A stretch of 64,000 nt of DNA from positions 44,675 through 108,674 of the forward strand of contig CADAFP010000004.1 in NCBI GenBank assembly GCA_902787185.1, in the 5' to 3' direction. Within the stretch, counting starts at the first letter, position 1, and each line of letters starts with the position of its first letter. This stretch comes from an uncultured Bacteroidales bacterium (GTDB lineage Bacteria; Bacteroidota; Bacteroidia; Bacteroidales; Muribaculaceae). Made by a program: the position numbers and the translations under genes. The notes under the pieces are model-generated. The model was not told the DNA's origin. It worked only from the letters and a program-made list of their open reading frames with translations, and did not search any database. Shown here piece after piece: positions 1-64,000 of this stretch.

Positions 1-1
1 C

Positions 2-472
2 GGCAAGCAGAACCGCACGCTCACGCCCGACATCGAACTCAATACCGTCAACACCAACGGCATGGGCTTTACCCGCATGGTAGGGGAGGCTTACCGCTAT
101 TTTGCCGAGCGAGGCGAGGGCCATATCGCAGCCATCACCAGCATTGCGGGCACCAAAGGATTGGGACCTGCCCCGTCCTATTCCGCCACCAAGGCCTTCC
201 AAAACGTCTATCTCGAGGCACTGGAGCAACAGGCCAATGCCCGAGGCTTGAAAATCCGCTTCACCGACATCCGTCCCGGCTTTGTCAATACCGATTTGCT
301 CAGTGGCGATTTCAACTATCCCATGATGCTCAAGCCCGACAAGGCCGCCCGCCAAATCGTCCACGCCATCAAGGCCAAGCGCCGCGTCAAGGTCATCGAC
401 TGGAAATATGCCATCCTCACTCCCCTGTGGCGCCTACTTCCCCGCCCCCTCTGGCGCCACCTCAAACTGTAA
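2..472 (+). CDS. SDR-family NAD(P)-dependent oxidoreductase (5' end outside window)
   Basis: C-terminal part of a classical short-chain dehydrogenase/reductase; the frame is open from base 2, so the Rossmann nucleotide-binding N-terminus lies outside the window. Visible are the LNTVNTNGMG stretch typical of the helix before the active site, a serine strand (ITSIAG) and the catalytic Tyr-x-x-x-Lys as YSATK near bases 179-193. The RPGFVNTDLL segment after the catalytic helix is typical of the family. It ends in a basic tail (PRPLWRHLKL). The substrate cannot be read from this portion. The family call is firm; the specific enzyme is unknown. Confidence 0.88.
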   Translation, partial: GKQNRTLTPDIELNTVNTNGMGFTRMVGEAYRYFAERGEGHIAAITSIAGTKGLGPAPSYSATKAFQNVYLEALEQQANARGLKIRFTDIRPGFVNTDLLSGDFNYPMMLKPDKAARQIVHAIKAKRRVKVIDWKYAILTPLWRLLPRPLWRHLKL

Positions 473-533
473 CTCATTTTTTCGCAGAACTAACTGCGCT
501 GATATTTATCAAATAATGGCTTGAAAAGAAACA

Positions 534-2912
534 ATGAATAAGTCGACACAATCAGCAGTTCAAATGATGAAAAAGTATCTATTAATTCTTGTCGCTATCG
601 TTTTATGTACAAGTGTGACCGCTCATGCTGCACCAGTTAATTTGGAATCAGCGCTATTGGCAGCACAGTCCTTTGTGACACAACAAGCCCGTAGCAACTT
701 GATTGCTGCTCCCTCGATTTCGATAGTTCCACAGCTCGCCCATGCCGAAATGAGTGCCTCTATTCCGGGCCAGCCGGCATATTATATATTTAATGCAGGC
801 GACCATTTCATCATTGTATCAGGCGATGACCGCGTTGACCCTATTTTGGGTTGCGGTAACGGCATGATAGCAATGGGTGATCTCCCTTGTGGTTTACAGC
901 TATTGTTGTCGATGTACAAACAGGGTATCGATGATCTTCTCGCTCATCCCGGTCAAGTCTATCACAACCCGGCAATCCATGGCGACAATAGTGTTTTGCC
1001 ATTGGTTAAAGCACATTGGGATCAAGAAGCGCCCTTTTACAATCTCTGCCCTATGTACGCGGGATATCGCTGTCTCACTGGGTGTGCCTGCACATCGTTG
1101 TGCCAGGTGATGCATTACTGGAAGTACCCGGCGGGCATCGACTCACCCATTCCTGCCTATACTACCAGGCGTTTGAATATTAATGTAGAGGAATTGCCTC
1201 CCACAACTTTTGACTGGGATAATATGTTGGATGATTATAGCGGCGAATACACAACAATCCAAGGTGACGCCGTGGCGCAATTGATGCGTTATGCTGGGCA
1301 GGCCGAGAAAATGGACTATAGCCCCGGTGGTAGCGGAGCCTATTCGTTTCAAGTTACTAACGCTTTGAATGTGTTTGGCTATAGCCAGGACGTCAAGGAT
1401 ATGAGTTCGTCCTTGACATCTGGCGGTGTTCCTGTATATGATGATGAAATCTGGACGATGGTACTATTGTCTGAACTTGAGGCGGGACGTCCTGTTGTGT
1501 ACAGTGGATCATCTAATGGCGTAGGACACTCGTTCAATGTCGATGGCTATGATGCTGAGACTGGCTTGTACCATGTTAACTTGGGCTTTAGCGGTAAGGG
1601 TGACGGCTATTATGCCCTGCATAACTTCAAAGGCTACAGTGGGATTGAAAACATGATCTGTGGCATACAACCACCCGATACGGTACCAACTATCAAGCCT
1701 CAGGTGACCATTTTCAAGACCTCTACCGATATAGGGAAGCCTGTTACACGGCTCATCAACATCAGGGGACGTTTGCTGACAGATGACGTCAGATTGTCAC
1801 TTCATGACGACAGTGGAACGTTTTCAATAAGCCAATCAGTGATTGGTCAGAGTCTCGTTACATCGGGGTTTGGTGGTGACATCAGCATCACTTACAACCC
1901 GACAAAACTTGGTGTTGACTATGCCACAATCACGTTGAGTAGTAATGGGGCTCAGGATGTTCTCATCAGGTTGGAAGGGAGTGTGTCAATTGAAACTTTT
2001 CCACCAGTTATGCTCGAGCCGATTGAACAGAGCACATCGTCATTGACAGCGCAGTGGCAGGACGATACCCGAAGTGAGTATATTAAGTATTACACCTTGG
2101 AACTCTATCGCCACGGCTGTTATCGAGAGTGCTTGAACGAACCCTTCAACACCGATTCCTTTGATGGGGAGAATGACATTGACTGTTCATCGCGTTTGGA
2201 TGAGATTACCGTCATTCCTGGCTGGAAGGGTAGCAATGTGTTCCCTGGGGACGATTTTATTGCCTTGGGCACGTCTAAGGCTTATGGTTGGTTGGAAACA
2301 CCTGTCGTCAATGCTGCTGACTGTGGCAATAGGGTTACGGTTCGATTCAATGCCCACAGTGCAGATAACACCTCGTCGGCACAACTTGCCGTTAGTTGCG
2401 GCGAGGGTGACACCACTGTCTTGGTACACCCTGACGCAATAGATTATTGCTTATTGTTGCCGACCCCCTCCAACGGATTGGCCACGCTGCGGTTTGCCAA
2501 TCGCGGCAGGATGAGGAGTGTGATTCTTGACGATGTTCAGGTCATCGCGGGTGATCTCGTCATCCCTGTTGAAGCGTCGGCTCCTCCGTTGTTAAGCCTT
2601 GACACTACAGGCAAGTCGGTTCTCATTGACCATGATTTGGAGCCTGGTGGAGAATATGCCATGCGGGTAAGAGCCCTCTATGTCAACAACAGTTTTTCTC
2701 CATGGACCGCTTTCACATGCATCAGATTGAACTGGCTGCGAGGCGATGCAAACCATGACAATCAAGTCAACATTGCCGATATCAATATTGTTATTGATAC
2801 CATCTTAAGCTCTGATGTGTCGTTGGAGCGGTTGAAAGCCTGTGACATCAATGGCGACGGCAGCATAACGATAGCCGACATCAACGCCATCATCAACATC
2901 ATCCTGAACTGA
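534..2912 (+). CDS. Secreted C10 (streptopain-like) cysteine peptidase with C-terminal dockerin
   Basis: Predicted secreted papain-fold protease, 792 aa. The signal peptide is clearest from Met11 (MMKKYLLILVAIVLC), so translation could also start at 564; I kept the longer start. A propeptide-like region is followed by the C10 active-site segment LTGCACTSLCQVMHYW with catalytic Cys184, and the His segment GHSFNVDGYD with His332. Residues about 385-690 look like beta-sandwich or fibronectin-like modules. The last 60 residues form a dockerin: two EF-hand-like repeats, GDANHDNQVNIADIN and DINGDGSITIADIN. The catalytic loop is unusually cysteine-rich (C172, C180, C184, C186, C190). The family is related to streptococcal SpeB, and its substrates are probably host or dietary proteins. 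No Spi-type inhibitor gene is adjacent. A second C10 peptidase lies at 38472. Confidence 0.9.
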   Translation: MNKSTQSAVQMMKKYLLILVAIVLCTSVTAHAAPVNLESALLAAQSFVTQQARSNLIAAPSISIVPQLAHAEMSASIPGQPAYYIFNAGDHFIIVSGDDRVDPILGCGNGMIAMGDLPCGLQLLLSMYKQGIDDLLAHPGQVYHNPAIHGDNSVLPLVKAHWDQEAPFYNLCPMYAGYRCLTGCACTSLCQVMHYWKYPAGIDSPIPAYTTRRLNINVEELPPTTFDWDNMLDDYSGEYTTIQGDAVAQLMRYAGQAEKMDYSPGGSGAYSFQVTNALNVFGYSQDVKDMSSSLTSGGVPVYDDEIWTMVLLSELEAGRPVVYSGSSNGVGHSFNVDGYDAETGLYHVNLGFSGKGDGYYALHNFKGYSGIENMICGIQPPDTVPTIKPQVTIFKTSTDIGKPVTRLINIRGRLLTDDVRLSLHDDSGTFSISQSVIGQSLVTSGFGGDISITYNPTKLGVDYATITLSSNGAQDVLIRLEGSVSIETFPPVMLEPIEQSTSSLTAQWQDDTRSEYIKYYTLELYRHGCYRECLNEPFNTDSFDGENDIDCSSRLDEITVIPGWKGSNVFPGDDFIALGTSKAYGWLETPVVNAADCGNRVTVRFNAHSADNTSSAQLAVSCGEGDTTVLVHPDAIDYCLLLPTPSNGLATLRFANRGRMRSVILDDVQVIAGDLVIPVEASAPPLLSLDTTGKSVLIDHDLEPGGEYAMRVRALYVNNSFSPWTAFTCIRLNWLRGDANHDNQVNIADINIVIDTILSSDVSLERLKACDINGDGSITIADINAIINIILN

Positions 2913-2927
2913 TACAACAAAATACAA

Positions 2928-3016
2928 GGAAAACAATAAGTACAACAAATACAAATTAATAGAAATCAGTGATTTAAATATTAATTGTTCTTATTGTATT
3001 TGTTGTTTTCCTTTTA
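2928..3016 (+). terminator. Possible terminator after the C10 peptidase
   Basis: GGAAAACAA at 2928-2936 continues, after a 9-nt bulge, to CAAATAC. Together they pair with GTATTTGTTGTTTTCC at 2996-3011, giving an AT-rich stem of up to 16 bp followed by CTTTTAT. The long loop and AT richness make this a weak call. Confidence 0.35.
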
Positions 3017-3069
3017 TCCATTGTGGGCGGCAGCCCTCAGAAAAATTCTGAAATTTCAGTTGTTAATTG

Positions 3070-3100
3070 TTGAAAGGATTGCAGAGTTTTAGTAATTTTG
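3070..3100 (+). promoter_or_regulatory. Bacteroidetes-type promoter of gpmI
   Basis: A -7 box TAATTTTG lies at 3093-3100, with a -33 type TTG at 3070-3072 spaced by 20 nt. This is the sigma-ABfr arrangement. The predicted leader is about 40 nt before the ATG at 3145. Confidence 0.65.
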
Positions 3101-3144
3101 CAGTTCTAAATCAGGTTTTATACGAAAAAAGGTAAGATTTCATT

Positions 3145-4668
3145 ATGGCAAAGAAAGCATTATTAATGATACTAGACGGTTGGGGCGAGGGTCCCAAGGG
3201 TCACAGCAACGCGATTTACAGTACACCGACTCCTTATCTGGACTTCTTGAGGGCTGCCTATCCGCACAGCACGCTCAAGGCGTGTGGCGAGGATGTGGGT
3301 CTGCCCGACGGACAGATGGGCAATAGCGAGGTGGGCCACCTGAACATTGGTGGCGGCCGCGTTGTCTACCAGGATTTGGTGAAAATCAACAAGAGCATCC
3401 AGGACGGTTCCATCCTCAAGAATCCCGAAATCGTCAACGCCTACACCTATGCCAAGGAGAATGGCAAGGCCCTGCATATCATGGGCTTGACCAGTACGGG
3501 CGGCGTTCACAGCTCGCAGGAGCACCTCATGGCATTGTGCGACATCGCCAAGCAGTACGGCCTGGAAAAGGTGTTTGTGCACTGCTTTATGGACGGCCGT
3601 GATACCGACCCCGAGAGCGGCAAGGGCTTTGTGAATACTGTTGTCGAGCACTGCAAGCAGAGCGCTGGAACCGTTGCTACGGTCATCGGACGCTACTATG
3701 CGATGGACCGCAACAACAACTGGGACCGCATCAAGGTAGCTTATGATATGCTCACTGCCGGTGTCGGCAAGCAGAGCGACGATATGGTCAGGGCTATCCA
3801 GGAATCCTATGACGAGGGTGTGACCGACGAGTTCATCAAGCCCATCGTTAACACGACGGTGAACGGCCACATCCAGGAGGGTGACGTGGTCATCTTCTTC
3901 AACTTCCGCAACGACCGCGCCAAGCAGATTACCATCGCGCTGACTCAAGAGGACAAGTCCGAGGATGGCATGAAGGTCATCCCCAATCTGCAGTACTACT
4001 GCATGACGCCCTATGACCCGACGTTCAAGAACATGCACATCCTCTTCCCCAAGGAGAATGTCGATAACACGCTGTCAGAGTACCTCTCCTCGCAGGGCTT
4101 TAAGCAGCTGCACATCGCCGAGACTGAGAAATATGCCCATGTGACATTCTTCTTCAGCGGCGGACGTGAGAAGCCCTTTGAGAACGAGGACCGCATCCTG
4201 GTACCTTCGCCTGACGTGCCGACTTATGATGAGAAGCCCGAGATGAGTGCCTTTGAGGTGCGCGACAAACTCGTTGCAGCCATCCGCGAGGACAAGTATG
4301 ACTTTATCGTCGTGAACTACGCCAACGGTGACATGGTGGGCCACACAGGTGTGTATGGCGCCATCACCAAGGCCGTCAAGGCTGTTGACCGTTGTGTTCA
4401 TGACACTGTCGAGGCTGCCCGCGCCACAGGTTATGAGGTCATCATCATCGCCGACCACGGCAATGCCGACCATGCCATCAACAGCGACGGAACACCCAAC
4501 ACGGCACACTCGCTCAACCCCGTGCCCATCATCTATGTCACCGAGGACCCCGAACTCATCATCAACACCGGTCGCCTGGCAGATGTGGCTCCCTCGATTC
4601 TCCAAATCATGGGGTTGCCGCAACCCAAGGAGATGACTGGCCACGGTCTCATCGACGTGACCAAGTAA
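3145..4668 (+). CDS. gpmI: 2,3-bisphosphoglycerate-independent phosphoglycerate mutase
   Basis: Interconverts 3- and 2-phosphoglycerate in glycolysis and gluconeogenesis; cytosolic, Mn-dependent, alkaline phosphatase superfamily. The 507-aa length is standard. Seen: N-terminal metal site MILDGWGEG, catalytic Ser61 in the GNSEVGH motif, DGRDTDP in the transferase domain, and the C-terminal metal ligands [12 protein letters not shown] and ADHGNAD. It stands alone with its own promoter and a strong convergent terminator downstream. The ATG at 3145 gives the usual family N-terminus ([14 protein letters not shown]). Confidence 0.97.
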
Positions 4669-4689
4669 CACCGTTTTTCCTACAACCGT

Positions 4690-4740
4690 AATATCACAAA
4701 TCAGGGGTACCAGTCAATGGCACCCCTGATTTGTGATATT
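4690..4740. terminator. Bidirectional terminator between gpmI and the subtilase
   Basis: Perfect 19-bp inverted repeat: arms 4690-4708 and 4722-4740 around a 13-nt loop. The GC-rich top (CAGGGGT/ACCCCTG) and A/T-rich base let it serve both gpmI from the left and the dockerin protease run from the right. Confidence 0.9.
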
Positions 4741-4757
4741 GGGCAGAATTAATGTGA

Positions 4758-7019
4758 TTATAAGATGAAATCAATTAACTCTACGATGTCGGCTACATTG
4801 ATTGAACCATCACCATTGATGTCAGCGGCAACCTTATCAAAAGCCTCCTCATTCTGATGGTAACCCAGCACGAAGTCAACCAATTCCACCACATCGGCAA
4901 GATTGATGAGACCATCCCCGTTAACATCACCTATATCATAATGCATCCGCTCCAAAACGAGCCTCATGCCCGCCAGCGCGTCAATCTTGCCACAAGCCCC
5001 AAACTGGGCCGAATGTGCTCCATTGGTGAAATTGTCGTGGATGCCTGTGTGGTACATAATGTCCTTCACTTCGGCAACCGACAGATTGGGGTTGGCCTGC
5101 AGCCATAGGGCGATGATACCGGCAACGGTGGGTGTCGCCATCGATGTGCCGCTCATCGCTCCCCAATAATGCCCGTCATCGGTCTTCATCACTGTCATAT
5201 TGCCGCCACTGGCATAGCTTGAGTATCGGCTCACAGCAGAGACCACATAAACTCCAGGTGCACAGACTGTGGGCAATGCCTTTCCCGAGGGACCTTTTCC
5301 TGCGGCTTGGTAGCTCGAGAACTTGGCTGCATCGCCCACCGTAAATGAGCGGTCGGTGACGGTATATCCCCTGAACAGGGAATAATAGCTGTTTCGACCC
5401 ACATAAGCGCCCGCTGTGATGACAGAGTCGCAAACTCCTTGAGTGTTAATTGAACAGGAATCGCTGGCACCATTGTAGAAACCCCTATGCGATTGATTAT
5501 CCAAGGTGACAACTGGTGCCGTCACAAACGAGAATCCGGTGCATGAGTTGCAGGTCCAAGCATCGATGATTGTGGGCCTATTCACTTTGGGCCAAATGCT
5601 GATACCGATGGCGTATCGGCCTTTTTTGACATTATCAACGATGCCGTAATTCTTACTGATAAGGTTGTACACCAACAGGCTAAGTTGGTATTTCTTGCTA
5701 TATACCGAGTAGTTCACCTGACCCTTGATGTATCCGGTTGTGTCACGACTGGTGTCGTAAGTGAAATAGGTGCTTAATTCCGACGTGTCAATCAACGATG
5801 AGCCAGAATAAACACTTGATTCCCAGACAATCCTGTTTGTGTATTTGTCAAGTAAGTGATACTTGTAACTGATATTGGTTGCTGATGTGCGCATCCAGAT
5901 ATCGGCCATACACAAATAGTATTTGTATGTGGAATCGATGGAAGAGGAATTGTTGTAAGTGAGCAGCAGATTCAGCGGGTTGTCTTCGGTAGCTTCCTTA
6001 TAAGCATAGGTGCGGACACCGCCGTTGTTGCCCGCGGCGAAAACAAATATACGTCCAGGGCCCATAAGCTGGGTAACGACGTTTGCCAGATAGTCCTGGC
6101 CGTCGTGCGGCCCAGCAAAGGTGCTGATGCTCATGCTCATGACGCAAGGCTTACCGACACTGTCAGCATAGCTGTCAACATAGCGCAGACAGTTGGCAAT
6201 CTCGGTAGTGGAGATGGAGCCCTCGAGTTCACTCAAGGCACACATCACGATATCAGCATTAGGCGCCATGCCGCCATAGGGACCCACATGGGTGCCCGCG
6301 GCAATGCTGGTAGTGTGAGTGCCGTGACCTGTCGTTTTGTTATCAGTCTTGAGGGCATAAATCTCGTCATCGATGAACACTGATCCTGGCAAGCGGATGT
6401 TGTTGTTAAAGCGGGCAGGGTGTCCTGACCTGTCGGTCGTGCTATAGACTCTCTTGATGCGGGTCACGGCTGGATTGTCGCTACGTCTGAACGCAAGGTG
6501 CTGGTAGTCATAGCCAACGTCAAGAGTGGCGATAATCACACCGGTGCCGTCATAGGACTGTGGCAAACCATTATTGATTCCATCAAGAACTTGACCTGCA
6601 TGAGTCACGTTAAGGGTGCTATCGGTACACAATGTCATCTTGCGGCTGATTTCTATATCCCTCACACAAGGCATCTCGCAGATGCCGATGAGGTCATCTA
6701 CAGGAATCTGTGCCGTCACAAAGCCCTCAAAGCAGCAATTGACGACCACACCTGCCTGCTGCAGCTTGTCAATGGCACTCATGTCATCAACAGCAATAAA
6801 CGCATCCACCATTTCCTGCCCGTCAATCATGCGGGGAGGGAAGAATTGAGAGAAATGATAGGTACTGCGCACTGGAGGAGGCAAGTGATTGGTAAATGCC
6901 TGCTCATCAAGGAACTGCTTGACTGTCAACGGCAGGATGCGCTGAGCTTGCACGTTGATAGCCGTCAGTAGTAGTGCCATGATGACGGCAACAGATGTGA
7001 TAATCCTATGACTTTTCAT
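4758..7019 (-). CDS. Secreted S8 subtilisin-like serine peptidase with C-terminal dockerin (copy A)
   Basis: Predicted exported subtilase, 753 aa. The signal peptide is MKSHRIITSVAVIMALLLTA. An I9-like propeptide region spans about residues 30-125. The catalytic triad is readable as Asp167 (TLDVGYD), His232 (GHGTHTTSIA) and Ser626 (GTSMATPTVAG). A long insert separates His from Ser (about residues 340-560), as in Bacteroidales subtilases. The C-terminus is a dockerin with two repeats (GDVNGDGLINLADVVELVDF and DINGDGSINVADIVELIDFI) and no further sorting tail. It is the last gene of a leftward series with copy B and the GH53 galactanase; the 86-bp gap upstream shows no clear promoter, so co-transcription is likely. 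Confidence 0.92.
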   Translation of the reverse strand: MKSHRIITSVAVIMALLLTAINVQAQRILPLTVKQFLDEQAFTNHLPPPVRSTYHFSQFFPPRMIDGQEMVDAFIAVDDMSAIDKLQQAGVVVNCCFEGFVTAQIPVDDLIGICEMPCVRDIEISRKMTLCTDSTLNVTHAGQVLDGINNGLPQSYDGTGVIIATLDVGYDYQHLAFRRSDNPAVTRIKRVYSTTDRSGHPARFNNNIRLPGSVFIDDEIYALKTDNKTTGHGTHTTSIAAGTHVGPYGGMAPNADIVMCALSELEGSISTTEIANCLRYVDSYADSVGKPCVMSMSISTFAGPHDGQDYLANVVTQLMGPGRIFVFAAGNNGGVRTYAYKEATEDNPLNLLLTYNNSSSIDSTYKYYLCMADIWMRTSATNISYKYHLLDKYTNRIVWESSVYSGSSLIDTSELSTYFTYDTSRDTTGYIKGQVNYSVYSKKYQLSLLVYNLISKNYGIVDNVKKGRYAIGISIWPKVNRPTIIDAWTCNSCTGFSFVTAPVVTLDNQSHRGFYNGASDSCSINTQGVCDSVITAGAYVGRNSYYSLFRGYTVTDRSFTVGDAAKFSSYQAAGKGPSGKALPTVCAPGVYVVSAVSRYSSYASGGNMTVMKTDDGHYWGAMSGTSMATPTVAGIIALWLQANPNLSVAEVKDIMYHTGIHDNFTNGAHSAQFGACGKIDALAGMRLVLERMHYDIGDVNGDGLINLADVVELVDFVLGYHQNEEAFDKVAADINGDGSINVADIVELIDFIL

Positions 7020-7105
7020 TAGTGATTCTATTTAATTGCTCAAAATAAAAAACATTAATCCTCTTCACGAAAATCTGCTTATATCCCTGACGATGAGTGA
7101 GTTTA

Positions 7106-9397
7106 TCATTCTTCGGGGTTAATGATGTAATCAATCATGTCAGTAACGTCAACGATATCAATAAGATTATCCTGGTTGTAATCCATCGCTTCAACCACGA
7201 CATTATCGGTGATATCGTAAAGGATATAGTCGATTAAGCGCACGATGTCATCTATGCCGATAAAACCGTCACCGTTGACGTCGCCAGGGATAACCATATT
7301 ACTCAGCAGGTACATGGCACCGGCCCAAGCGTCGATTTTGCCATTGGCACCGAAACGGTACCCGGTTTCTGACATGGTGAAACTGTCCTTGATTGACGTC
7401 TCGGCAATGATTCGTTTGATGTCACCAGGTGACAGGTCGGGCTTAATCTGGAGCCACTGTGCGATGATGCCGGCCACTGTCGGCGCTGCCATCGACGTTC
7501 CTGTCAATGCGCCCCAAGTGTTATAGTACTCATCGCGCATGGATGCTGCATTTCCCCAGGCATAAGAGGAGTATCGGCTAACGGCTGATACAACATTAAC
7601 GGCAGGAGCAGTAATGGTAGGCAATGCTTTACCAGTGGGGCCATAACCGCTGATTTGGAAACTCGTGTATCTGTAGTTCGACCCCACAGTCGGATTGAAG
7701 TTATCATAAACGAGACCTTCATTCTTGATGGAATAATAGCAATTGCGTCCGATGTAACCACCTGCCGAGATGATAGAATCGGCAACAGCGTAAGTGCCTA
7801 TTGAAACATAATCCGATGGTGCCCTGAAATAATCATTCACAGCACGGGTTACCGTGTCGCCGTTTTCGTTTACCTCTTCAACATAAACTGTACCTACATT
7901 GTTACGGCTGATTCTTCCATGGCATGCCCATGCATCAACCATGCAAGAACTTGCTAACCTGGGGTTGGTCACACTGGGTGGATAAACTGAGATACAGATA
8001 TGGTAGCGGCTCGTACGGCCTCCATTATCGTTTTCCCAGTAGCTTTTGGTTCTCAGATTATGGACATTGGCATCCAGGTCAAATTTATAGTTATTAGGAT
8101 TAAGGGAAATCAGCGCGGCAAGATAACCAGTGCCGTTGGCTGGGTCTGGCTCGAAATAATCGCTGAATTCCGAAGGGTCGATACGGGCATAGGACGTGAT
8201 ATAGTTCGATTTCCACACGATACGCCCGGTCAACTTATCAAGAATGAAGAATTGGCAGACAGGTCGAGTGTTCTTCGCTCGATTCCAGATATCCACTTGA
8301 ACATGTTCATAGTAATAGGCATCATCATTTCTTGAGTTGTCGCAACCCACCAGAATACTCATGGGTGCAGTGGGGGTCGAGTTGCCATAGGCGTAAAAGT
8401 TTTTCGCCCCGTTGTTGCCAGCGGCAATAACAAAGATGCGGCCAGGCCCTACGAGTTGGCTGATGGTTTTGGAAATCCTGTCCTGACCGTCATGCGGGCC
8501 GAAGGGTGTACTCACGCTCATGCTGATAACACAAGGTTTGCCAACGCTGTCAGCATAAGAGTAGATGTACTTGATGCAGTTCAAGACTTCGGTCTCAAGG
8601 AATCCCCACTTGAATGTTGAAGGGGCACACAGCACGATGTCGGAGCCAGGTGCCATACCTCCATAGCCGTTCACATGGGTGCCGGCAGCGATGCTTGCGG
8701 TGTGAGTGCCATGGTAGCCCGAGGGGTCATCGGTGGTCATTGTATCAAGCTGAGCCCCCATGAACACGGTGCCAGGCATAGTGTTACCGCCAATGACAAC
8801 AGGATGGCCAGTACTGTCGGCCGTGTTATAAACCCTTACGATGCGGGAGATATTCCTGTTGTCAGCCCGCATGAAGGCGCGATGCCTGAAATCAAAGCCA
8901 AAATCGATGATTCCCACCACGACGCCAGTGCCGTCATAGCCTTTGGGCAGGCCGAATTCTGAGCCGTTAATCAACTGTCCGGCATGTGTCACGCTCAGCG
9001 TGGTGTCGGTACACACATCAACGGTTCGGCTGATTTCGACATTGGTGACACCTACCATTCCGCAAACGTAATCCAATCGGCTCATGGGAATTTGGGCAGT
9101 GACAAAGCCATCAAACTCGCAATTGACCTTGACGCCCGCAGCCTTCAGCGACGGGATGACGCTACTGTCTCGGATGTCGATAAAGGCATCAATCATCTCC
9201 ATGCCATCGATGAGGCGTGGCTGAGCGTAACTGAGTGTCTGGCTGGCCCAATTGGGGACGTTTGGCAGTTTGGTCATTTCCAGATAGTTTGCCCGCTCGA
9301 GATAGAAGTGTTGCACCGACGAGGGCAAATTGTTTTTTAGTTGGCCGCTTGCTGCCAATGCCAACAATATGCTTGCAACAAATAATAACTTTTTCAT
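7106..9397 (-). CDS. Secreted S8 subtilisin-like serine peptidase with C-terminal dockerin (copy B)
   Basis: Paralogue of the neighbouring subtilase, 763 aa, collinear along its whole length. Signal peptide MKKLLFVASILLALAASG; Asp165 (IIDFGFDF), His229 (YHGTHTASIA), Ser635 (GTSMAAPTVAG). The dockerin repeats are GDVNGDGFIGIDDIVRLIDY and DYNQDNLIDIVDVTDMIDYI; the second repeat departs more from the DxNxDG calcium pattern. Only 37 bp separate it from the upstream galactanase, supporting an operon. The pair looks like an old tandem duplication, since the central insert regions differ considerably. Confidence 0.92.
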   Translation of the reverse strand: MKKLLFVASILLALAASGQLKNNLPSSVQHFYLERANYLEMTKLPNVPNWASQTLSYAQPRLIDGMEMIDAFIDIRDSSVIPSLKAAGVKVNCEFDGFVTAQIPMSRLDYVCGMVGVTNVEISRTVDVCTDTTLSVTHAGQLINGSEFGLPKGYDGTGVVVGIIDFGFDFRHRAFMRADNRNISRIVRVYNTADSTGHPVVIGGNTMPGTVFMGAQLDTMTTDDPSGYHGTHTASIAAGTHVNGYGGMAPGSDIVLCAPSTFKWGFLETEVLNCIKYIYSYADSVGKPCVISMSVSTPFGPHDGQDRISKTISQLVGPGRIFVIAAGNNGAKNFYAYGNSTPTAPMSILVGCDNSRNDDAYYYEHVQVDIWNRAKNTRPVCQFFILDKLTGRIVWKSNYITSYARIDPSEFSDYFEPDPANGTGYLAALISLNPNNYKFDLDANVHNLRTKSYWENDNGGRTSRYHICISVYPPSVTNPRLASSCMVDAWACHGRISRNNVGTVYVEEVNENGDTVTRAVNDYFRAPSDYVSIGTYAVADSIISAGGYIGRNCYYSIKNEGLVYDNFNPTVGSNYRYTSFQISGYGPTGKALPTITAPAVNVVSAVSRYSSYAWGNAASMRDEYYNTWGALTGTSMAAPTVAGIIAQWLQIKPDLSPGDIKRIIAETSIKDSFTMSETGYRFGANGKIDAWAGAMYLLSNMVIPGDVNGDGFIGIDDIVRLIDYILYDITDNVVVEAMDYNQDNLIDIVDVTDMIDYIINPEE

Positions 9398-9434
9398 TGA
9401 TGATTTCTATTTTGATGTAATCTATTCAAATTAA

Positions 9435-11117
9435 TTATTGCTCCAGAATGATGTCGATGAGCGAGGTGACATCATTAATGGTGTAGTTACCGCTCTGATC
9501 CACATCGGCATTGATGGCATTGAACTCTGTGACTTCTTCTCCCAGAATATAGTCAATCAGGATGGTCACGTCGGCAATATCAACGAAGCCGTTACCGTTC
9601 ACGTCGCCAAGCAGGACAACGGGTTGAGGCACGATGACATCAAGCCTGAACGTGAGGTTGTCCGCATCAAAGGTGAACAGGTAGTCGCTACCGTCACCAG
9701 TGAAGTAGTAGGAGTAGTTGTTGTTGCGCTTGGCAGTGGAATATTGCGTGCCTGTGCTGATAGTCGTTGTGGCAGTGGGGCCATAGCGGTAGGTGCTGTT
9801 AAAAGCCGTCCAGTCGTTGTTCCATTCATTAGGACCGCCGTCAGCAAATACAAAGTAGATGGGGGCGTTGATGGTCAATGTGTCAACGTATGTGCCATTG
9901 CCCAGGTTGGTCATTTTACCCATGGGCTGCGTCAGGCTCCAGTTGCCCTCGCCACCCACGATATAGATGCTCGCGCTATCGGTAGGCTCCACAGGATCTT
10001 CACCGCTGCCGTCAAGAAAGCCTGCCATCTCAAACAGGGCGTCCATCACTTGGCCGTTGGCATTGTCCCACCAGCCACAGTTATACCAGTCGGTGGTGAC
10101 ATGGTTGGTGTAGTTGATGCCATACTCGTTGGCTTCAGGGAACCACCAGTACAGGCCATTGACGTTGCTATGGGCATTCAGCGTGTTAATAAGGGCGGTG
10201 GTGAACGCCTTCTGTCCCGCTTCGGTGGCGGGCCAGGTGGATTGCAGGTCATAGTTAGCTCCACTGGGATAGTAGGCATGAGGATAGCCCGTCTCCACAA
10301 TCTGGATTTTCTTGGTGGGGTAGGTGGACTCGAGAGTTGTCAACAGACCGTCGAGAACGCTCAAGTCGCCATGCCAGTAGGGATAATAACTCAGGCCGAT
10401 GATGTCATAATCGCTTGTGTGGCTCTGCAGCGCCTGGTAGAACGAGGTCACGTTGCTCACGCGGCTCATCTCGGTGTGAACGACAATCTTTGCACTTGGG
10501 CAAACCTCACGGCAAGCGCGTATGCCTTGCTTGAGGTAATTGGCAAAGTTGGCGAACGTGCCATTGCCGTAGTTGGCACCGCTGGGATAACAATGTCCCG
10601 TGGGCCACAACATGCCGTAGGTCACCTCGTTGCCCACCTGGACAAAGTCGGGTTTGGCACCAGCGGCGATCATGGCGTTGAGCACACGGCACGTGTAGCT
10701 GTACACGCTGTCTCCCAGGGCACTGGTGACTGTCCATGACGATGGCGTGCTGTGCTGACCTGGGTCGGTCCAGGTGTCGCTGTAATGGATGTCCAACAGC
10801 AGGTTGAACCCGGCTGCCTTGATGCGCTGTCCCAACGCGATGACGAAGGGCAGGTCCTGGCATACGCCCTCACCTTGATCCTCGGCTCCAGCCTTTGACG
10901 GGTCAACAAACAGGCGCACACGCATGGCGTTCATGCTGTTTGACTTGAGATAACCGAGCACATCGGTGATTCTGTTACCGTTCTCGTCAAGATAACGGGC
11001 ACCGCGCTCTTCATACTTCGGCAGCAGGGAAATGTCACCACCGACATACTTAACCATGGCATTGCTGATGACACTGGTGAACATCAAGCAAGCCAGCAGG
11101 AGGTAAATTTTTCTCAT
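9435..11117 (-). CDS. Secreted GH53 endo-beta-1,4-galactanase with C-terminal dockerin
   Basis: Predicted arabinogalactan endo-beta-1,4-galactanase, which cuts beta-1,4-galactan side chains of pectin. Signal peptide about residues 1-20. The GH53 TIM barrel spans about 22-370, with LDIHYSDTWTDPGQ, the acid/base Glu164 in VQVGNEVTYG and the nucleophile Glu275 in QIVETGYPHAY. Residues about 385-495 form a beta-rich domain starting SIYIVGGEGNW that resembles SusE/SusF-like starch-binding modules (inference). The dockerin ends the protein (GDVNGNGFVDIADVTILIDY, then DVDQSGNYTINDV). First gene of the GH53-subtilase-subtilase run. Released galactose could feed galK/galM at 31.5 kb. Confidence 0.93.
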   Translation of the reverse strand: MRKIYLLLACLMFTSVISNAMVKYVGGDISLLPKYEERGARYLDENGNRITDVLGYLKSNSMNAMRVRLFVDPSKAGAEDQGEGVCQDLPFVIALGQRIKAAGFNLLLDIHYSDTWTDPGQHSTPSSWTVTSALGDSVYSYTCRVLNAMIAAGAKPDFVQVGNEVTYGMLWPTGHCYPSGANYGNGTFANFANYLKQGIRACREVCPSAKIVVHTEMSRVSNVTSFYQALQSHTSDYDIIGLSYYPYWHGDLSVLDGLLTTLESTYPTKKIQIVETGYPHAYYPSGANYDLQSTWPATEAGQKAFTTALINTLNAHSNVNGLYWWFPEANEYGINYTNHVTTDWYNCGWWDNANGQVMDALFEMAGFLDGSGEDPVEPTDSASIYIVGGEGNWSLTQPMGKMTNLGNGTYVDTLTINAPIYFVFADGGPNEWNNDWTAFNSTYRYGPTATTTISTGTQYSTAKRNNNYSYYFTGDGSDYLFTFDADNLTFRLDVIVPQPVVLLGDVNGNGFVDIADVTILIDYILGEEVTEFNAINADVDQSGNYTINDVTSLIDIILEQ

Positions 11118-11146
11118 GATGGATGCGTTTAGTTGATTTTTGCTTG

Positions 11147-11154
11147 CAAATTTA
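11147..11154 (-). promoter_or_regulatory. -7 box of the galactanase-subtilase run
   Basis: CAAATTTA on the + strand reads TAAATTTG on the minus strand, ending 30 nt before the galactanase ATG at 11117. No convincing -33 element was found. Confidence 0.5.
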
Positions 11155-11259
11155 ATTAAAAATCACCAAAATAGCATCATTTCTCATCACTTTTTCAACC
11201 AACAAGCGATGAAAACGGATAAAACGCATCAGAAAATATCAAAGCGTGGGATGTTTGTC

Positions 11260-12306
11260 TCAGGCATGTAGAATTTTATAAACCAGTTCCTTGAGCAGGA
11301 CATACTGGCCTTGGCGTGAACCGATGCCCTTGCTGCGGGTGTCACATTCACGCAGGTAGCCGATGACGTTGATCAGCGAGCGCGTGTTATACATGCGTGT
11401 CGTCTCGAGGAACTTGCGGGCACGCCACTGGCTGCGGGTACCCACAGCAGCCATGATGCCCTCGGCGGTCTTGTCGTACGCCGTGGATGCCAGCAACACG
11501 CCAGAGAAGAAGGAGAACAGCATCGCCACGGTGGCCATCGACGGATTGTTCTTGGGGTTGCGCTCAAAGTAATCCACGATACGGAACGCTTTAGCGGCGT
11601 CACGGCGACTCAGCGCGTCTTCCAACTCAAAGTTGTTGAAATCCTTGCTGATGCCGATGTTCTGCTCGATGAGCAGCGGCGTGATGTTCTTGTCGCTGGC
11701 CAATATATACAGCTTGTCAAGCTCGCTGTACAGGCGGGCGATGTCGGTGCCGATGTGGTCGGCGAGCATACTGGTGGCCTTGGTATCGATGTTACAGCCC
11801 AATGAGTTGGCGTAGCTCCCGATCAGGGCATTGAGGTCTCGCCCTTCTTTCACCTTGTTAGAATCAAAGACGACACCGCTCTTAGCATCCTTCAACGCGT
11901 CCAGGAAAGGCTTACTTTTTAACGCTCCTTCCTTGTGACAGATGACGAGGATAGTTGTGGCTAATGGCCGTTCGGCATAGGATGCAAACAGGTCTAGGTC
12001 ATTCTTGTGGCCCGGCTGCTTGGCAATGAGTTGCGCCTCACGCACCACAACAACCTTGCGCTCGGCGAAGGTGGGGTATTGCTGGCAGGTGCTGATGACT
12101 TCGCGCACGTTGGCGTTGTTGCCGTAGAAAACCGATAGGTTGAAGTCGCGCTGATCCTCATCGAGAGCCGTCTCGATGATAAGTTCTTGCAATCGGTCGA
12201 TGAAGTAAGGCTCCTCGCCCTGCAAGACGTAGATGTTCCTGAAAGAGCCTCCTTTGATCTCCTTGCTCAGTGCGGCAAACGTTATCGTTTCTCTTTTTAC
12301 TGCCAT
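11260..12306 (-). CDS. holA: DNA polymerase III subunit delta
   Basis: Clamp-loader delta subunit, 348 aa, which opens the beta sliding clamp. Family features: YVLQGEEPYFIDRLQELI near residues 26-43, the following strand-helix pattern (FYGNNANVREVISTCQQYPTFAERKVVVVREAQ), the DNA_pol3_delta domain in the first 170 residues and an alpha-helical C-terminal collar domain. There is no Walker A motif, as expected for delta. It has its own promoter 26 nt upstream and does not look operonic with its LRR neighbour. Confidence 0.93.
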   Translation of the reverse strand: MAVKRETITFAALSKEIKGGSFRNIYVLQGEEPYFIDRLQELIIETALDEDQRDFNLSVFYGNNANVREVISTCQQYPTFAERKVVVVREAQLIAKQPGHKNDLDLFASYAERPLATTILVICHKEGALKSKPFLDALKDAKSGVVFDSNKVKEGRDLNALIGSYANSLGCNIDTKATSMLADHIGTDIARLYSELDKLYILASDKNITPLLIEQNIGISKDFNNFELEDALSRRDAAKAFRIVDYFERNPKNNPSMATVAMLFSFFSGVLLASTAYDKTAEGIMAAVGTRSQWRARKFLETTRMYNTRSLINVIGYLRECDTRSKGIGSRQGQYVLLKELVYKILHA

Positions 12307-12331
12307 AAAAATAATGAGGAATAAACTGTGG

Positions 12332-12339
12332 CAAAATTA
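12332..12339 (-). promoter_or_regulatory. -7 box of holA
   Basis: CAAAATTA on the + strand, TAATTTTG on the minus strand, 26 nt before the holA ATG. It sits beside the terminator of the preceding LRR gene. Confidence 0.6.
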
Positions 12340-12343
12340 ATGC

Positions 12344-12388
12344 AAGTTGAGCACAAATACAAGAAAAAAGTGTTTTTGTGCTCGACTT
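12344..12388 (-). terminator. Terminator of the first LRR-dockerin gene
   Basis: Arms 12344-12360 and 12372-12388 pair over 17 positions with two mismatches (core GAGCACAAA). The loop carries a T-run on the minus strand. It lies just past the LRR stop codon at 12398. Confidence 0.6.
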
Positions 12389-12397
12389 GTGCGGTCA

Positions 12398-14053
12398 TCA
12401 GGACAGAATCAAGTTGATGAGTGCGTTAATGTCGGTGATATTCACCGCATCATCGCCGTTGACGTCACCTGCATCATCAAAAACGCCCCTTAAAATCATG
12501 TCAATAACGGCATTGATGTCGGCGATGTTCACGCTGCCGTCGCCGTTCACGTCACCTGTCAATGCGTCCCTGATGAGGTCATCCACAATCTGCCCGAAAT
12601 AGGGATGCCAATTCTCGTTGGCTTGATAGGCGCCAGCCGTCCCTTGAGGGACATGAAGCGTGCGTCCGGAATAGTCAAAATTACCACCTTCGGTCCATAC
12701 CACGAAAATACAGTCTCCACTATCTACATTTGAAAGGTTGGCGATGTGACTAAACACCTCTTTCAGTCCGTCGCAGTAAGCGAATGCGTAGCTGCCGATG
12801 GAGTCAACTGAACTGGGTATGGTGGCGCTCATCAGGCTGCTGCATCCGGCGAACGCATCGCTGCCGATGGTTTTGACGGAGTTAGGGATGATTACGTTCT
12901 CCAGGCTGATGCAACCGGCAAACAATTTGGCATTGATGGTTTTAATGGAGTTGGGGATGGACACGTCCGTCAGTTCATAGCAGTCCAGGAAAGCTGCTTT
13001 GCCGATGTGTTTGACAGAGTTGGCAATGGTGGCGCTTGTCAGCCCTCCACAACCCTCAAACGCGCTTTTGCCGATGTATTTAACGGGGCTGGGGATGGTG
13101 ATGCTCATCAGACCGCTGCAGGAGTAGAACGCGGCATCGCCGATGGTGTCTACCGAGTTAGGGATAATCGTGTTTTGGCCCCCCACAATCAGGGTATTGC
13201 TTGCTGTCTCAATGATGGCGTTACAATCATCACGGGAATCGTATTTCTCGTTTTCGGCAGCCACGGTGATGCTCGACAGACTCCCGCAGTCACTGAATGC
13301 GATTTTGCCGATAGAGTTAACCGATTTACCGATGGTGACGCTCGTCAGTCCGCTGCAGCCAAAGAAGGCTGCTTCGCCGATGCTCTTGACCGAGTCGGGA
13401 ATGATGGCGCTTGTCAGTCCGGTGCAGTAGTAGAATGCCCTATCGCCGATGGCGGTGATAGTGTCGGTGATGACAGTGTTTTGACATCCCACAATCAATT
13501 TATTGGTTGCGGTCTCAATGATGGCGTTACAATCATCACGGGAATCGTATTTCTTGTTTCCGTTTTTAACTGAGAGTGTTGTCAGACCACCGCAATCACC
13601 GAACGCAATGTCACCGATAGAGGTGACTGAGGCGGGGATGGTGACAACTGTCAGGCCGATGCAGCCAGCGAACGCGCCCCGGCCGATGGTGGTGACGGAA
13701 CTGGGGATGGTGATGTTCATCAGTCCGCTACAGTCAAGGAATGCCTCCTCGCCGATGCCGGTAATGGTGTTGGGTAGGGTGATGTGCGTCAATCCCACAC
13801 AATGAGAGAACGCAAGATCGCCAATGGCAATGACTTCATAGGTGGTGTCATTATAGGTGACGGTACTGGGGATAATCACTTCGCCGGTGTAATTGTCGTT
13901 ATCGTTCCAGACATTCTTGTCACCGTAGGTAACGGTGACGGTTGTGTCGGTTTTATTGTAATAGATGCTATCCACTTCAAAGTCATAGGCGGTGGCGGTG
14001 GCTGGCAGCAGCAGGGCCAGCAGCAGGAGTGCGGATGTGAGCAGGTGGTTCAT
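12398..14053 (-). CDS. BspA-like leucine-rich repeat (LRR_5) protein with dockerin (LRR-A)
   Basis: Secreted LRR protein of 551 aa. I start it at the ATG at 14053 because that gives a clean signal peptide (MNHLLTSALLLLALLLPATATA) and because the -7 promoter box at 14090-14097 lies inside the longer open frame. About 15 LRR_5 repeats of 23 residues follow the pattern IPNSVxxIGxxAFxGCxGL. Two copies of a non-LRR insert (YDSRDDCNAIIET...NTVI) interrupt the array. The C-terminus is a compact dockerin (GDVNGDGSVNIADINAVIDM and GDVNGDDAVNITDINALIN). BspA-like proteins are usually surface adhesins; the ligand here is unknown. Confidence 0.88.
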   Translation of the reverse strand: MNHLLTSALLLLALLLPATATAYDFEVDSIYYNKTDTTVTVTYGDKNVWNDNDNYTGEVIIPSTVTYNDTTYEVIAIGDLAFSHCVGLTHITLPNTITGIGEEAFLDCSGLMNITIPSSVTTIGRGAFAGCIGLTVVTIPASVTSIGDIAFGDCGGLTTLSVKNGNKKYDSRDDCNAIIETATNKLIVGCQNTVITDTITAIGDRAFYYCTGLTSAIIPDSVKSIGEAAFFGCSGLTSVTIGKSVNSIGKIAFSDCGSLSSITVAAENEKYDSRDDCNAIIETASNTLIVGGQNTIIPNSVDTIGDAAFYSCSGLMSITIPSPVKYIGKSAFEGCGGLTSATIANSVKHIGKAAFLDCYELTDVSIPNSIKTINAKLFAGCISLENVIIPNSVKTIGSDAFAGCSSLMSATIPSSVDSIGSYAFAYCDGLKEVFSHIANLSNVDSGDCIFVVWTEGGNFDYSGRTLHVPQGTAGAYQANENWHPYFGQIVDDLIRDALTGDVNGDGSVNIADINAVIDMILRGVFDDAGDVNGDDAVNITDINALINLILS

Positions 14054-14089
14054 AGTCGTTACTGTTATGATTGTTTCAGAATCTTGATG

Positions 14090-14097
14090 CAAAATTA
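14090..14097 (-). promoter_or_regulatory. -7 box of LRR-A
   Basis: CAAAATTA (TAATTTTG on the minus strand), 37 nt before the chosen ATG at 14053. It argues against the longer open frame reaching 14164. Confidence 0.6.
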
Positions 14098-14310
14098 GGA
14101 GAAATAACCAAAGAAAGCAACTTTTTCTTTCACGAATCACACTATGGCACGCAACCGAATCCATTTTCTGGCCACCACTGGGCTCTGATTCAACAGTTTT
14201 TTAACGGATTCATTGTTCTTGATGGATTATAAATCCAAGTTAATCTGCGCAATTTTCGGGCAGTTTATTATTTTATTCTGATGCGAGGTGTGAATTAGTC
14301 GGATTTTTTG
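14098..14310. other. Intergenic region between divergent LRR-A and LRR-B
   Basis: The whole gene-free stretch is 14054-14376 (323 bp). It holds the two outward promoters (14090-14097 and 14311-14318). Between them is AT-rich DNA in which I see no gene, hairpin or repeat of note. Confidence 0.5.
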
Positions 14311-14318
14311 TACATTTG
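14311..14318 (+). promoter_or_regulatory. -7 box of LRR-B
   Basis: TACATTTG, with a predicted leader of about 54 nt before the ATG at 14377. Confidence 0.55.
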
Positions 14319-14376
14319 CGTGATGGTTACATGATTGTTTTGAATTGTTTAACTCATTATCAATACCACCAAAATT

Positions 14377-16071
14377 ATGAACAAGAATAAATTACTTTCA
14401 AAGATGTTGTTTGTGATGGCCATCATGGTCTGTGCAGGCGCTTTTACGTTATCGGCTGCCGACTTCTTGGTAGATGGTATCTATTACAATGTGATTAACG
14501 ACAATGAGGTAGAGGTGACCAGCCCTGACTCAGTCAAGTATGCTGGCGAGGTGTTCATTCCATCGACTATAGTCAGTGACGGCACGACCTATCGTGTCAC
14601 ACGCATCGGCCGAAACGCTTTTTGCAGTTGCAAGGACTTGACCTTGGTTGATATCCCCGAGGGTGTTACCTCGCTTGGCTTCCAAGCTTTCTGTTCTTGC
14701 ACGGCGCTCGAGAATGTCGATTTGCCTAACTCGCTGGTGACGCTTGAGGATTATGCGTTCTACGGCTGTTCTTCATTCACTTCGTTCAATATCCCGAGAA
14801 ATGTCGCTGAAATTGGCTATATGACGATCAAGGGATGCCGCCAGTTGCAGTACTTCACCTGCAGTTCGCTCAATCAGCACTTCAAGGCTGTTGACGGCGT
14901 ACTGTACAGCAAGGATATGAAAGTGCTGTTCAGCTATCCGCAAGCCGCTTCGGCTACCACCTTTGCCGTTCCCAGTCCAGTTGCCAGGATTCATGAGTAT
15001 TGTTTCATGTCCTGTACTAACCTGACTGAGGTCACCCTACCCGAGACGCTCCGTCACATCGAGATGAACATCTTCAGGGGTTGTCGCAATCTTGAATCTT
15101 GCTATATTCCTGATAGTGTCAACTATATGGGCGTTACGGTGTTCGGAACATGCACCAATCTCAAGAGCGTGCATCTTCCCGCCAATCTCGATTCCATTCT
15201 GAGTAGCACTTTTTCTGACTGCACAAGCCTCACCGAAGTCACTATCCCCCGTAAGGTGAAATTCATTGGAGAGTATTGCTTCTATGATTCTGGTGTCAAG
15301 ACGGTGAATATTGAGGAGGGCAGTATGCTTGAGACTTTAGCCCATGATGCGTTCTCCCATAGCCCCATAGAAGCCATTGACCTGCCAAATACCGTTAAGA
15401 CAATTGACTATCAGGCTTTCATCAACTGCCAGTCATTGAGGAAGGTCCACATGAGTGAAGGGCTTACGACTATTGGCGGTGCTGCATTTACCTTATGTCC
15501 TTTGCTGGAAGAAGGCTACATTCCAGGCGGGGTTTCCGTTATTCGTAATGCCTTTACCGACGACATCTCGTTAAAGCGGATGCAAATCGGCAAGAAAGAT
15601 TCCGCGCCGGGAGTCACGTTGATTAAGAATGCGGGTATTTGTGGGTGCCCACTTGAATATTTGGAATTGGGTGCCAATGTGGACTCGCTGGAAAGCATCG
15701 CTTTGGCTAATCTTGAACACCTCAAGGTGCTCATCAGCTGGGCTGCAATACCCCCGCATTGTAACAGCAACTATAGCTCATTCCTCCCTGATCCCCAACG
15801 ATTGAATGCCATCCTCTATGTTCCCAAGGCATCTTTGGAAGCTTATCAGACAGCCAACGATTGGAAGAACTTCAGGACCATCGTGCCCATCGAGGACGTG
15901 GGCGACATCAACGGCAGCGGAGCAATTGAGATTGCCGACGTCACCGACCTGATTGACCAAGTGCTGGCAGGTGAGATTGAGAATCCCGCCATTTCCGACG
16001 TTGATTTTGACGGTATGGTAGGCATCAGTGATGTGACAGGCCTTATCGACAAGATCCTATCAGGAAACTAA
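14377..16071 (+). CDS. BspA-like leucine-rich repeat (LRR_5) protein with dockerin (LRR-B)
   Basis: Secreted LRR protein of 564 aa. The signal peptide (MNKNKLLSKMLFVMAIMVCAGAFTLSAA) is followed by DFLVDGIYYNV, a start shared in spirit with the other three LRR proteins here. About 14 LRR_5 repeats follow, more divergent than in LRR-A. The final repeat is capped by LYVPKASLEAYQTANDWKNF, the common end of BspA arrays. The dockerin is GDINGSGAIEIADVTDLIDQ then DVDFDGMVGISDVTGLIDK, of the ADVT-type subclass. Divergent from LRR-A and closed by a hairpin terminator. Likely an adhesin; the binding partner is unknown. Confidence 0.87.
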   Translation: MNKNKLLSKMLFVMAIMVCAGAFTLSAADFLVDGIYYNVINDNEVEVTSPDSVKYAGEVFIPSTIVSDGTTYRVTRIGRNAFCSCKDLTLVDIPEGVTSLGFQAFCSCTALENVDLPNSLVTLEDYAFYGCSSFTSFNIPRNVAEIGYMTIKGCRQLQYFTCSSLNQHFKAVDGVLYSKDMKVLFSYPQAASATTFAVPSPVARIHEYCFMSCTNLTEVTLPETLRHIEMNIFRGCRNLESCYIPDSVNYMGVTVFGTCTNLKSVHLPANLDSILSSTFSDCTSLTEVTIPRKVKFIGEYCFYDSGVKTVNIEEGSMLETLAHDAFSHSPIEAIDLPNTVKTIDYQAFINCQSLRKVHMSEGLTTIGGAAFTLCPLLEEGYIPGGVSVIRNAFTDDISLKRMQIGKKDSAPGVTLIKNAGICGCPLEYLELGANVDSLESIALANLEHLKVLISWAAIPPHCNSNYSSFLPDPQRLNAILYVPKASLEAYQTANDWKNFRTIVPIEDVGDINGSGAIEIADVTDLIDQVLAGEIENPAISDVDFDGMVGISDVTGLIDKILSGN

Positions 16072-16096
16072 AGGGAAAGAAACATATAAAAGAAAC

Positions 16097-16128
16097 GAGG
16101 GTGATACATTCAGTGATGGATCACCCTC
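16097..16128 (+). terminator. Terminator of LRR-B
   Basis: Perfect 9-bp stem GAGGGTGAT (16097-16105) with ATCACCCTC (16120-16128), 25 bp after the LRR-B stop. Confidence 0.7.
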
Positions 16129-16140
16129 ATTGTTAAGTGG

Positions 16141-16159
16141 ACCGAGGCTTTGCCTCGGT
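16141..16159 (-). terminator. Hairpin downstream of ridA
   Basis: Perfect 8-bp stem ACCGAGGC/GCCTCGGT with a 3-nt loop, 32 bp beyond the ridA stop. There is no T-run on the minus strand, so its role as a terminator is uncertain. Confidence 0.45.
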
Positions 16160-16190
16160 TTGTAGTCTTACAGTGCCTCGCCTTTCAGGC

Positions 16191-16568
16191 TCACTCTGCC
16201 TCGGCAATAAGTTCGATTTCGACAAGGGCGCCCTTGGGCAGGTCCTTGACGGCGAATGCGCAGCGGGCGGGGTAGGGTGCCGTGAAGTACTCGGCATAGA
16301 CCTCGTTCATCGGGCCGAAGTTGGCGATGTCGCTGAGGAATACGGTGGTCTTCACAACGTTCTTCAGGTCGAGACCTTCGCTCTGCAGGATGGCGCGTGC
16401 GTTCTTGAGGCTCTGGTGAGTCTGCTCCTGTACGCCACCCTCGGGGAAGGCGCCCGTCTCAGGGATAATGGGCAGCTGGCCCGAAACGAATACTAAATTG
16501 CCGGTGCGGATAGCCTGGCTGTAAGGACCGATGGCAGCAGGTGCCTTGTCAGTGTTTAATGCTTTCAT
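16191..16568 (-). CDS. ridA: RidA family reactive-intermediate deaminase
   Basis: 125-aa YjgF/YER057c/UK114 protein, normally a trimer, that hydrolyses 2-aminoacrylate-derived enamines and imines released by PLP enzymes. Family marks: AIGPYSQAI at residues 12-20, FVSGQLP at 27-33, the conserved Arg102 in the PARCAFAV segment and GALVEIELIAE at the C-terminus. Stands alone with its own promoter. The start at 16568 gives the normal N-terminus. Confidence 0.95.
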   Translation of the reverse strand: MKALNTDKAPAAIGPYSQAIRTGNLVFVSGQLPIIPETGAFPEGGVQEQTHQSLKNARAILQSEGLDLKNVVKTTVFLSDIANFGPMNEVYAEYFTAPYPARCAFAVKDLPKGALVEIELIAEAE

Positions 16569-16617
16569 TGATAGATTAGAAGAATTGTTGTTAATTATTA
16601 ATGCGAATTAGTGATGA

Positions 16618-16625
16618 CAAAGGTA
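16618..16625 (-). promoter_or_regulatory. -7 box of ridA
   Basis: CAAAGGTA (TACCTTTG on the minus strand), an exact match to the strong form of the box, 50 nt before the ATG. Confidence 0.65.
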
Positions 16626-16676
16626 CAAAAAAATGGCGGGCCACGACAGTTTTTTAATTGAAATTTGGCGTGAGCG

Positions 16677-18227
16677 TCATTTTTTTGTAACGATATTGCG
16701 TTTGAGCAGGATATCGACAGGCTGAGGCTGCACGGGCTGATGGGGAACAATAAGTTCATTCTGGCTATACATCAGGTAGCGTTCCCAGCGCTTGTCGCCT
16801 AAACCCGCATCGGTGAAGTCATAGCGGTGGTATCCGAGTTCCTCCAGCATGTGGATCATCGGGTAATCGTTGAACCGCAGGAACACCACATCGGCTTGAA
16901 AGCGCATGACTGCATCGACCTGCTCTTTGACCATTTCGGGGGAATGCCCCTCTTGCAGACTCCAATACTTGCAGGCCGGCAACCCCATTACCGGAACGCT
17001 CTCGCCATGGTCATGGCAGTTGAGGTAAAGCACGCGGGGCTTCTCATATTGGCTCATCAGCATCGGGTAATAGTACCAGGTGGCATTGTCAGGGTTTTCA
17101 GCAGTAAACAGTGAGTTGCGGTCGGTGGTGAGAAAGAGTCCTGCAAGGACTGCGACGGTTGCAATCGCGACTGCCATTCCGTTTCGCAGCCATTGTCCAG
17201 CCGAACGCATGATAATACCTGCTGCCAGAACGGTGAATAGCGCTAAAACATTGTAGTAGATGCGGTCGGTGCCATTGAGCGTGATGATGGCCATGAACCA
17301 GATGAGTGCCAATGTGATGAACTTCCACCCGCTGCGGTGGCTCCTGCCGTAGATGACGATACACAGGATTACTCCAAGGTTGAAGATGAGAACCTGCGCT
17401 CCCAAGAAGACCGACATCACGCTGGAGAATTTGATGCTTTCTCCATGCAGATTGCCGAAAGTGGTCGCTGTGACCAGGAAATACTCCTGGATGCAGGCTC
17501 CTAATGCCCCCTGGCAGGCAAGTAACACGATAACAGGCAGCATCGTTGTAATTCCCGCGATAGCACACCATGCCAATGCCTTCCAGACAGGATAGTTGAC
17601 CCGTCGGGGCATGACGATGCAGCAGTAGGGGATAAAGACGGCCATCATCAGCGTACAGCTGTACTTGATGAGTAATGTCGCCCCCAGGGAAATACCTAAA
17701 ATGATGGCGGTCTTGCTGACGAACTCACGGCTGTTTTCTCGTGCCACCGTGTAACGTAGGAACTGGTAGAACACAGGCATCATGAAGGCGTAGCAGTAGT
17801 CCTCGGCACGCACCTCGGTGTGGGTTAGGCTACTCAAGAAGAACACAGCCGAGAAGAGCACTGCCATGAATGCGAGGCGACGGTCTTTGACAAACAGCAG
17901 GGCGCATCGATAACATTGGTAAAAAATGAAGGTATAAAGCAGGCAGGACAGCCAGTAGCAACCGATATAGTCGCGGGGACTCAACAGATGCCCAAGCCCA
18001 TAAATCAGCCACAGCAGGGGACCCTTGCTGTCAGCAAAGTCAATATAGGGCGTCAACCCGTGCATCCATGCCTTGCCGCACATGTAGAACCAGATGACAT
18101 CGTGGTGTTGTGGCAAGTCATACAGGTAGGAGTCCCAAGACATCAGTAGCAAGGCCAGCACCGTAAAGCATCCGATGCCAATCAGGGCGCGAAGGTCTGG
18201 CAGATGTGTGTTGCTCGTCTTAATCAT
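16677..18227 (-). CDS. Polytopic GT-C-type membrane protein (ArnT/PMT-like glycosyltransferase candidate)
   Basis: 516-aa integral membrane protein with about 10-12 hydrophobic segments. The first periplasmic loop reads QHHDVIWFYMCGKAWMHGLTPYIDFADSKGP; an acidic residue in that first loop and the DSKGPLLWL signature are typical of GT39/ArnT-like (GT-C) transferases that use polyprenyl-phosphate sugars. The soluble C-terminal part contains VVFLRFNDYPMIHMLEELGY. The donor, acceptor and pathway are unknown. Flanked by ridA and a peptidase with separate promoters, so there is no operon clue. Confidence 0.65.
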   Translation of the reverse strand: MIKTSNTHLPDLRALIGIGCFTVLALLLMSWDSYLYDLPQHHDVIWFYMCGKAWMHGLTPYIDFADSKGPLLWLIYGLGHLLSPRDYIGCYWLSCLLYTFIFYQCYRCALLFVKDRRLAFMAVLFSAVFFLSSLTHTEVRAEDYCYAFMMPVFYQFLRYTVARENSREFVSKTAIILGISLGATLLIKYSCTLMMAVFIPYCCIVMPRRVNYPVWKALAWCAIAGITTMLPVIVLLACQGALGACIQEYFLVTATTFGNLHGESIKFSSVMSVFLGAQVLIFNLGVILCIVIYGRSHRSGWKFITLALIWFMAIITLNGTDRIYYNVLALFTVLAAGIIMRSAGQWLRNGMAVAIATVAVLAGLFLTTDRNSLFTAENPDNATWYYYPMLMSQYEKPRVLYLNCHDHGESVPVMGLPACKYWSLQEGHSPEMVKEQVDAVMRFQADVVFLRFNDYPMIHMLEELGYHRYDFTDAGLGDKRWERYLMYSQNELIVPHQPVQPQPVDILLKRNIVTKK

Positions 18228-18262
18228 GATGAACGCTGATTCAGTTAAAGCTTATGCGGTTG

Positions 18263-18270
18263 CAAAATTA
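18263..18270 (-). promoter_or_regulatory. -7 box of the GT-C membrane protein gene
   Basis: CAAAATTA (TAATTTTG on the minus strand), 36 nt before the ATG at 18227. Confidence 0.55.
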
Positions 18271-18303
18271 AGCAAAAAAGTGCAAGACGTGGGCCTGTGA
18301 ATA

Positions 18304-18339
18304 CAAAAAGCACCTGCAGGCCGTGTGTAGCCTGCAGGT
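18304..18339 (-). terminator. Rho-independent terminator of the C1B peptidase gene
   Basis: Perfect 10-bp stem ACCTGCAGGC (18312-18321) with GCCTGCAGGT (18330-18339), loop 8 nt. On the minus strand it is followed by GCTTTTTG. Confidence 0.88.
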
Positions 18340-18372
18340 CTTGATAGTTGTGGAGAATAGGTGAAATGGGAA

Positions 18373-19578
18373 TTACTTCTTGATGCCCATCTTCTTAGCG
18401 ATCTTGGCGGGGATAGCATCCTTGTGTACGAGGATGTTCAACGTCTTGGCGCGGAAGAAGGCCTCACTGCAATAGAAGAAGCCCTCATACAGTTGGTTGG
18501 TGTCCCAGCTGTTCTGTACCTTGAAGTACTTGTTGCCTTCCTGGTCAACAGCCTTACCCATGATGACCATGCCGTGGTCGTCGGTGGTCTCCTTGTTGTC
18601 GAACATCTCCTGGCGCTCTTCGGGGGTAACCCACTGTTCCTTAACCGGGCCCTTGATGTCCCACAACTCTGCCTCACGGTCGCGGTCGCTGAGCTGTGCC
18701 CAACGAGCCATATCGGTACCCTCGGCATCGGGAACTTCTTTCTTGACAGGCAGGATGGCATAACCATTGCGCCACTTGAATCCCTTCTCGCTCACGTCCG
18801 AACCCCAAGCGATGCTGTAGCCGTTGTCGATAGCATAGTTGGCAATCTCCAGCAGCTCATCGATGGGCACATTCTGATAGCTGGACCACAACCAGTTGTC
18901 GGCCACCTCAAGGATGAAGGGCTGATAGTAGGGGTGGTGGGTGAACGATGCAATGGGCACATAGTCGTCCATGTTGAGGCCGAGGCTGGCAGCCCAGGTC
19001 TGAGGAGTCCAGGTCTTGCCCTCATAGACGAAAGTCTCGGGCATCTTGCCCATGTAGCTGTCGAGGATAGCCTGCAGACCTTCCTTCCAAGCGGGGGTGA
19101 GCTTGCCGAGGCTATGCTTGTTGATGGTGCCGACATAGCCGCTCAGCAGTGAGGTCAACTCGCTGGTGCTGAATTTCTTGTCGCCATAGGTCATGCCGGT
19201 ATAGACCTCGTTGGGAACCATACCGTAGGTGCGCCAAACGTAGGGCACGTCCTCGCTGGCACCGCCCTCGGCAAAGTTGATTTCGCCATCCATGCGGATG
19301 AACTTGATGGCTTTGTCATAGTAGCAGTGGTTAACCACGAAGCCCTCGCTCAGGTGTACTTCCTTGCCTGTGAGACGCAGGATCTCGTTCTCAAAGAAGG
19401 AGTTGGTGGAGTAGCACCAGCACGTACCGGACTTGTTCTGGTCCTTGACGGGGGTGTGACGGATAACCTTGGTGTCGGTGAACTTGAATCCAGTGCTGTC
19501 GGGGATGACAACCTTGCTGTCGGCCATGACGTTAATGGCTACGGCCGAAGCAAGCAGTAAGAATAAGAATTTCTTCAT
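18373..19578 (-). CDS. Secreted C1B (PepC/bleomycin hydrolase-like) cysteine peptidase
   Basis: Papain-clan aminopeptidase of the C1B group, 401 aa from the ATG at 19578. That start gives the signal peptide MKKFLFLLLASAVAINVMA, and the -7 promoter box lies at 19639-19646, inside the longer open frame. The active site is readable: Gln in KDQNKSGTCWCYS before catalytic Cys53, His in DDHGMVIMG, and Asn in KVQNSWDT. PepC homologues are usually cytosolic hexamers; a leader peptide as here is common in Bacteroidales. The C-terminus PAKIAKKMGIKK is lysine-rich. No dockerin. Likely trims peptides in the periplasm. Confidence 0.9.
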   Translation of the reverse strand: MKKFLFLLLASAVAINVMADSKVVIPDSTGFKFTDTKVIRHTPVKDQNKSGTCWCYSTNSFFENEILRLTGKEVHLSEGFVVNHCYYDKAIKFIRMDGEINFAEGGASEDVPYVWRTYGMVPNEVYTGMTYGDKKFSTSELTSLLSGYVGTINKHSLGKLTPAWKEGLQAILDSYMGKMPETFVYEGKTWTPQTWAASLGLNMDDYVPIASFTHHPYYQPFILEVADNWLWSSYQNVPIDELLEIANYAIDNGYSIAWGSDVSEKGFKWRNGYAILPVKKEVPDAEGTDMARWAQLSDRDREAELWDIKGPVKEQWVTPEERQEMFDNKETTDDHGMVIMGKAVDQEGNKYFKVQNSWDTNQLYEGFFYCSEAFFRAKTLNILVHKDAIPAKIAKKMGIKK

Positions 19579-19638
19579 AAAATAATTGTTACTTATAATT
19601 AATGTATAGGTTAATTGTGTAAATGTCAATATAACTCG

Positions 19639-19646
19639 CAAAGATA
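19639..19646 (-). promoter_or_regulatory. -7 box of the C1B peptidase gene
   Basis: CAAAGATA (TATCTTTG on the minus strand), 61 nt before the ATG at 19578. Confidence 0.55.
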
Positions 19647-19690
19647 ATGATATTTTTTGAATTGCTGCCCTTTTAAGTGAATAAAATAAA

Positions 19691-19736
19691 AAAATGTCCC
19701 GACTTGGCTGGTTAAGTCATGGCGGGACACTGATTT
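19691..19736. other. Terminator-like hairpin between divergent genes
   Basis: TGTCCCG at 19695-19701 pairs with CGGGACA at 19723-19729. Inner ACTT/AAGT pairing is also possible. It is flanked by an A-run on the left and ATTTTT on the right. Both neighbouring genes point away from it, so it terminates neither of them. Confidence 0.5.
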
Positions 19737-19810
19737 TTCCAAGAATTAGATAGATAAGATTTGATTGATAAATCTTCGATGATCATATATGATGGGCAAA
19801 AGTACAAAAA

Positions 19811-19841
19811 TTTGCTGAATGGAGAAAAATTATTACCTTTG
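19811..19841 (+). promoter_or_regulatory. Promoter of mutS2 placed directly at the start codon
   Basis: TTTG (19811-19814), 19 nt spacer, TACCTTTG (19834-19841): a near-ideal Bacteroidetes promoter. Transcription would be expected to begin within about 4-6 nt of 19841, essentially at the ATG at 19846. Confidence 0.72.
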
Positions 19842-19845
19842 TGCA

Positions 19846-22299
19846 ATGATTTATCCCTCAAATTTTGAGACCAAGATTGGCTTTGATGCCGTGAGGCGCG
19901 AACTCGAGCGCCACTGCGTGAGCGCGTTGGGTGCCGCCAACGTGCCGCTACTGCGTTTCTCGACCCGCCGCGATGAGGTTGTGCGGTGGCTCGAGGAGAC
20001 CAACGAGTTCCTGTCTATCATCGTGACAGGCAAGGAATTCCCTCTGAGTTATTACTTCGACTTGCGTGTCGTTCTCAAGGAAGTGGCCACACCGGGCACC
20101 TTCCTCTCGGCTGAACGCCTGTTCGACCTTCAGCGCCTGCTGGTGACCGTGACTCAGATTGTGCGCTTTTTTGCTGCCAACGGTGAGTCGGGCACGCCAT
20201 ACCCGCGCCTGCGGGAACTGACCAGCGGCATGCAGGCTTTCCCCGAACTGAGCGCCGCCATCGGCCACATCCTTGACAAGGCGGGCAATATCAAGGATAC
20301 CGCTTCGCCACATCTGCATGAACTGCGCACCGCCATCGCGCGCGTGACCAGCAGCATCAACGGCACCCTGCGGCGCATCATTGCCCAAGGCAAGCAGGAT
20401 GGTATCCTCGATAATGACGTGCAGCCCTCGTTGCGCGATGGCAGGTTGGTGCTCCCCGTGAGCGCCATGAACAAGCGCAAGTTGCACGGCATCGTCCATG
20501 ACGAGAGTGCGACGGGAAAGACCGTGTTTATCGAGCCTGACGCCATCGTCGAGGCCAACAACCGCATCCGTGAGACCGAGGCCGAGATTGCCCGCGAAAT
20601 CATCCGCATCCTCACCGAGGTGACCGACTTGATACGTCCCCACCTCGACGACCTTGCCGCCGTTCTCGAGACCTTGGGACGGCTCGACTTCATCCGCGCC
20701 AAGGCGTTATTCGCCCAGGACGTGGGGGCACAGATGTGCCATGTGGACCGCAAGCCCGTCATCGAGTGGTACAATGCCATCCATCCCGCCTTGATGCTCT
20801 CGTTGAGGACGCAGGGCAAGGAAGTGGTGCCGCTGAACATCAGCCTAAACAAGCAAGACCGCATCCTGGTCATCTCGGGACCTAACGCCGGTGGTAAGTC
20901 GGTGTGCCTGAAGACCGTGGGCGTGGTGCAGTATATGGTGCAGTGTGGCTTGTTGCCCACCTTGCGTGACAATTCGCACATGGGCATCTTTCATGACATC
21001 TTCATCGACATCGGTGACCAGCAGAGCATCGAGAACGACCTGAGTACCTACAGCAGCCACCTGCAGAACATGAAACTGTTTCTGTCGCGTGGCGGCAAGG
21101 AAACGCTCATCCTCATCGACGAGATGGGCAGCGGCACTGAGCCCCAGATTGGCGGTGCCATCGCCCAGTCCATCCTGGAGCAGCTCAACGAACACCAGGT
21201 GATGGGCGTGGTAACAACCCACTACCAGAACCTCAAGCACTTTGCCGAGGAGACCGATGGCGTGGTCAACGGCGCGATGCTCTATGACCGTCAGCGCATG
21301 CAGCCGCTGTTCCAGTTGTCAATGGGATACCCGGGCAGCTCGTTTGCCATCGAGATTGCCCGCAAGACTGGACTCCCTCAGGCTGTCATCGACAAGGCCA
21401 GCGAGATAGTGGGCAGCGACTATATCAACATGGATAAGTACCTGCTCGACATCGTGCGCGACCGCCGCTATTGGGAGAACAAGCGTCAGGACATCCGCTC
21501 CAAGGAGAAGCGTCTGGACCAGATGATTGCCGACTATGACGAGCGCCTGGACAACATCCGCGCCGAGCACAGGCAGATTATCCATGACGCCCGTGCCGAG
21601 GCCCAGGAACTGTTGCGCGGCAGCAATGCCCAGATTGAACGGACCATCAAGGAGATACGCAATCAGCAGGCCGAGAAAGAGCGCACCAAGGAATTGCGCC
21701 GACAGCTGGACGAGTTCAAGCAGCGACTCAACGAGCAGGAGCCTGAGGCGCCTTCACGACTCCAGGAACTCACGCCCAAGGACAAGCCGCACCGCAAGCA
21801 GCCCAAGAAGAAGACGCCTCAGCCCATGACTAAGGACCGTCCTATGCAGGCTGGCGATAATGTGGTGCTCAAGGGCACCACGACCGTGGGCACGCTCATC
21901 AGCATCGATGAGAAATATGCACTGGTGGCATTCGGCAACATCAAGACACGTGTCGAGGCCGACAAGGTGGAACGCACCATGCGCAAGGAGAAAAAGCAGA
22001 AGACCGAGTCGTTGGGTCGCGCCACTACCGACGAAATCAGGACCCGTCAGCTGAACTTCAAGCCCGATATCGATGTGCGCGGTATGCGTGCCGACGAGGC
22101 TCTGCAGGCCATCACCTACTTTATCGACGATGCCATCCAGTTCAGCGCCCAGCGCGTGCGCATCCTGCACGGCACGGGTACTGGAGCCTTGAAGGTGGCC
22201 ATCAGGGAATATCTCCACACGGTGAGTGGTGTTAAGAGCTACCGCGATGAGCACGTGCAGTTTGGCGGTGCTGGCATCACCGTCGTAGACCTGGAATAA
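19846..22299 (+). CDS. mutS2: Endonuclease MutS2 (Smr-domain MutS family ATPase)
   Basis: 817-aa MutS2, implicated in recombination control and in ribosome-collision rescue in other bacteria. The start at 19846 gives the family N-terminus MIYPSNFETKIGFD; a longer frame from 19819 would overlap the promoter. Core and clamp helices come first, then the ATPase with Walker A GPNAGGKS at residues 345-352, Walker B LILIDEMGSGTEP and signature STYSSHLQNM. A long coiled coil follows (about 525-640), then a Lys/Pro-rich linker. The C-terminal Smr domain at about 741-815 has DVRGMRADEAL and HGTGTGALK. MutS mismatch-recognition domain I is absent, as expected. Confidence 0.95.
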   Translation: MIYPSNFETKIGFDAVRRELERHCVSALGAANVPLLRFSTRRDEVVRWLEETNEFLSIIVTGKEFPLSYYFDLRVVLKEVATPGTFLSAERLFDLQRLLVTVTQIVRFFAANGESGTPYPRLRELTSGMQAFPELSAAIGHILDKAGNIKDTASPHLHELRTAIARVTSSINGTLRRIIAQGKQDGILDNDVQPSLRDGRLVLPVSAMNKRKLHGIVHDESATGKTVFIEPDAIVEANNRIRETEAEIAREIIRILTEVTDLIRPHLDDLAAVLETLGRLDFIRAKALFAQDVGAQMCHVDRKPVIEWYNAIHPALMLSLRTQGKEVVPLNISLNKQDRILVISGPNAGGKSVCLKTVGVVQYMVQCGLLPTLRDNSHMGIFHDIFIDIGDQQSIENDLSTYSSHLQNMKLFLSRGGKETLILIDEMGSGTEPQIGGAIAQSILEQLNEHQVMGVVTTHYQNLKHFAEETDGVVNGAMLYDRQRMQPLFQLSMGYPGSSFAIEIARKTGLPQAVIDKASEIVGSDYINMDKYLLDIVRDRRYWENKRQDIRSKEKRLDQMIADYDERLDNIRAEHRQIIHDARAEAQELLRGSNAQIERTIKEIRNQQAEKERTKELRRQLDEFKQRLNEQEPEAPSRLQELTPKDKPHRKQPKKKTPQPMTKDRPMQAGDNVVLKGTTTVGTLISIDEKYALVAFGNIKTRVEADKVERTMRKEKKQKTESLGRATTDEIRTRQLNFKPDIDVRGMRADEALQAITYFIDDAIQFSAQRVRILHGTGTGALKVAIREYLHTVSGVKSYRDEHVQFGGAGITVVDLE

Positions 22300-22384
22300 T
22301 TAGAAATTAGAAATTAGGAGTTAGGAGTTAGGAGTGTGGATACCACCTAAAGCCTAAAACCTAAAACCTAAAGCCTAAAAAAGA
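22300..22384. repeat. TTAGG/CCTAAA intergenic repeat cluster 1
   Basis: TTAGAAA and TTAGGAG units are followed by CCTAAA/CCTAAAG units. The TTAGG half and the CCTAA half are mutually complementary around GTGGATACCAC, so a stem is possible. It lies between mutS2 and the M3 peptidase gene. Confidence 0.7.
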
Positions 22385-22386
22385 AA

Positions 22387-24432
22387 ATGATTGAGAACAA
22401 CATATTTATCAAGCCGTTCAGGACAATGGGTGGGGCAGTGCCCTTTGACCGCATCACTACGGCCGACTATGCGCCTGCCATCCGCGAGGGCATCAAGGAA
22501 CATGATGCCGAGGTGAAAGCCATCGCCGACAATGAGGCTGAGGCTACGTTTGAGAACACCATCGTGGCACTGGATCGTGCCGGCGCGACGCTCAACCGTG
22601 TGCTGGGTGTGTTCTATCCCATGTTGTCGGCCAACGCCGATGACGCGTTGCTGGCGTTGAGCGAGCGCATGGCTCCGGTGCTGAGCGAACACTTCAACAG
22701 CATCACCCTCAACGAACAGTTGTGGCAGCGCGTGAAGCACGTTCATGACAGTTTTGATGCCACGGGGTATGACGCGGAAGACCAGATGCTGCTGCGGGAA
22801 ACCTACGACGGTTTTGTGCGCAGTGGAGCCAATCTGCAAGGCGCAGACCGTGACCGCTACCGTCAGCTGTCCAAACGCTTGACCGAATTGACGTTGAAGT
22901 TTGACCAGAATGCTCTTAAGGAGACACCTCGCTATGAATTGTGGCTGACCGAAAAAGACCTTGACGGACTGCCCGAGAGTGCCCTCGACAGCTACAAACA
23001 GGCCGCCAAGGACAAGGGACGTGAAAATGAGTGGCTGGTGGCACTCCATGCTCCCAGCTATATCCCGTTTATGAAATATAGCGACCGTCGCGACCTGCGC
23101 GAGAAGTTGTACAAGATGTATAACCGCCAGTGTACCGAGGGGGAGTATTGCAATTTGGACGTCTTGCGTGACATCGCCAACACCCGCTTGGATGTGGCTC
23201 GGCTGATGGGCTGCAAGACCTATGCCGACTATAAGCTGCAGCACACGATGGCCCAGACACCCGCCAACGTTTATAACATGTTGAACCGGTTGCGTGACGC
23301 CTACCTGCCTGTCGAGCGCAGCGAGATGGAGCGGCTCACCGCCTTTGCCACCAAGTTGGAGGGCAAGCCCGTCCAGATCATGCCGTGGGATTACAGTTAC
23401 TATAGCAACAAGGAGAAAGACTCCATGTTCGAAATCAACGACGAGTTGCTGCGGCCTTATTTCGAGTTGGGCGCTGTGACCAATGGCGTGTTTGGCTTTG
23501 CCAAGCGGATGTATGGCCTGCGTTTCACACCCAACCATGACGCCCAGGTCTTTCACCCCGAGGTGGAGGTCTATGACGTGACCGACGAGGACGGGCGCGC
23601 TGTGGGAATGCTCTATCTGGATTTCTTCCCCCGCACCACCAAGCAGAGCGGGGCTTGGATGACGAGCTTCCGTGAGCAATATATCGACGAGTATGGCAAC
23701 GACGTGCGGCCGCTGGTGACGTTGACGATGAATTTCACCCGTCCCACCGACACCAAGCCGTCGCTGTTGACCGTGCGCGAGGTGGAGACCTTCATGCATG
23801 AGTTTGGACACGCCTTGCACCAGTTGCTGTCCCGTTGCAAGTATCAGTCGTTGTCGGGAACCAACGTCTATCGCGACTTTGTCGAGGTGCCCTCACAGTT
23901 CAACGAGAATTACGTCTATGAGCGCGAATTTCTGGACAGCTTCGCTCGTCATTACCAGACGGGCGAGCCCGTGCCCCAGGAACTGATCGACCGCCTGATT
24001 GCCTCGTCGCAGTATGGCGCCGCCTACGCCTGCGTGCGCCAGTTGGGCTTCGGCTTCATCGACATGACGTGGCACAGCATCACCGCCCCCTATGAGGGCA
24101 GCGCTTTTGAGTTTGAGCATGACGCGGTCAAGGACGTGCAGGCCTTTGAGCCTGTTGAGGGCTGCATCATGTCGCCCCAGTTTACCCATATCTTTTCGGG
24201 TGGCTATGCGGCGGGTTATTATGGCTATAAGTGGGCCGAGGTGATTGAGTGTGACGCTTTCGACAAGTTCAAGCAGGACGGCATCTTCAACCGCGACACA
24301 GCCCGCCAGTGGGTCGAGAACATCCTCTCACGGGGCGGCACCGAAGCACCCATGACGCTGTACAAGCGCTTCCGTGGCAGCGATCCCGGCATCGAGGCCA
24401 TGATGCGCCGCGACGGCATTATAAATAAATGA
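22387..24432 (+). CDS. M3 family oligopeptidase (Dcp/oligopeptidase A-like)
   Basis: 681-aa zinc metallopeptidase of the thimet oligopeptidase family, cleaving short peptides. Zinc motif HEFGH at residues 471-475 with the surrounding TFMHEFGHALHQLLS, and the downstream Glu/His region FVEVPSQFNEN. The N-terminus NNIFIKPFRTMGGAVPFDRI is typical of the Bacteroidales Dcp-like group. No signal peptide, so cytosolic. The stop overlaps the start of the GNAT gene (ATG inside the terminal codons), so the two are co-translated. Whether it acts as a dipeptidyl carboxypeptidase or an endopeptidase cannot be read from sequence. Confidence 0.92.
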   Translation: MIENNIFIKPFRTMGGAVPFDRITTADYAPAIREGIKEHDAEVKAIADNEAEATFENTIVALDRAGATLNRVLGVFYPMLSANADDALLALSERMAPVLSEHFNSITLNEQLWQRVKHVHDSFDATGYDAEDQMLLRETYDGFVRSGANLQGADRDRYRQLSKRLTELTLKFDQNALKETPRYELWLTEKDLDGLPESALDSYKQAAKDKGRENEWLVALHAPSYIPFMKYSDRRDLREKLYKMYNRQCTEGEYCNLDVLRDIANTRLDVARLMGCKTYADYKLQHTMAQTPANVYNMLNRLRDAYLPVERSEMERLTAFATKLEGKPVQIMPWDYSYYSNKEKDSMFEINDELLRPYFELGAVTNGVFGFAKRMYGLRFTPNHDAQVFHPEVEVYDVTDEDGRAVGMLYLDFFPRTTKQSGAWMTSFREQYIDEYGNDVRPLVTLTMNFTRPTDTKPSLLTVREVETFMHEFGHALHQLLSRCKYQSLSGTNVYRDFVEVPSQFNENYVYEREFLDSFARHYQTGEPVPQELIDRLIASSQYGAAYACVRQLGFGFIDMTWHSITAPYEGSAFEFEHDAVKDVQAFEPVEGCIMSPQFTHIFSGGYAAGYYGYKWAEVIECDAFDKFKQDGIFNRDTARQWVENILSRGGTEAPMTLYKRFRGSDPGIEAMMRRDGIINK

Positions 24433-24932
24433 GCAGAGGTGTCATGAGAAGGACTTTCAGGAAAGCGAGGATGGAGGATGTGCCCAGGATTATGGAGCTC
24501 ATCGACGAGGCACGCGCCATCATGCGCTCGTGCGGCAACGTGAACCAGTGGATTGACGGTTACCCAAGCCGTGAGACCATCGAGAATGACATCCTGGGCG
24601 GCCATTGCTACCTGTGCGTGGAGCAGGGTGGGGAAGTGGTCGCCTCGTTTGCCTTCATCCCCGGCCCCGAACCCACCTACAAGGAAATCTATGAGGGTGG
24701 GTGGCTGGATGACAAGCCCTATTACGTCGTTCACCGCCTGGCGAGCACCGGTGACAGCCACGGCATCTTCAACGACGTCATGGACTACTGTATGGCCGTT
24801 GCCGGCACCCTGCGCATCGACACCCACCGCGACAATGTCATCATGCGCCACGTCATCGACCGCTACGGCTTCACCTACTGCGGCATCATCTACCTCCTCA
24901 ACGGCGACGAACGCCTCGCCTACCAAAAATAA
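24429..24932 (+). CDS. GNAT family N-acetyltransferase
   Basis: 167-aa acetyltransferase with the GNAT order: RKARMEDVPRIMELIDEAR (beta1-alpha1), central strands GGHCYLCVEQGGEVVASFAFI, the PYYVVHRLASTGDSHGIFNDV segment where the acetyl-CoA pyrophosphate loop sits, and DTHRDNVIMRHVIDRYGFTYCGII at the end. The usual Q/RxxGxG/A loop is weak. It overlaps the M3 peptidase stop by four bases, so the pair is probably one transcript. The substrate is unknown; similar proteins are annotated only by family. Confidence 0.85.
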   Translation: MSRGVMRRTFRKARMEDVPRIMELIDEARAIMRSCGNVNQWIDGYPSRETIENDILGGHCYLCVEQGGEVVASFAFIPGPEPTYKEIYEGGWLDDKPYYVVHRLASTGDSHGIFNDVMDYCMAVAGTLRIDTHRDNVIMRHVIDRYGFTYCGIIYLLNGDERLAYQK

Positions 24933-24939
24933 CCCCCTT

Positions 24940-25245
24940 CCTCAAACAACTCTTTCAAACAATTTTTTTCAAACAACATAAACTAAGTTGAACAACATAA
25001 ACAACATCATTTTTTAGCCAATCCTATTAATCCAATTAATCCGCCGACCCCAAAAAAAGCGCAGATGCCCATTCGTTTAATTAGAGAAATTCGCCGTTTA
25101 TAAAAAAGTACGCGGATGACCTCAGAAAGAATCAGAAAAAACAGTTGTTTAAAAAAGTTGTTTAAAGAAAAGTGCGCGGATGCCAAAAAGAAATGTTGTT
25201 TAAGTTGTTCCCCGTTGTCCATGTTGTTTGACGATTGTTGTTTGA
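24940..25245 (+). repeat. Long intergenic repeat copy R1
   Basis: Occupies most of the gene-free stretch 24933-25329. Shares with copy R3 (29060-29310) an identical core CAAACAACATAAACTAAG followed by TTGAACAAC, the block ATTAATCCGCCGACCCCAAA, GCGGATGCC motifs, TTGTTTAAAAAAGTTGTTTA, and GTTGTTCCCCGTTGTCCA at the end. R1 has about 50 extra bases around 25062-25105. Same orientation as R3. Confidence 0.8.
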
Positions 25246-25263
25246 AGATTGTTGTTAAAAAAG

Positions 25264-25294
25264 TTGTTTTCTTTCATTATTTCCCTTAATTTTG
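25264..25294 (+). promoter_or_regulatory. Promoter of LRR-C
   Basis: TTG at 25264-25266, 20-nt spacer, TAATTTTG at 25287-25294. The leader is about 31 nt before the ATG at 25330. Confidence 0.65.
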
Positions 25295-25329
25295 CGTCAA
25301 TATTAACAACAATAACCCCCTATATATCT

Positions 25330-28098
25330 ATGAAACACCTTTTCCAATCCCTACTCCTGTTGATGGCCCTCCTGCTACCAGCCACCGCCACCGCCCACGA
25401 CTTCTACGTCGACGGCATTTACTACAACATCAATGGCACCACCGTCACCGTCACGTACAAGGGAACAAATTCATGGAGTCACTACACTTACTCCGGCACT
25501 GTGATCATTCCCTCCACTGTTACCTACAACGGCACCACTTACTCCGTCACCTCCATTAACGATTATGCGTTTCATGGTTGTACGAGTCTCACAAGCGTGA
25601 CGATTCCCAACTCCGTCACTACCATCGGCGGTAATGCGTTCGCTACCTGCTATCGCCTGGCGAGCGTAACCATAGGCAACTCCGTCACTACCATCGGGGA
25701 TAGTGTGTTCTATGAATGCCATGACCTGACGAGTGTGACGATTCCCAACTCCGTCACTATCATCGGTGATCGTGCTTTCTATCATTGTAGTGGCCTGACA
25801 AGCGTGACCATAGGCAACTCCGTCACTACCATCGGGGATAATGCATTCGAGGGTTGCAGTGGACTGATGAGCTTGACGATTCCCAACTCCGTCGCCACCA
25901 TCGGTGACTATGCGTTCTGGAGTTGCAGTGGCCTGACGAGTGTGACGATTCCCAACTCGGTCACCAGTATCGGCGAATTTGTGTTCCGGGAATGCAGCGG
26001 CCTAAAGAGAGTAATAGTGGAAAGCGGTAATCCGAAATACGATTCACGAGACAATTGCAATGCAATTATCGAAACGCAATCCAATACATTGATTTGCGGC
26101 TGCGAGAATACCGTTATCCCTAACTCCGTCACCACCATCTGCTACGGGGCGTTCTATGGCTGCTGTAATCTGGCGAACATAGAAATCCCTAATTCCGTTA
26201 CCTCAATTGAGGATTACGCATTCTATAATTGTGGTCTAACGAGTGTGTCCATTCCCTATTCAGTCACCTTCATCGGATGGGAAGCATTCTCTAGATGCGC
26301 GTTGACAAGTGTGACCATCCCAAACTCGGTCACAACCATATACAACACTGCGTTTAGACAAAACCATAGTCTGTCGTGCGTCACTATTCCAAACTCGGTA
26401 ACTTACATTGGTAGCTGTGCGTTTGAGGACTGTAGCTTAAATGATGTGTATAGTTTTATCACTGACCTTTCAACAGTGATGTGTGATGATGATGTGTTTG
26501 GTGTGCGTTTTGGTTGGGCCGAAGAAAATATCAACTTTTCAGCTCGCACACTTCATGTGTTGCCAGGAATGGCGAGCGTTTACCAAGCCGATTCAAATTG
26601 GAACTGGTATTTTGGTTCTATTGTGGAGATGGGGCCTATGGTGGCGACATCTATTGAGTTAGAACAGTCGGCTGCTGTGATGACTATAGGGGAGTCTTTG
26701 CAACTCAGGGCAAAGCTCCAGCCTATTGAGGCGATTTATAACGATGTGGCTTGGTCGTCGAGTAATGCAGCGGTGGCTACGGTGGATGACAACGGGTTGG
26801 TGACGGCGCATGGTGTGGGGATGGCGACGATTACGGCGATGACGACGGATGGCAGTAATTTGTCGGCGTCGTGCGTGGTGACGGTGAAGAGCCTGAGTGC
26901 CACGGAGTGCCTGTCGATGCCTGACGGCGAGGTGCTGCACGGTGAGGCCATCACGATTCCTGTGCGGATGACGAATGCGGCGACGGTGCTGGCATTCCAG
27001 ACAGACATCTTCCTGCCTGAGGGCTTTACCATCGACACCAACGAGGACAATGAGCCGATTGTCACTCCGTCGAGCCGCCTGACCGATGACCACATTATCA
27101 TGACGCAAGTCGCCAACAACGGTGCGGTGCGCGTGGTATGCTATACGCCGACGATGCAGCCTATCAGCGGCAACGAGGGCGACCTGTTCTATATCACGGT
27201 CAACGTGCCTGCCGACGCTGCGGGCGACTACGCCGTATATCTGCGCAACTCGCGCCTGACCATCGACGACTTTACCGAGGTGCGCATCCCCGACGCTGGC
27301 GCGGTGATTGACGTGAAGACCTATATCCCCGGTGACGTGAACGACACGCACTCGGTCAACGTGGCCGACATTGTGACGACGGTGCGCTATGTCCTGGATA
27401 TGGACCCCAGCCCGTTCATCTTTGACGCTGCTGACATGAACGGCGACGGTGAGGTGACGGTGACCGACATCATGCTCATCGCCCGTCAGATCCTCTACCC
27501 GACGATGACAGCTCCGCGCCATGCACCCGTACTGTCTGTCAACGGCGATCGCATGAGCGGCGAGGGCATCACCCTGTCGGCGGGCGAGACGCGCACGGTG
27601 AGCATCAATCTGGACAACGCGCTTGACTATAGCGCCTTCCAACTCGACCTGCGTCTGCCCGAAGGCCTGTCGGCAACCAACTTCCGCCTGACGGAGCGCG
27701 CCGCCAGCCATGCCCTTGAGGTAAATACGCTGAGGAACGGCAGCATCCGTGCCCTGTGCTACACACCCGCCATCGAGGCCATCGACGGCAACAGCGGCGC
27801 AGTGCTGATGTTTGACGTGACCGCCACGGGCACCGTCACGGGCGATATCACCGTGGACGACATCGAACTGGTGACCACGGCCTGCCAAGGCGTACACTTT
27901 GACGCCTTCACCATCGGCGTACAGACGGCAACCGCCGTCACCGAACTGTCGAGCGGCAAGACCGTTGCCAAAGTCGAGTACTTCAACCTCGCGGGCCAGC
28001 GCCTGACGCGCCCCGCCACCGGTGTGACACTCATCGTCACCACCTACACCGACGGCACCCGCACAACGACCAAACGACAACAACACAACGAACAATAA
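25330..28098 (+). CDS. Multimodular surface protein: LRR_5 array, Big_2, two cohesin-like modules, dockerin and T9SS-like tail (LRR-C)
   Basis: 922 aa from the ATG at 25330, chosen for its signal peptide (MKHLFQSLLLLMALLLPATATA) and for lying just after the promoter. Order: LRR_5 repeats at about 45-430, very regular (IPNSVTTIGDxAFxxCSGLT); Big_2 Ig-like domain at about 438-520 (ATSIELEQSAAVMTIG...WSSSNAAVATVD); cohesin-like beta-sandwich at about 522-665 (ITIPVRM...LAFQTDIFLPEGF...GDLFYITVNV); dockerin at about 668-723 (GDVNDTHSVNVADIV, DMNGDGEVTVTDIM); second cohesin-like module at about 731-871 (VSINLDNALDYSAFQLDLRLPEGL). The tail from about 880 (VEYFNLAGQRL...GVTLIV) resembles a type IX secretion C-terminal signal. 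This is the only dockerin protein here whose dockerin is internal. The module calls are by pattern; the cohesin assignment is the least secure. Confidence 0.85.
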   Translation: MKHLFQSLLLLMALLLPATATAHDFYVDGIYYNINGTTVTVTYKGTNSWSHYTYSGTVIIPSTVTYNGTTYSVTSINDYAFHGCTSLTSVTIPNSVTTIGGNAFATCYRLASVTIGNSVTTIGDSVFYECHDLTSVTIPNSVTIIGDRAFYHCSGLTSVTIGNSVTTIGDNAFEGCSGLMSLTIPNSVATIGDYAFWSCSGLTSVTIPNSVTSIGEFVFRECSGLKRVIVESGNPKYDSRDNCNAIIETQSNTLICGCENTVIPNSVTTICYGAFYGCCNLANIEIPNSVTSIEDYAFYNCGLTSVSIPYSVTFIGWEAFSRCALTSVTIPNSVTTIYNTAFRQNHSLSCVTIPNSVTYIGSCAFEDCSLNDVYSFITDLSTVMCDDDVFGVRFGWAEENINFSARTLHVLPGMASVYQADSNWNWYFGSIVEMGPMVATSIELEQSAAVMTIGESLQLRAKLQPIEAIYNDVAWSSSNAAVATVDDNGLVTAHGVGMATITAMTTDGSNLSASCVVTVKSLSATECLSMPDGEVLHGEAITIPVRMTNAATVLAFQTDIFLPEGFTIDTNEDNEPIVTPSSRLTDDHIIMTQVANNGAVRVVCYTPTMQPISGNEGDLFYITVNVPADAAGDYAVYLRNSRLTIDDFTEVRIPDAGAVIDVKTYIPGDVNDTHSVNVADIVTTVRYVLDMDPSPFIFDAADMNGDGEVTVTDIMLIARQILYPTMTAPRHAPVLSVNGDRMSGEGITLSAGETRTVSINLDNALDYSAFQLDLRLPEGLSATNFRLTERAASHALEVNTLRNGSIRALCYTPAIEAIDGNSGAVLMFDVTATGTVTGDITVDDIELVTTACQGVHFDAFTIGVQTATAVTELSSGKTVAKVEYFNLAGQRLTRPATGVTLIVTTYTDGTRTTTKRQQHNEQ

Positions 28099-28107
28099 AA
28101 CGAAAAC

Positions 28108-28143
28108 AAGAAATACAAGAAATACAAGAAATACAAGAAATAC
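28108..28143 (+). repeat. 9-bp tandem repeat AAGAAATAC x4
   Basis: Four perfect copies of AAGAAATAC immediately after the LRR-C stop. Part of the gene-free stretch 28099-28405. Confidence 0.85.
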
Positions 28144-28153
28144 AATGGCATCC

Positions 28154-28240
28154 GCGCGCTGTCAAACAACTGTCTTCAAACAACTGCATTCAAACAACTT
28201 GAACTATGTTGAACAACTTAAACAACACTTCTTTTTGGCA
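28154..28240 (+). repeat. Partial intergenic repeat copy R2
   Basis: Three CAAACAACT units, then TTGAACTATGTTGAACAAC and TTAAACAACA, matching the left part of R1 and R3. It lies between the two cohesin-like genes. Confidence 0.65.
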
Positions 28241-28311
28241 TTTGCGCACTATTAAAAACTACAGATTAATCTGATTATTTCTGAAGGCTGGCGCGAAAGA
28301 ATCCGTTCATT

Positions 28312-28347
28312 CCATTTAATCCGTTTAATCCGTTTAATCCGTTTAAT
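28312..28347 (+). repeat. 9-bp tandem repeat CCGTTTAAT
   Basis: CCATTTAAT followed by three perfect CCGTTTAAT units. The same ATTAATCC vocabulary recurs in R1 and R3. Confidence 0.75.
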
Positions 28348-28405
28348 CCGTGGACATAATATCCGAGTTGTGTTTCTTATATTTTTTGTTTTCTAATTTA
28401 AGAAG

Positions 28406-29053
28406 ATGATGATGAAGAGGATATTGTTTTTGATGATGGGGGTTGCGGTGGCGATGTGTGCCGCTGCAGTGGATAGATTTTATATCGATGATTTCTCGAT
28501 TGAGAAAGGGGTGACACTGCCTGTGAGCATCCTCTTGGAGAACGAGACGGTCTATACCGCCTTCCAGTGCGACCTGTATCTGCCCGAGGGGTTGACGGCA
28601 ACCAACTTCAAACTGACCTCCCGCAAGCACAGCAGCCACACGCTGTCGGTCATCGCACAGCCCGACGGTGCCCTGCGTTTGTTGTCCTACTCGCTCCAGC
28701 TCAAATCCTATAGCGGCACCAGCGGAGCGTTGGTGACGATGAACATCACCGCAGCTGACACCTTTGCCGGTCCCGCTGTCATCGCCCTGCGCAATGTCAT
28801 GTTCTCGAATCTGATGGGCGAAGAGGTTCCTCTCGATGACGCTGAGTGCACAGTGACCATTCCTACCGCCGCCTTGCCTGGCGACGTGGACGAGGATGGC
28901 TTCATCACCATCGGCGACGCGACGGCCCTCATCGATCACCTGCTGGGCGGCACTGTATTGACTTTTAACGCAGAGAACGCCGATGTGGATCAGGACGGCA
29001 ACATCACCATCGGCGACGTCACCGCCATCATCGACCAACTACTATCAAAATAA
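28406..29053 (+). CDS. Small secreted protein: one cohesin-like module plus a C-terminal dockerin
   Basis: 215 aa. Three consecutive ATG codons begin the gene (28406, 28409, 28412), giving MMMKRILFLMMGVAVAMCAAA as signal peptide. Residues about 23-155 form a beta-sandwich closely similar in pattern to the second cohesin-like module of the upstream protein (VSILLENETVYTAFQCDLYLPEGL, ATNFKL, RLLSYSLQL...GTSGALVTMNITA). Residues 159-213 are a dockerin with two intact repeats (GDVDEDGFITIGDATALIDH, DVDQDGNITIGDVTAIIDQL). Nothing else is present. In classical cellulosomes a cohesin plus dockerin on one polypeptide is an adaptor scaffoldin; that role here is inference. It follows the multimodular LRR-C gene in the same direction. 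Confidence 0.82.
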   Translation: MMMKRILFLMMGVAVAMCAAAVDRFYIDDFSIEKGVTLPVSILLENETVYTAFQCDLYLPEGLTATNFKLTSRKHSSHTLSVIAQPDGALRLLSYSLQLKSYSGTSGALVTMNITAADTFAGPAVIALRNVMFSNLMGEEVPLDDAECTVTIPTAALPGDVDEDGFITIGDATALIDHLLGGTVLTFNAENADVDQDGNITIGDVTAIIDQLLSK

Positions 29054-29059
29054 CCCATA

Positions 29060-29310
29060 TTCAAACAACATTTTTCAAACAACATAAACTAAGTTGAACA
29101 ACTTAAACAACATTTTTTTATTTTTTAGCAATCCCATTAATCCCATTAATCCGCCGACCCCAAAAAAGTACGCGGATGCCCTCAGAAAAAATCAGAAAAA
29201 TCTATTGTTTAAAAAAGTTGTTTATAGAAGAGTGTGCGGATGCCAAATAATGTGTTGTTTAAGTTGTTCCCCGTTGTCCAAGTTGTTTGAAAAATGTTGT
29301 TTGAAAAGAA
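29060..29310 (+). repeat. Long intergenic repeat copy R3
   Basis: Fills most of the gene-free stretch 29054-29403. Direct copy of R1: CAAACAACATAAACTAAG, ATTAATCCGCCGACCCCAAA, GCGGATGCC, TTGTTTAAAAAAGTTGTTTA and GTTGTTCCCCGTTGTCCA appear in the same order. R1 and R3 bracket the two cohesin-like/dockerin genes. Confidence 0.8.
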
Positions 29311-29348
29311 AAGACAACTTGAGCAACCATATCCAGCTCAAGTTGTCT
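29301..29348 (-). terminator. Terminator of pgk
   Basis: Perfect 13-bp stem AGACAACTTGAGC (29312-29324) with GCTCAAGTTGTCT (29336-29348), loop 11 nt. On the minus strand it is followed by TTTTCTTTTC. About 55 bp beyond the pgk stop. Confidence 0.88.
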
Positions 29349-29403
29349 GATTGTTTTCGTAGTGCCTTCGCGGTTGGGCGTGGGGCGTTGTGTCTGGCGG
29401 GAT

Positions 29404-30640
29404 TTACTCGCCCAGGATGGCTGCTACGCCGGGAAGGGTCTTGCCCTCGATGGCCTCGAGCATGGCACCGCCGCCGGTGGAGACGTAGGATACCTGGTCG
29501 GCAAGGCCAAACTTGTTGACAGCGGCTACTGAGTCGCCACCGCCCACGAGAGAGTAGGCTCCGTTCTGGGTTGCCTCGGCCACATACTTGGCGATTTCGC
29601 CGGTGCCGTGAGCAAAGTTCTCAAACTCAAACACACCCACGGGACCGTTCCACAGGATGGTCTTAGAGTCGAGGATAATCTTCTTCCAGTTGGCCAGTGA
29701 AGCCTCGCTGGCGTCCATGCCCTCCCAACCGTCGGGGATATTGTAGATGTCCACGGTCTGGCGGTTGGCATCGTTCGAGAAGCTGTCGCCGGCTACGGTA
29801 GCTACCGAGAGGCTCAGGTTCACGCCTTTCTCCTTGGCAGCGGCGATGACGTTGAGTGCCTCGGGCATCAGGTCGTCCTCGTGCAGGGAGTCGCCGATGT
29901 GGCCGCCCTGTGCCTTGATAAAGGTGTAGCCCATGCCACCACCGATAATCAGATTATCTACTTTGTCGAGCAGGTTCTTGATGACCGACAGCTTGCTGGA
30001 CACCTTGCTGCCGCCGATGATGAAGGGGTGCTGAGCATTCTTCATCACATTGTCGATAGCGGTCACTTCCTTCTCCATGAGCAGGCCCAGCATCTTGTGG
30101 TCCTTGTCAAAGAAGTCGGCGATGACGGCAGTCGAGGCGTGACGGCGGTGAGCGGTACCGAAAGCGTCGTTCACATACACGTCGGCATAGCTGGCCAGCG
30201 TCTTGGCAAACTCGGTCTGGCGGGCCTTCATCTCCTTCTTGGCAGCGTCATAGTTGGGATCATCCTTCTCGATGCCCACGGGCTTGCCTTCCTCCTCGGG
30301 ATGGAAGCGCAGGTTCTCGAGCACCGGGCTGCAATGCGTCGGCCTGGCTCTTGGCGTCGGCACTGTCCTGAGCGAACTTCACGGGGCGCTCCAATGCAGA
30401 TGCCACAGCGCTGGTGATCTGGCTGAGAGACATCTTGGGGTTGATTTTACCCTTGGGTTTACCCATGTGTGACATGATGATGAGGGCACCACCGTCGTCC
30501 AAAATCTTCTTCAATGTGGGGATTGCGCCGCGGATTCGCGTGTCGTCAGTGATTTCACCCTTCTCGTTCAGAGGCACGTTAAAGTCAACGCGCACGATTG
30601 CCTTCAGTCCGGCAAAGTTAAAGTCATTAATGTTAGCCAT
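29404..30640 (-). pseudogene. pgk: Phosphoglycerate kinase, frameshifted near residue 105
   Basis: Glycolytic enzyme interconverting 1,3-bisphosphoglycerate and 3-phosphoglycerate. The N-terminal part (30640 down to about 30325) is intact: MANINDFNFAGLKAIVRVDFNVPLN, substrate-binding DTRIRGAIPTL and SHMGKPKG. The C-terminal part (about 30322 to 29404) is also intact: [36 protein letters not shown], the nucleotide site [12 protein letters not shown] and the GGGDSVAA loop. The two lie in different frames. Family proteins read GEVLLLENLRF at the join; here the DNA encodes LQPG then LENLRF out of frame, consistent with loss of 8 bp near 30320-30325. All other regions look functional, so an assembly or sequencing error, or a recent mutation, are the main options. 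Confidence 0.9.
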
Positions 30641-30696
30641 GTCTAATTAAGATATGAATATTACGTAATTTTGGTTGTCCTTTGATAAGTTTGGCG

Positions 30697-30704
30697 CAAA
30701 GGTA
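30697..30704 (-). promoter_or_regulatory. -7 box of pgk
   Basis: CAAAGGTA (TACCTTTG on the minus strand), 57 nt before the pgk ATG. It lies in the 310-bp gene-free stretch 30641-30950, where I otherwise see only AT-rich DNA and the promoter for the next gene. Confidence 0.65.
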
Positions 30705-30905
30705 GTAAATATTCTCAAAATTGTTGATAATATGGTGCAAAAAACGGCGTTTGAATGACAAAGCGTTGACAAAAAGTTAAATTCATTCATTAATTCGTTG
30801 GTTGACAGGCTTTCATTCAATGGCTTTTTGTTAGAAAAGCATGGATAATATTATCTTTTTGGGAATTTTAAGAAAAGATAATGTGTGAAATTGTTCATTA
30901 TTTTA

Positions 30906-30913
30906 TACTTTTG
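30906..30913 (+). promoter_or_regulatory. -7 box of the small lipoprotein gene
   Basis: TACTTTTG, with a leader of about 35 nt before the ATG at 30951. It lies inside the longer open frame from 30885, which supports the later start. Confidence 0.55.
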
Positions 30914-30950
30914 TAATCAATTATTAATGTTTATATCTAAGGAAACAGCA

Positions 30951-31442
30951 ATGAACAAAACAATGAGAACTGCAGTAATGATGCTGCTGTCGCTGCTGGT
31001 GATGTCCTGCAGTATGTTGACTCGCAATGCCGATGATATCATTAACGATTTGCGTGATGCCAAGCATGCGCAGTATGTCAATGTGGGCAGTGGGCTGCTC
31101 GGTCTTGGGCGGCTGATATCACCCACCTTGTCCGAAGCGGGCCTCGGCGTGTCTTCGGTGCAAGTGCTTGATTTGAGTAAATGTAGCGGCAACGTCCGCG
31201 ATAAGTTCCGCAAGCGCCTTCAGAATCTTCACAAGTCCCACTACTATGAGGAGATTGTGACCAACCAGAGTGGCCGTGACCATCTGACGGCACTCGTGCG
31301 CCGTGATGGCCAATATGCCAGCGAGATTGTTCTCGCCAATGCGAGTGATGTGACCGATGCGCTGATTGTTATCCAGGGGCACATCAATCTTGAGAATCTG
31401 GAGCGCATCATCAAGGACCAGAGTAACTACCTCACTAAATAA
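30951..31442 (+). CDS. Small lipoprotein, DUF4252-like
   Basis: 163 aa from the ATG at 30951. The N-terminus MNKTMRTAVMMLLSLLVMSC is a lipoprotein signal with lipobox Cys20; an upstream frame start at 30885 would bury it. The body alternates charged helices and strands (YVNVGSGLLGLGRLI; ...EIVTNQSGRDHLTALVRR; ALIVIQGHINLENLERIIKD), the layout of the Bacteroidales DUF4252 family, whose function is unknown. It precedes galK by 46 bp in the same direction, but a functional link is not evident. Confidence 0.68.
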   Translation: MNKTMRTAVMMLLSLLVMSCSMLTRNADDIINDLRDAKHAQYVNVGSGLLGLGRLISPTLSEAGLGVSSVQVLDLSKCSGNVRDKFRKRLQNLHKSHYYEEIVTNQSGRDHLTALVRRDGQYASEIVLANASDVTDALIVIQGHINLENLERIIKDQSNYLTK

Positions 31443-31488
31443 TTTTTAAATCAGCAATAACTTAACGCTAAATAAAATAGATTTTACT

Positions 31489-32622
31489 ATGAAAGAGCAA
31501 ATCAAAGAACAATTCAAAAAACGCTTTGGCACCGACTGCGTCATCTACGCTTCGGCAGGTCGTATCAATCTGATTGGCGAGCACACCGACTATAATGGCG
31601 GTTTTGTGTTCCCTGGAGCCATCGACAAGTACATCATGGCCGCAATCAACATTAACGGCACCGGCAAGGTGCGGGTTTATAGCATGGACATGGACGCTTA
31701 CTGCGAGTTCGGACTCAACGAGGAGGACGCGCCTCAGGAGCAGTGGGCACGCTATATCTTCGGCGTTTGCCGCGAGACCATCAAGCGCGGCGGCGTGGTC
31801 AAGGGCTTTGATACCGTGTTTGCAGGCAACGTGCCTCTGGGTGCAGGTCTGTCGTCGTCGGCAGCCCTGGAGTCCTGCTTCGCCTTTGCCCTTAACGATA
31901 TGTTCAACGACAACAGCATCGACAAGTTTGAGTTGGCAAAAATCGGTCAGAGCACCGAGCACAATTACTGCGGTGTGAACTGCGGTATCATGGACCAGTT
32001 TGCCAGCGTGTTTGGCAAGAAGGACTGCCTGATGCGCCTCGATTGCCGCTCACTGGAGCATGAGTATTTCCCCTTCCATCCTGAGGGCTACAAACTGGTG
32101 CTGCTCAACAGCAAGGTGAAGCATGAGCTGGTTGACTCGCCCTATAACAAGCGCCGCGAGTCGTGCGAGCGCGTGGCCGCCATGCTGGGCCTGGAGACCT
32201 TGCGCGATGCCACCTATACCATGCTTGCCGACGTGCGTGACAAGGTGAGCGACGAGGACTATCGCCGCGCCCGCTTTGTCATCGGCGAGAAGCAGCGTGT
32301 GCTTGACGTGTGTGACGCCCTCGAGCGCGGTGACTATGAGACCGTGGGACGCTGCATGTTTGAGACCCACGACGGCCTGTCGAGGGACTACGAGGTGAGC
32401 TGCGAGGAACTGGATTACCTCAACGACGTGGCCCGCGAGTGTGGCGTGACCGGCTCCCGCATCATGGGCGGTGGCTTTGGCGGCTGCACCATCAACCTGG
32501 TCAAGGAAGACCGCTATGACCACTTCATTGCCACAGCCAAGGAGAAATTCAACAAGAAATACGGACACGAGCCCGAGGTGATCAACGTCATCATCAGCGA
32601 CGGCGCTCACAAAGTGGAGTAA
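31489..32622 (+). CDS. galK: Galactokinase
   Basis: ATP-dependent phosphorylation of alpha-D-galactose to galactose 1-phosphate, the first committed Leloir step; cytosolic GHMP kinase of 377 aa. Signature GRINLIGEHTDYNGG at about residues 24-38, ATP loop GLSSSAALE at about 120-128, catalytic region GIMDQFASVFGK and the C-terminal GGGFGGCTINLV. Four bases separate it from galM and a nucleotidyltransferase follows, so this is probably a three-gene operon. No galT or galE is present in the window. Confidence 0.96.
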   Translation: MKEQIKEQFKKRFGTDCVIYASAGRINLIGEHTDYNGGFVFPGAIDKYIMAAININGTGKVRVYSMDMDAYCEFGLNEEDAPQEQWARYIFGVCRETIKRGGVVKGFDTVFAGNVPLGAGLSSSAALESCFAFALNDMFNDNSIDKFELAKIGQSTEHNYCGVNCGIMDQFASVFGKKDCLMRLDCRSLEHEYFPFHPEGYKLVLLNSKVKHELVDSPYNKRRESCERVAAMLGLETLRDATYTMLADVRDKVSDEDYRRARFVIGEKQRVLDVCDALERGDYETVGRCMFETHDGLSRDYEVSCEELDYLNDVARECGVTGSRIMGGGFGGCTINLVKEDRYDHFIATAKEKFNKKYGHEPEVINVIISDGAHKVE

Positions 32623-32626
32623 TGAG

Positions 32627-33679
32627 ATGAAAAGCATTCGTATCGACACCCATGAGACCGAGCGTGGCGAAATCACCACCTATGAACTCATCAATGCCAG
32701 TGGCGCCAGCGTGAAGCTCTCATCGTTGGGCGCAGGCATCCTCGAAATCAAGGTCCCTGACCGTGACGGCAACCTCGCCGACGTGGTGCTGGGCTACAAG
32801 GACCTGAACGACTACTTCTTTGACGGACCGTGTGCCGGCAAGGTGCCTGGCCGTTTTTCCAACCGCATCTGCAAGGGCCATCTTGAGATTGACGGCAAGA
32901 CCTATCAGCTCAACTGCAACCATCAGGGCATACACCACCTGCATGGCGGCAACGTGGGCTTCCAGAACAAGATTTGGGACTGCGAGATGGACGGCGACAC
33001 CGTTGTCTTCTCGCTCGAGAGCCCCGATGGCGACGAGAACTATCCCGGCACCCTCAATGCCCGTGTCGCCTATACCTGGAGCGACGATAACGTGTTAAAG
33101 ATTGTGCTTGGCGCAGTCACCGACGCTCCCACGGCACTCAATCTGACCAATCACACCTATTTCAATATGGCGGGTGAGGACAAGGAAGGAACGGCCCTTG
33201 ATCAGGTGCTGCAACTCAACTGCTCACGCTATCTGGTCACCGATGCCGACCTTATCCCTACCGGCGAAATGGCACCTGTCGAGGGAACGCCCATGGACTT
33301 TACCGAGCCCAAGGTGATTGGCCGTGACATCAAGCAGGATTTCCCTGCTTTGACCTATGGCAAGGGATATGACAACTGCTGGATTATCGACGGCTACGAG
33401 GACGGTGACTTGCATTTGGCAGCCGTGTTGTGTGACGAGAAATCAGGCCGTAAGGTCGAGATCAGCACTGACCAACCCGCCGCGCAGGTCTATACCGGCA
33501 ACTGGCTCGAGGGATGTCCCGTGAGCAAGAGCGGCAAGCAGTATCACGACTATGACGGCGTGGCAATCGAGTGCCAGGGCCTGCCCGACGCTCCCAACCA
33601 CGACAATTTCATGTCACCGATTCTGCGTCCCGACGAGGAGTACCGCCGCATCATCATCTTTGACTTCAAAACCATCTAA
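32627..33679 (+). CDS. galM: Aldose 1-epimerase (galactose mutarotase)
   Basis: Interconverts alpha and beta anomers of galactose and glucose, supplying the alpha form to GalK. 350 aa without a signal peptide. Seen: GRFSNRICKG and CNHQGIHHLHGG (substrate histidine region), NHTYFNMAG with the catalytic His near 175, and VAIECQGLPDAPNH with the catalytic Glu near 313. It starts four bases after the galK stop and is followed 27 bp later by the nucleotidyltransferase. Confidence 0.95.
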   Translation: MKSIRIDTHETERGEITTYELINASGASVKLSSLGAGILEIKVPDRDGNLADVVLGYKDLNDYFFDGPCAGKVPGRFSNRICKGHLEIDGKTYQLNCNHQGIHHLHGGNVGFQNKIWDCEMDGDTVVFSLESPDGDENYPGTLNARVAYTWSDDNVLKIVLGAVTDAPTALNLTNHTYFNMAGEDKEGTALDQVLQLNCSRYLVTDADLIPTGEMAPVEGTPMDFTEPKVIGRDIKQDFPALTYGKGYDNCWIIDGYEDGDLHLAAVLCDEKSGRKVEISTDQPAAQVYTGNWLEGCPVSKSGKQYHDYDGVAIECQGLPDAPNHDNFMSPILRPDEEYRRIIIFDFKTI

Positions 33680-33706
33680 TAAGTGACAACCGAAAAACAG
33701 AAAACA

Positions 33707-34612
33707 ATGAAACCGACATTATTTGTGCTTGCTGCTGGCATGGGCAGCCGTTATGGTGGCCTCAAGCAGCTCGATGGTCTGGGACCTCACGGCGAGACCA
33801 TCATGGACTATTCTATTTATGATGCTATCCATAGTGGATTTGGCAAGGTGGTCTTTGTGATTCGCAAGGACTTTGAGGCCGACTTCCGCGAGAAAATCTT
33901 ATCTAAATATGAGAACCACATCCCTGTCGAAGTGGTTTTCCAGGGCTTGAATGACCTGCCCGAGGGCTTCACCTGTCCCGCCGAGCGTGCCAAGCCGTGG
34001 GGCACCAACCACGCGCTGCTCATGGGCAAAAATGTGATCCGTGAGCCGTTTGCCATCATCAATGCCGATGACTACTATGGCCGTAACAGCTTTGAGGTCA
34101 TGGCACAGGAACTCTCGTCACTGCCCGAGGACAGCAAGGGCCACTACAGCATGGTGGGCTTCAAGGTGGGCAACACCATGAGCGAGAGCGGCACCGTGGC
34201 ACGTGGCGTGTGCGAGACCCGTGACGGCATCCTTGTCGGCGTGGTGGAGCGCACCGACATCGGCTATGATGCCGACCACAACATCACCTTCACCGACGAG
34301 AACGGTGATGTGCAGCAGCTGGCATTCGATACGCCCGTGTCGATGAACTTCTGGGGCTTCACGCCCGACTATTTCGCTCACAGCGAGAGGTGCTTCATCG
34401 ACTTCCTCAAGGAGAATATCGACAAGCCCAAGGCCGAATTCTTCATTCCGACGGTTGTCAACGAAATGGTCAACACGGGAACGGCCCAGGTCAAGGTCCT
34501 CACCACCGAGAGCAAGTGGTTTGGTGTGACCTATGCCGCCGACCGTCAGGGCGTCGTTGACAAGTTTGCCGAGTTGCATGCCACCGGCGTTTATCCCGAC
34601 AAAATGTTCTGA
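33707..34612 (+). CDS. Sugar-phosphate nucleotidyltransferase family protein
   Basis: 301-aa Rossmann-like NTP transferase from the ATG at 33707 (a GTG start at 33683 would add eight residues before the core). It starts with the nucleotide-binding motif LFVLAAGMGSRYGGLKQL, then VVFVIRK, the metal/sugar motif AIINADDYYG near residue 110, and VGVVERTDIGYD. It lacks the left-handed beta-helix of GlmU. Similar proteins are annotated as nucleotidyltransferases without a proven substrate. Its place right after galK-galM makes galactose 1-phosphate or another hexose 1-phosphate an attractive but unproven substrate. Confidence 0.82.
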   Translation: MKPTLFVLAAGMGSRYGGLKQLDGLGPHGETIMDYSIYDAIHSGFGKVVFVIRKDFEADFREKILSKYENHIPVEVVFQGLNDLPEGFTCPAERAKPWGTNHALLMGKNVIREPFAIINADDYYGRNSFEVMAQELSSLPEDSKGHYSMVGFKVGNTMSESGTVARGVCETRDGILVGVVERTDIGYDADHNITFTDENGDVQQLAFDTPVSMNFWGFTPDYFAHSERCFIDFLKENIDKPKAEFFIPTVVNEMVNTGTAQVKVLTTESKWFGVTYAADRQGVVDKFAELHATGVYPDKMF

Positions 34613-34703
34613 TAATAGACCGTAGGGATACCTCTTATCCACCATTTACGTAATGAAAATTTGATTTTTTTTGAAAAAAAACGTCAAGTTTGAAATTAAT
34701 GTC

Positions 34704-34711
34704 TATATTTG
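34704..34711 (+). promoter_or_regulatory. -7 box of the OmpA-like lipoprotein gene
   Basis: TATATTTG in an AT-rich leader, with 54 nt to the ATG at 34766. Confidence 0.5.
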
Positions 34712-34765
34712 CATTTTGAAACGAAAAATAATTAACATTTTTATTCATTTAAATATTATCAGAAA

Positions 34766-35455
34766 ATGAAAAAGACATTATGCTTATTGTTGAGCGCTTT
34801 GTTGATGCTCGGTGTTTCAGGTTGTGGTTCCTTGAACAATGCTGCTAAGGGCGGACTGATCGGTACTGGTGGCGGTGCTGCAATCGGTGCAGGTATTGGT
34901 GCCCTCATCGGTAAGGGCAAGGGTGCTGCCATTGGTGGCGCTATTGGCGCTGTCGCTGGCGGTGTTGCCGGCACGCTCATCGGCAAGAAGATGGACAAGC
35001 AGGCTGCCGAGCTGGCTCAGATTGCTGGTGCCCAGGTTGACACTGTTACCGACGTGAATGGTTTTGAGGGCATCAAGGTGACCTTCGACAACGGTATCCT
35101 CTTCGGCTTCAACAGCTCCAAGTTGGGCAATGATGCCAAGGCTTCACTGAACGAGTTTGCCAAGTCGCTGATCAACAATCCCCAGACTGACGTGCAGATT
35201 TACGGTCACACCGATAATGTAGGTACCCGCGCTGCCAACGAGAAGGTTTCTAACGCTCGTGCTACCGAGGTGAAGAACTACCTGAGCAACGCTGGCGTTC
35301 CCGGTGCTCGTCTCACCAGCAAGGGTCTGGCCTATGACTATCCCGTTGCCAGCAATGACACCGAGGCTGGTCGTGCACAGAACCGCCGTGTGGAGATTTA
35401 CATCACCGCTAATGAGGATATGATCAAGGCTGCCCAGGACGGCACGCTCAAGTAA
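34766..35455 (+). CDS. OmpA-family lipoprotein with glycine-zipper domain (YiaD-like)
   Basis: 229-aa outer-membrane-associated protein. Lipobox GVSGC with Cys20. A glycine-zipper segment at about residues 29-80 (GGAAIGAGIGALIG, GGAIGAVAGGVAGTLIG) may insert in or pack against the membrane. The C-terminal OmpA peptidoglycan-binding domain at about 108-218 has IYGHTDNVGTRAANEKVSNARA and the NRRVEIYI ending. It likely links the outer membrane to peptidoglycan. Monocistronic, with a strong terminator after it. Confidence 0.92.
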   Translation: MKKTLCLLLSALLMLGVSGCGSLNNAAKGGLIGTGGGAAIGAGIGALIGKGKGAAIGGAIGAVAGGVAGTLIGKKMDKQAAELAQIAGAQVDTVTDVNGFEGIKVTFDNGILFGFNSSKLGNDAKASLNEFAKSLINNPQTDVQIYGHTDNVGTRAANEKVSNARATEVKNYLSNAGVPGARLTSKGLAYDYPVASNDTEAGRAQNRRVEIYITANEDMIKAAQDGTLK

Positions 35456-35488
35456 TCAAATCCTCGAGTTTTAGATTGTTTTATTATC

Positions 35489-35525
35489 ATTAAGGTGTTC
35501 CCGTTTGGGAGCACCTTAATTTTTG
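35489..35525 (+). terminator. Rho-independent terminator of the OmpA-like gene
   Basis: ATTAAGGTGTTCCC (35489-35502) pairs with GGGAGCACCTTAAT (35507-35520), 14 positions with one G-T, loop GTTT, then TTTTTG. It lies in the 318-bp gene-free stretch 35456-35773, which otherwise holds the nrdJ promoter. Confidence 0.92.
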
Positions 35526-35667
35526 CCCAAGTGGTTTTGTTTTACGCACTTATGTTTTGATGTAGTTGATGTTTTGGAAAACTTTTCTCGTTGCTTGAGA
35601 AATTAACACGCTGGTATTCAGGTTGTTAAAATTTTTTTTGAAAAACTTCAAAAAATTGTTCTAAAAT

Positions 35668-35698
35668 TTTGTTGTTCAAATTATTCATGTTACCTTTG
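35668..35698 (+). promoter_or_regulatory. Promoter of nrdJ
   Basis: TTTG at 35668-35671, 19-nt spacer, TACCTTTG at 35691-35698. It agrees with the mutS2 promoter in both boxes and spacing. The leader is about 70 nt. Confidence 0.72.
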
Positions 35699-35773
35699 CG
35701 AGGTTTTTCGCCCGAATAATGAAAACCTACCATTTTTTCCCTTTTGAAACTACAGAATAAGAACAAGATAGCA

Positions 35774-38347
35774 ATGGAACCGAACACCTACACTTACCAG
35801 CAGGCCTATGAAGCCTCGTTGAAATACTTTGACGGTGATGAGCTTGCCGCCAGGGTATGGGCAACGAAGTATGCCCTGAAAGACTCTTTTGGAAACCTTT
35901 TTGAATTAACCCCCGATGACATGCACCACCGCATCGCGCGTGAGATTGCCCGCATCGAGAACAAATATCCCAATCCCATGAGCGAGGAGCGCCTGTTCGA
36001 GCTGATGAGCCACTTCCGCTACATCGTGCCCCAGGGTAGTCCCATGGCGGGTATCGGCAACAATTTCCAGGTTGGCTCGCTGAGCAACTGTTTTGTTGTC
36101 GGCTTGGATGGCGAGCCCGACAGTTACGGCGGCATCCTCAAGATTGACGAGGAGCAGGTGCAGCTCATGAAGCGCCGTGGTGGTGTGGGACATGACCTGT
36201 CGCACATCCGCCCCAAGGGATCTCCCGTCAAGAACAGCGCGTTGACCTCTACGGGCCTGGTGCCCTTCATGGTGCGCTACAGCAACAGCACCCGCGAGGT
36301 GGCTCAGGACGGCCGCCGTGGCGCCTTGATGCTCACCGTGAGCATCAAGCACCCTGACGCCGAGTCGTTCATCGACGCCAAGATGGAGGAGGGCAAGGTC
36401 ACCGGCGCCAACGTGTCGGTGCGTATCGACGATGCTTTCATGCAGGCCGCCGTCGAGGGAAGGCCTTACCATCAGCAGTATCCCATCGACAGCGATAATC
36501 CCACTTTTGAGAAGGATACCGACGCTGCGCGCCTGTGGGCGAAGATTGTTCATAATGCTTGGAAAAGTGCCGAGCCTGGCATCCTCTTCTGGGACACCAT
36601 CACCCGCGAGTCGGTGCCTGACTGCTATGCCGACCTGGGCTTCAAGACCATCTCGACCAATCCCTGCGGCGAGATTCCCCTGTGCCCTTATGACAGCTGC
36701 CGCCTCATCGCCATCAACCTGTACAGCTATGTGCAGAAGCCATTCACACCCGAGGCCTACTTTGACTACGACCTCTTTGCCGAGCACGTGGCTTGCGCCC
36801 AGCGCATGATGGACGACATCATCGACCTGGAGATGGAGAAAATCGAGAAGATCCTCGAGAAAATCCAGTCCGACCCCGAGACCAGCGAGGTGAAGACCAC
36901 CGAGATGAACCTGTGGAACAAAATCCGCACCAAGACGCTCAAGGGGCGCCGCACGGGTGTGGGCACCACGGGCGAGGGTGACATGATTGCCGCTATGGGA
37001 CTGCGCTACGGCACACCCGAGGCCACCGAGTTCTCGGTGAGCGTTCACCGTGCTTTGGCGCTGGCTGCCTACGGCTCGTCGGTACAGATGGCCAAGGAAC
37101 GCGGTGCATTTGAAATCTATGATGCCAAGCGCGAGGAGAACAATCCCTATATTAACCGCCTGCGCGAGGCCGATCCGAAACTCTATGATGAAATGATTAA
37201 GTATGGTCGCCGCAACATCGCTTGCTTGACCATCGCTCCCACCGGCACCACGAGCCTGCTGACGCAGACCACCTCGGGCATCGAGCCGGTATTTATGCCA
37301 GTTTATAAGCGCCGCCGCAAGGTCAACCCCAGCGACAAGGATGTGCACGTTGACCTCGTTGACGAGAATGGCGATTCCTTTGAGGAGTTCATCGTCTATC
37401 ACCACAAGCTGGTGACCTGGATGAATGTCAACAACATCCCCGTGCGCCGCGACTACACGCAGGAGGAACTGAATGCCATCGTCGCCAAGTCTCCTTATTA
37501 CAAAGCTACCGCCAACGATGTGGATTGGGTCAACAAGGTGCGTATGCAGGGCGAGGTGCAGAAGTGGGTGGACCACAGCATCAGTGTGACCATCAACCTG
37601 CCCAACGACATCAGCGAGGAGATGGTGGGCAAACTCTATGTCGAGGCATGGCGCAGCGGGTGCAAGGGCTGCACCGTCTATCGTGACGGCTCACGCACCG
37701 GTGTGCTTGTGGCACTGAGCGACAATGACAAGAAGAAGGAGAAAGAGAAGGAAAAAGGCAAGAATGAAGAACAGGACGGCCGCTACATCGCCGAGGAGGA
37801 GCACATCCTCAAGCGCCCCGTGGAGCTCGAGGCCGACGTGGTGCGTTTCCAGAACAAGAAGGAGAAGTGGATTGCCTTCATTGGCCTGATTGATGGCCGA
37901 CCCTACGAGATCTTTACCGGTATTGCCGACGACGATGAGGGCATCTTCTGCCCCAAGTCGGTCACCAAGGGCAAGATCATCAAGGCCGTGGGTGAGGATG
38001 GCGTGAAGCGCTACGACTTCCAGTTCATCAACAAGCGAGGTTTCAAGACCACCATCGAGGGACTGAGCGAGAAGTTCAACCCCGAGTTCTGGAACTACGC
38101 TAAGCTGATTTCGGGCGTGCTGCGCTATGGTATGCCCATTCCGCAGGTGCTCAAGCTCGTCAGCAGCTTGGAGTTGGATAGCAAGTCGATCAACACCTGG
38201 AAGATGGGCGTCGAGCGTGCGCTCAAGCGCTACATCCACAATGGTGAGTCGGCTGCCGAGAAGTGCCCCAACTGTGGCCAGGAGACCCTGGTTTATCAGG
38301 AGGGCTGCCTCATCTGCACCAACTGCGGCACCTCCCGCTGCGGATGA
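35774..38347 (+). CDS. nrdJ: Adenosylcobalamin-dependent (class II) ribonucleotide reductase
   Basis: 857 aa from the ATG at 35774. Makes deoxynucleotides using B12, independently of oxygen. The order matches the long NrdJ form: N-terminal helical region, FRYIVPQGSPMAGIGNN, GGILKIDEEQVQLMKRRGGVG, the active-site cysteine loops LSNCF and TNPCGEIPL...SCRL, GRRTGVGTTGEGD, APTGTTSLLTQTTSG, then WRSGCKGCTVYRDGSR. A Lys/Glu-rich linker (DNDKKKEKEKEKGK) leads to a C-terminal domain ending in a four-cysteine zinc motif (CPNCGQETL...CLICTNCGTSRCG). B12 use also fits the methylmalonyl-CoA mutase beginning at 63902. Standalone gene with promoter and terminator. Confidence 0.96.
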   Translation: MEPNTYTYQQAYEASLKYFDGDELAARVWATKYALKDSFGNLFELTPDDMHHRIAREIARIENKYPNPMSEERLFELMSHFRYIVPQGSPMAGIGNNFQVGSLSNCFVVGLDGEPDSYGGILKIDEEQVQLMKRRGGVGHDLSHIRPKGSPVKNSALTSTGLVPFMVRYSNSTREVAQDGRRGALMLTVSIKHPDAESFIDAKMEEGKVTGANVSVRIDDAFMQAAVEGRPYHQQYPIDSDNPTFEKDTDAARLWAKIVHNAWKSAEPGILFWDTITRESVPDCYADLGFKTISTNPCGEIPLCPYDSCRLIAINLYSYVQKPFTPEAYFDYDLFAEHVACAQRMMDDIIDLEMEKIEKILEKIQSDPETSEVKTTEMNLWNKIRTKTLKGRRTGVGTTGEGDMIAAMGLRYGTPEATEFSVSVHRALALAAYGSSVQMAKERGAFEIYDAKREENNPYINRLREADPKLYDEMIKYGRRNIACLTIAPTGTTSLLTQTTSGIEPVFMPVYKRRRKVNPSDKDVHVDLVDENGDSFEEFIVYHHKLVTWMNVNNIPVRRDYTQEELNAIVAKSPYYKATANDVDWVNKVRMQGEVQKWVDHSISVTINLPNDISEEMVGKLYVEAWRSGCKGCTVYRDGSRTGVLVALSDNDKKKEKEKEKGKNEEQDGRYIAEEEHILKRPVELEADVVRFQNKKEKWIAFIGLIDGRPYEIFTGIADDDEGIFCPKSVTKGKIIKAVGEDGVKRYDFQFINKRGFKTTIEGLSEKFNPEFWNYAKLISGVLRYGMPIPQVLKLVSSLELDSKSINTWKMGVERALKRYIHNGESAAEKCPNCGQETLVYQEGCLICTNCGTSRCG

Positions 38348-38387
38348 TTCCGCGAGTCAATTAATGTAAGGCAAAATAAGTTGAAAT

Positions 38388-38428
38388 GGTGTACCCCTTA
38401 TCAAGCGATAACTGGGTACACCCTGTTT
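38388..38428 (+). terminator. Rho-independent terminator of nrdJ
   Basis: Perfect 9-bp stem GGTGTACCC (38388-38396) with GGGTACACC (38414-38422), followed by CTGTTTTTT. Confidence 0.9.
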
Positions 38429-38471
38429 TTTATACCATCAAAAGTTTAATTCACTAATTATTTTTTTACAC

Positions 38472-39758
38472 ATGATGAAATTTAAAAGATTAGTACCGAC
38501 GATGCTCTCTTTGTTTTCGGTATGCTTGTGTGCCGGTGCTGGTACCGACGGTCTCATGTGTGATGCAGCAAGACACGTGCTCAAGTCCACACGTCCTCTC
38601 GAGCGTGTGGCTTACTATCCTGGTATGGCGGTTTATCGTCAGTCGGGAGGTGGTTTTGCCGTTGTTTCGAGTGACGAGAAGCCACGGGTTTTGGCCTATT
38701 CTCGCTCTGGTTCTCTGGACATGTCCCATCTCAATCCGGGTTTTAACTGGTGGCTAAATGCTACCAAAAAGGTGATGATGCAGTCTGGTCCCAAGCGCGA
38801 GACCACCAAGCCCGACCCAAGCCGGTTTCCCGTGGCTGTCCAACCTCTCATAACCACCATTTGGGGACAACGTGAACCCTTCAAGTTCATGTGCCCGTTC
38901 GACAAGTATGTACAAGACCATAGCCTGTATGGCACCTATACGCCAGATTTGGGACACTATTCGGTGGGGTGCGGGCCACTGGCGATGGCGCAGTACATGT
39001 ATTTCTACAAGTTCCCCAATCATGGCGTTGGGGAGGAATCGGTAACGGTCAAGTATGATTCAGGTAATGTCACGTTGACTGTCGATTTTGAATCCTCGAC
39101 CTACGAGTGGGACCAGATGATTGACGATTATCAGGGCGAATACACCGCTCGTCAGGGCGAGGCTGTTGCGCGGTTGTGCTACGATTGCGGCGTCGCGGCC
39201 CAAACCACTTGGAACAACTTGGGTGGAGGAACCACCGATGAAAAGATTCTCAATGCCTTCATCAATCACTTCAACTACAATGACACGGCCCATTACATCC
39301 CGCGTTCGCGCTACGATGAACCCACATGGATGGAGTATATCTACAGCATCCTGTCAAGTGGCAACCCGATTCTGTACTCGGCCAAGGACATTAACATGGA
39401 GTATTTCATCATCGCTGGCCACAATTTCATCATCGACGGCTATGACGAGAATGGCCTGGTTCATGTGAACTGGGGATGGTATGGAATTGAAAATGGCTAT
39501 TTTGACATCGCCTTGCTGAATGTGCTTGACTACACCTATGATGACTGGCAAGCAATGTATGTCGGGCTTTATCCCAATCGTGAGGCCCTCATCGGGGATG
39601 TTGACCAGGATGGCCGTATCACCATTGCCGACGTGACTGCGCTCATCGACATCATCCTGAACAAAACGCCGTCAACAACAGCCGACGTTGACCTTGACGG
39701 CAACATCAGCATTGCCGATGTGACAGCACTCGTCGATATGATTCTTGCTGGAAATTAA
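38472..39758 (+). CDS. Secreted C10 (streptopain-like) cysteine peptidase with C-terminal dockerin (second copy)
   Basis: 428 aa, shorter than the C10 enzyme at 534 because the extra beta modules are missing. Signal peptide about residues 1-22 (MMKFKRLVPTMLSLFSVCLC). A propeptide-like segment (GGGFAVVSSDEKPRVLAYS) is followed by YSVGCGPLAMAQYMYFY with catalytic Cys167 and by AGHNFIIDGYD with His317, then HVNWGWYG. The dockerin directly follows the catalytic domain (GDVDQDGRITIADVTALIDI, DVDLDGNISIADVTALVDM), with no other tail. The dockerin is of the ADVTALID subclass shared with the small cohesin-dockerin protein and the nuclease. Confidence 0.92.
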   Translation: MMKFKRLVPTMLSLFSVCLCAGAGTDGLMCDAARHVLKSTRPLERVAYYPGMAVYRQSGGGFAVVSSDEKPRVLAYSRSGSLDMSHLNPGFNWWLNATKKVMMQSGPKRETTKPDPSRFPVAVQPLITTIWGQREPFKFMCPFDKYVQDHSLYGTYTPDLGHYSVGCGPLAMAQYMYFYKFPNHGVGEESVTVKYDSGNVTLTVDFESSTYEWDQMIDDYQGEYTARQGEAVARLCYDCGVAAQTTWNNLGGGTTDEKILNAFINHFNYNDTAHYIPRSRYDEPTWMEYIYSILSSGNPILYSAKDINMEYFIIAGHNFIIDGYDENGLVHVNWGWYGIENGYFDIALLNVLDYTYDDWQAMYVGLYPNREALIGDVDQDGRITIADVTALIDIILNKTPSTTADVDLDGNISIADVTALVDMILAGN

Positions 39759-39786
39759 TGATTATTCAATGAACACCGGTGATTAA

Positions 39787-40620
39787 TTATCCGCAATCCC
39801 AGCAGTAGTAGGTGTGGGAAAAGTCACGTTTGGCGAGGTCATCTCGGTTGATGAAGATGAAACCGCTGCCCATGTCGCCCCACATCACGAGTTCCCTGCG
39901 GTCAACTGTGGAGAACTGGGAATCTAACTGGAACAGGAGCGTGTCGTGCAACTGGATGTCACGGCGCGCTTCTTCTTGTGAATAGACGGGATAACCCAGT
40001 ATCTGGTGACAAGGACGCTTCATGCCCATGTTTTGCTCAAAATAGAGGCAATCGTCATTGTTGAGGTATTCATACCACATCTTGTCGCTATGGTCCTCGC
40101 CCGTCAAATCCTTGATGATGCCAAAGAAGAGGTCATTGAAGCGGCCATCGCTGACGCCCATGACGGTCTCTTCGGGCACCACGTCGATGGCAACCTCGCT
40201 CCTGACGGGCGTTAGTGCTTCGTCAACAGTGTCGTGGGTAGGTATGCCTGCAGGCGTGGCACTCACGTCAATAGTCTCATGATAGATGACCTTGAAGCCC
40301 TCGCCATCCATGCTATAGTTGCCACGGCATCCGTACATCCGTTCGGGATTCAGGCTGATGAACCACTGTAACATGCCTTGCTCGGGTAGGGGGGCTTGAA
40401 GTCCCGCCTGGCCACAATTGATTTGCATGAGCATCAGCATGGGGTTGCCGCTGTCGGTGGGAAACTCCTTATTGGCTGGCCAATAGGGCATGCCGCCAAT
40501 CTTGCTGTCAGTGGCATTGGGTTGACGCTCCTCGTTCATGACGAGGCGGTAATGATTGATGGTCGAGCGCCGGGTAATCTCCTCGGCAAGACGCTTTGTT
40601 AATTCACTCATTTCAATCAT
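39787..40620 (-). CDS. DUF1963 (YwqG-like) protein
   Basis: 277-aa cytosolic protein of the YwqG/DUF1963 family. Features: KIGGMPYWPANKEFP near residue 41, GNPMLMLMQINC, GMLQWFISLNPERMYG near 84-99, the middle segment HQILGYPVYSQEEARRDI, then LLFQLDSQ and WGDMGSGFIFINRDDLAKRDF near the end. The fold is conserved but the biochemical role is unknown. It follows the fucosidase with a large hairpin between them, so co-transcription is doubtful. Confidence 0.85.
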   Translation of the reverse strand: MIEMSELTKRLAEEITRRSTINHYRLVMNEERQPNATDSKIGGMPYWPANKEFPTDSGNPMLMLMQINCGQAGLQAPLPEQGMLQWFISLNPERMYGCRGNYSMDGEGFKVIYHETIDVSATPAGIPTHDTVDEALTPVRSEVAIDVVPEETVMGVSDGRFNDLFFGIIKDLTGEDHSDKMWYEYLNNDDCLYFEQNMGMKRPCHQILGYPVYSQEEARRDIQLHDTLLFQLDSQFSTVDRRELVMWGDMGSGFIFINRDDLAKRDFSHTYYCWDCG

Positions 40621-40638
40621 ATTATTCTCTGTGTTTTG

Positions 40639-40711
40639 GAAGACAAGAAAGACAAAAAGGACAAATATTTATTTAATTTATGAAATTGTCTTTGTTGTCT
40701 TTCTTGTCTTC
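40639..40711 (-). terminator. Large inverted repeat after the fucosidase gene
   Basis: Perfect 17-bp arms: GAAGACAAGAAAGACAA at 40639-40655 and its complement at 40695-40711, the last base overlapping the fucosidase stop. The inner AAAGGACAA/TTGTCTTTG can extend the stem. Probably terminates the fucosidase transcript. Confidence 0.7.
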
Positions 40712-42171
40712 TAATCCGTAGTGTGGTAGGCTTCGATGTTGTTGATGCACGGGCAGGCGCGGCTGTCGAGGATGCGGATGCGCCACTCCTTGGCGGTCTT
40801 CTCGTGGAAGCGCACGATGCGTTTGTAGCCGATGGTTGTCGTCTCCTCGTCATCCTTGACAAGCACGGGCGCCCACTTGCCGCAGCAGGTCTTGTACTCG
40901 ATAACAAAGTCCTTGACGCGTTGTCCCAGGGGAATGTATTCCTGCAACATGATACGGTTGAGGGTGACATCTTTTTTGCACTTGATGACGATGTCGGCAG
41001 CGGTTACGCCATCGCTGGCAGCCCAATAGGTCTCCCAATCACCATCGCCTATCAGAGAGGCGTTGAATTGCTTGTTGCGGGTATTGGTGGCGCTGAATTT
41101 GGCGCCCGCAAGCAGGTTTTCGCCCAATTCGCGGTTAAGGCGCTCACGCCACTGGCAGGCCGTTGCCGAGTCGGTGGGGTGAATCAGTCCCTCGCGGTTG
41201 ACGGGGAAATTCAGCAGGAGCGTGCCGTTATGGCCCACGCTGCGGTAGTACAGGTCGGTCAATTCGTCCACCGTCTTGACCTTGTCATCCTCGTTCTCGT
41301 GATAGAACCATCCAGGTCGGATGCTGGTGTCGCACTCACTGGCGCACCATGCGTCGCCGTCGGCGTGTCCCGACTGCAGTTCCTCATATTGCGGATACCC
41401 GGGATAGACCTCCTTGATGCGCAAGAATGCCCAGTTTGTGGGGTTGGCATAGCCTTTCTCGTTGCCCACCCAGCGGCAGCCAGGGCCGCCGTCCGAGAAG
41501 ATGATGGCATTGGGCTGCAAGTCATTCACGATGCCCCATGCCTTGGGATAGTCATAGTAGGTGCTGCGGTCTATCTGGCGTTTCTCGTTAGCACCTCCAT
41601 ACCAACCGTCGCCACCGTTGGCACCATCGAACCACACCTCAAACACGTCGCCATACTGCGTCATCAGCTCCCTGAGTTGGTTGTAGTAGTAGGTGACGTA
41701 TTCGGGGGTGCCATAGCTGGCCTGATGGCGGTCCCACGGCGAGAGATAGACGCCAAAGCGAATGCCATACTTCTTGCAGGCATCCGACAACTCGCGCACC
41801 ACGTCACCCTTGTAAGGCGAACTGGCGATGCTGTAGTCGGTATAGCGCGATGGCCACAGGCAGAACCCGTCATGGTGCTTGCAGGTGAGGATGACCCCCT
41901 TCATGCCCGCCTTGACGAGCGTCTGTACCCATTGCTCGCAGTCGAGTCGGGTAGGGTTGAATGTCTCGGCAGGCGTGTTGCCATAGCCCCATTCCATATC
42001 GTTGAAGGTGTTGAGCCCAAAGTGGATAAACGCATAGGTCTCCAACTGTTGCCAAGCCACCTGCTGCGCCGACGGCACCGGCAAACAAGGCTCCGGCGCC
42101 CCACTGTTGTCAGCTGTAGCGTGCAGAGCCATCAGCAGGGCCGCAATGATAATCAATCGAAATCGCATCAT
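40711..42171 (-). CDS. Secreted GH29 alpha-L-fucosidase with C-terminal discoidin-like module
   Basis: 486 aa from the ATG at 42171 (or 42168); the promoter box at 42198-42205 falls inside the longer frame, ruling out the 42216 start. Signal peptide MMRFRLIIIAALLMALHATA. The GH29 barrel has FIHFGLNTFNDMEWG, the active-site CKHHDGFCLWPS, GVYLSPWDRH, and the nucleophile Asp in VFEVWFDGANG near residue 198. A C-terminal F5/8-type C (CBM32-like) module at about 345-485 (LLAGAKFSATNTRN...DGDWETYWAAS) probably binds sugar. Removes terminal alpha-linked fucose from host or dietary glycans. No dockerin. Confidence 0.93.
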   Translation of the reverse strand: MMRFRLIIIAALLMALHATADNSGAPEPCLPVPSAQQVAWQQLETYAFIHFGLNTFNDMEWGYGNTPAETFNPTRLDCEQWVQTLVKAGMKGVILTCKHHDGFCLWPSRYTDYSIASSPYKGDVVRELSDACKKYGIRFGVYLSPWDRHQASYGTPEYVTYYYNQLRELMTQYGDVFEVWFDGANGGDGWYGGANEKRQIDRSTYYDYPKAWGIVNDLQPNAIIFSDGGPGCRWVGNEKGYANPTNWAFLRIKEVYPGYPQYEELQSGHADGDAWCASECDTSIRPGWFYHENEDDKVKTVDELTDLYYRSVGHNGTLLLNFPVNREGLIHPTDSATACQWRERLNRELGENLLAGAKFSATNTRNKQFNASLIGDGDWETYWAASDGVTAADIVIKCKKDVTLNRIMLQEYIPLGQRVKDFVIEYKTCCGKWAPVLVKDDEETTTIGYKRIVRFHEKTAKEWRIRILDSRACPCINNIEAYHTTD

Positions 42172-42197
42172 TCTCTTTTGTTTGAATCTTTCAGCCA

Positions 42198-42205
42198 CAA
42201 AGGTA
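42198..42205 (-). promoter_or_regulatory. -7 box of the fucosidase gene
   Basis: CAAAGGTA (TACCTTTG on the minus strand), 27 nt before the ATG at 42171. It decides the start codon. Confidence 0.65.
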
Positions 42206-42288
42206 TGAAATTTCACTGATAATCGCTTTCAAATAGCCGTTTTTAAATTAAAAATGGAGGATTTTGGTTGTTGTTTCCGATAATTTTG

Positions 42289-42296
42289 TATTTTTG
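42289..42296 (+). promoter_or_regulatory. -7 box of the tamB-tamA operon
   Basis: TATTTTTG at 42289-42296, with a second overlapping-phase TAATTTTG at 42281-42288. The leader to the ATG at 42432 is about 130 nt and includes the palindrome TAGGCA-ATTG-TGCCTA at 42318-42333. Confidence 0.55.
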
Positions 42297-42431
42297 CCAT
42301 TTGATAACTACGGATTATAGGCAATTGTGCCTAACAACTGAAACAATGGATGACAATTGGCGGCCACGCCAAGGCGAGGCGCAACAATGATGTTGTTCAA
42401 CGTTGTTAGAGTTGCTTGACCAAGAAGGAGT

Positions 42432-45400
42432 ATGTTTGGCAAAGCGGGAAATATCTTCAAGAAGATGGCGGCCTGGGTGGGCGGCGGTCTGCTTGGTATG
42501 GTGGCGGCACTGCCGTTTGCCATGTATATCCCGTGGGTTCAGAATGCCGTTGCCGACGCCGCTGCCGACTATGCCAGCAAGAAGACGGGCATGGACATCA
42601 GCGTGGGTGACGTCAGGGTGAAATTCCCTCTCGATGTCAGCGCCACCGACGTGCAGGTCATTGACGAGAAAGGCGATACCCTGTTCAAGGCCGATGAGGT
42701 GAAAGCCAACGTTAAGCCTAAACCACTGCTGGACAAGAAGGTAGAGGCTGATAATGTCTCGCTCAAGGGTGCCAAGAGCCAAGTCAAGACCGATGATGGC
42801 TCGATGGACCTGGACGTGGATGTGGACGATGCCAGCATCGATAAAGCCTCGGTCAATCTGGATAAGAACAAGGTCGATGTGGGCAATGCTGCCCTCAAGG
42901 GTGGCAAGGCCAAGATGAGCATGAAGCCCGAGAAGAAGAAACAGGAAGACAAGGAACCCAGCAAACCCTGGAAAGTCAATGCCGATAAGGTCACTGCCGA
43001 CGATGTGGACTTCAAGATGGACATGAAGCCCACCATCGACAAGTTGGATGCCAAGGTGGGCCATGCCGAGGCTAAGGATGTCAAGGTCGATACGGGAGAA
43101 CAGACCGTTGGAGTGGGCGAATTGGATATCGATAATGCCGATGTCGATTACAAGCACCCGAGCGAGAAGGACGCCAAGCAGTACCGCAAGGACCATCCCA
43201 TGCCCAACAATCCCTCGTCAACTCAGCCTCAAGACGATAAGCCCTGGAAGGTCAAGGCTGGCAAGGTACGCGTCAAGGACAGCAAGGGCAAGTATGGCCA
43301 GACTGGCAAAAAGCCCAATAAACCCGGCACCTCGCTCGACCCGGACAATATCGAGGTGGATGATGTGAATGCCGCCATCGACGACTTTGAGATGGACGGT
43401 GACAACATCAAAGTGCCCGTGAAGCACTTGTCAGGAAAGGAGCGCAGCGGCCTTCAGGTCAAGGATGCCAGCGGCACCGTCACCAAGAACAAAAACGGCC
43501 TCGATATCGATAAGGGACGCGTCAAGACCAAGGGCAGCGACATCAAGCTCGATGCCCATGTCGATCAGGATATGCTCGATGGCAAGCCCAACGGAAAGGC
43601 CAGCATCGACACCGACAGCAAGATTGACCTCAACGAGGTCGAGAAGCTGGTGCCCGACGCACGCAAGGCCCTCAAGGACATCCCTCACAACAAGCCCGTG
43701 CGTGTCAAGGCCAAAGCGCGAGGCAACAGCAAGCGCGTGGACGTGCAGTCGCTGGATGCCGACGTGCCTGGCATTGGACGCATCAAGGGCAAGGGCACCA
43801 TCTACAATCCCACCGATATGGACCGCATGAAGGCCGATATGGACACCGAGGTGGACCTGCGTGACCCGAGTGCCCTCAACAGGATGCTGGGACTGGACGA
43901 CGTGAAGCTCCCGCCCATGAAGTTGAGCGGCAAAATCAACAAGGAGGGGTGCCGATGGGTGGCTCGCAACCTGCGTGTCTCGACAGGTGGCGGCACCATG
44001 CGGGGCGATGGCTACTATGACATCTGCAACGAGAACTATGACGTGGATGCCACGTTCAGCAACTTCCCCGTCAAGTCGTTCCTCCCCAATTATGACGTCA
44101 GGGACCTCACAGCGAGCGTCAAGGCTCGTGGTCACGGCTTCGACTTCACCGACTGCGGTTCTACCTGGACCGACGCCACCGTCAACTTGGGCCATGTGCG
44201 CTATAACGGCACTCGCTACAACAGCATCAAGGCGCGTGGCAAGCTGCGTGGCGGCTATGCCGATGTGTATGCCGCGGGCTACAGCAAGGGGTGTGACTTT
44301 GACGCCAATGCCCATGGCACCATCTGCAACGACCACTACGTCTTCACTGCCGACGGCGACCTGCGTGACGTGGACCTGAACCGTTTGGGCATGTATGACG
44401 GCGTGTGCAACGGCTCGACTCTCCTCCATGCCGAGGGCGACATCAATCTGCGCACCCGCTGTTGGGATGCCGACCTCACGCTCAACGACATTGACTGGCA
44501 ACTGGACAGCAGTCTGCTTGTGGCCGACGATGCGCGGGCTCAGCTGCACAGCACGCCGCGTGTGACCTGCATCACCGTCGAGAACGAGTCCAATTACGCC
44601 CACCTGAACGCCCCGAGTCATATCACAGAATTGATGGAGGACTTCCAAAAAACTGCCACTGAAATCAAGCGCCAGTTGGATGACCGCTGGCTTGACATCG
44701 AGCGCCTGAAGGAGCCGATGCCCTGGTTTGACTTCGATATGCACATGGGTACCGATGGTATCGTGCAACGTTACCTGCAGCAGTATGAGGTCGATTTCCG
44801 TGACATCAGCTGTGAGATGAGTCGCGACACGACCCTCTTCCTCAACGGCCGTGCTCACGGCATCAGCTACGGTGAGACCAATATCGACACCGTCACCATC
44901 CATGCCAATGAACTGAATAACCGCTACCTCGCCTTCAACGCGCACATGGGAAACAGGCCGGGTACCTGGGACGAGTTTGCCAAAGTCGATATCGAGGGCG
45001 GCTTCAAGGGGCAGGCTATTGACTTCATGCTACACCAGCAGAACGTCAAGGGCGAGACAGGCTACCGCCTGGGCTGCAACGCCCGGTTGGCCGACGAGCA
45101 AGTGAGGGCACGCCTCTTTGGCAAGGATCCTGTGATTGGCTACCGCCACTGGACGTTTAACGAGGACAATTATGTGAATGTCGATCTCAAATCCCGAATG
45201 CTCGATGCCAACCTCATGCTCAACAGCGACAGCAGCAGTGTTGAACTGATCACGACGAGGCTGCCTGGCGACAGCACCGAGAACGTGCAACTCAATATCG
45301 ACAACCTGCGCCTTGAGGAGTGGACGCGCATTGTGCCGATGCTGGCCAACACCAGCGGCACCGTCAACGCCAACGTGGATATCATGTGGGACGGCGCCAA

Positions 45401-47387
45401 CGCCGATGGTGACGGCATCATCGACATCAAGGACTTCGTCTATAACGGCAAGCCTGAGGGCGACGTGACGCTGAATGCCGACTTTGACTTTGACCCGGCA
45501 ACAGCAGCAACCCGCCTAACAGCCGACCTGATTTTGGACGGCAAGAATGCCATCACAGTGCGCGGCTCGCTCAACGATGCCACGGCTGCCACACCGCTCA
45601 ATATGGAGGCGCAGTTTGACCGCTTCCCGCTGTCTCGTGCCAATGCATTCATCCCTGGCGGCTACATCTGGCTCGACGGTTATGCCATGGGCACGATGAC
45701 GCTCGACGGTTCGGCCAGTGACCCCCACATCCATGGCTACCTCACTGCCGACTCGGCCACCGTTAACCTGCCTCGCTACGGCAGTTCATTGAAGCTGTCC
45801 AGCAATCCCATCCCCGTCGAGGACAATGTCATCAGCTTTAACAACTACAAGTTGATAGGCTCCAACCGCAGTCCTGTGACCATCAACGGCATTGTCGATC
45901 TGCGTGACTTGGACAATATGATTATCGACCTCAGTGCAACAGGCCGTGAAGTGCAGTTCATGGACAGTAAGCAGGACGATGAGACGCAGATTTTTGGCAA
46001 GGGACTTGCCGATATCGACGCGACGGTGAAAAGCTTGGGCGACATGATGACCGTGCGTGCCGATGCCACGCTGCTGTCGGGCTCCAACATCACCTATGTC
46101 ATGAAGAATGACATATCCCAGCTCTCAACCAAGGTGGACGAGAATATGGTGACATTCACCGATTTCAACCAGCAGAAAACCGGCCAAACCATTCTGGTGA
46201 CGGGCAAGGGGAGCAGCGCGACCAGCATTCTGGTCAACATCGATGTGGAGAGAGGTGCAAAAATCAATGCTTTCCTATCGGAGGACGGACAGAACCGTGC
46301 CGTCGTCGATGGCGTTGGACGCCTCAAGTATTACCTTGACTTCGCGGGTCGCGACAACCTCACAGGCACCTACACCATCGAGAGTGGCAACCTGCGCTAC
46401 ACACCGCCCCTCATTTCGCAGAAGAACTTCAATATCAATAGCGGCAGTAGCATCACTTGGGCGGGCGATATGCTCAATCCCACCCTGAACCTCAGTGGTA
46501 CCGAAAAGGTCAAATCGAGCGTGCGCAATGATGATAATGAAATAAAAGACGATAAAGAAAAAGGCAATGGAAATGGAAAAGGAAGCGCACGCCTCGTTGA
46601 GTTTATCATCGATGCTAAAGTGGGAGGTACACTTAATGCCATTGACCTGGACTTTGACTTGAATTGCGAGACCGACATGCAGGTGAAGAATGAATTGCAG
46701 TCGATGAGTGACAATCAGCGCTCACAGGCTGCCATCAACCTGTTGTTGTACAATACCTACTCGGGCATTAATAGTGCGGGTAGCATCACCAGTGTCACGG
46801 CGTCGTCGGCCTTGTTCTCCTTCCTTCAGACCCAGCTCAATGCGTGGGCGTCACAGACCTTGCCGGGCATTGACCTCTCATTCGGCATCAACCAGTATGA
46901 AGGAAAGAAAAGTGGCGGCACCGAGACCAGCTACAGCTACCGCTTGGCCAAGACGTTGTTTAATGACCGCTTCAAGATTGTTATCGGCGGCGAGTATAGT
47001 ACCGACCTGGGTGAGGAAGATAATGTTGCCAGCAACCTGTTCAACGATATCTCGCTGGAATACTACCTGAGCAACTCGGGTAACAAGTATCTGAGGCTTT
47101 TCCGTCATACTGGCTACGAGAACGTGTTTGAGGGACGAGTGACCAAGACAGGTGTGGCTTATGTGCTTAAGCGAAAACTCACCGACTTGAGAAACCTGTT
47201 CAAGTTCAAGCATTCCAAGGAGTACTTGTTGCGTGACTCGCTCGAGAAAGCCCGTAAGGCCGAACTGAAGCTGCAAGAGAATGCCATCGATGCCATGAGT
47301 CAGGCTGTCGAGGAAACCGCTACGCATGACGACGCCATCGATAGGCCTACCGTAAACCGCAAGAAAGATGAAGAGAGCGAACCATAA
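42432..47387 (+). CDS. tamB: TamB-like translocation/assembly module protein (DUF490)
   Basis: 1651 aa. A single N-terminal membrane anchor (AAWVGGGLLGMVAALPFAMYI) is followed by an AsmA-like start (ADAAADYASKKTGMDISVGDVRV) and a very long repetitive beta region, as in TamB-type lipid-transport and outer-membrane-assembly bridges. Residues about 100-420 are extremely Lys/Asp-rich with repeats such as PWKVNADKVTADDVDF and PWKVKAGKVRVKDS. The TamB C-terminal domain occupies about 1270-1610 (YTIESGNLRYTPPLIS; LNLSGTEKVKSSVRND; INLLLYNTYSG; YSYRLAKTLFNDRFKIVIGGEYS). The stop overlaps tamA by 20 bp, giving translational coupling with the partner barrel protein. Confidence 0.9.
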   Translation: MFGKAGNIFKKMAAWVGGGLLGMVAALPFAMYIPWVQNAVADAAADYASKKTGMDISVGDVRVKFPLDVSATDVQVIDEKGDTLFKADEVKANVKPKPLLDKKVEADNVSLKGAKSQVKTDDGSMDLDVDVDDASIDKASVNLDKNKVDVGNAALKGGKAKMSMKPEKKKQEDKEPSKPWKVNADKVTADDVDFKMDMKPTIDKLDAKVGHAEAKDVKVDTGEQTVGVGELDIDNADVDYKHPSEKDAKQYRKDHPMPNNPSSTQPQDDKPWKVKAGKVRVKDSKGKYGQTGKKPNKPGTSLDPDNIEVDDVNAAIDDFEMDGDNIKVPVKHLSGKERSGLQVKDASGTVTKNKNGLDIDKGRVKTKGSDIKLDAHVDQDMLDGKPNGKASIDTDSKIDLNEVEKLVPDARKALKDIPHNKPVRVKAKARGNSKRVDVQSLDADVPGIGRIKGKGTIYNPTDMDRMKADMDTEVDLRDPSALNRMLGLDDVKLPPMKLSGKINKEGCRWVARNLRVSTGGGTMRGDGYYDICNENYDVDATFSNFPVKSFLPNYDVRDLTASVKARGHGFDFTDCGSTWTDATVNLGHVRYNGTRYNSIKARGKLRGGYADVYAAGYSKGCDFDANAHGTICNDHYVFTADGDLRDVDLNRLGMYDGVCNGSTLLHAEGDINLRTRCWDADLTLNDIDWQLDSSLLVADDARAQLHSTPRVTCITVENESNYAHLNAPSHITELMEDFQKTATEIKRQLDDRWLDIERLKEPMPWFDFDMHMGTDGIVQRYLQQYEVDFRDISCEMSRDTTLFLNGRAHGISYGETNIDTVTIHANELNNRYLAFNAHMGNRPGTWDEFAKVDIEGGFKGQAIDFMLHQQNVKGETGYRLGCNARLADEQVRARLFGKDPVIGYRHWTFNEDNYVNVDLKSRMLDANLMLNSDSSSVELITTRLPGDSTENVQLNIDNLRLEEWTRIVPMLANTSGTVNANVDIMWDGANADGDGIIDIKDFVYNGKPEGDVTLNADFDFDPATAATRLTADLILDGKNAITVRGSLNDATAATPLNMEAQFDRFPLSRANAFIPGGYIWLDGYAMGTMTLDGSASDPHIHGYLTADSATVNLPRYGSSLKLSSNPIPVEDNVISFNNYKLIGSNRSPVTINGIVDLRDLDNMIIDLSATGREVQFMDSKQDDETQIFGKGLADIDATVKSLGDMMTVRADATLLSGSNITYVMKNDISQLSTKVDENMVTFTDFNQQKTGQTILVTGKGSSATSILVNIDVERGAKINAFLSEDGQNRAVVDGVGRLKYYLDFAGRDNLTGTYTIESGNLRYTPPLISQKNFNINSGSSITWAGDMLNPTLNLSGTEKVKSSVRNDDNEIKDDKEKGNGNGKGSARLVEFIIDAKVGGTLNAIDLDFDLNCETDMQVKNELQSMSDNQRSQAAINLLLYNTYSGINSAGSITSVTASSALFSFLQTQLNAWASQTLPGIDLSFGINQYEGKKSGGTETSYSYRLAKTLFNDRFKIVIGGEYSTDLGEEDNVASNLFNDISLEYYLSNSGNKYLRLFRHTGYENVFEGRVTKTGVAYVLKRKLTDLRNLFKFKHSKEYLLRDSLEKARKAELKLQENAIDAMSQAVEETATHDDAIDRPTVNRKKDEESEP

Positions 47388-49680
47388 CATGTTTTGCCTT
47401 GTGCTGTGTGTGCTCATGGCACTGCTGGCCTCCTCGTGCTCAACGACCAAGAAGCTCGGGGAGAATGATGTGCTCTATACCGGTGTGAAGCGCCTCAAGT
47501 ATCACGAGGACAGCGTCAAGGTGGATGAGGGTGTGAAGACCGACATCTTCACGGCCATCAACGTCAAGCCCAACAATCCGCTCTACTCGCCTTATTACCG
47601 CACGCCATTCCCCTTCGGGTTGTTGCTTTATAACTACATCGACGAGGATGCCAAGGGTTTCAAGGGGTGGCTGTATAAGCATTTTGCCTCCAAACCGGTG
47701 CTCATCAGGCGCGTCAATCCCCAGGCGCGTGTAGATATGATAAACACCATCCTGCGCAACAACGGCTATTTCACCTCTTCGGCAAGCTATCAGTTGCATC
47801 CGTCTAAAAATCCCAAGAAGGCCAAGATTTCCTACGATGTCAACATCAAGCCGCCTTACACCATCGGCAATGTGCAATACATCGGTGACAACGACCCGCT
47901 CCTGCAACTCGTGGACTCGTTGGCGCGGGAGAACCGTTACCTGAAGACGGGTAGCCGCTATTGTCTGGATTCGCTCAATGCCGTGCGCATCGACATCACC
48001 AATGCCGTGCGCAACCGCGGTTACTATTTCTTCCGTCCCGAGTACCTGCAGTATCTGGCCGACAGCATTCAGGATAAAGGGATTATCCACTTGAAACTGA
48101 TCGAGTCGGCCGACATCCCCAATAATGCCAACCGCCGCTATATCACCAATGACATCACCGCCTCGGTGGTCAACGATGATGCCGTGGGCGAGCCTGACAC
48201 CATCATCACCCGAAATTGCACCCTCATCAAGTATGAGCCGGTACATATCAAGGATAACGTCATCCCCAGCTGCATACGGGCACGCAAGGGGCGGCAATTC
48301 CGCATCAACAGCATCGACCGCACCCAGGCCGCCCTGTCAAGATTGGGCATCTTCAGCACTGTGGATATCCAGGTCGTGCCGCTCGATAGCATTACTCCCG
48401 ATGGCGATGGACTGCTGGACGTGAACATCTATTGCCAACTCGACAAGCCCTGGGAGGTGAAATTTGAGATGCAGGGCGTCTCCAGCAACACCTTCATCGG
48501 TCCAGGTATTGAAGTGGGTGCTACCCACAAGAATGCCTTTGGGGCAGGGGAGAAGTTTGCTGTGGACATTTATGGCAGCTATGAGTGGCAGACGGGTAGC
48601 GAAGAATACAAGAGCAGCGATTTAGACTCTTACGAGTTCGGTATTGAAGGAAAATTGGATTTCCCCCGCCTGTTGGCTCCCAAGTTCCTGTATCCTTCAC
48701 GCCGATATACCAACTGGACCCGCTTCTCGCTCAGCGCCGACATGTTGAATCGCCCTGGTTGGTTCAAGATGGCACAGTTGAGCGCTGCCGCGACATGGGA
48801 GTGGCACGCCAACCGCTATTCCAGCCACATGCTTACGCCTATCCGCCTCACCTACAACAAACTCATCAGCAGCAGCGAGAAGTTTAGAGAAGACACGGCA
48901 AAGAACAAGGCCATGGCCGAGAGTTTCAAAGATGTGTTCGTCCCCAAGATAGAATACACCTATACCTATGACCGCGACATCAACCGCCGCAACCACATCA
49001 ACTTCACGGCAAGTGTCGCCGAGTCGGGCAACATCCTCTCGGGTATCTGGTCGATATTCCAGTCTAAGGGCACCAAGGAACTCTTTGGCACGCCTTTTTC
49101 CCAGTTTGTCAAGGCACAAGCACAAGTCGTGTGGAACCGCAACTTTGGCACCGAAAGCCAGTTGGCGACCCGTGTGCTTATCGGGGCAGCACATGCCTAT
49201 GGTAACAAATCCGATTTGCCTTACAGGGAGCAGTTCTATGTGGGTGGCTCCAACTCGATACGCGCCTTTAATGTGCGCACGTTAGGTCCTGGTAGCTACC
49301 ACCATCCCAAAGATTCAACCTACGGCGGCGGATACTATGACAGGACGGGTACTTTCAAGTTCGAGGCCAATGCCGAGTACCGTTTCCCCATCCTGGGCTA
49401 TTTCAAGGGCGCCGTCTTTCTGGATGCAGGCAACGTCTGGCTCCTCAAGAATGACACGAATCGCCCTGGCGGACAGCTCAAGATGAAGAATTTCTTTAAT
49501 GAGTTGGCGTTGGGTACGGGCATTGGTCTGCGCTTTGACATGTCGATGCTCGTCGTGCGTGCCGACCTGGGTATAGCGCTACATGCCCCCTATGACACAG
49601 GCATTAGAGGATACTTCAATATACCTTTCGAAGCCAAGGAACTCATAGGCTTCCATCTCGCCATCGGATATCCCTTCTAA
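47368..49680 (+). CDS. tamA: TamA/BamA-family outer membrane beta-barrel lipoprotein
   Basis: 770-aa Omp85-family protein. The start at 47368 gives a charged n-region and lipobox (MKRANHNMFCLVLCVLMALLASSC, Cys24); the ATG at 47389 would lose the charges. POTRA-like domains at about 100-400 (TIGNVQYIGDNDPLLQLVD; RKGRQFRINSIDRTQAALSRLGIFSTVDIQ). The barrel occupies about 405-770 with the Omp85 signature FYVGGSNSIRAFNVRTLGPG and the closing strand ELIGFHLAIGYPF, ending in an aromatic residue. An N-terminal lipid anchor is common for the Bacteroidetes TamL variant, so tamL is an alternative name. Works with the overlapping TamB. Confidence 0.9.
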   Translation: MKRANHNMFCLVLCVLMALLASSCSTTKKLGENDVLYTGVKRLKYHEDSVKVDEGVKTDIFTAINVKPNNPLYSPYYRTPFPFGLLLYNYIDEDAKGFKGWLYKHFASKPVLIRRVNPQARVDMINTILRNNGYFTSSASYQLHPSKNPKKAKISYDVNIKPPYTIGNVQYIGDNDPLLQLVDSLARENRYLKTGSRYCLDSLNAVRIDITNAVRNRGYYFFRPEYLQYLADSIQDKGIIHLKLIESADIPNNANRRYITNDITASVVNDDAVGEPDTIITRNCTLIKYEPVHIKDNVIPSCIRARKGRQFRINSIDRTQAALSRLGIFSTVDIQVVPLDSITPDGDGLLDVNIYCQLDKPWEVKFEMQGVSSNTFIGPGIEVGATHKNAFGAGEKFAVDIYGSYEWQTGSEEYKSSDLDSYEFGIEGKLDFPRLLAPKFLYPSRRYTNWTRFSLSADMLNRPGWFKMAQLSAAATWEWHANRYSSHMLTPIRLTYNKLISSSEKFREDTAKNKAMAESFKDVFVPKIEYTYTYDRDINRRNHINFTASVAESGNILSGIWSIFQSKGTKELFGTPFSQFVKAQAQVVWNRNFGTESQLATRVLIGAAHAYGNKSDLPYREQFYVGGSNSIRAFNVRTLGPGSYHHPKDSTYGGGYYDRTGTFKFEANAEYRFPILGYFKGAVFLDAGNVWLLKNDTNRPGGQLKMKNFFNELALGTGIGLRFDMSMLVVRADLGIALHAPYDTGIRGYFNIPFEAKELIGFHLAIGYPF

Positions 49681-49700
49681 TCAACGAATCAAACTACGAA

Positions 49701-49755
49701 TTACGCCAATTTTACGAAAATTCCACATGGAAGATAATTCGTAAAATTGGCGTAA
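49701..49755. terminator. Bidirectional terminator between tamA and clpC
   Basis: Perfect 18-bp inverted repeat TTACGCCAATTTTACGAA (49701-49718) with its complement at 49738-49755, loop 19 nt. A further partial copy (AAATTGGCGTAA) lies near 49815-49826. Confidence 0.7.
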
Positions 49756-49828
49756 ACTCGTCTTTGTTCGTCAAATTCGTAATAATTGAACGCGGATGCC
49801 AATTAGTTAAATTGGCGTAATTAGTAGT

Positions 49829-51979
49829 TTATTTCTTTACGACTATTCTGGTCTCGATTTTGCCGTCCACGGCGTCGATGACGATAGTGTCGCCGGGCTT
49901 GGCTTCCTCACGCAGCAGCATCTCGCTCAACGGGTCTTCGATTTCGCTCTGGATGGCGCGCTTGAGTGGGCGGGCGCCATACTGGATGTCAAAACCGTGG
50001 TCAGCGACCAGATTCTTGGCGGCATCGGTGATTTCCAGCTTCAGGCCGTTCTCCTCCACACGCTTGTAGAACGAGGCCAGCTCGATATCCACAATCTTGA
50101 GGATGCAGTCGTGGTTCAGTGACCCGAAGGTGACGATGTCATCGACACGGTTCAGGAACTCGGGCGAGAACTGGCGGTTCAATGCCTTGCGGATGACGGC
50201 GTCGCTGCGCTCCTTGGTCAATTCGTTGGTGTTGAAACCCACGCCGGCGCCGAAGTCCTTCAGCTCCCTTGTACCGATGTTAGAGGTCATAATGATGATG
50301 GTGTTCTTGAAATCCACCTTACGGCCCAGTCCGTCGGTCAGGCTGCCCTCGTCGAGCACCTGCAGCATCATGTTGAACACGTCGGGGTGTGCTTTCTCAA
50401 TCTCGTCGAGCAGCACCACGCTGTAGGGGTGACGGCGCACCTTCTCGGTCAACTGGCCGCCCTCCTCATAGCCCACATAGCCCGGAGGCGCACCCACGAG
50501 CCTGGAGACGTTGAATTTCTCCATATATTCGCTCATATCGACGCGAATCAATGCCTCGTCGCTGTTGAACAGGAACTCGGCGAGCTTCTTGGCCAGTAAG
50601 GTCTTGCCCACGCCGGTCGGGCCCAGGAACATGAATGAACCGATGGGGCGCTTGGGGTCGCGCAGGCCGGCGCGGTTGCGGCGTATGCTGCGGGCAATCT
50701 TGTCGATGGCCTCATCCTGGCCGATGACCTGCTTCTTGAGTTCGTCGGTCATGCCAAGCAGGCGGATGCCCTCGCTCTGGGCGATGCGTTGGGTGGGAAC
50801 GCCGGTCATCATGGCGACAACCTCGGCGATATGCCCCTCGTTGACGGTCACGCGGCGGCTGTCCAGTTCTGCTTCCCAGCGTTCTTTGGCCTCTTGCAGT
50901 TCGGCTTTGAGTTTCTCCTGCTGGTCGCGATAGCCCGCTGCACTCTCAAAGTTCTGGGCTTGGACGGCCTTGAATTTGTTCTCCTGAGCCTCAGCGATGC
51001 GCTGCTCCAGATCCTCAATCTCCTTGGGGGTATCAACGCGGGTGATGTGCACGCGCGAACCCGCCTCGTCCATCGCGTCGATGGCCTTGTCGGGGAAGAA
51101 GCGGTCGCTGATGTAGCGGTCGGTCATGCTGACACAGGCTTGCAGCGCCTCGTCGGTATAGTTCACGCCATGGTGCTTTTCATACATCTCCTTGATGTTA
51201 TGCAGAATCTCAAGCGTCTGCTCGGGAGTGGTGGGCTCAATCAGCACTTTCTGGAAACGGCGCTCCAGGGCACCGTCTTTCTCGATGCTCTTGCGGTACT
51301 CGTCAAGGGTGGTGGCACCGATGCACTGGAACTCGCCACGTGCCAGCGCGGGTTTCAACAGGTTGGCGGCGTCCATCGATCCGCTGGCGTTACCAGCGCC
51401 CACGATGTTGTGAATCTCGTCGATGAACATGATGACGTTCTTGTTGTTGCTCACCTCGTCGATGACCGCCTTAAGTCGTTCCTCAAACTGGCCGCGGTAC
51501 TTGGTACCTGCCACGATAGCTGCCATGTCGAGCGAGATGATGCGCTTGTCGAGCAGCGTGCGCGCCACCTTGCGCTCCACAATGCGCTTGGCCAGGCCCT
51601 CGATGATGGCGCTCTTGCCCACGCCGGGCTCACCAATCATCACGGGGTTATTCTTCTTGCGGCGGCTCAGAATCTGTGCCAGGCGCTCGATTTCCGTCTC
51701 ACGTCCCACAACGGGGTCCAGGCGTCCCTCGGCAGCCTCGCGGGTGATGTCCTTGCCATATTTGTCAATGACGGGAGTGGCAGTATTGTCACCCCGACTG
51801 ACATTTCGTCGCTGTCGCGTCTCACGATAGGACGGGTTGTCACTGTCTCCCGCACCACCGCCACCCGGCAACTCGTCCTCCTCCTCATCCTCCTCGTCGG
51901 GGAAGTCGGCACCTGCCACGGGCAGCGTAATATCCTGTCTCCAACGACTTTGCTGGAGCCTATACTGCTTATCTGTCAT
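49829..51979 (-). CDS. ClpC-type AAA+ unfoldase lacking the Clp N-domain
   Basis: 716-aa Hsp100 ATPase with two AAA+ modules. The first has Walker A GEPGVGKS at 116-123; the second has GPTGVGKT near 455. A UVR-like middle region ([26 protein letters not shown]) marks it as ClpC rather than ClpA or ClpB. A ClpP-docking tripeptide (GAGVGFN) near residue 580 suggests it feeds ClpP. The usual ~145-residue N-terminal double repeat is absent; in its place is an acidic/glycine stretch ([18 protein letters not shown]). Upstream DNA to 52460 shows no coding continuation. Probably a second, specialised ClpC. No Bacteroidetes promoter box was found upstream. Confidence 0.9.
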
Positions 51980-52248
51980 ATCGTTTTCTCTAAAAACTAT
52001 AATCTAATATCTATTTACTATTATCTCACTCCCGCAACCACCGTGCCAAAACCACTAAATAGAATACAACTTCAACAACTTGAACAATTTTCTTTTAGTC
52101 GGCACCCAAAACTGTCTCCAAATTAATCGAATTAACTCGAATTACTTGAGCTGATGCCCATTCGATTCATTCGGCTAATTCGCAGGCTTTTATTTTAAAA
52201 AAGTTGTTTTAAGTTCTGTGAGTAGTATTCTTTTTAAAAACTTTTCAC
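51980..52248. other. AT-rich intergenic region upstream of clpC and LRR-D
   Basis: First part of the gene-free stretch 51980-52459. It contains intergenic repeat vocabulary (AACTTGAACAA, GCTGATGCCCATTCG, AATTCGCAGG) related to R1, and the 22-bp repeat at 52202-52223. No ORF with coding character is seen. Confidence 0.5.
52202..52223 (+). repeat. 22-bp direct repeat, left copy
   Basis: AGTTGTTTTAAGTTCTGTGA plus GT, identical to 54951-54972. The two copies bracket the LRR-D gene. Confidence 0.8.
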
Positions 52249-52256
52249 TATCTTTG
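52249..52256 (+). promoter_or_regulatory. -7 box of LRR-D
   Basis: TATCTTTG, predicting a start near 52261 and a leader of about 200 nt, far longer than for other genes here. Confidence 0.55.
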
Positions 52257-52261
52257 TGGCG

Positions 52262-52306
52262 ATTCATGGCATGGGGTCATATTGGTGACATAGAATTGCC
52301 ATGAAT
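52262..52306 (+). promoter_or_regulatory. Structured 5' leader hairpin of LRR-D
   Basis: Perfect 10-bp stem ATTCATGGCA (52262-52271) with TGCCATGAAT (52297-52306), and a nested GTCA/TGAC pairing. It lies at the predicted 5' end of the transcript, about 150 nt before the ATG. Confidence 0.4.
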
Positions 52307-52459
52307 GACATTTGATTAACAAGGAAGCGTTTATTAGCGCTCAGTCTTAATTGTTAGACGGGCACGAAATAAGGCTCTCACGCTTTTCCTTTTTAGATAC
52401 AGACAACCCGCCGCAGCCACTGGGAGCAGGCATGGCACCAGACGAATCACCAACCGCTC

Positions 52460-54802
52460 ATGAAAATCTCGACCCTTTTCCGAACCGCCGTCCTGCTTAT
52501 CGCACTCATCGGCACCACCCTCACCGCCACAGCCTACGACTTCGTTGTCGATGGCATCTATTATACCAAAAATAGCGACGGTGTGTCAGTTCGTGTTACT
52601 TACTGGACTAACTCTGGTAGTGGCAGTTATAGTGGTAATGTAACCATTCCGAGTAAAATAAGTTATAACAACACATCCTATGCGGTCACCTCAATTGGCA
52701 ATAATGCATTTTTTAGTAGCACAGGCTTGACAAGTGTTACTATCCCCAATTCGGTGACATCAATAGGTGAATATGCTTTTAAGTATTGTAGTAGTTTGAC
52801 CAGCGTGACAATTCCCAATTCTGTTATTTCAATAGGCAAAAATGCTTTCCAGTACAGTGGTTTGATTGATGTGACTGTAGGTAAATCTGTCTCTTCAATT
52901 GGAGACTACGCATTTGATGGATGTTCTGCATTAACAACACTCAATTACAATGCTGAATCTTGTGCTGATTTTAATGCACCGAATAACTATAATAGTCAAA
53001 GGCCTCCTTTCTATGACCTGAATATATCGAACATTAGTATTGGGAATAGCGTGAAAACTATTCCTGCCAATTTTGCCTACTATTTATCACAATTATCCAG
53101 TGTTTCTATTGGCAATTCCGTTACATCGATTGGGTACGATGCTTTTGCTTATTGTTCCAAACTGTCTAATGTTACCATCCCTAATTCAGTCACATTTATT
53201 AACGACGCTGCTTTTCGAGAATGTACAAGTATGGCTTGGGCTACTATTGGCAATTCCGTTACGTCCATTGGCAATTACGCTTTTTTTAACTGCAGTGGTT
53301 TGACTAATGTCACAATACCAAATTCCGTTACGTTAATCGGCGATTACGCTTTTCAGAACTGCACAAGTATGACTCGGGCTACAATAGGCAGTTCAGTAAA
53401 ATCAATTGGTTATCAAGCTTTTTCTGGCTGTTCTAAACTATCGAATATCATTATTCCAAATTCTGTTATTTCCATTGGTGAGAGTGCGTTTTACGGTTGC
53501 ACGAATATGACCAGTGCTACAATTGGCAATTCAGTGAGTTCCATAGAAAGGTCCACATTCTATGGCTGTACTGCCTTGAAGAGAGTCATCATTGGTAACT
53601 CGGTCAATTCGATGAAAGACAATGTTTTCATGGAGTGTAAAAACCTGACTCAAGTTATCTGTAAAGCGAATATGCCGCCTAAATATGAGCCATACTATGA
53701 CGGATCTCACCCTTTTGAAGATATCGTGTATCAGAATGCTATTCTCTATGTGCCCGACTTGACATATAACTATTACACCCAAACGGAGCCATGGAAGAAT
53801 TTTATGGAAATCAAGACGGAATCCTATAGCGATGATGGCATCTCGTTCGCCACTTCGATCTATCCGACAAGTATCAGGATGGAGGCTGTCGATATCACTG
53901 GCTCACAACAGGCAAACGCCTACTTTACCTTTGAGGGCACTACCTATAACCCGCTTGTGGTTACCGGTCTCGAACCGACCAACATCTATAGCGGAACCTA
54001 TACGCTGAAGACCGCCAATGGGACTACAGTGACTCCTTTCAAGTTCTATACGTCTGAACTGAATATGGTGCCTGAGGGCGCAAAGATGTTGACCGAGACG
54101 ACCGCCTTGTTAAAGGCTGAGACCAATATGGCGGACGAGGAGACAATATGCGGCTTTGATTGGCGTCGTCTTGAAGGCCCTGATGATTATCTGGGTACCA
54201 GGGTTTACTGCCCTGTCTATGACGGCACGATGGCAGGCACGCTCAAAAACCTTGCTAAAGACACCTTCTATAAGTATCGTCCGTTCTACAAATCCAAAGC
54301 TAACAATGTCTATTACGGCGATTGGGTAACGTTCTATACTGGTGACGTGGGCGTGGAGTTTGATCCTGTGGTTTACACCTATAGTTCACCTGAGGTGACA
54401 CAGAACAGTGCAATTCTGCAGGGCGTGGCATTGCGTGGCTCGGACGAGATTACCGAGCAGGGCTTTGAGTATTGGAGGAAGAATGGTAATGTAACCAAGG
54501 TGACGGCTACAGGAGAGCGCATGAGTGCGACTGTCACCGGCTTGCAGCCTGGAACGTCCTACATCTTTCGTGCTTACGTCAAGGCAGGTGGCAAGACTTC
54601 CTATGGCGCCAACGTGGATTTTGTCACTGTTGCGGGGGGACTTGATGTGAATGCTGATGGCGTGGTGAATATCGCTGATATCAATGTGATCATTAACTAC
54701 ATCCTGTCGGGCAATCAGAGCAGCCAGGGTGACGTGAATGGCGACGGCGTGGTCAACATCGGCGACGTGAACCTCATCATCAATGAGATCCTGAGCCATT
54801 AA
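52460..54802 (+). CDS. BspA-like LRR_5 protein with C-terminal Fn3-like modules and dockerin (LRR-D)
   Basis: 780 aa. Signal peptide MKISTLFRTAVLLIALIGTTLTATA, then YDFVVDGIYYT as in the other LRR proteins. About 15 LRR_5 repeats at residues 55-395 (IGNSVTSIGxxAFxxCSxLSNVTIPNSV), ending with the NAILYVPDLTYNYYTQTEPWKNF cap. The middle region (about 445-570) and an Fn3-like segment (about 630-715, SPEVTQNSAILQGVALRGSDEITEQGFEY) precede the dockerin (DVNADGVVNIADINVIINYI, GDVNGDGVVNIGDVNLIINEI). The LRR half is visibly AT-richer than the neighbouring genes, and 22-bp direct repeats flank the gene, so transfer or cassette exchange is possible. Ligand unknown. Confidence 0.87.
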   Translation: MKISTLFRTAVLLIALIGTTLTATAYDFVVDGIYYTKNSDGVSVRVTYWTNSGSGSYSGNVTIPSKISYNNTSYAVTSIGNNAFFSSTGLTSVTIPNSVTSIGEYAFKYCSSLTSVTIPNSVISIGKNAFQYSGLIDVTVGKSVSSIGDYAFDGCSALTTLNYNAESCADFNAPNNYNSQRPPFYDLNISNISIGNSVKTIPANFAYYLSQLSSVSIGNSVTSIGYDAFAYCSKLSNVTIPNSVTFINDAAFRECTSMAWATIGNSVTSIGNYAFFNCSGLTNVTIPNSVTLIGDYAFQNCTSMTRATIGSSVKSIGYQAFSGCSKLSNIIIPNSVISIGESAFYGCTNMTSATIGNSVSSIERSTFYGCTALKRVIIGNSVNSMKDNVFMECKNLTQVICKANMPPKYEPYYDGSHPFEDIVYQNAILYVPDLTYNYYTQTEPWKNFMEIKTESYSDDGISFATSIYPTSIRMEAVDITGSQQANAYFTFEGTTYNPLVVTGLEPTNIYSGTYTLKTANGTTVTPFKFYTSELNMVPEGAKMLTETTALLKAETNMADEETICGFDWRRLEGPDDYLGTRVYCPVYDGTMAGTLKNLAKDTFYKYRPFYKSKANNVYYGDWVTFYTGDVGVEFDPVVYTYSSPEVTQNSAILQGVALRGSDEITEQGFEYWRKNGNVTKVTATGERMSATVTGLQPGTSYIFRAYVKAGGKTSYGANVDFVTVAGGLDVNADGVVNIADINVIINYILSGNQSSQGDVNGDGVVNIGDVNLIINEILSH

Positions 54803-54828
54803 TTCTGGCTGTAAGAAAGGTATTAGAC

Positions 54829-54868
54829 AAGAGGGGAGAGTGATTCATATTACGCTCCTCTCTTTTGA
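54829..54868 (+). terminator. Terminator of LRR-D
   Basis: AAGAGGGGAG (54829-54838) pairs with CTCCTCTCTT (54855-54864) with one mismatch, followed by TTGATTT. Confidence 0.75.
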
Positions 54869-54950
54869 TTTACAGCCGCGCAATAAGTAAAATTCGCGTA
54901 ATTAGCATTAGCCCCGCAGGGGTTGGGCCAACAGCTATATCATCGCCAAT

Positions 54951-54972
54951 AGTTGTTTTAAGTTCTGTGAGT
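54951..54972 (+). repeat. 22-bp direct repeat, right copy
   Basis: Identical to 52202-52223. The similarity continues imperfectly for about 15 bp (GTACTCTTTT versus GTATTCTTTTT). Confidence 0.8.
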
Positions 54973-55004
54973 TGTACTCTTTTAATCTGAGTTGTATTCA
55001 TTCT

Positions 55005-55046
55005 AAAAAGCCCTATGTTTGACTTTTGACGGTGCAAACATAGGGC
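55005..55046 (-). terminator. Rho-independent terminator of the nuclease gene
   Basis: Perfect 12-bp stem GCCCTATGTTTG (55010-55021) with CAAACATAGGGC (55035-55046). On the minus strand it is followed by TTTTTAG. Confidence 0.9.
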
Positions 55047-55074
55047 TTGTGTTACTGAATTGTCTGATGGCTGG

Positions 55075-56892
55075 CTATTTGCCCAGAATGATGTCGGTGA
55101 TGCCGGTGACGTCGCTGATGCTGATTTGGCCGTCATGGTCAACATCGGCAACTTCCATGTCAATCACGCCCTGCTTGCCACCCAGGATGTAGTCGATGAT
55201 GATAATCACGTCGCTGATGCCCACAACGCCATCGTGGTCAACGTCGCCCAGGAGCACATCAAAGTCGCCACCCATACCGGTGAGGGTAACGTGCTGGATG
55301 TTGGACCAGACGCTCTCGCTGCCGTCGGTGTAAATGGCCTTGACCATGTATTCAAAGACGCCACCCGCAAGCTCCTGCACGGTGTAGCAGGTGTCGGTGA
55401 TGCCGCTCACGTTGCGCCAGGTGGAGTCGCCCTCTTCAACAATCACGCGGCGCGGTGCCATAGCGGTGAGGTCACCGTTATAGATGTCCACACTATAGAT
55501 ATAGAAACGCTTCTTGGCTGCAATCATCTCGAGTTTGATGTTGCTGGCGTCGCAATCCCTGAGTACAACGGTGTAGTCGGCAGGAGAGTCGGTGATGGTG
55601 ACCGTCTCGCGGGCGTTGCCGCACGACACGATGACCGAACTGGCGTCGCTGGTGCCGTTGCTGGAAATCCAGTTCTTGGCATTGAACACGACAGTCACGG
55701 TATTCCCCAGTTCCAGTTCTGGACTGACGAGATAGCCCGCTGCATTAGAAGTGCCCACTTTCAGGCTCTGGTTAGCAGCGGTATAGAGTTTGTAGCCTGT
55801 CCATCCGGGATTGTCGGTGTATCTGTCCAGCTGCGATGAGATGTCATTGCTGCCATCGGCTGTGGCGTTGACATTGGAGAAGTTCTCGCTCATCATCAGG
55901 GTGGCAGCCTCGCCTTGGGTAAGGCGATTGACCTTGAGGGTGTAGCTCGACACGTCGCCGCCACGGCTCCAGTCGGCGCGGAATGAATGACCCGTCACTG
56001 CCGTAGTGTCAACAGCATACATCACGGGCACAATCTTGACGATAGTGTCTTCAGGAATATCTTCCCCGGTCCATGAGGTGTTCTGCTTGGTGCCCCAAAT
56101 GTATTCGGCCAGTTCGGGATGGTCAACGAAGGGGTTGCGGTTGCCCTGCTCTATATATACCCCCTCGTTACGAGCGATTTCCTTAGCACTCACAGGGTCG
56201 GCGCGGTGCCACTCCAGAAGCATCCTGATGGACCAGTCAGAGAATGCCTTGTAATTGTTGGAACTGTAATCCAGCTGATCGCAGCCGGGCCAGTTATGCA
56301 CATCGCTCTTGTAGCAGGTCACCATATAGAAATAGATGCGCGCAAAGTCACCCTTGTACTCGTCGTCGGGTTCAAAAACCGTTGAGGTGTAGCCGTTATA
56401 GGTGCTTGTACCCAACTTGCCCCTCATGCTCACGCCCATTTCCTCGTTCACGTAGGTGATGCCACCGGCGCACACGCCATAAGGGTTATTGCTGCGGCGC
56501 TGGTTCACATAGCCGTCGGTGGGAATGAGCATGGTCAGGTCGGTGTACATGGGATCTACCTCGCCGCCAAACCAGCTCTTGGGGAAAGAGTGCTCGCGGT
56601 TGAGGCCCTGGCCAACGTAGGATGCGCTCCCCACATGGTAGGAATCGTAGTTGTACTTGCAGGTGGAGTACATGTCGATGTAGTAACCGTCGCTACCCAT
56701 GTCGGTGGTGTTAAATGCCTGCCACAGGTAGTTGTAGCTCAACTTGGTGTGGGTGTAGATGATACCCTCGAGAGCCGTCATCAGTCCCTCGTCATGCTTG
56801 CCCACAGCATTGGTATAAAAGCCTTCGGGGATGTCGGCCCAAGCAGTCATCCCAATAAGCGCACTCAATAATACTGTCGTAATCTTTTTCAT
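55075..56892 (-). CDS. Secreted endonuclease I (EndA/NucM-like) with C-terminal dockerin
   Basis: 605 aa. Signal peptide MKKITTVLLSALIGMTAWA. The endonuclease I domain at about 20-265 has the catalytic GLNREHSFPKSWFGG (His101), TDLTMLIPTDGYVNQRRSNNPYG (Asn130, Arg132/133) and the following GICY/V region. In many relatives a His is found in the DLxHL position where this protein has DLTML. Residues about 290-545 hold Fn3-like and carbohydrate-module-like beta domains. The dockerin ends the protein (GDVDHDGVVGISDVIIIIDY, DVDHDGQISISDVTGITDI). Only 4 bp follow the HD-protein gene, so the two are one transcript. Likely degrades extracellular DNA or RNA, for example in biofilm or for nutrient gain. 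Confidence 0.9.
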   Translation of the reverse strand: MKKITTVLLSALIGMTAWADIPEGFYTNAVGKHDEGLMTALEGIIYTHTKLSYNYLWQAFNTTDMGSDGYYIDMYSTCKYNYDSYHVGSASYVGQGLNREHSFPKSWFGGEVDPMYTDLTMLIPTDGYVNQRRSNNPYGVCAGGITYVNEEMGVSMRGKLGTSTYNGYTSTVFEPDDEYKGDFARIYFYMVTCYKSDVHNWPGCDQLDYSSNNYKAFSDWSIRMLLEWHRADPVSAKEIARNEGVYIEQGNRNPFVDHPELAEYIWGTKQNTSWTGEDIPEDTIVKIVPVMYAVDTTAVTGHSFRADWSRGGDVSSYTLKVNRLTQGEAATLMMSENFSNVNATADGSNDISSQLDRYTDNPGWTGYKLYTAANQSLKVGTSNAAGYLVSPELELGNTVTVVFNAKNWISSNGTSDASSVIVSCGNARETVTITDSPADYTVVLRDCDASNIKLEMIAAKKRFYIYSVDIYNGDLTAMAPRRVIVEEGDSTWRNVSGITDTCYTVQELAGGVFEYMVKAIYTDGSESVWSNIQHVTLTGMGGDFDVLLGDVDHDGVVGISDVIIIIDYILGGKQGVIDMEVADVDHDGQISISDVTGITDIILGK

Positions 56893-56896
56893 TTGT

Positions 56897-57535
56897 TTAT
56901 CGTGTTAAATGGTTAAGAAAGTCATAAATCGTGTCAAAAAGGTGCCTGAAAGCCTTTTCGTTGGCCAGCGTCTGGCGAAATTCCTCCAGTCGGCGGGCAT
57001 TGTCGCCATGGGGAATCCATAGCTTGAGGTAGCCTCCGTAGTCATATTTCTCGCGCATGTGCTCTTTCAAGCGGCGGTACTGGCCTTCTCGGTCCAGCCC
57101 TGGCTCATGCTTCATGCCGTATTGCAGGGCGCGGCGCACGATGGTTTCACCATCGATGATGCGGTCGGCCTCGGCGACGATGCGTCCATAGATGGTGCGG
57201 GGCTCGTGGTCGCTTGAGGCGCGGTGGTCCTCGGTAGCGTCGGCGATAGTGTTGATTTCTTTTTCACTGAACCACTGGCGCAGCCGATTGTCCTCGCGAA
57301 CGATGTGGGCACTGTCGGTGTGGTGATGTTCACGCCCATTCACCAGCCCCAGGTCATGGTAAGCCGCTGCCACCAGTAGCAGGCAGCAATCGACCTCGGG
57401 GTAATGCTCGGCGAGGCACAAAGCCTGTGAGATGACCGTCTGTACATGGTCCCTGCCATGCCCAGCGTCAAAACCGTCGTATCGCGACACAATCTCCCGC
57501 TCCACAAACGCCCGTATCTCCTCAATCTCCCTCAT
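56897..57535 (-). CDS. HD-domain hydrolase
   Basis: 212-aa metal-dependent phosphohydrolase. Metal-binding residues of an HD domain are visible: HGRDH (His26, His30), the AAYHDLG motif (His60-Asp61), then TEDHR and the EADRIIDGE segment. Related to uncharacterised YedJ-like HD proteins; the substrate is unknown (nucleotide or phosphoester by family). It precedes the nuclease by 4 bp and follows ribBA across a CCTAAA repeat array. Confidence 0.85.
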   Translation of the reverse strand: MREIEEIRAFVEREIVSRYDGFDAGHGRDHVQTVISQALCLAEHYPEVDCCLLLVAAAYHDLGLVNGREHHHTDSAHIVREDNRLRQWFSEKEINTIADATEDHRASSDHEPRTIYGRIVAEADRIIDGETIVRRALQYGMKHEPGLDREGQYRRLKEHMREKYDYGGYLKLWIPHGDNARRLEEFRQTLANEKAFRHLFDTIYDFLNHLTR

Positions 57536-57543
57536 CTTATAAA

Positions 57544-57644
57544 ATCCCTAACCCCTAACCCCTAAAACCTAACACCTAAAGCCTAACACCTAACACCTAA
57601 AGCCTAATGCCTAATGCCTAAAACCTAACACCTAAACCCTAATC
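57544..57644. repeat. CCTAAA/CCTAAC repeat cluster 2
   Basis: More than a dozen CCTAA-based units (CCCTAA, CCTAAAA, CCTAACA, CCTAAAG, CCTAATG) filling the gap between ribBA and the HD gene. Confidence 0.85.
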
Positions 57645-58853
57645 CACCTTATGCAAATCGTGGCCCATACGCGTCTTCTTGGTATGCATGTAGAACTCGT
57701 TGTAGCGGTTAGGCATCACCTCGATGGGCACGTTCTCAACCACTTCCAGGCCGTAGCTCTCCAGTCCCACACGCTTGACGGGGTTGTTGGTCATCAGGCG
57801 CATTTTGGTGATGCCCAAGATGCGCAGGATATTGGCACCCACGCCATAATCGCGCTCATCGGGTTTGAAACCCAGGTGGACGTTGGCGTCAACAGTGTCC
57901 ATGCCACCTTCCTGCAGCTTGTAGGCCTTGATTTTGTTCATCAGGCCAATGCCGCGACCTTCCTGATTCATATACACCACGACGCCCTTGCCTTCCTTCT
58001 CAATCATCTGCATCGCCATGTGCAGCTGCTCGCCGCACTCACAGCGCATCGAACCGAAGATGTCGCCCGTGGCGCACGATGAATGCACGCGCACCAGGAC
58101 GGGCTCGTCGGCTTTCCATTCACCCTTGATGAGTGCGATATGCTCCAGGCCGTTATTGATCTGCCTGAAGGGGATGAGTTTGAAGTGGCCGTACTGCGTC
58201 GGCAGGTCCACCTCGTCGCCCACCTCGACAACCTTCTCGGTGCGCAGGCGGTAAGCAATCAGGTCCTTGATGGTGATGATGGGCATATTGAATTTCTCGG
58301 CCACCTTCACGAGCTGCGGCAGTCGGGCCATCGTGCCGTCAGGGTTGATGATCTCGATAAGCGCGGCGGCAGGGTAGAGACCTGCAATGCGCATCAGGTC
58401 GATGGAGGCCTCGGTGTGGCCGGCACGTTTGAGCACGCCCTTATCGACGGCACGCAGCGGATTGATGTGGCCGGGACGTCCAAAGTCTTGTGGCTTGCTA
58501 TGGGGATTGGCAAGCGCACGGATGGTCATCGCACGGTCATGCATCGACACGCCAGTCGTGCATCCGTCAAGCAGGTCCACCGTCACGGTGAACGGAGTGC
58601 CCAGCATCGAGGTGTTGTCATCCACCTGCATATTCAGGTCCAGTTCATGGCAGCGCTCGGTGGTGATGGGTGCGCACAGCACGCCACGGCCTTCACGCAG
58701 CATGAAGTTGACTTTCTCCTCAGTGATTTTCTCGGCGGCGATGATAAAGTCGCCCTCGTTCTCACGGTCCTCATCGTCAACGACGATGACAAATTCGCCG
58801 CGGCGCAACTGCTCCACGGCCTCGTCAATGGTATTCAGTTTAATTTCGTCCAT
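57639..58853 (-). CDS. ribBA: Bifunctional 3,4-dihydroxy-2-butanone-4-phosphate synthase / GTP cyclohydrolase II
   Basis: 404-aa enzyme supplying both precursors of riboflavin. RibB half at about 1-200: [19 protein letters not shown], the RGVLCAPIT region and [15 protein letters not shown]. RibA half at about 205-400: the zinc-cysteine motif [20 protein letters not shown], the GTP-site [13 protein letters not shown] and [14 protein letters not shown]. No FMN riboswitch is evident upstream; the gap to lptG is only about 80 bp and is filled by CCTAAA repeats. The ribBA-lptG neighbourhood is familiar from other Bacteroidales. Confidence 0.96.
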
Positions 58854-58883
58854 TTTATTCTATAGTTGTCAAATTTCATTTAA

Positions 58884-58937
58884 AAACCTTAACCCCAACC
58901 CTAATACCTAAAGCCTAAAACCTAAAACCTAAAACCT
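58884..58937. repeat. CCTAAA repeat cluster 3
   Basis: About seven CCTAA-type units (CCCTAATA, CCTAAAG, three CCTAAAA) between lptG and ribBA, reaching the lptG stop codon. Confidence 0.8.
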
Positions 58938-60873
58938 ACTTATACTCCATCTCACGGCTGTACTCGCCATTGAAGATAGCCACAAGCTGGTCACTGGTCT
59001 TGATGGTCTGGCTGATGTCACGTTTCAGGTTCTTCTGATGCCTCAACCCGATGAGCCACAGCGGCAGGCCGATGGGGAACAAGGCAGCCATGATTGAGCC
59101 CAGTGTCTTGTTGCCAACTGGCTGATAGGTGAGCAGCTGGCGGATGATGGGATAGTCCATCGCCTTGTTGAGTATCATCTGGTCGCGGGAGTTGGAGAGA
59201 TAATCCACCACGCTGTCGGCTTCTTCGGCAAGGGCCTTGATGGTCGGCTTGTCATAGCCCTCCTGCCAATAGGCAAGGTAGGCCTGCCTGCCTGGATAGC
59301 GGTCCAGGAACTGCTGGCACGATGCTTTGAGGGCCTCGATGCGCTCCAGGGCCACATCGGGAACCACCTCGTTGATAATGACTTCCTTGGCCTCGAGTTT
59401 GCGCGTCTGGTGCAGGCCCGTGAAGCGACGCAGGAAATTGATCCACACGTCGGGGTTGAAGACCGCCGAATCATTAACCGCCTTGCGGGTGAGGAACACG
59501 CCCAATGGCAGGAGAACGGCCGAACTGAGCCACATTCCTTGCCATACCTCCCAACGGCCGTCACGCGCGAGCTTGTAGCCCATATTGTCGATAATATAAT
59601 AGACAATAAACAGGAGGACCGAGATGACGATGGGCATGCCGAAGCCACCCTTGCGGATAATGGCTCCCAACGGCGCGCCGATGAAGAAGAAGATGAGGCA
59701 CGCCAGCGAGAGGGTGAACTTCTTCATCATCTCAATCTGGTGACGGCGGATGATATAGTTGTCATCATTGATGTTGTATCCCTGGAACTGCAGATCCTGC
59801 ATGGCGGTTGTCGTTTGGGAGATGGCGTTGCTCAGGATTTGTTGTTGCTCGATAGCCGACGACTCCTTGAAGAGTTTGTCCAGGTCAAGCTTCTTGTCGG
59901 TCTTGACCTCGGGCACAGGAACAGTGGTTGACTTGCCATCCTTATGCACGTAGCGCTCTGAGGGCACGCCGCACACGGGTTGTGACCGCAGCCGTGTCAG
60001 CACCAAGGTAGCGGCCGAATCCACCCTGAGGCGAACCGAATCGATGGTTTGCCGCAACTCGGTGATGTTCTTGCCCACATATTGAGAACGCATCGTCTCA
60101 TCGTCCATGCGGGTGAAGTTGGCGTCGTAGGGGATGAGGATTTCCTTGTCGTGGAAGGTCTCGCGGCGGTACAGGTTATTGCCCATGCCGTTCACGCCGG
60201 CACCGTTCTTCATTTCCTCATACCATGACCCCTTGAACAGGGTGAGCACCAAGTGTCGCTTGTCCTCGGTCATGCTCAGGCGCCCCGAGTCGGCAGCGAC
60301 GATGCGCGGCGACATGGTCCCGTTAGACACGTCGTAGATGAGCAGCCCATAGAGTTTGTCATGCTCTTTGTCATTCTTCTTGACAAAGATGTTGTAGCCG
60401 GGAATCTGGCTATAGACGGCCCCTTCGGGAATGTCCAGGGTGGGGGAGGTCTGACGCATCGAGAACAGCAGGGTCCACATCTTGACCTGGGACTGCGGCA
60501 GCACGTTGTTCTGGAAGAAGAAGGCTCCGATGGCCACTACCGCCATCAGGATGGCCAATGGCTTCATGATGGTCGTCAACGAGATGCCCGACGACTTGAG
60601 CGCCGTCAGCTCGATGTGCTCGCCCAGGTCGCCAAAAGTCATCAGTGCTGCCAGCAGGATACTCAGCGGCAATGCCAGAGGCACCATCGACAATGCGGCA
60701 TAGAAGAACAGCTCGGCTATCACGTCGATGCTCAATCCCTTGCCGACAAGTTCATCGATATATCGCCACAGGAATTGCATAATCACGATGAAGAGGCAGA
60801 TGCAGAAGGTCATCAGGAACCTCGGCAAGAACCTCGACAGCATGAACGTATATAGCCTTTTTATCTTCAACAT
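58936..60873 (-). CDS. LptF/LptG-family permease (YjgP/YjgQ)
   Basis: 645-aa inner-membrane component of the lipopolysaccharide transport ABC system. Three N-terminal transmembrane segments (FLPRFLMTFCICLFIVIMQFLWRYIDELVGKG; AALSMVPLALPLSILLAALMTFGDLGEHIELTALKSSGIS, a coupling-helix signature) precede a periplasmic beta-jellyroll at about 120-370 (PEGAVYSQIPGYNIFVKK). Three more transmembrane segments follow at about 385-480 (IGAPLGAIIRKGGFGMPI), with a further cytosolic/helical extension and a final hydrophobic pair near 605-625. The C-terminal ~150-residue extension is longer than in E. coli LptF/G and typical of Bacteroidales. Likely transcribed with ribBA. Confidence 0.92.
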   Translation of the reverse strand: MLKIKRLYTFMLSRFLPRFLMTFCICLFIVIMQFLWRYIDELVGKGLSIDVIAELFFYAALSMVPLALPLSILLAALMTFGDLGEHIELTALKSSGISLTTIMKPLAILMAVVAIGAFFFQNNVLPQSQVKMWTLLFSMRQTSPTLDIPEGAVYSQIPGYNIFVKKNDKEHDKLYGLLIYDVSNGTMSPRIVAADSGRLSMTEDKRHLVLTLFKGSWYEEMKNGAGVNGMGNNLYRRETFHDKEILIPYDANFTRMDDETMRSQYVGKNITELRQTIDSVRLRVDSAATLVLTRLRSQPVCGVPSERYVHKDGKSTTVPVPEVKTDKKLDLDKLFKESSAIEQQQILSNAISQTTTAMQDLQFQGYNINDDNYIIRRHQIEMMKKFTLSLACLIFFFIGAPLGAIIRKGGFGMPIVISVLLFIVYYIIDNMGYKLARDGRWEVWQGMWLSSAVLLPLGVFLTRKAVNDSAVFNPDVWINFLRRFTGLHQTRKLEAKEVIINEVVPDVALERIEALKASCQQFLDRYPGRQAYLAYWQEGYDKPTIKALAEEADSVVDYLSNSRDQMILNKAMDYPIIRQLLTYQPVGNKTLGSIMAALFPIGLPLWLIGLRHQKNLKRDISQTIKTSDQLVAIFNGEYSREMEYK

Positions 60874-60899
60874 GAGAGTTCTAAAGCGTTTTACGGCTG

Positions 60900-60907
60900 C
60901 AAAGGTA
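60900..60907 (-). promoter_or_regulatory. -7 box of lptG
   Basis: CAAAGGTA (TACCTTTG on the minus strand), 27 nt before the lptG ATG. It sits 42 bp from the opposing box at 60950-60957. Confidence 0.65.
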
Positions 60908-60949
60908 GTAAAAAAACAAAATGCTCACGTCGGTACACTGTTTTTTTAC

Positions 60950-60957
60950 TACCTTTG
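60950..60957 (+). promoter_or_regulatory. -7 box of the DUF5686 gene
   Basis: TACCTTTG, 13 nt before the ATG at 60971, predicting a leader of only about 9-10 nt. Confidence 0.65.
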
Positions 60958-60970
60958 CACTCTTGTGGGT

Positions 60971-63559
60971 ATGACGATACGACATATTCTGTGTCTTTTA
61001 GTGACGCTGATGGCGGCACTCACGGCAGTCGGGCAGCAGCAGGCAATCACTCAGATTACCGGCCTGGTGCGTGACTCGGTGAGCGGCGAAGGGGTGCCCT
61101 ACGCCTCGGTCACGCTCGTGGGTACCAACGAGGGAACGATGGCCAACGACAAGGGCGGTTTTACCATCAACACCCGTGCCCGCTTCTCTAAACTGCGCAT
61201 CACGGCCATGGGCTATACCCCCAAGGAGATACCCGTCAAGACGGGGCAGGGGAGTGTCGTACTCGTTGACCTGGTGGCCTCGGGCGTGGAACTGGACGAG
61301 GTGGTCGTGCGTCGTGGCAAGGAGAAGTACAGCAAGAAGAACAACCTTGCCGTCGACTTAATAAAGGAGTTGCGCGCGCGACGCGACGATAACGACCCGC
61401 GGCAGCGCCCTCACTATGGCTACTACCAATATGAGCGTATGATGCTGGGCTTTGGTGACCTTGACGGCCTTCTCAAGAAGCCCGAGGAACAGCGGTGGAT
61501 TGACGAGTATGCCGACACGTCGCTGCTCACGGGCAAGCGCATTCTGCCTGTCTCCATCAAGGAGACCGTTGCCCGTGACTATTTCAGCCATAACCCCGAC
61601 GCCCATCACCAGGTGGTCCTCGGCGTCAAGAATGCGGGTATTGACGAGGGCATCGACCAGGAGAACGTCAAGAAGGTTCTCAGCGACTTCATGGGCGAGG
61701 TGGACATCTTCCAGAACGACGTGACGTTGCTCTCCAACCGTTTTGTCAGTCCCCTGTCACGCATAGCGGTGGATTTCTACAAGTTCTACCTCAACGACAC
61801 GGTCGTGATTGATGGTGAGCGGTGCGCGGTGCTCAGTTTTGTGCCTTTTACACCCCAGACCTTCGGTTTCCTGGGACGCCTCTACGTGTCGCTTGAGGAT
61901 AGCACGCGGTTTATCAAGCGGGTGACGATGGGTGTGCCCTACGACATCAACCTCAATTATGTGGAGCGCATGAGCATCGAGCAGGACTTTGAACGCGCTT
62001 CTAACGGTTCCCGCCTCAAGATGCGTGACAACGTGGAAATCAGCTTGAAAATCATGCCTGGTGTGCCTCCGCTGTTCGCCCGTCGGGAGACCACCTACCG
62101 TAACCACAATTTTGAAAGGCCCGAGGGTGGCATTTTCTCCGGTAAGCAGGAAAAGACCGTCGATAACAATGCATCGTTCATGCCCGACGAGTTCTGGCGA
62201 GAATACCGTCCCGCCGACATCCGCACAACCACTGCGTCGATGCGTAGCCTGATGCAGCGGCTGCGTGGCTCCAAGCTCTTCTATTGGGCCGAACAGGTAA
62301 TCCTGGTCTTGGTCAATGGCTATATCCCCACCGCCAAGGAGAGCAAGTTTGACATCGGTCCGGTAAACAGCATCCTCAGCGGCAACTCGCTTGAGGGCTT
62401 AAGGCTGCGGCTTGGCGGGGTGACCACCGTCAACCTCAACCGCCATTGGTTTGCTCGAGGTTATGTGGCCTACGGCTTCCGTGACAAGAAATTCAAATAT
62501 ATGGGCTCGCTGGAGTATTCATTCGATGCCAAGAAAGTGCTTGACCAGGAGTTCCCCATCCATAGCCTGCGCCTCACTCACCGTTATGACGTGAACCAGC
62601 TGGGGCAGCATAGCCTCAATGCTAACCCGGACAATGTGTTCCTCACACTGCGACGTCACAAGGACGTGAGATTGCAATACCTGCGCACCACACGCCTCGA
62701 GTACCGCCGCGAGTGGTACAACCATTTTTCTATCTCACTCGGCATCGAGCACAACATCCACGAGGCGACACGCTACGTCCCCTTCATCCCCGTTGCCTCA
62801 CCCGTTGAGACGCAAAGTCTTGCGACTTATTGCCGCCGTTACACCCAAGCCGGCTTTACCGCCCAGTTGCGTTTTGCCCCAGGCGAGACCTTCTACCAAG
62901 CTCGCTCGGTGCGCATCCCCATCAATATGGATGCTCCCATCATTACCCTGAACCAGACCTATATGCCTAAGGGCTTTATGGGCAGCCGCTATGAGGTGAA
63001 CAAGACGGCCTTGAGCGTGCAGAAGCGCTTCTGGTTCTCGGCCTTCGGTTATGCCGATGTCACCCTGCGTGGAGAAAAGGTGTGGAGCCAGGTCGCATAT
63101 CCCGACCTGATTATTCCTGATGTGAACCTGAGCTACACCATTCAGCCAGAGGGTTACACCCTGATGAAGCCCATGGAATTTATCAACGACAAGGCTTTGT
63201 CGTGGGAGGTGATATATTGGGGCAATGGCGTGTTGTTCAACCGTTTGCCCTTGATCAAAAAGTTACGTCTGCGTGAGGTCTTCACCCTGCGTGGCCTGTG
63301 GGGTAGCCTCAGCGACAAGAACAATCCCTCGCTCAACTCCAATCCCTCATCACTCAGCGACGACAAGGCCGTTCTATTCCATTTTCCCACTGATGTCTTG
63401 TGCCAGCCCATGGGCAAGAAGCCCTACATGGAGGCCGGGGTGGGTATCGACAACATCTTGACCGTCTTGCGTGTCGATTACGTTTGGCGCATCAATTACC
63501 GTGAGAATGCCGGCAGCGACCGCCACGGCATCCGCGTCTCGCTCCACTTCAACTTCTAA
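60971..63559 (+). CDS. DUF5686 outer-membrane protein with carboxypeptidase-regulatory-like domain
   Basis: 862 aa from the ATG at 60971; the longer frame from 60728 runs back through the divergent lptG gene and promoter, so it is rejected. Signal peptide MTIRHILCLLVTLMAALTAVGQ. A CarboxypepD_reg-like beta-sandwich at about 28-110 (ITGLVRDSVSGEGVPYASVTLVGTNEGTMANDKGGFTI, ITAMGYTPKEIPV, ELDEVVV) is followed by the long DUF5686 region with many amphipathic strands (GMPYDINLNYVERMSIEQDF-type, RLTHRYDVNQLGQ, YRREWYNHFSISLG) and a terminal strand ending SLHFNF, consistent with a beta barrel. Function unknown. Divergent from lptG. Confidence 0.88.
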   Translation: MTIRHILCLLVTLMAALTAVGQQQAITQITGLVRDSVSGEGVPYASVTLVGTNEGTMANDKGGFTINTRARFSKLRITAMGYTPKEIPVKTGQGSVVLVDLVASGVELDEVVVRRGKEKYSKKNNLAVDLIKELRARRDDNDPRQRPHYGYYQYERMMLGFGDLDGLLKKPEEQRWIDEYADTSLLTGKRILPVSIKETVARDYFSHNPDAHHQVVLGVKNAGIDEGIDQENVKKVLSDFMGEVDIFQNDVTLLSNRFVSPLSRIAVDFYKFYLNDTVVIDGERCAVLSFVPFTPQTFGFLGRLYVSLEDSTRFIKRVTMGVPYDINLNYVERMSIEQDFERASNGSRLKMRDNVEISLKIMPGVPPLFARRETTYRNHNFERPEGGIFSGKQEKTVDNNASFMPDEFWREYRPADIRTTTASMRSLMQRLRGSKLFYWAEQVILVLVNGYIPTAKESKFDIGPVNSILSGNSLEGLRLRLGGVTTVNLNRHWFARGYVAYGFRDKKFKYMGSLEYSFDAKKVLDQEFPIHSLRLTHRYDVNQLGQHSLNANPDNVFLTLRRHKDVRLQYLRTTRLEYRREWYNHFSISLGIEHNIHEATRYVPFIPVASPVETQSLATYCRRYTQAGFTAQLRFAPGETFYQARSVRIPINMDAPIITLNQTYMPKGFMGSRYEVNKTALSVQKRFWFSAFGYADVTLRGEKVWSQVAYPDLIIPDVNLSYTIQPEGYTLMKPMEFINDKALSWEVIYWGNGVLFNRLPLIKKLRLREVFTLRGLWGSLSDKNNPSLNSNPSSLSDDKAVLFHFPTDVLCQPMGKKPYMEAGVGIDNILTVLRVDYVWRINYRENAGSDRHGIRVSLHFNF

Positions 63560-63789
63560 GCCCGCTGAACCCCACGCTATGGCGCGAAGGCGCGAAAAAT
63601 AATTCTATCCGCACCCATGAGAAAATGTGGTGCTGATGCCCTCAGAAAAATCAGATAAATCCGTAGTTCAAAGTTGGGAAGTGCACTTCTTGTGTTCTTT
63701 TTAGTAGCGTTTCTTGTCGTTTGCAACCTTGTTTTAATGACCCAAATGGCTCAAGTTATTATTAAATAATAATAATCTTGGGTTGGTTG
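63560..63789. other. Intergenic region before mutA
   Basis: Gene-free stretch 63560-63901. It carries the recurrent motif GATGCCCTCAGAAAAATCAG at 63635-63654, nearly identical to 29175-29195 within R3 and related to a block near 3033. A promoter closes the region. No other gene is seen. Confidence 0.5.
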
Positions 63790-63821
63790 TTTGAATTATT
63801 GGTGAAATAGTAGTACCTTTG
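63790..63821 (+). promoter_or_regulatory. Promoter of mutA
   Basis: TTTG at 63790-63793, 20-nt spacer, TACCTTTG at 63814-63821. The leader is about 75-80 nt. Confidence 0.72.
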
Positions 63822-63901
63822 CGGGCTGAAATCAAAGCATACGCGTTTAGCGTCAACAAAATTGATTTATTTTTTAAGGTTACTATATAATTTTCTAAAA
63901 A

Positions 63902-64000
63902 ATGGCAGAAACAAAGAAATTGTTCGACCAATTCGCGCCTGTCACTCCTGAGGAGTGGCGTGCCAAGGCCGAGGTTGACCTCAAAGGGGCCGACTTTGAA
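63902..64000 (+). CDS. mutA: Methylmalonyl-CoA mutase small subunit (3' end outside window)
   Basis: Only the first 33 residues are visible: MAETKKLFDQFAPVTPEEWRAKAE then VDLKGADFE. This N-terminus, with PVTPEEW and DLKGADFE, matches the small (beta) subunit of the B12-dependent methylmalonyl-CoA mutase of Bacteroidales, which takes part in succinate/propionate metabolism. The catalytic large subunit would be expected just beyond the window. Confidence 0.82.
   Translation, partial: MAETKKLFDQFAPVTPEEWRAKAEVDLKGADFE

Follow-up and report, generated by a model that had tools for sequence, protein, structure and literature searches.

The gene at 28406..29053 (+) in a 64,000-nucleotide stretch of DNA from an uncultured Bacteroidales bacterium (we refer to the whole stretch as the window) encodes a small protein that we read, with reasonable confidence, as a monovalent adaptor scaffoldin in a genus-wide cohesin-dockerin surface system, the scaffolds of which are probably T9SS-anchored. 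Its predicted anatomy supports a likeness to ScaC, the adaptor of Ruminococcus flavefaciens. In the mechanism we propose, the protein would leave the cytoplasm via the Sec pathway, its cargo-class dockerin would plug into a scaffold cohesin, most likely one of the cohesin-dockerin-cohesin (coh-doc-coh) protein encoded directly upstream, and its single cohesin would then be free to receive another dockerin-bearing protein. The adaptor would thereby add to, or re-code, the attachment points available in a system that may carry far more than 100 proteins (among them LRR proteins, peptidases and a glycoside hydrolase), on scaffolds probably held at the surface by T9SS-type C-terminal signals.

One cohesin-like domain and one dockerin in a small protein

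The open reading frame starts with ATG and encodes 215 residues, in which the sequence-only reading had seen a signal peptide, one cohesin-like beta-sandwich and an intact two-repeat dockerin; the ORF, Pfam, an AlphaFold model and Foldseek all agree with this description. Residues 1-21 (28406..28468, +) read from the translation as a Sec-type signal, ending MCAAA with VDR following and showing no lipobox, and form in the model a helix at residues 4-17 with low pLDDT. The cohesin-fold domain, which we call Coh3, covers residues 24-151 (28475..28858, +) and is joined by a short linker to a type I-like dockerin at residues 158-213 (28877..29044, +), where Pfam Dockerin_1 matches above its curated cut-off (E 1.8e-10). 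Both calcium-binding loops, read from the translation, are complete, loop 1 at residues 160-171 (28883..28918, +) with D160/D162/D164/D171 and loop 2 at residues 193-204 (28982..29017, +) with D193/D195/D197/D204; each is an F-hand loop followed by a helix (residues 169-179 and 202-214 in the model). A degenerate dockerin was ruled out, as both loops are intact. The Pfam EF-hand matches of the protein are weak; these, and an E 0.19 match of the dockerin stretch to an unrelated family, were taken as noise. By domain content, one cohesin and one dockerin on a chain predicted to be secreted, the protein is a monovalent adaptor scaffoldin. Seven intact homologues of identical architecture (48-61% identity) were found in other ruminant-gut MAGs, a conservation that rules out a chance open reading frame.

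The modelled fold of Coh3

Three lines of evidence mark Coh3 as a cohesin-fold domain: the fold of the model, a local profile and the matches of that profile to PDB sequences. The AlphaFold2 model, for which the input was an 11-row alignment of the window protein with ten relatives, has a mean pLDDT of 87.8, and the sandwich at residues 24-151 reaches 91-97 per ten-residue block. Absence of the cohesin topology in a fold search had been set beforehand as the outcome that would refute the cohesin-like domain, and the protein passed this test: Foldseek against the PDB returned 126 matches at E <= 0.001, and all 50 listed are cohesin chains. The best is 5nrm_A (E 1.5e-8), the R. flavefaciens ScaC cohesin 5lxv_A is also present (E 4.7e-7), and the Clostridium perfringens NagJ cohesin 2jh2_C gives a TM of 0.78 by target length, the highest among the matches listed; TM by query length is 0.36-0.53, for a query that also includes the signal and the dockerin. 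As modelled, Coh3 is a cohesin-type jelly roll, and a generic Ig-like or CBM fold was ruled out, the listed matches being all cohesin chains. Pfam Cohesin (PF00963) had no match to the protein at E <= 1, so that cohesin-like is the right word and a fold search was needed.

The local profile, A1, is an alignment of 14 cohesin-like domains with Coh3 among them. It matched ten PDB sequences at E <= 1, eight of which are NagJ, cohesin or cellulosomal scaffoldin entries (four NagJ, the Archaeoglobus cohesin 2xdh and three cellulosomal scaffoldins), the remaining two being guamerin and an endonuclease. NagJ 2jh2 is the nearest solved relative by this profile (E 4.6e-4), but that cohesin is a module of a glycoside hydrolase (NagJ/GH84C), not of an adaptor. 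Q54 and D56, on the third strand of Coh3, are invariant in the 11-row alignment, and the aspartate lines up with an aspartate of the NagJ cohesin in the comparison of A1 with the PDB. Across the genome to which the window belongs (3.22 Mb in 102 contigs, 80.9% complete), A1 marks 22 places at E <= 1, 17 of them strongly (E <= 4.2e-13), and Pfam Cohesin marks seven, five above cut-off, one being the ORF directly upstream of the small protein; at an equally loose limit, Pfam Cohesin matched two of 14 control genomes, one above cut-off.

A conserved pair of scaffold and small protein

The gene directly upstream (25249..28098, +; 949 aa from a TTG, with the start likely at an internal ATG near 25330) encodes a protein that the sequence-only reading had not mentioned, with two cohesin-like domains either side of a dockerin; from the ORF, Pfam and A1 it reads LRR_5, Big_2, Coh1, dockerin, Coh2 and C-terminal tail. 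Coh1 (26905..27315, +) includes a Pfam Cohesin match above cut-off in the genome search, the middle dockerin (27331..27495, +) is recognised by Pfam and falls in a separate class by class profiles, Coh2 (27547..27927, +) is recognised by A1, and the tail (27952..28080, +; YFNLAGQ...DGTR) is a possible T9SS sorting tail. A second model, of Coh1 to the tail of this scaffold, drew mainly cohesins among its 50 listed Foldseek matches, along with some long multi-domain beta proteins, and its tail has a block pLDDT of 32-70. Tandem short repeats, GAAATACAA and AATCCGTTT, lie between the two genes (28094-28351).

A further copy of the pair lies on contig C11 of the same genome, its small protein being 53% identical to that of the window. 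Scanning a species genome collection for both small proteins turned up 11 loci, the titles of which point to ruminants or to RUG (rumen) assemblies and bear the labels Muribaculaceae, Prevotellaceae, Bacteroidaceae or Bacteroidales. From these loci, regions of the own genome and 20 selected regions, the last hand-picked from the cohesin match list and in many cases for a small ORF near a larger one, we classified 19 small coh-doc and 26 coh-doc-coh proteins, all of them distinct. Directly upstream of 18 of the 19 small proteins, on the same strand and no more than 301 nt away from open frame to open frame, lies a coh-doc-coh frame; the upstream scaffold frame of the 19th (L069) is broken. An unbiased subset, the seven intact small proteins found by small-protein similarity alone (L064, L065, L066, L068, L069, L070 and L073), has an intact scaffold upstream in six cases and a frame-broken one in the seventh. 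The broken frame is at L069:1-1450, in MAG RUG755, and an assembly error there is possible. Coh1, Coh2 and Coh3 form separate classes, the nearest neighbour lying in the own class for 70 of 71 domains, and the pair is found repeatedly in an uncultured Bacteroidales genus of the ruminant gut.

Coh3 is a separate conserved class and diverges too far for Pfam Cohesin to recognise it; both features would also suit a small protein that is itself anchored cargo, its dockerin attaching it to the scaffold and its cohesin-fold domain binding a carbohydrate or host ligand instead. Three relatives in fact bear an FGE-sulfatase-like domain in addition to the cohesin-like domain and dockerin, as cargo would (L067:8001-9398, L087:2072-4708 and L092:2484-4598). 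We nevertheless think this unlikely, as every listed Foldseek match is a cohesin chain, Q54 and D56 are invariant with the aspartate shared by the NagJ cohesin, and the gene is conserved beside the scaffold. We prefer the adaptor reading, in which Coh3 would bind dockerins.

Two classes of dockerin

In sequence, the small-protein dockerins are like the cargo dockerins, with a consensus near IADVTxLIDxIL, twice, and the consensus of the scaffold middle dockerins differs (VTVTDVVxTAQYIL..NPxPF..AADMNGDGxITVTD). The cargo profile outscores the scaffold profile on each of the 19 small-protein dockerins (67.1 bits vs. 42.7 bits for the window protein), and leave-one-out classification placed all 26 scaffold dockerins and all 25 cargo dockerins correctly. 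Because its dockerin is of the cargo class, the small protein would be expected to dock where cargo docks, whilst the scaffold's own dockerin would take another partner.

With a single cohesin and a single dockerin on each chain, the small protein might alternatively polymerise with itself, Coh3 accepting its own dockerin class and the chains being tethered at one end to the scaffold. The two repeats of this dockerin are 76% identical to each other (16/21), which is compatible with dual-mode docking. We consider a self-polymerising subunit quite improbable, given that the Coh3 class is distinct from Coh1 and Coh2 and that monovalent adaptors are described, in passages of PMC11557425 and PMC3197198, as type-switching or repertoire-widening. 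An adaptor that links the scaffold to other dockerin-bearing proteins remains our preferred reading.

Dockerin-bearing cargo

Eleven dockerins had been counted in the window from the letters, and the window indeed has 11 dockerin ORFs, nine of them dockerin-only and two of these nine below the Pfam cut-off. Each of the nine ends in its dockerin and has, by reading, a Sec-type N-terminus. They comprise two C10 peptidases (534..2912, +, and 38472..39758, +), two S8 subtilases (4758..7019, -, and 7106..9397, -, the second at 20.7 bits, below the Pfam cut-off of 22.9), one GH53 protein (9435..11117, -), three BspA-type LRR proteins (12398..14164, -; 14377..16071, +, found by a local profile and at 17.8 bits below the Pfam cut-off; and 52460..54802, +) and one secreted protein that we take to be nuclease-like (55075..56892, -).

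With 150 of 304 candidates scored, the genome as a whole gave at least 152 dockerin matches (E <= 0.1), some of them the split halves of a single dockerin or a pair of dockerins in the same protein, vs. about 17 cohesin-like domains; at the same limit, five of 14 control genomes had matches, two above cut-off. The families on 24 scanned dockerin ORFs of this genome, drawn from the 30 best-scoring dockerin loci and many of them ending at the locus edge, were LRR_5 in six, CotH, FGE-sulfatase, DUF285 and NAGPA in two each and Cthe_2159 in one; no cellulase family was listed among the 24, and the window has its one GH53. Because the sampled cargo consists mostly of proteins other than cell wall hydrolases, we set aside a classical cellulosome and use the term cellulosome-like. 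Of the 30 dockerin loci, 29 were parsed, a neighbouring dockerin ORF being taken for L022. The dockerin is at the end of 26 of the 33 dockerin-only ORFs (17 of 24 from genome loci and nine of nine from the window) and internal or near the N-terminus in the other seven. R. flavefaciens FD-1 is given 222 dockerin proteins in PMC2930009, a table of which has 28 LRR and 16 peptidase entries.

The proposal that the small protein bridges enzymes to a surface scaffold is well supported as anatomy, because a two-cohesin scaffold lies upstream, the genome has its at least 152 dockerin matches and the adaptor's own dockerin is of the cargo class. We infer that Coh3 binds dockerins, and likewise the pairing of cohesin to dockerin, a surface location and a role of the scaffold tail.

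Probable surface anchoring and export signals

Three PorU sortases in the own genome score above the NCBIfam cut-off, which points to at least part of a T9SS. One PorU gene is expected per genome; the three found here are near full model length and clustered on one contig (C2:91917-101587, L106). SprA_N had no match in this genome and likewise none in the control genomes. In a number of scaffolds and related proteins, the C-terminal domain aligns along its full length with the T9SS CTDs of the own genome and of G039, a genome from another Bacteroidales family (hhalign probability 95.6). The window scaffold and its closest kin have a tail of 45 residues there instead, and the window tail aligns weakly with T9SS CTDs (hhalign probability 28.7, over 13 columns). 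The NCBIfam matches (E <= 1) of four scaffold-type proteins included no T9SS CTD model, and the 11 Por_Secre_tail matches in the own genome, two of them above cut-off, fall on no cohesin protein. We consider T9SS-type C-terminal signals the probable means by which the scaffolds are held at the surface. A C-terminal tail of the form VxYYNxAGQ...GVTLVVTTYTDGTR..K recurs at 34 places in the own genome, including 27952-28080 of the window, and may be a shortened T9SS signal. At least four of the 34 share a frame with a dockerin, among the dockerin matches listed, and all four of these frames also hold an A1 domain.

Export signals were compared across 38 dockerin ORFs, 29 from genome loci and the nine dockerin-only ORFs of the window. 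CTD or tail profiles matched three of the 38, all three cohesin proteins, and none of the 33 dockerin-only ORFs (two of which are cut before the stop). Neither the small protein nor the sampled dockerin cargo carries a recognised outer-membrane export signal, and the nine dockerin-only proteins of the window are of Sec type, as would be expected if the cohesin and dockerin organised proteins within the periplasm. Such a periplasmic assembly seems to us very improbable. BspA-type LRR proteins and C10 and S8 peptidases, all present in the cargo, are families usually found on the outer surface, and several scaffolds end in CTD-like domains; both points argue against a periplasmic assembly.

The C10 peptidases allow a comparison with relatives. 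We sought them in 20 Bacteroidales genomes with no dockerin matches, where they are present in 13, and read 25 loci; nine of the 25 are cut before the stop, one (L173) was left out as a 148-aa frame and not the 265-aa peptidase frame, and 15 are complete. The CTD profile matched eight of these 15 and did not match the other seven, and the dockerin profile matched none. In the window, a dockerin forms the C-terminal end of each of the two C10 peptidases. In the one protein family compared, the dockerin appears to occupy the place where relatives often carry a surface-sorting domain. It is possible, if doubtful, that docking has for the most part taken over from the T9SS sorting domain as the code for surface sorting in the genus: a few CTD-ended scaffolds would carry the T9SS address, more than 100 CTD-less dockerin proteins would reach the surface by docking, either captured there or crossing the outer membrane as folded complexes, and the small coh-doc protein would multiply the docking sites.

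Comparison with known systems

The reference for the ScaC adaptor scaffoldin is reportedly Rincon 2004. Like the window protein, ScaC is small and secreted, with an N-terminal cohesin and one dockerin, and its host species likewise has a very large dockerin set, as set out in a part of PMC3197198. The two differ in that the host of ScaC is Gram-positive and that Coh3 is at most 10% identical to the ScaC cohesin 5lxv; unlike ScaC, the window protein has as its partner a coh-doc-coh scaffold with a C-terminal tail, encoded directly upstream. As a class, monovalent adaptor scaffoldins are defined in PMC11557425 by a dockerin and a single cohesin, both of which the window protein has. That study surveyed 305,693 genomes, metagenome-based genomes excluded, and its consulted sections name no Bacteroidota producer. 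They do describe a Coh2-Doc1-Coh1 protein of Limihaloglobus sulfuriphilus, with a dockerin between two cohesins like the window scaffold, and, as here, dockerin proteins with fused domains that cellulosome producers seldom have; L. sulfuriphilus differs in belonging to the PVC superphylum, in having 13 dockerin-fusion proteins and in that the same sections mention no T9SS-type tail (PMC11557425).

Closer in broad group and habitat are the rumen Bacteroidetes in which dockerins and few cohesins have been counted (PMC6071333, PMC5830445, PMC4035507), although the relevant passages of these papers describe no small adaptor, gene pair, dockerin classes or anchoring. They report Bin136 with five dockerins and one cohesin gene, among the tandem-cohesin bins, and Bin129 with two cohesins (PMC6071333), the Prevotellaceae genome RUG606 with a two-cohesin protein (PMC5830445) and Bacteroidaceae-assigned inserts with cohesins and dockerins, yet no reported producer (PMC4035507). 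Dockerins are also noted in cockroach Alistipes, Bacteroides and Bacteroidales cells in a passage of PMC10266427; passages of two other papers report no cohesins or dockerins in the genome studied (PMC5831590) and none associated with cellulases in the gut community studied (PMC8810776). Cellulosome-type assembly is described, in excerpts of PMC11557425 and PMC6118326, mainly for Clostridia-like bacteria. The sequence-only reading had called such adaptors foreign to the textbook picture of Bacteroidales, which is fair, but cohesins and dockerins of rumen Bacteroidetes had already been counted in the sections cited (PMC6071333, PMC5830445, PMC4035507).

A prior description of this adaptor or of the scaffold pair was not found in a search of CC-licensed full texts, most subscription papers lying outside these. 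Bensoussan 2017, on cellulosomal components of the bovine rumen, is said to include tested interactions and may lessen the novelty. Cohesin-dockerin surface systems are outside the standard picture of Bacteroidales, and the locus gives the question of a Bacteroidetes producer named genes for scaffold, adaptor and cargo, with clear binding predictions. If our reading is true, the rumen has a Gram-negative group that assembles its surface complexes from modules, possibly with docking in place of individual T9SS signals.

Distribution across the genus and the order

We searched 61 genomes, the own genome, 36 congeners and 24 from other Bacteroidales families. A1 domains were found in 38 of them (the own genome, 35 of the 36 congeners, G039 and G057), and dockerins at E <= 1e-5 also in 38 (all 37 genomes of the genus and G039), with none in the 14 controls; the genomes of the genus have from 11 to at least 87 dockerin matches each. 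The one congener with no A1 match, G013 (83% complete, 290 contigs), has 40 dockerin matches.

Among 344 evenly drawn Bacteroidales genomes, A1 domains occur in 24 and dockerins at E <= 1e-6 in 68, the latter in none of the 14 controls. Dockerins were present in 20 of the 24 cohesin-positive genomes vs. 48 of the 320 cohesin-negative ones (Fisher p 3.8e-12, a test that ignores shared descent), and the 20 double-positive genomes span 13 families; the other four cohesin-positive genomes had no dockerin at E <= 1e-6, and 48 of the 68 dockerin-positive genomes had no A1 match. The four sampled genomes from other genera of the own family gave no dockerin match, and one of the four, G271, has one A1 domain. 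G039 encodes two proteins with eight and five A1-type domains, both ending in a Por_Secre_tail above cut-off; Pfam Cohesin matches the five-domain protein (E 8.9e-16), not the eight-domain one. Both lie at L102 (G039:C25:205500-225000), with their A1-type domains set among InlB-type repeats.
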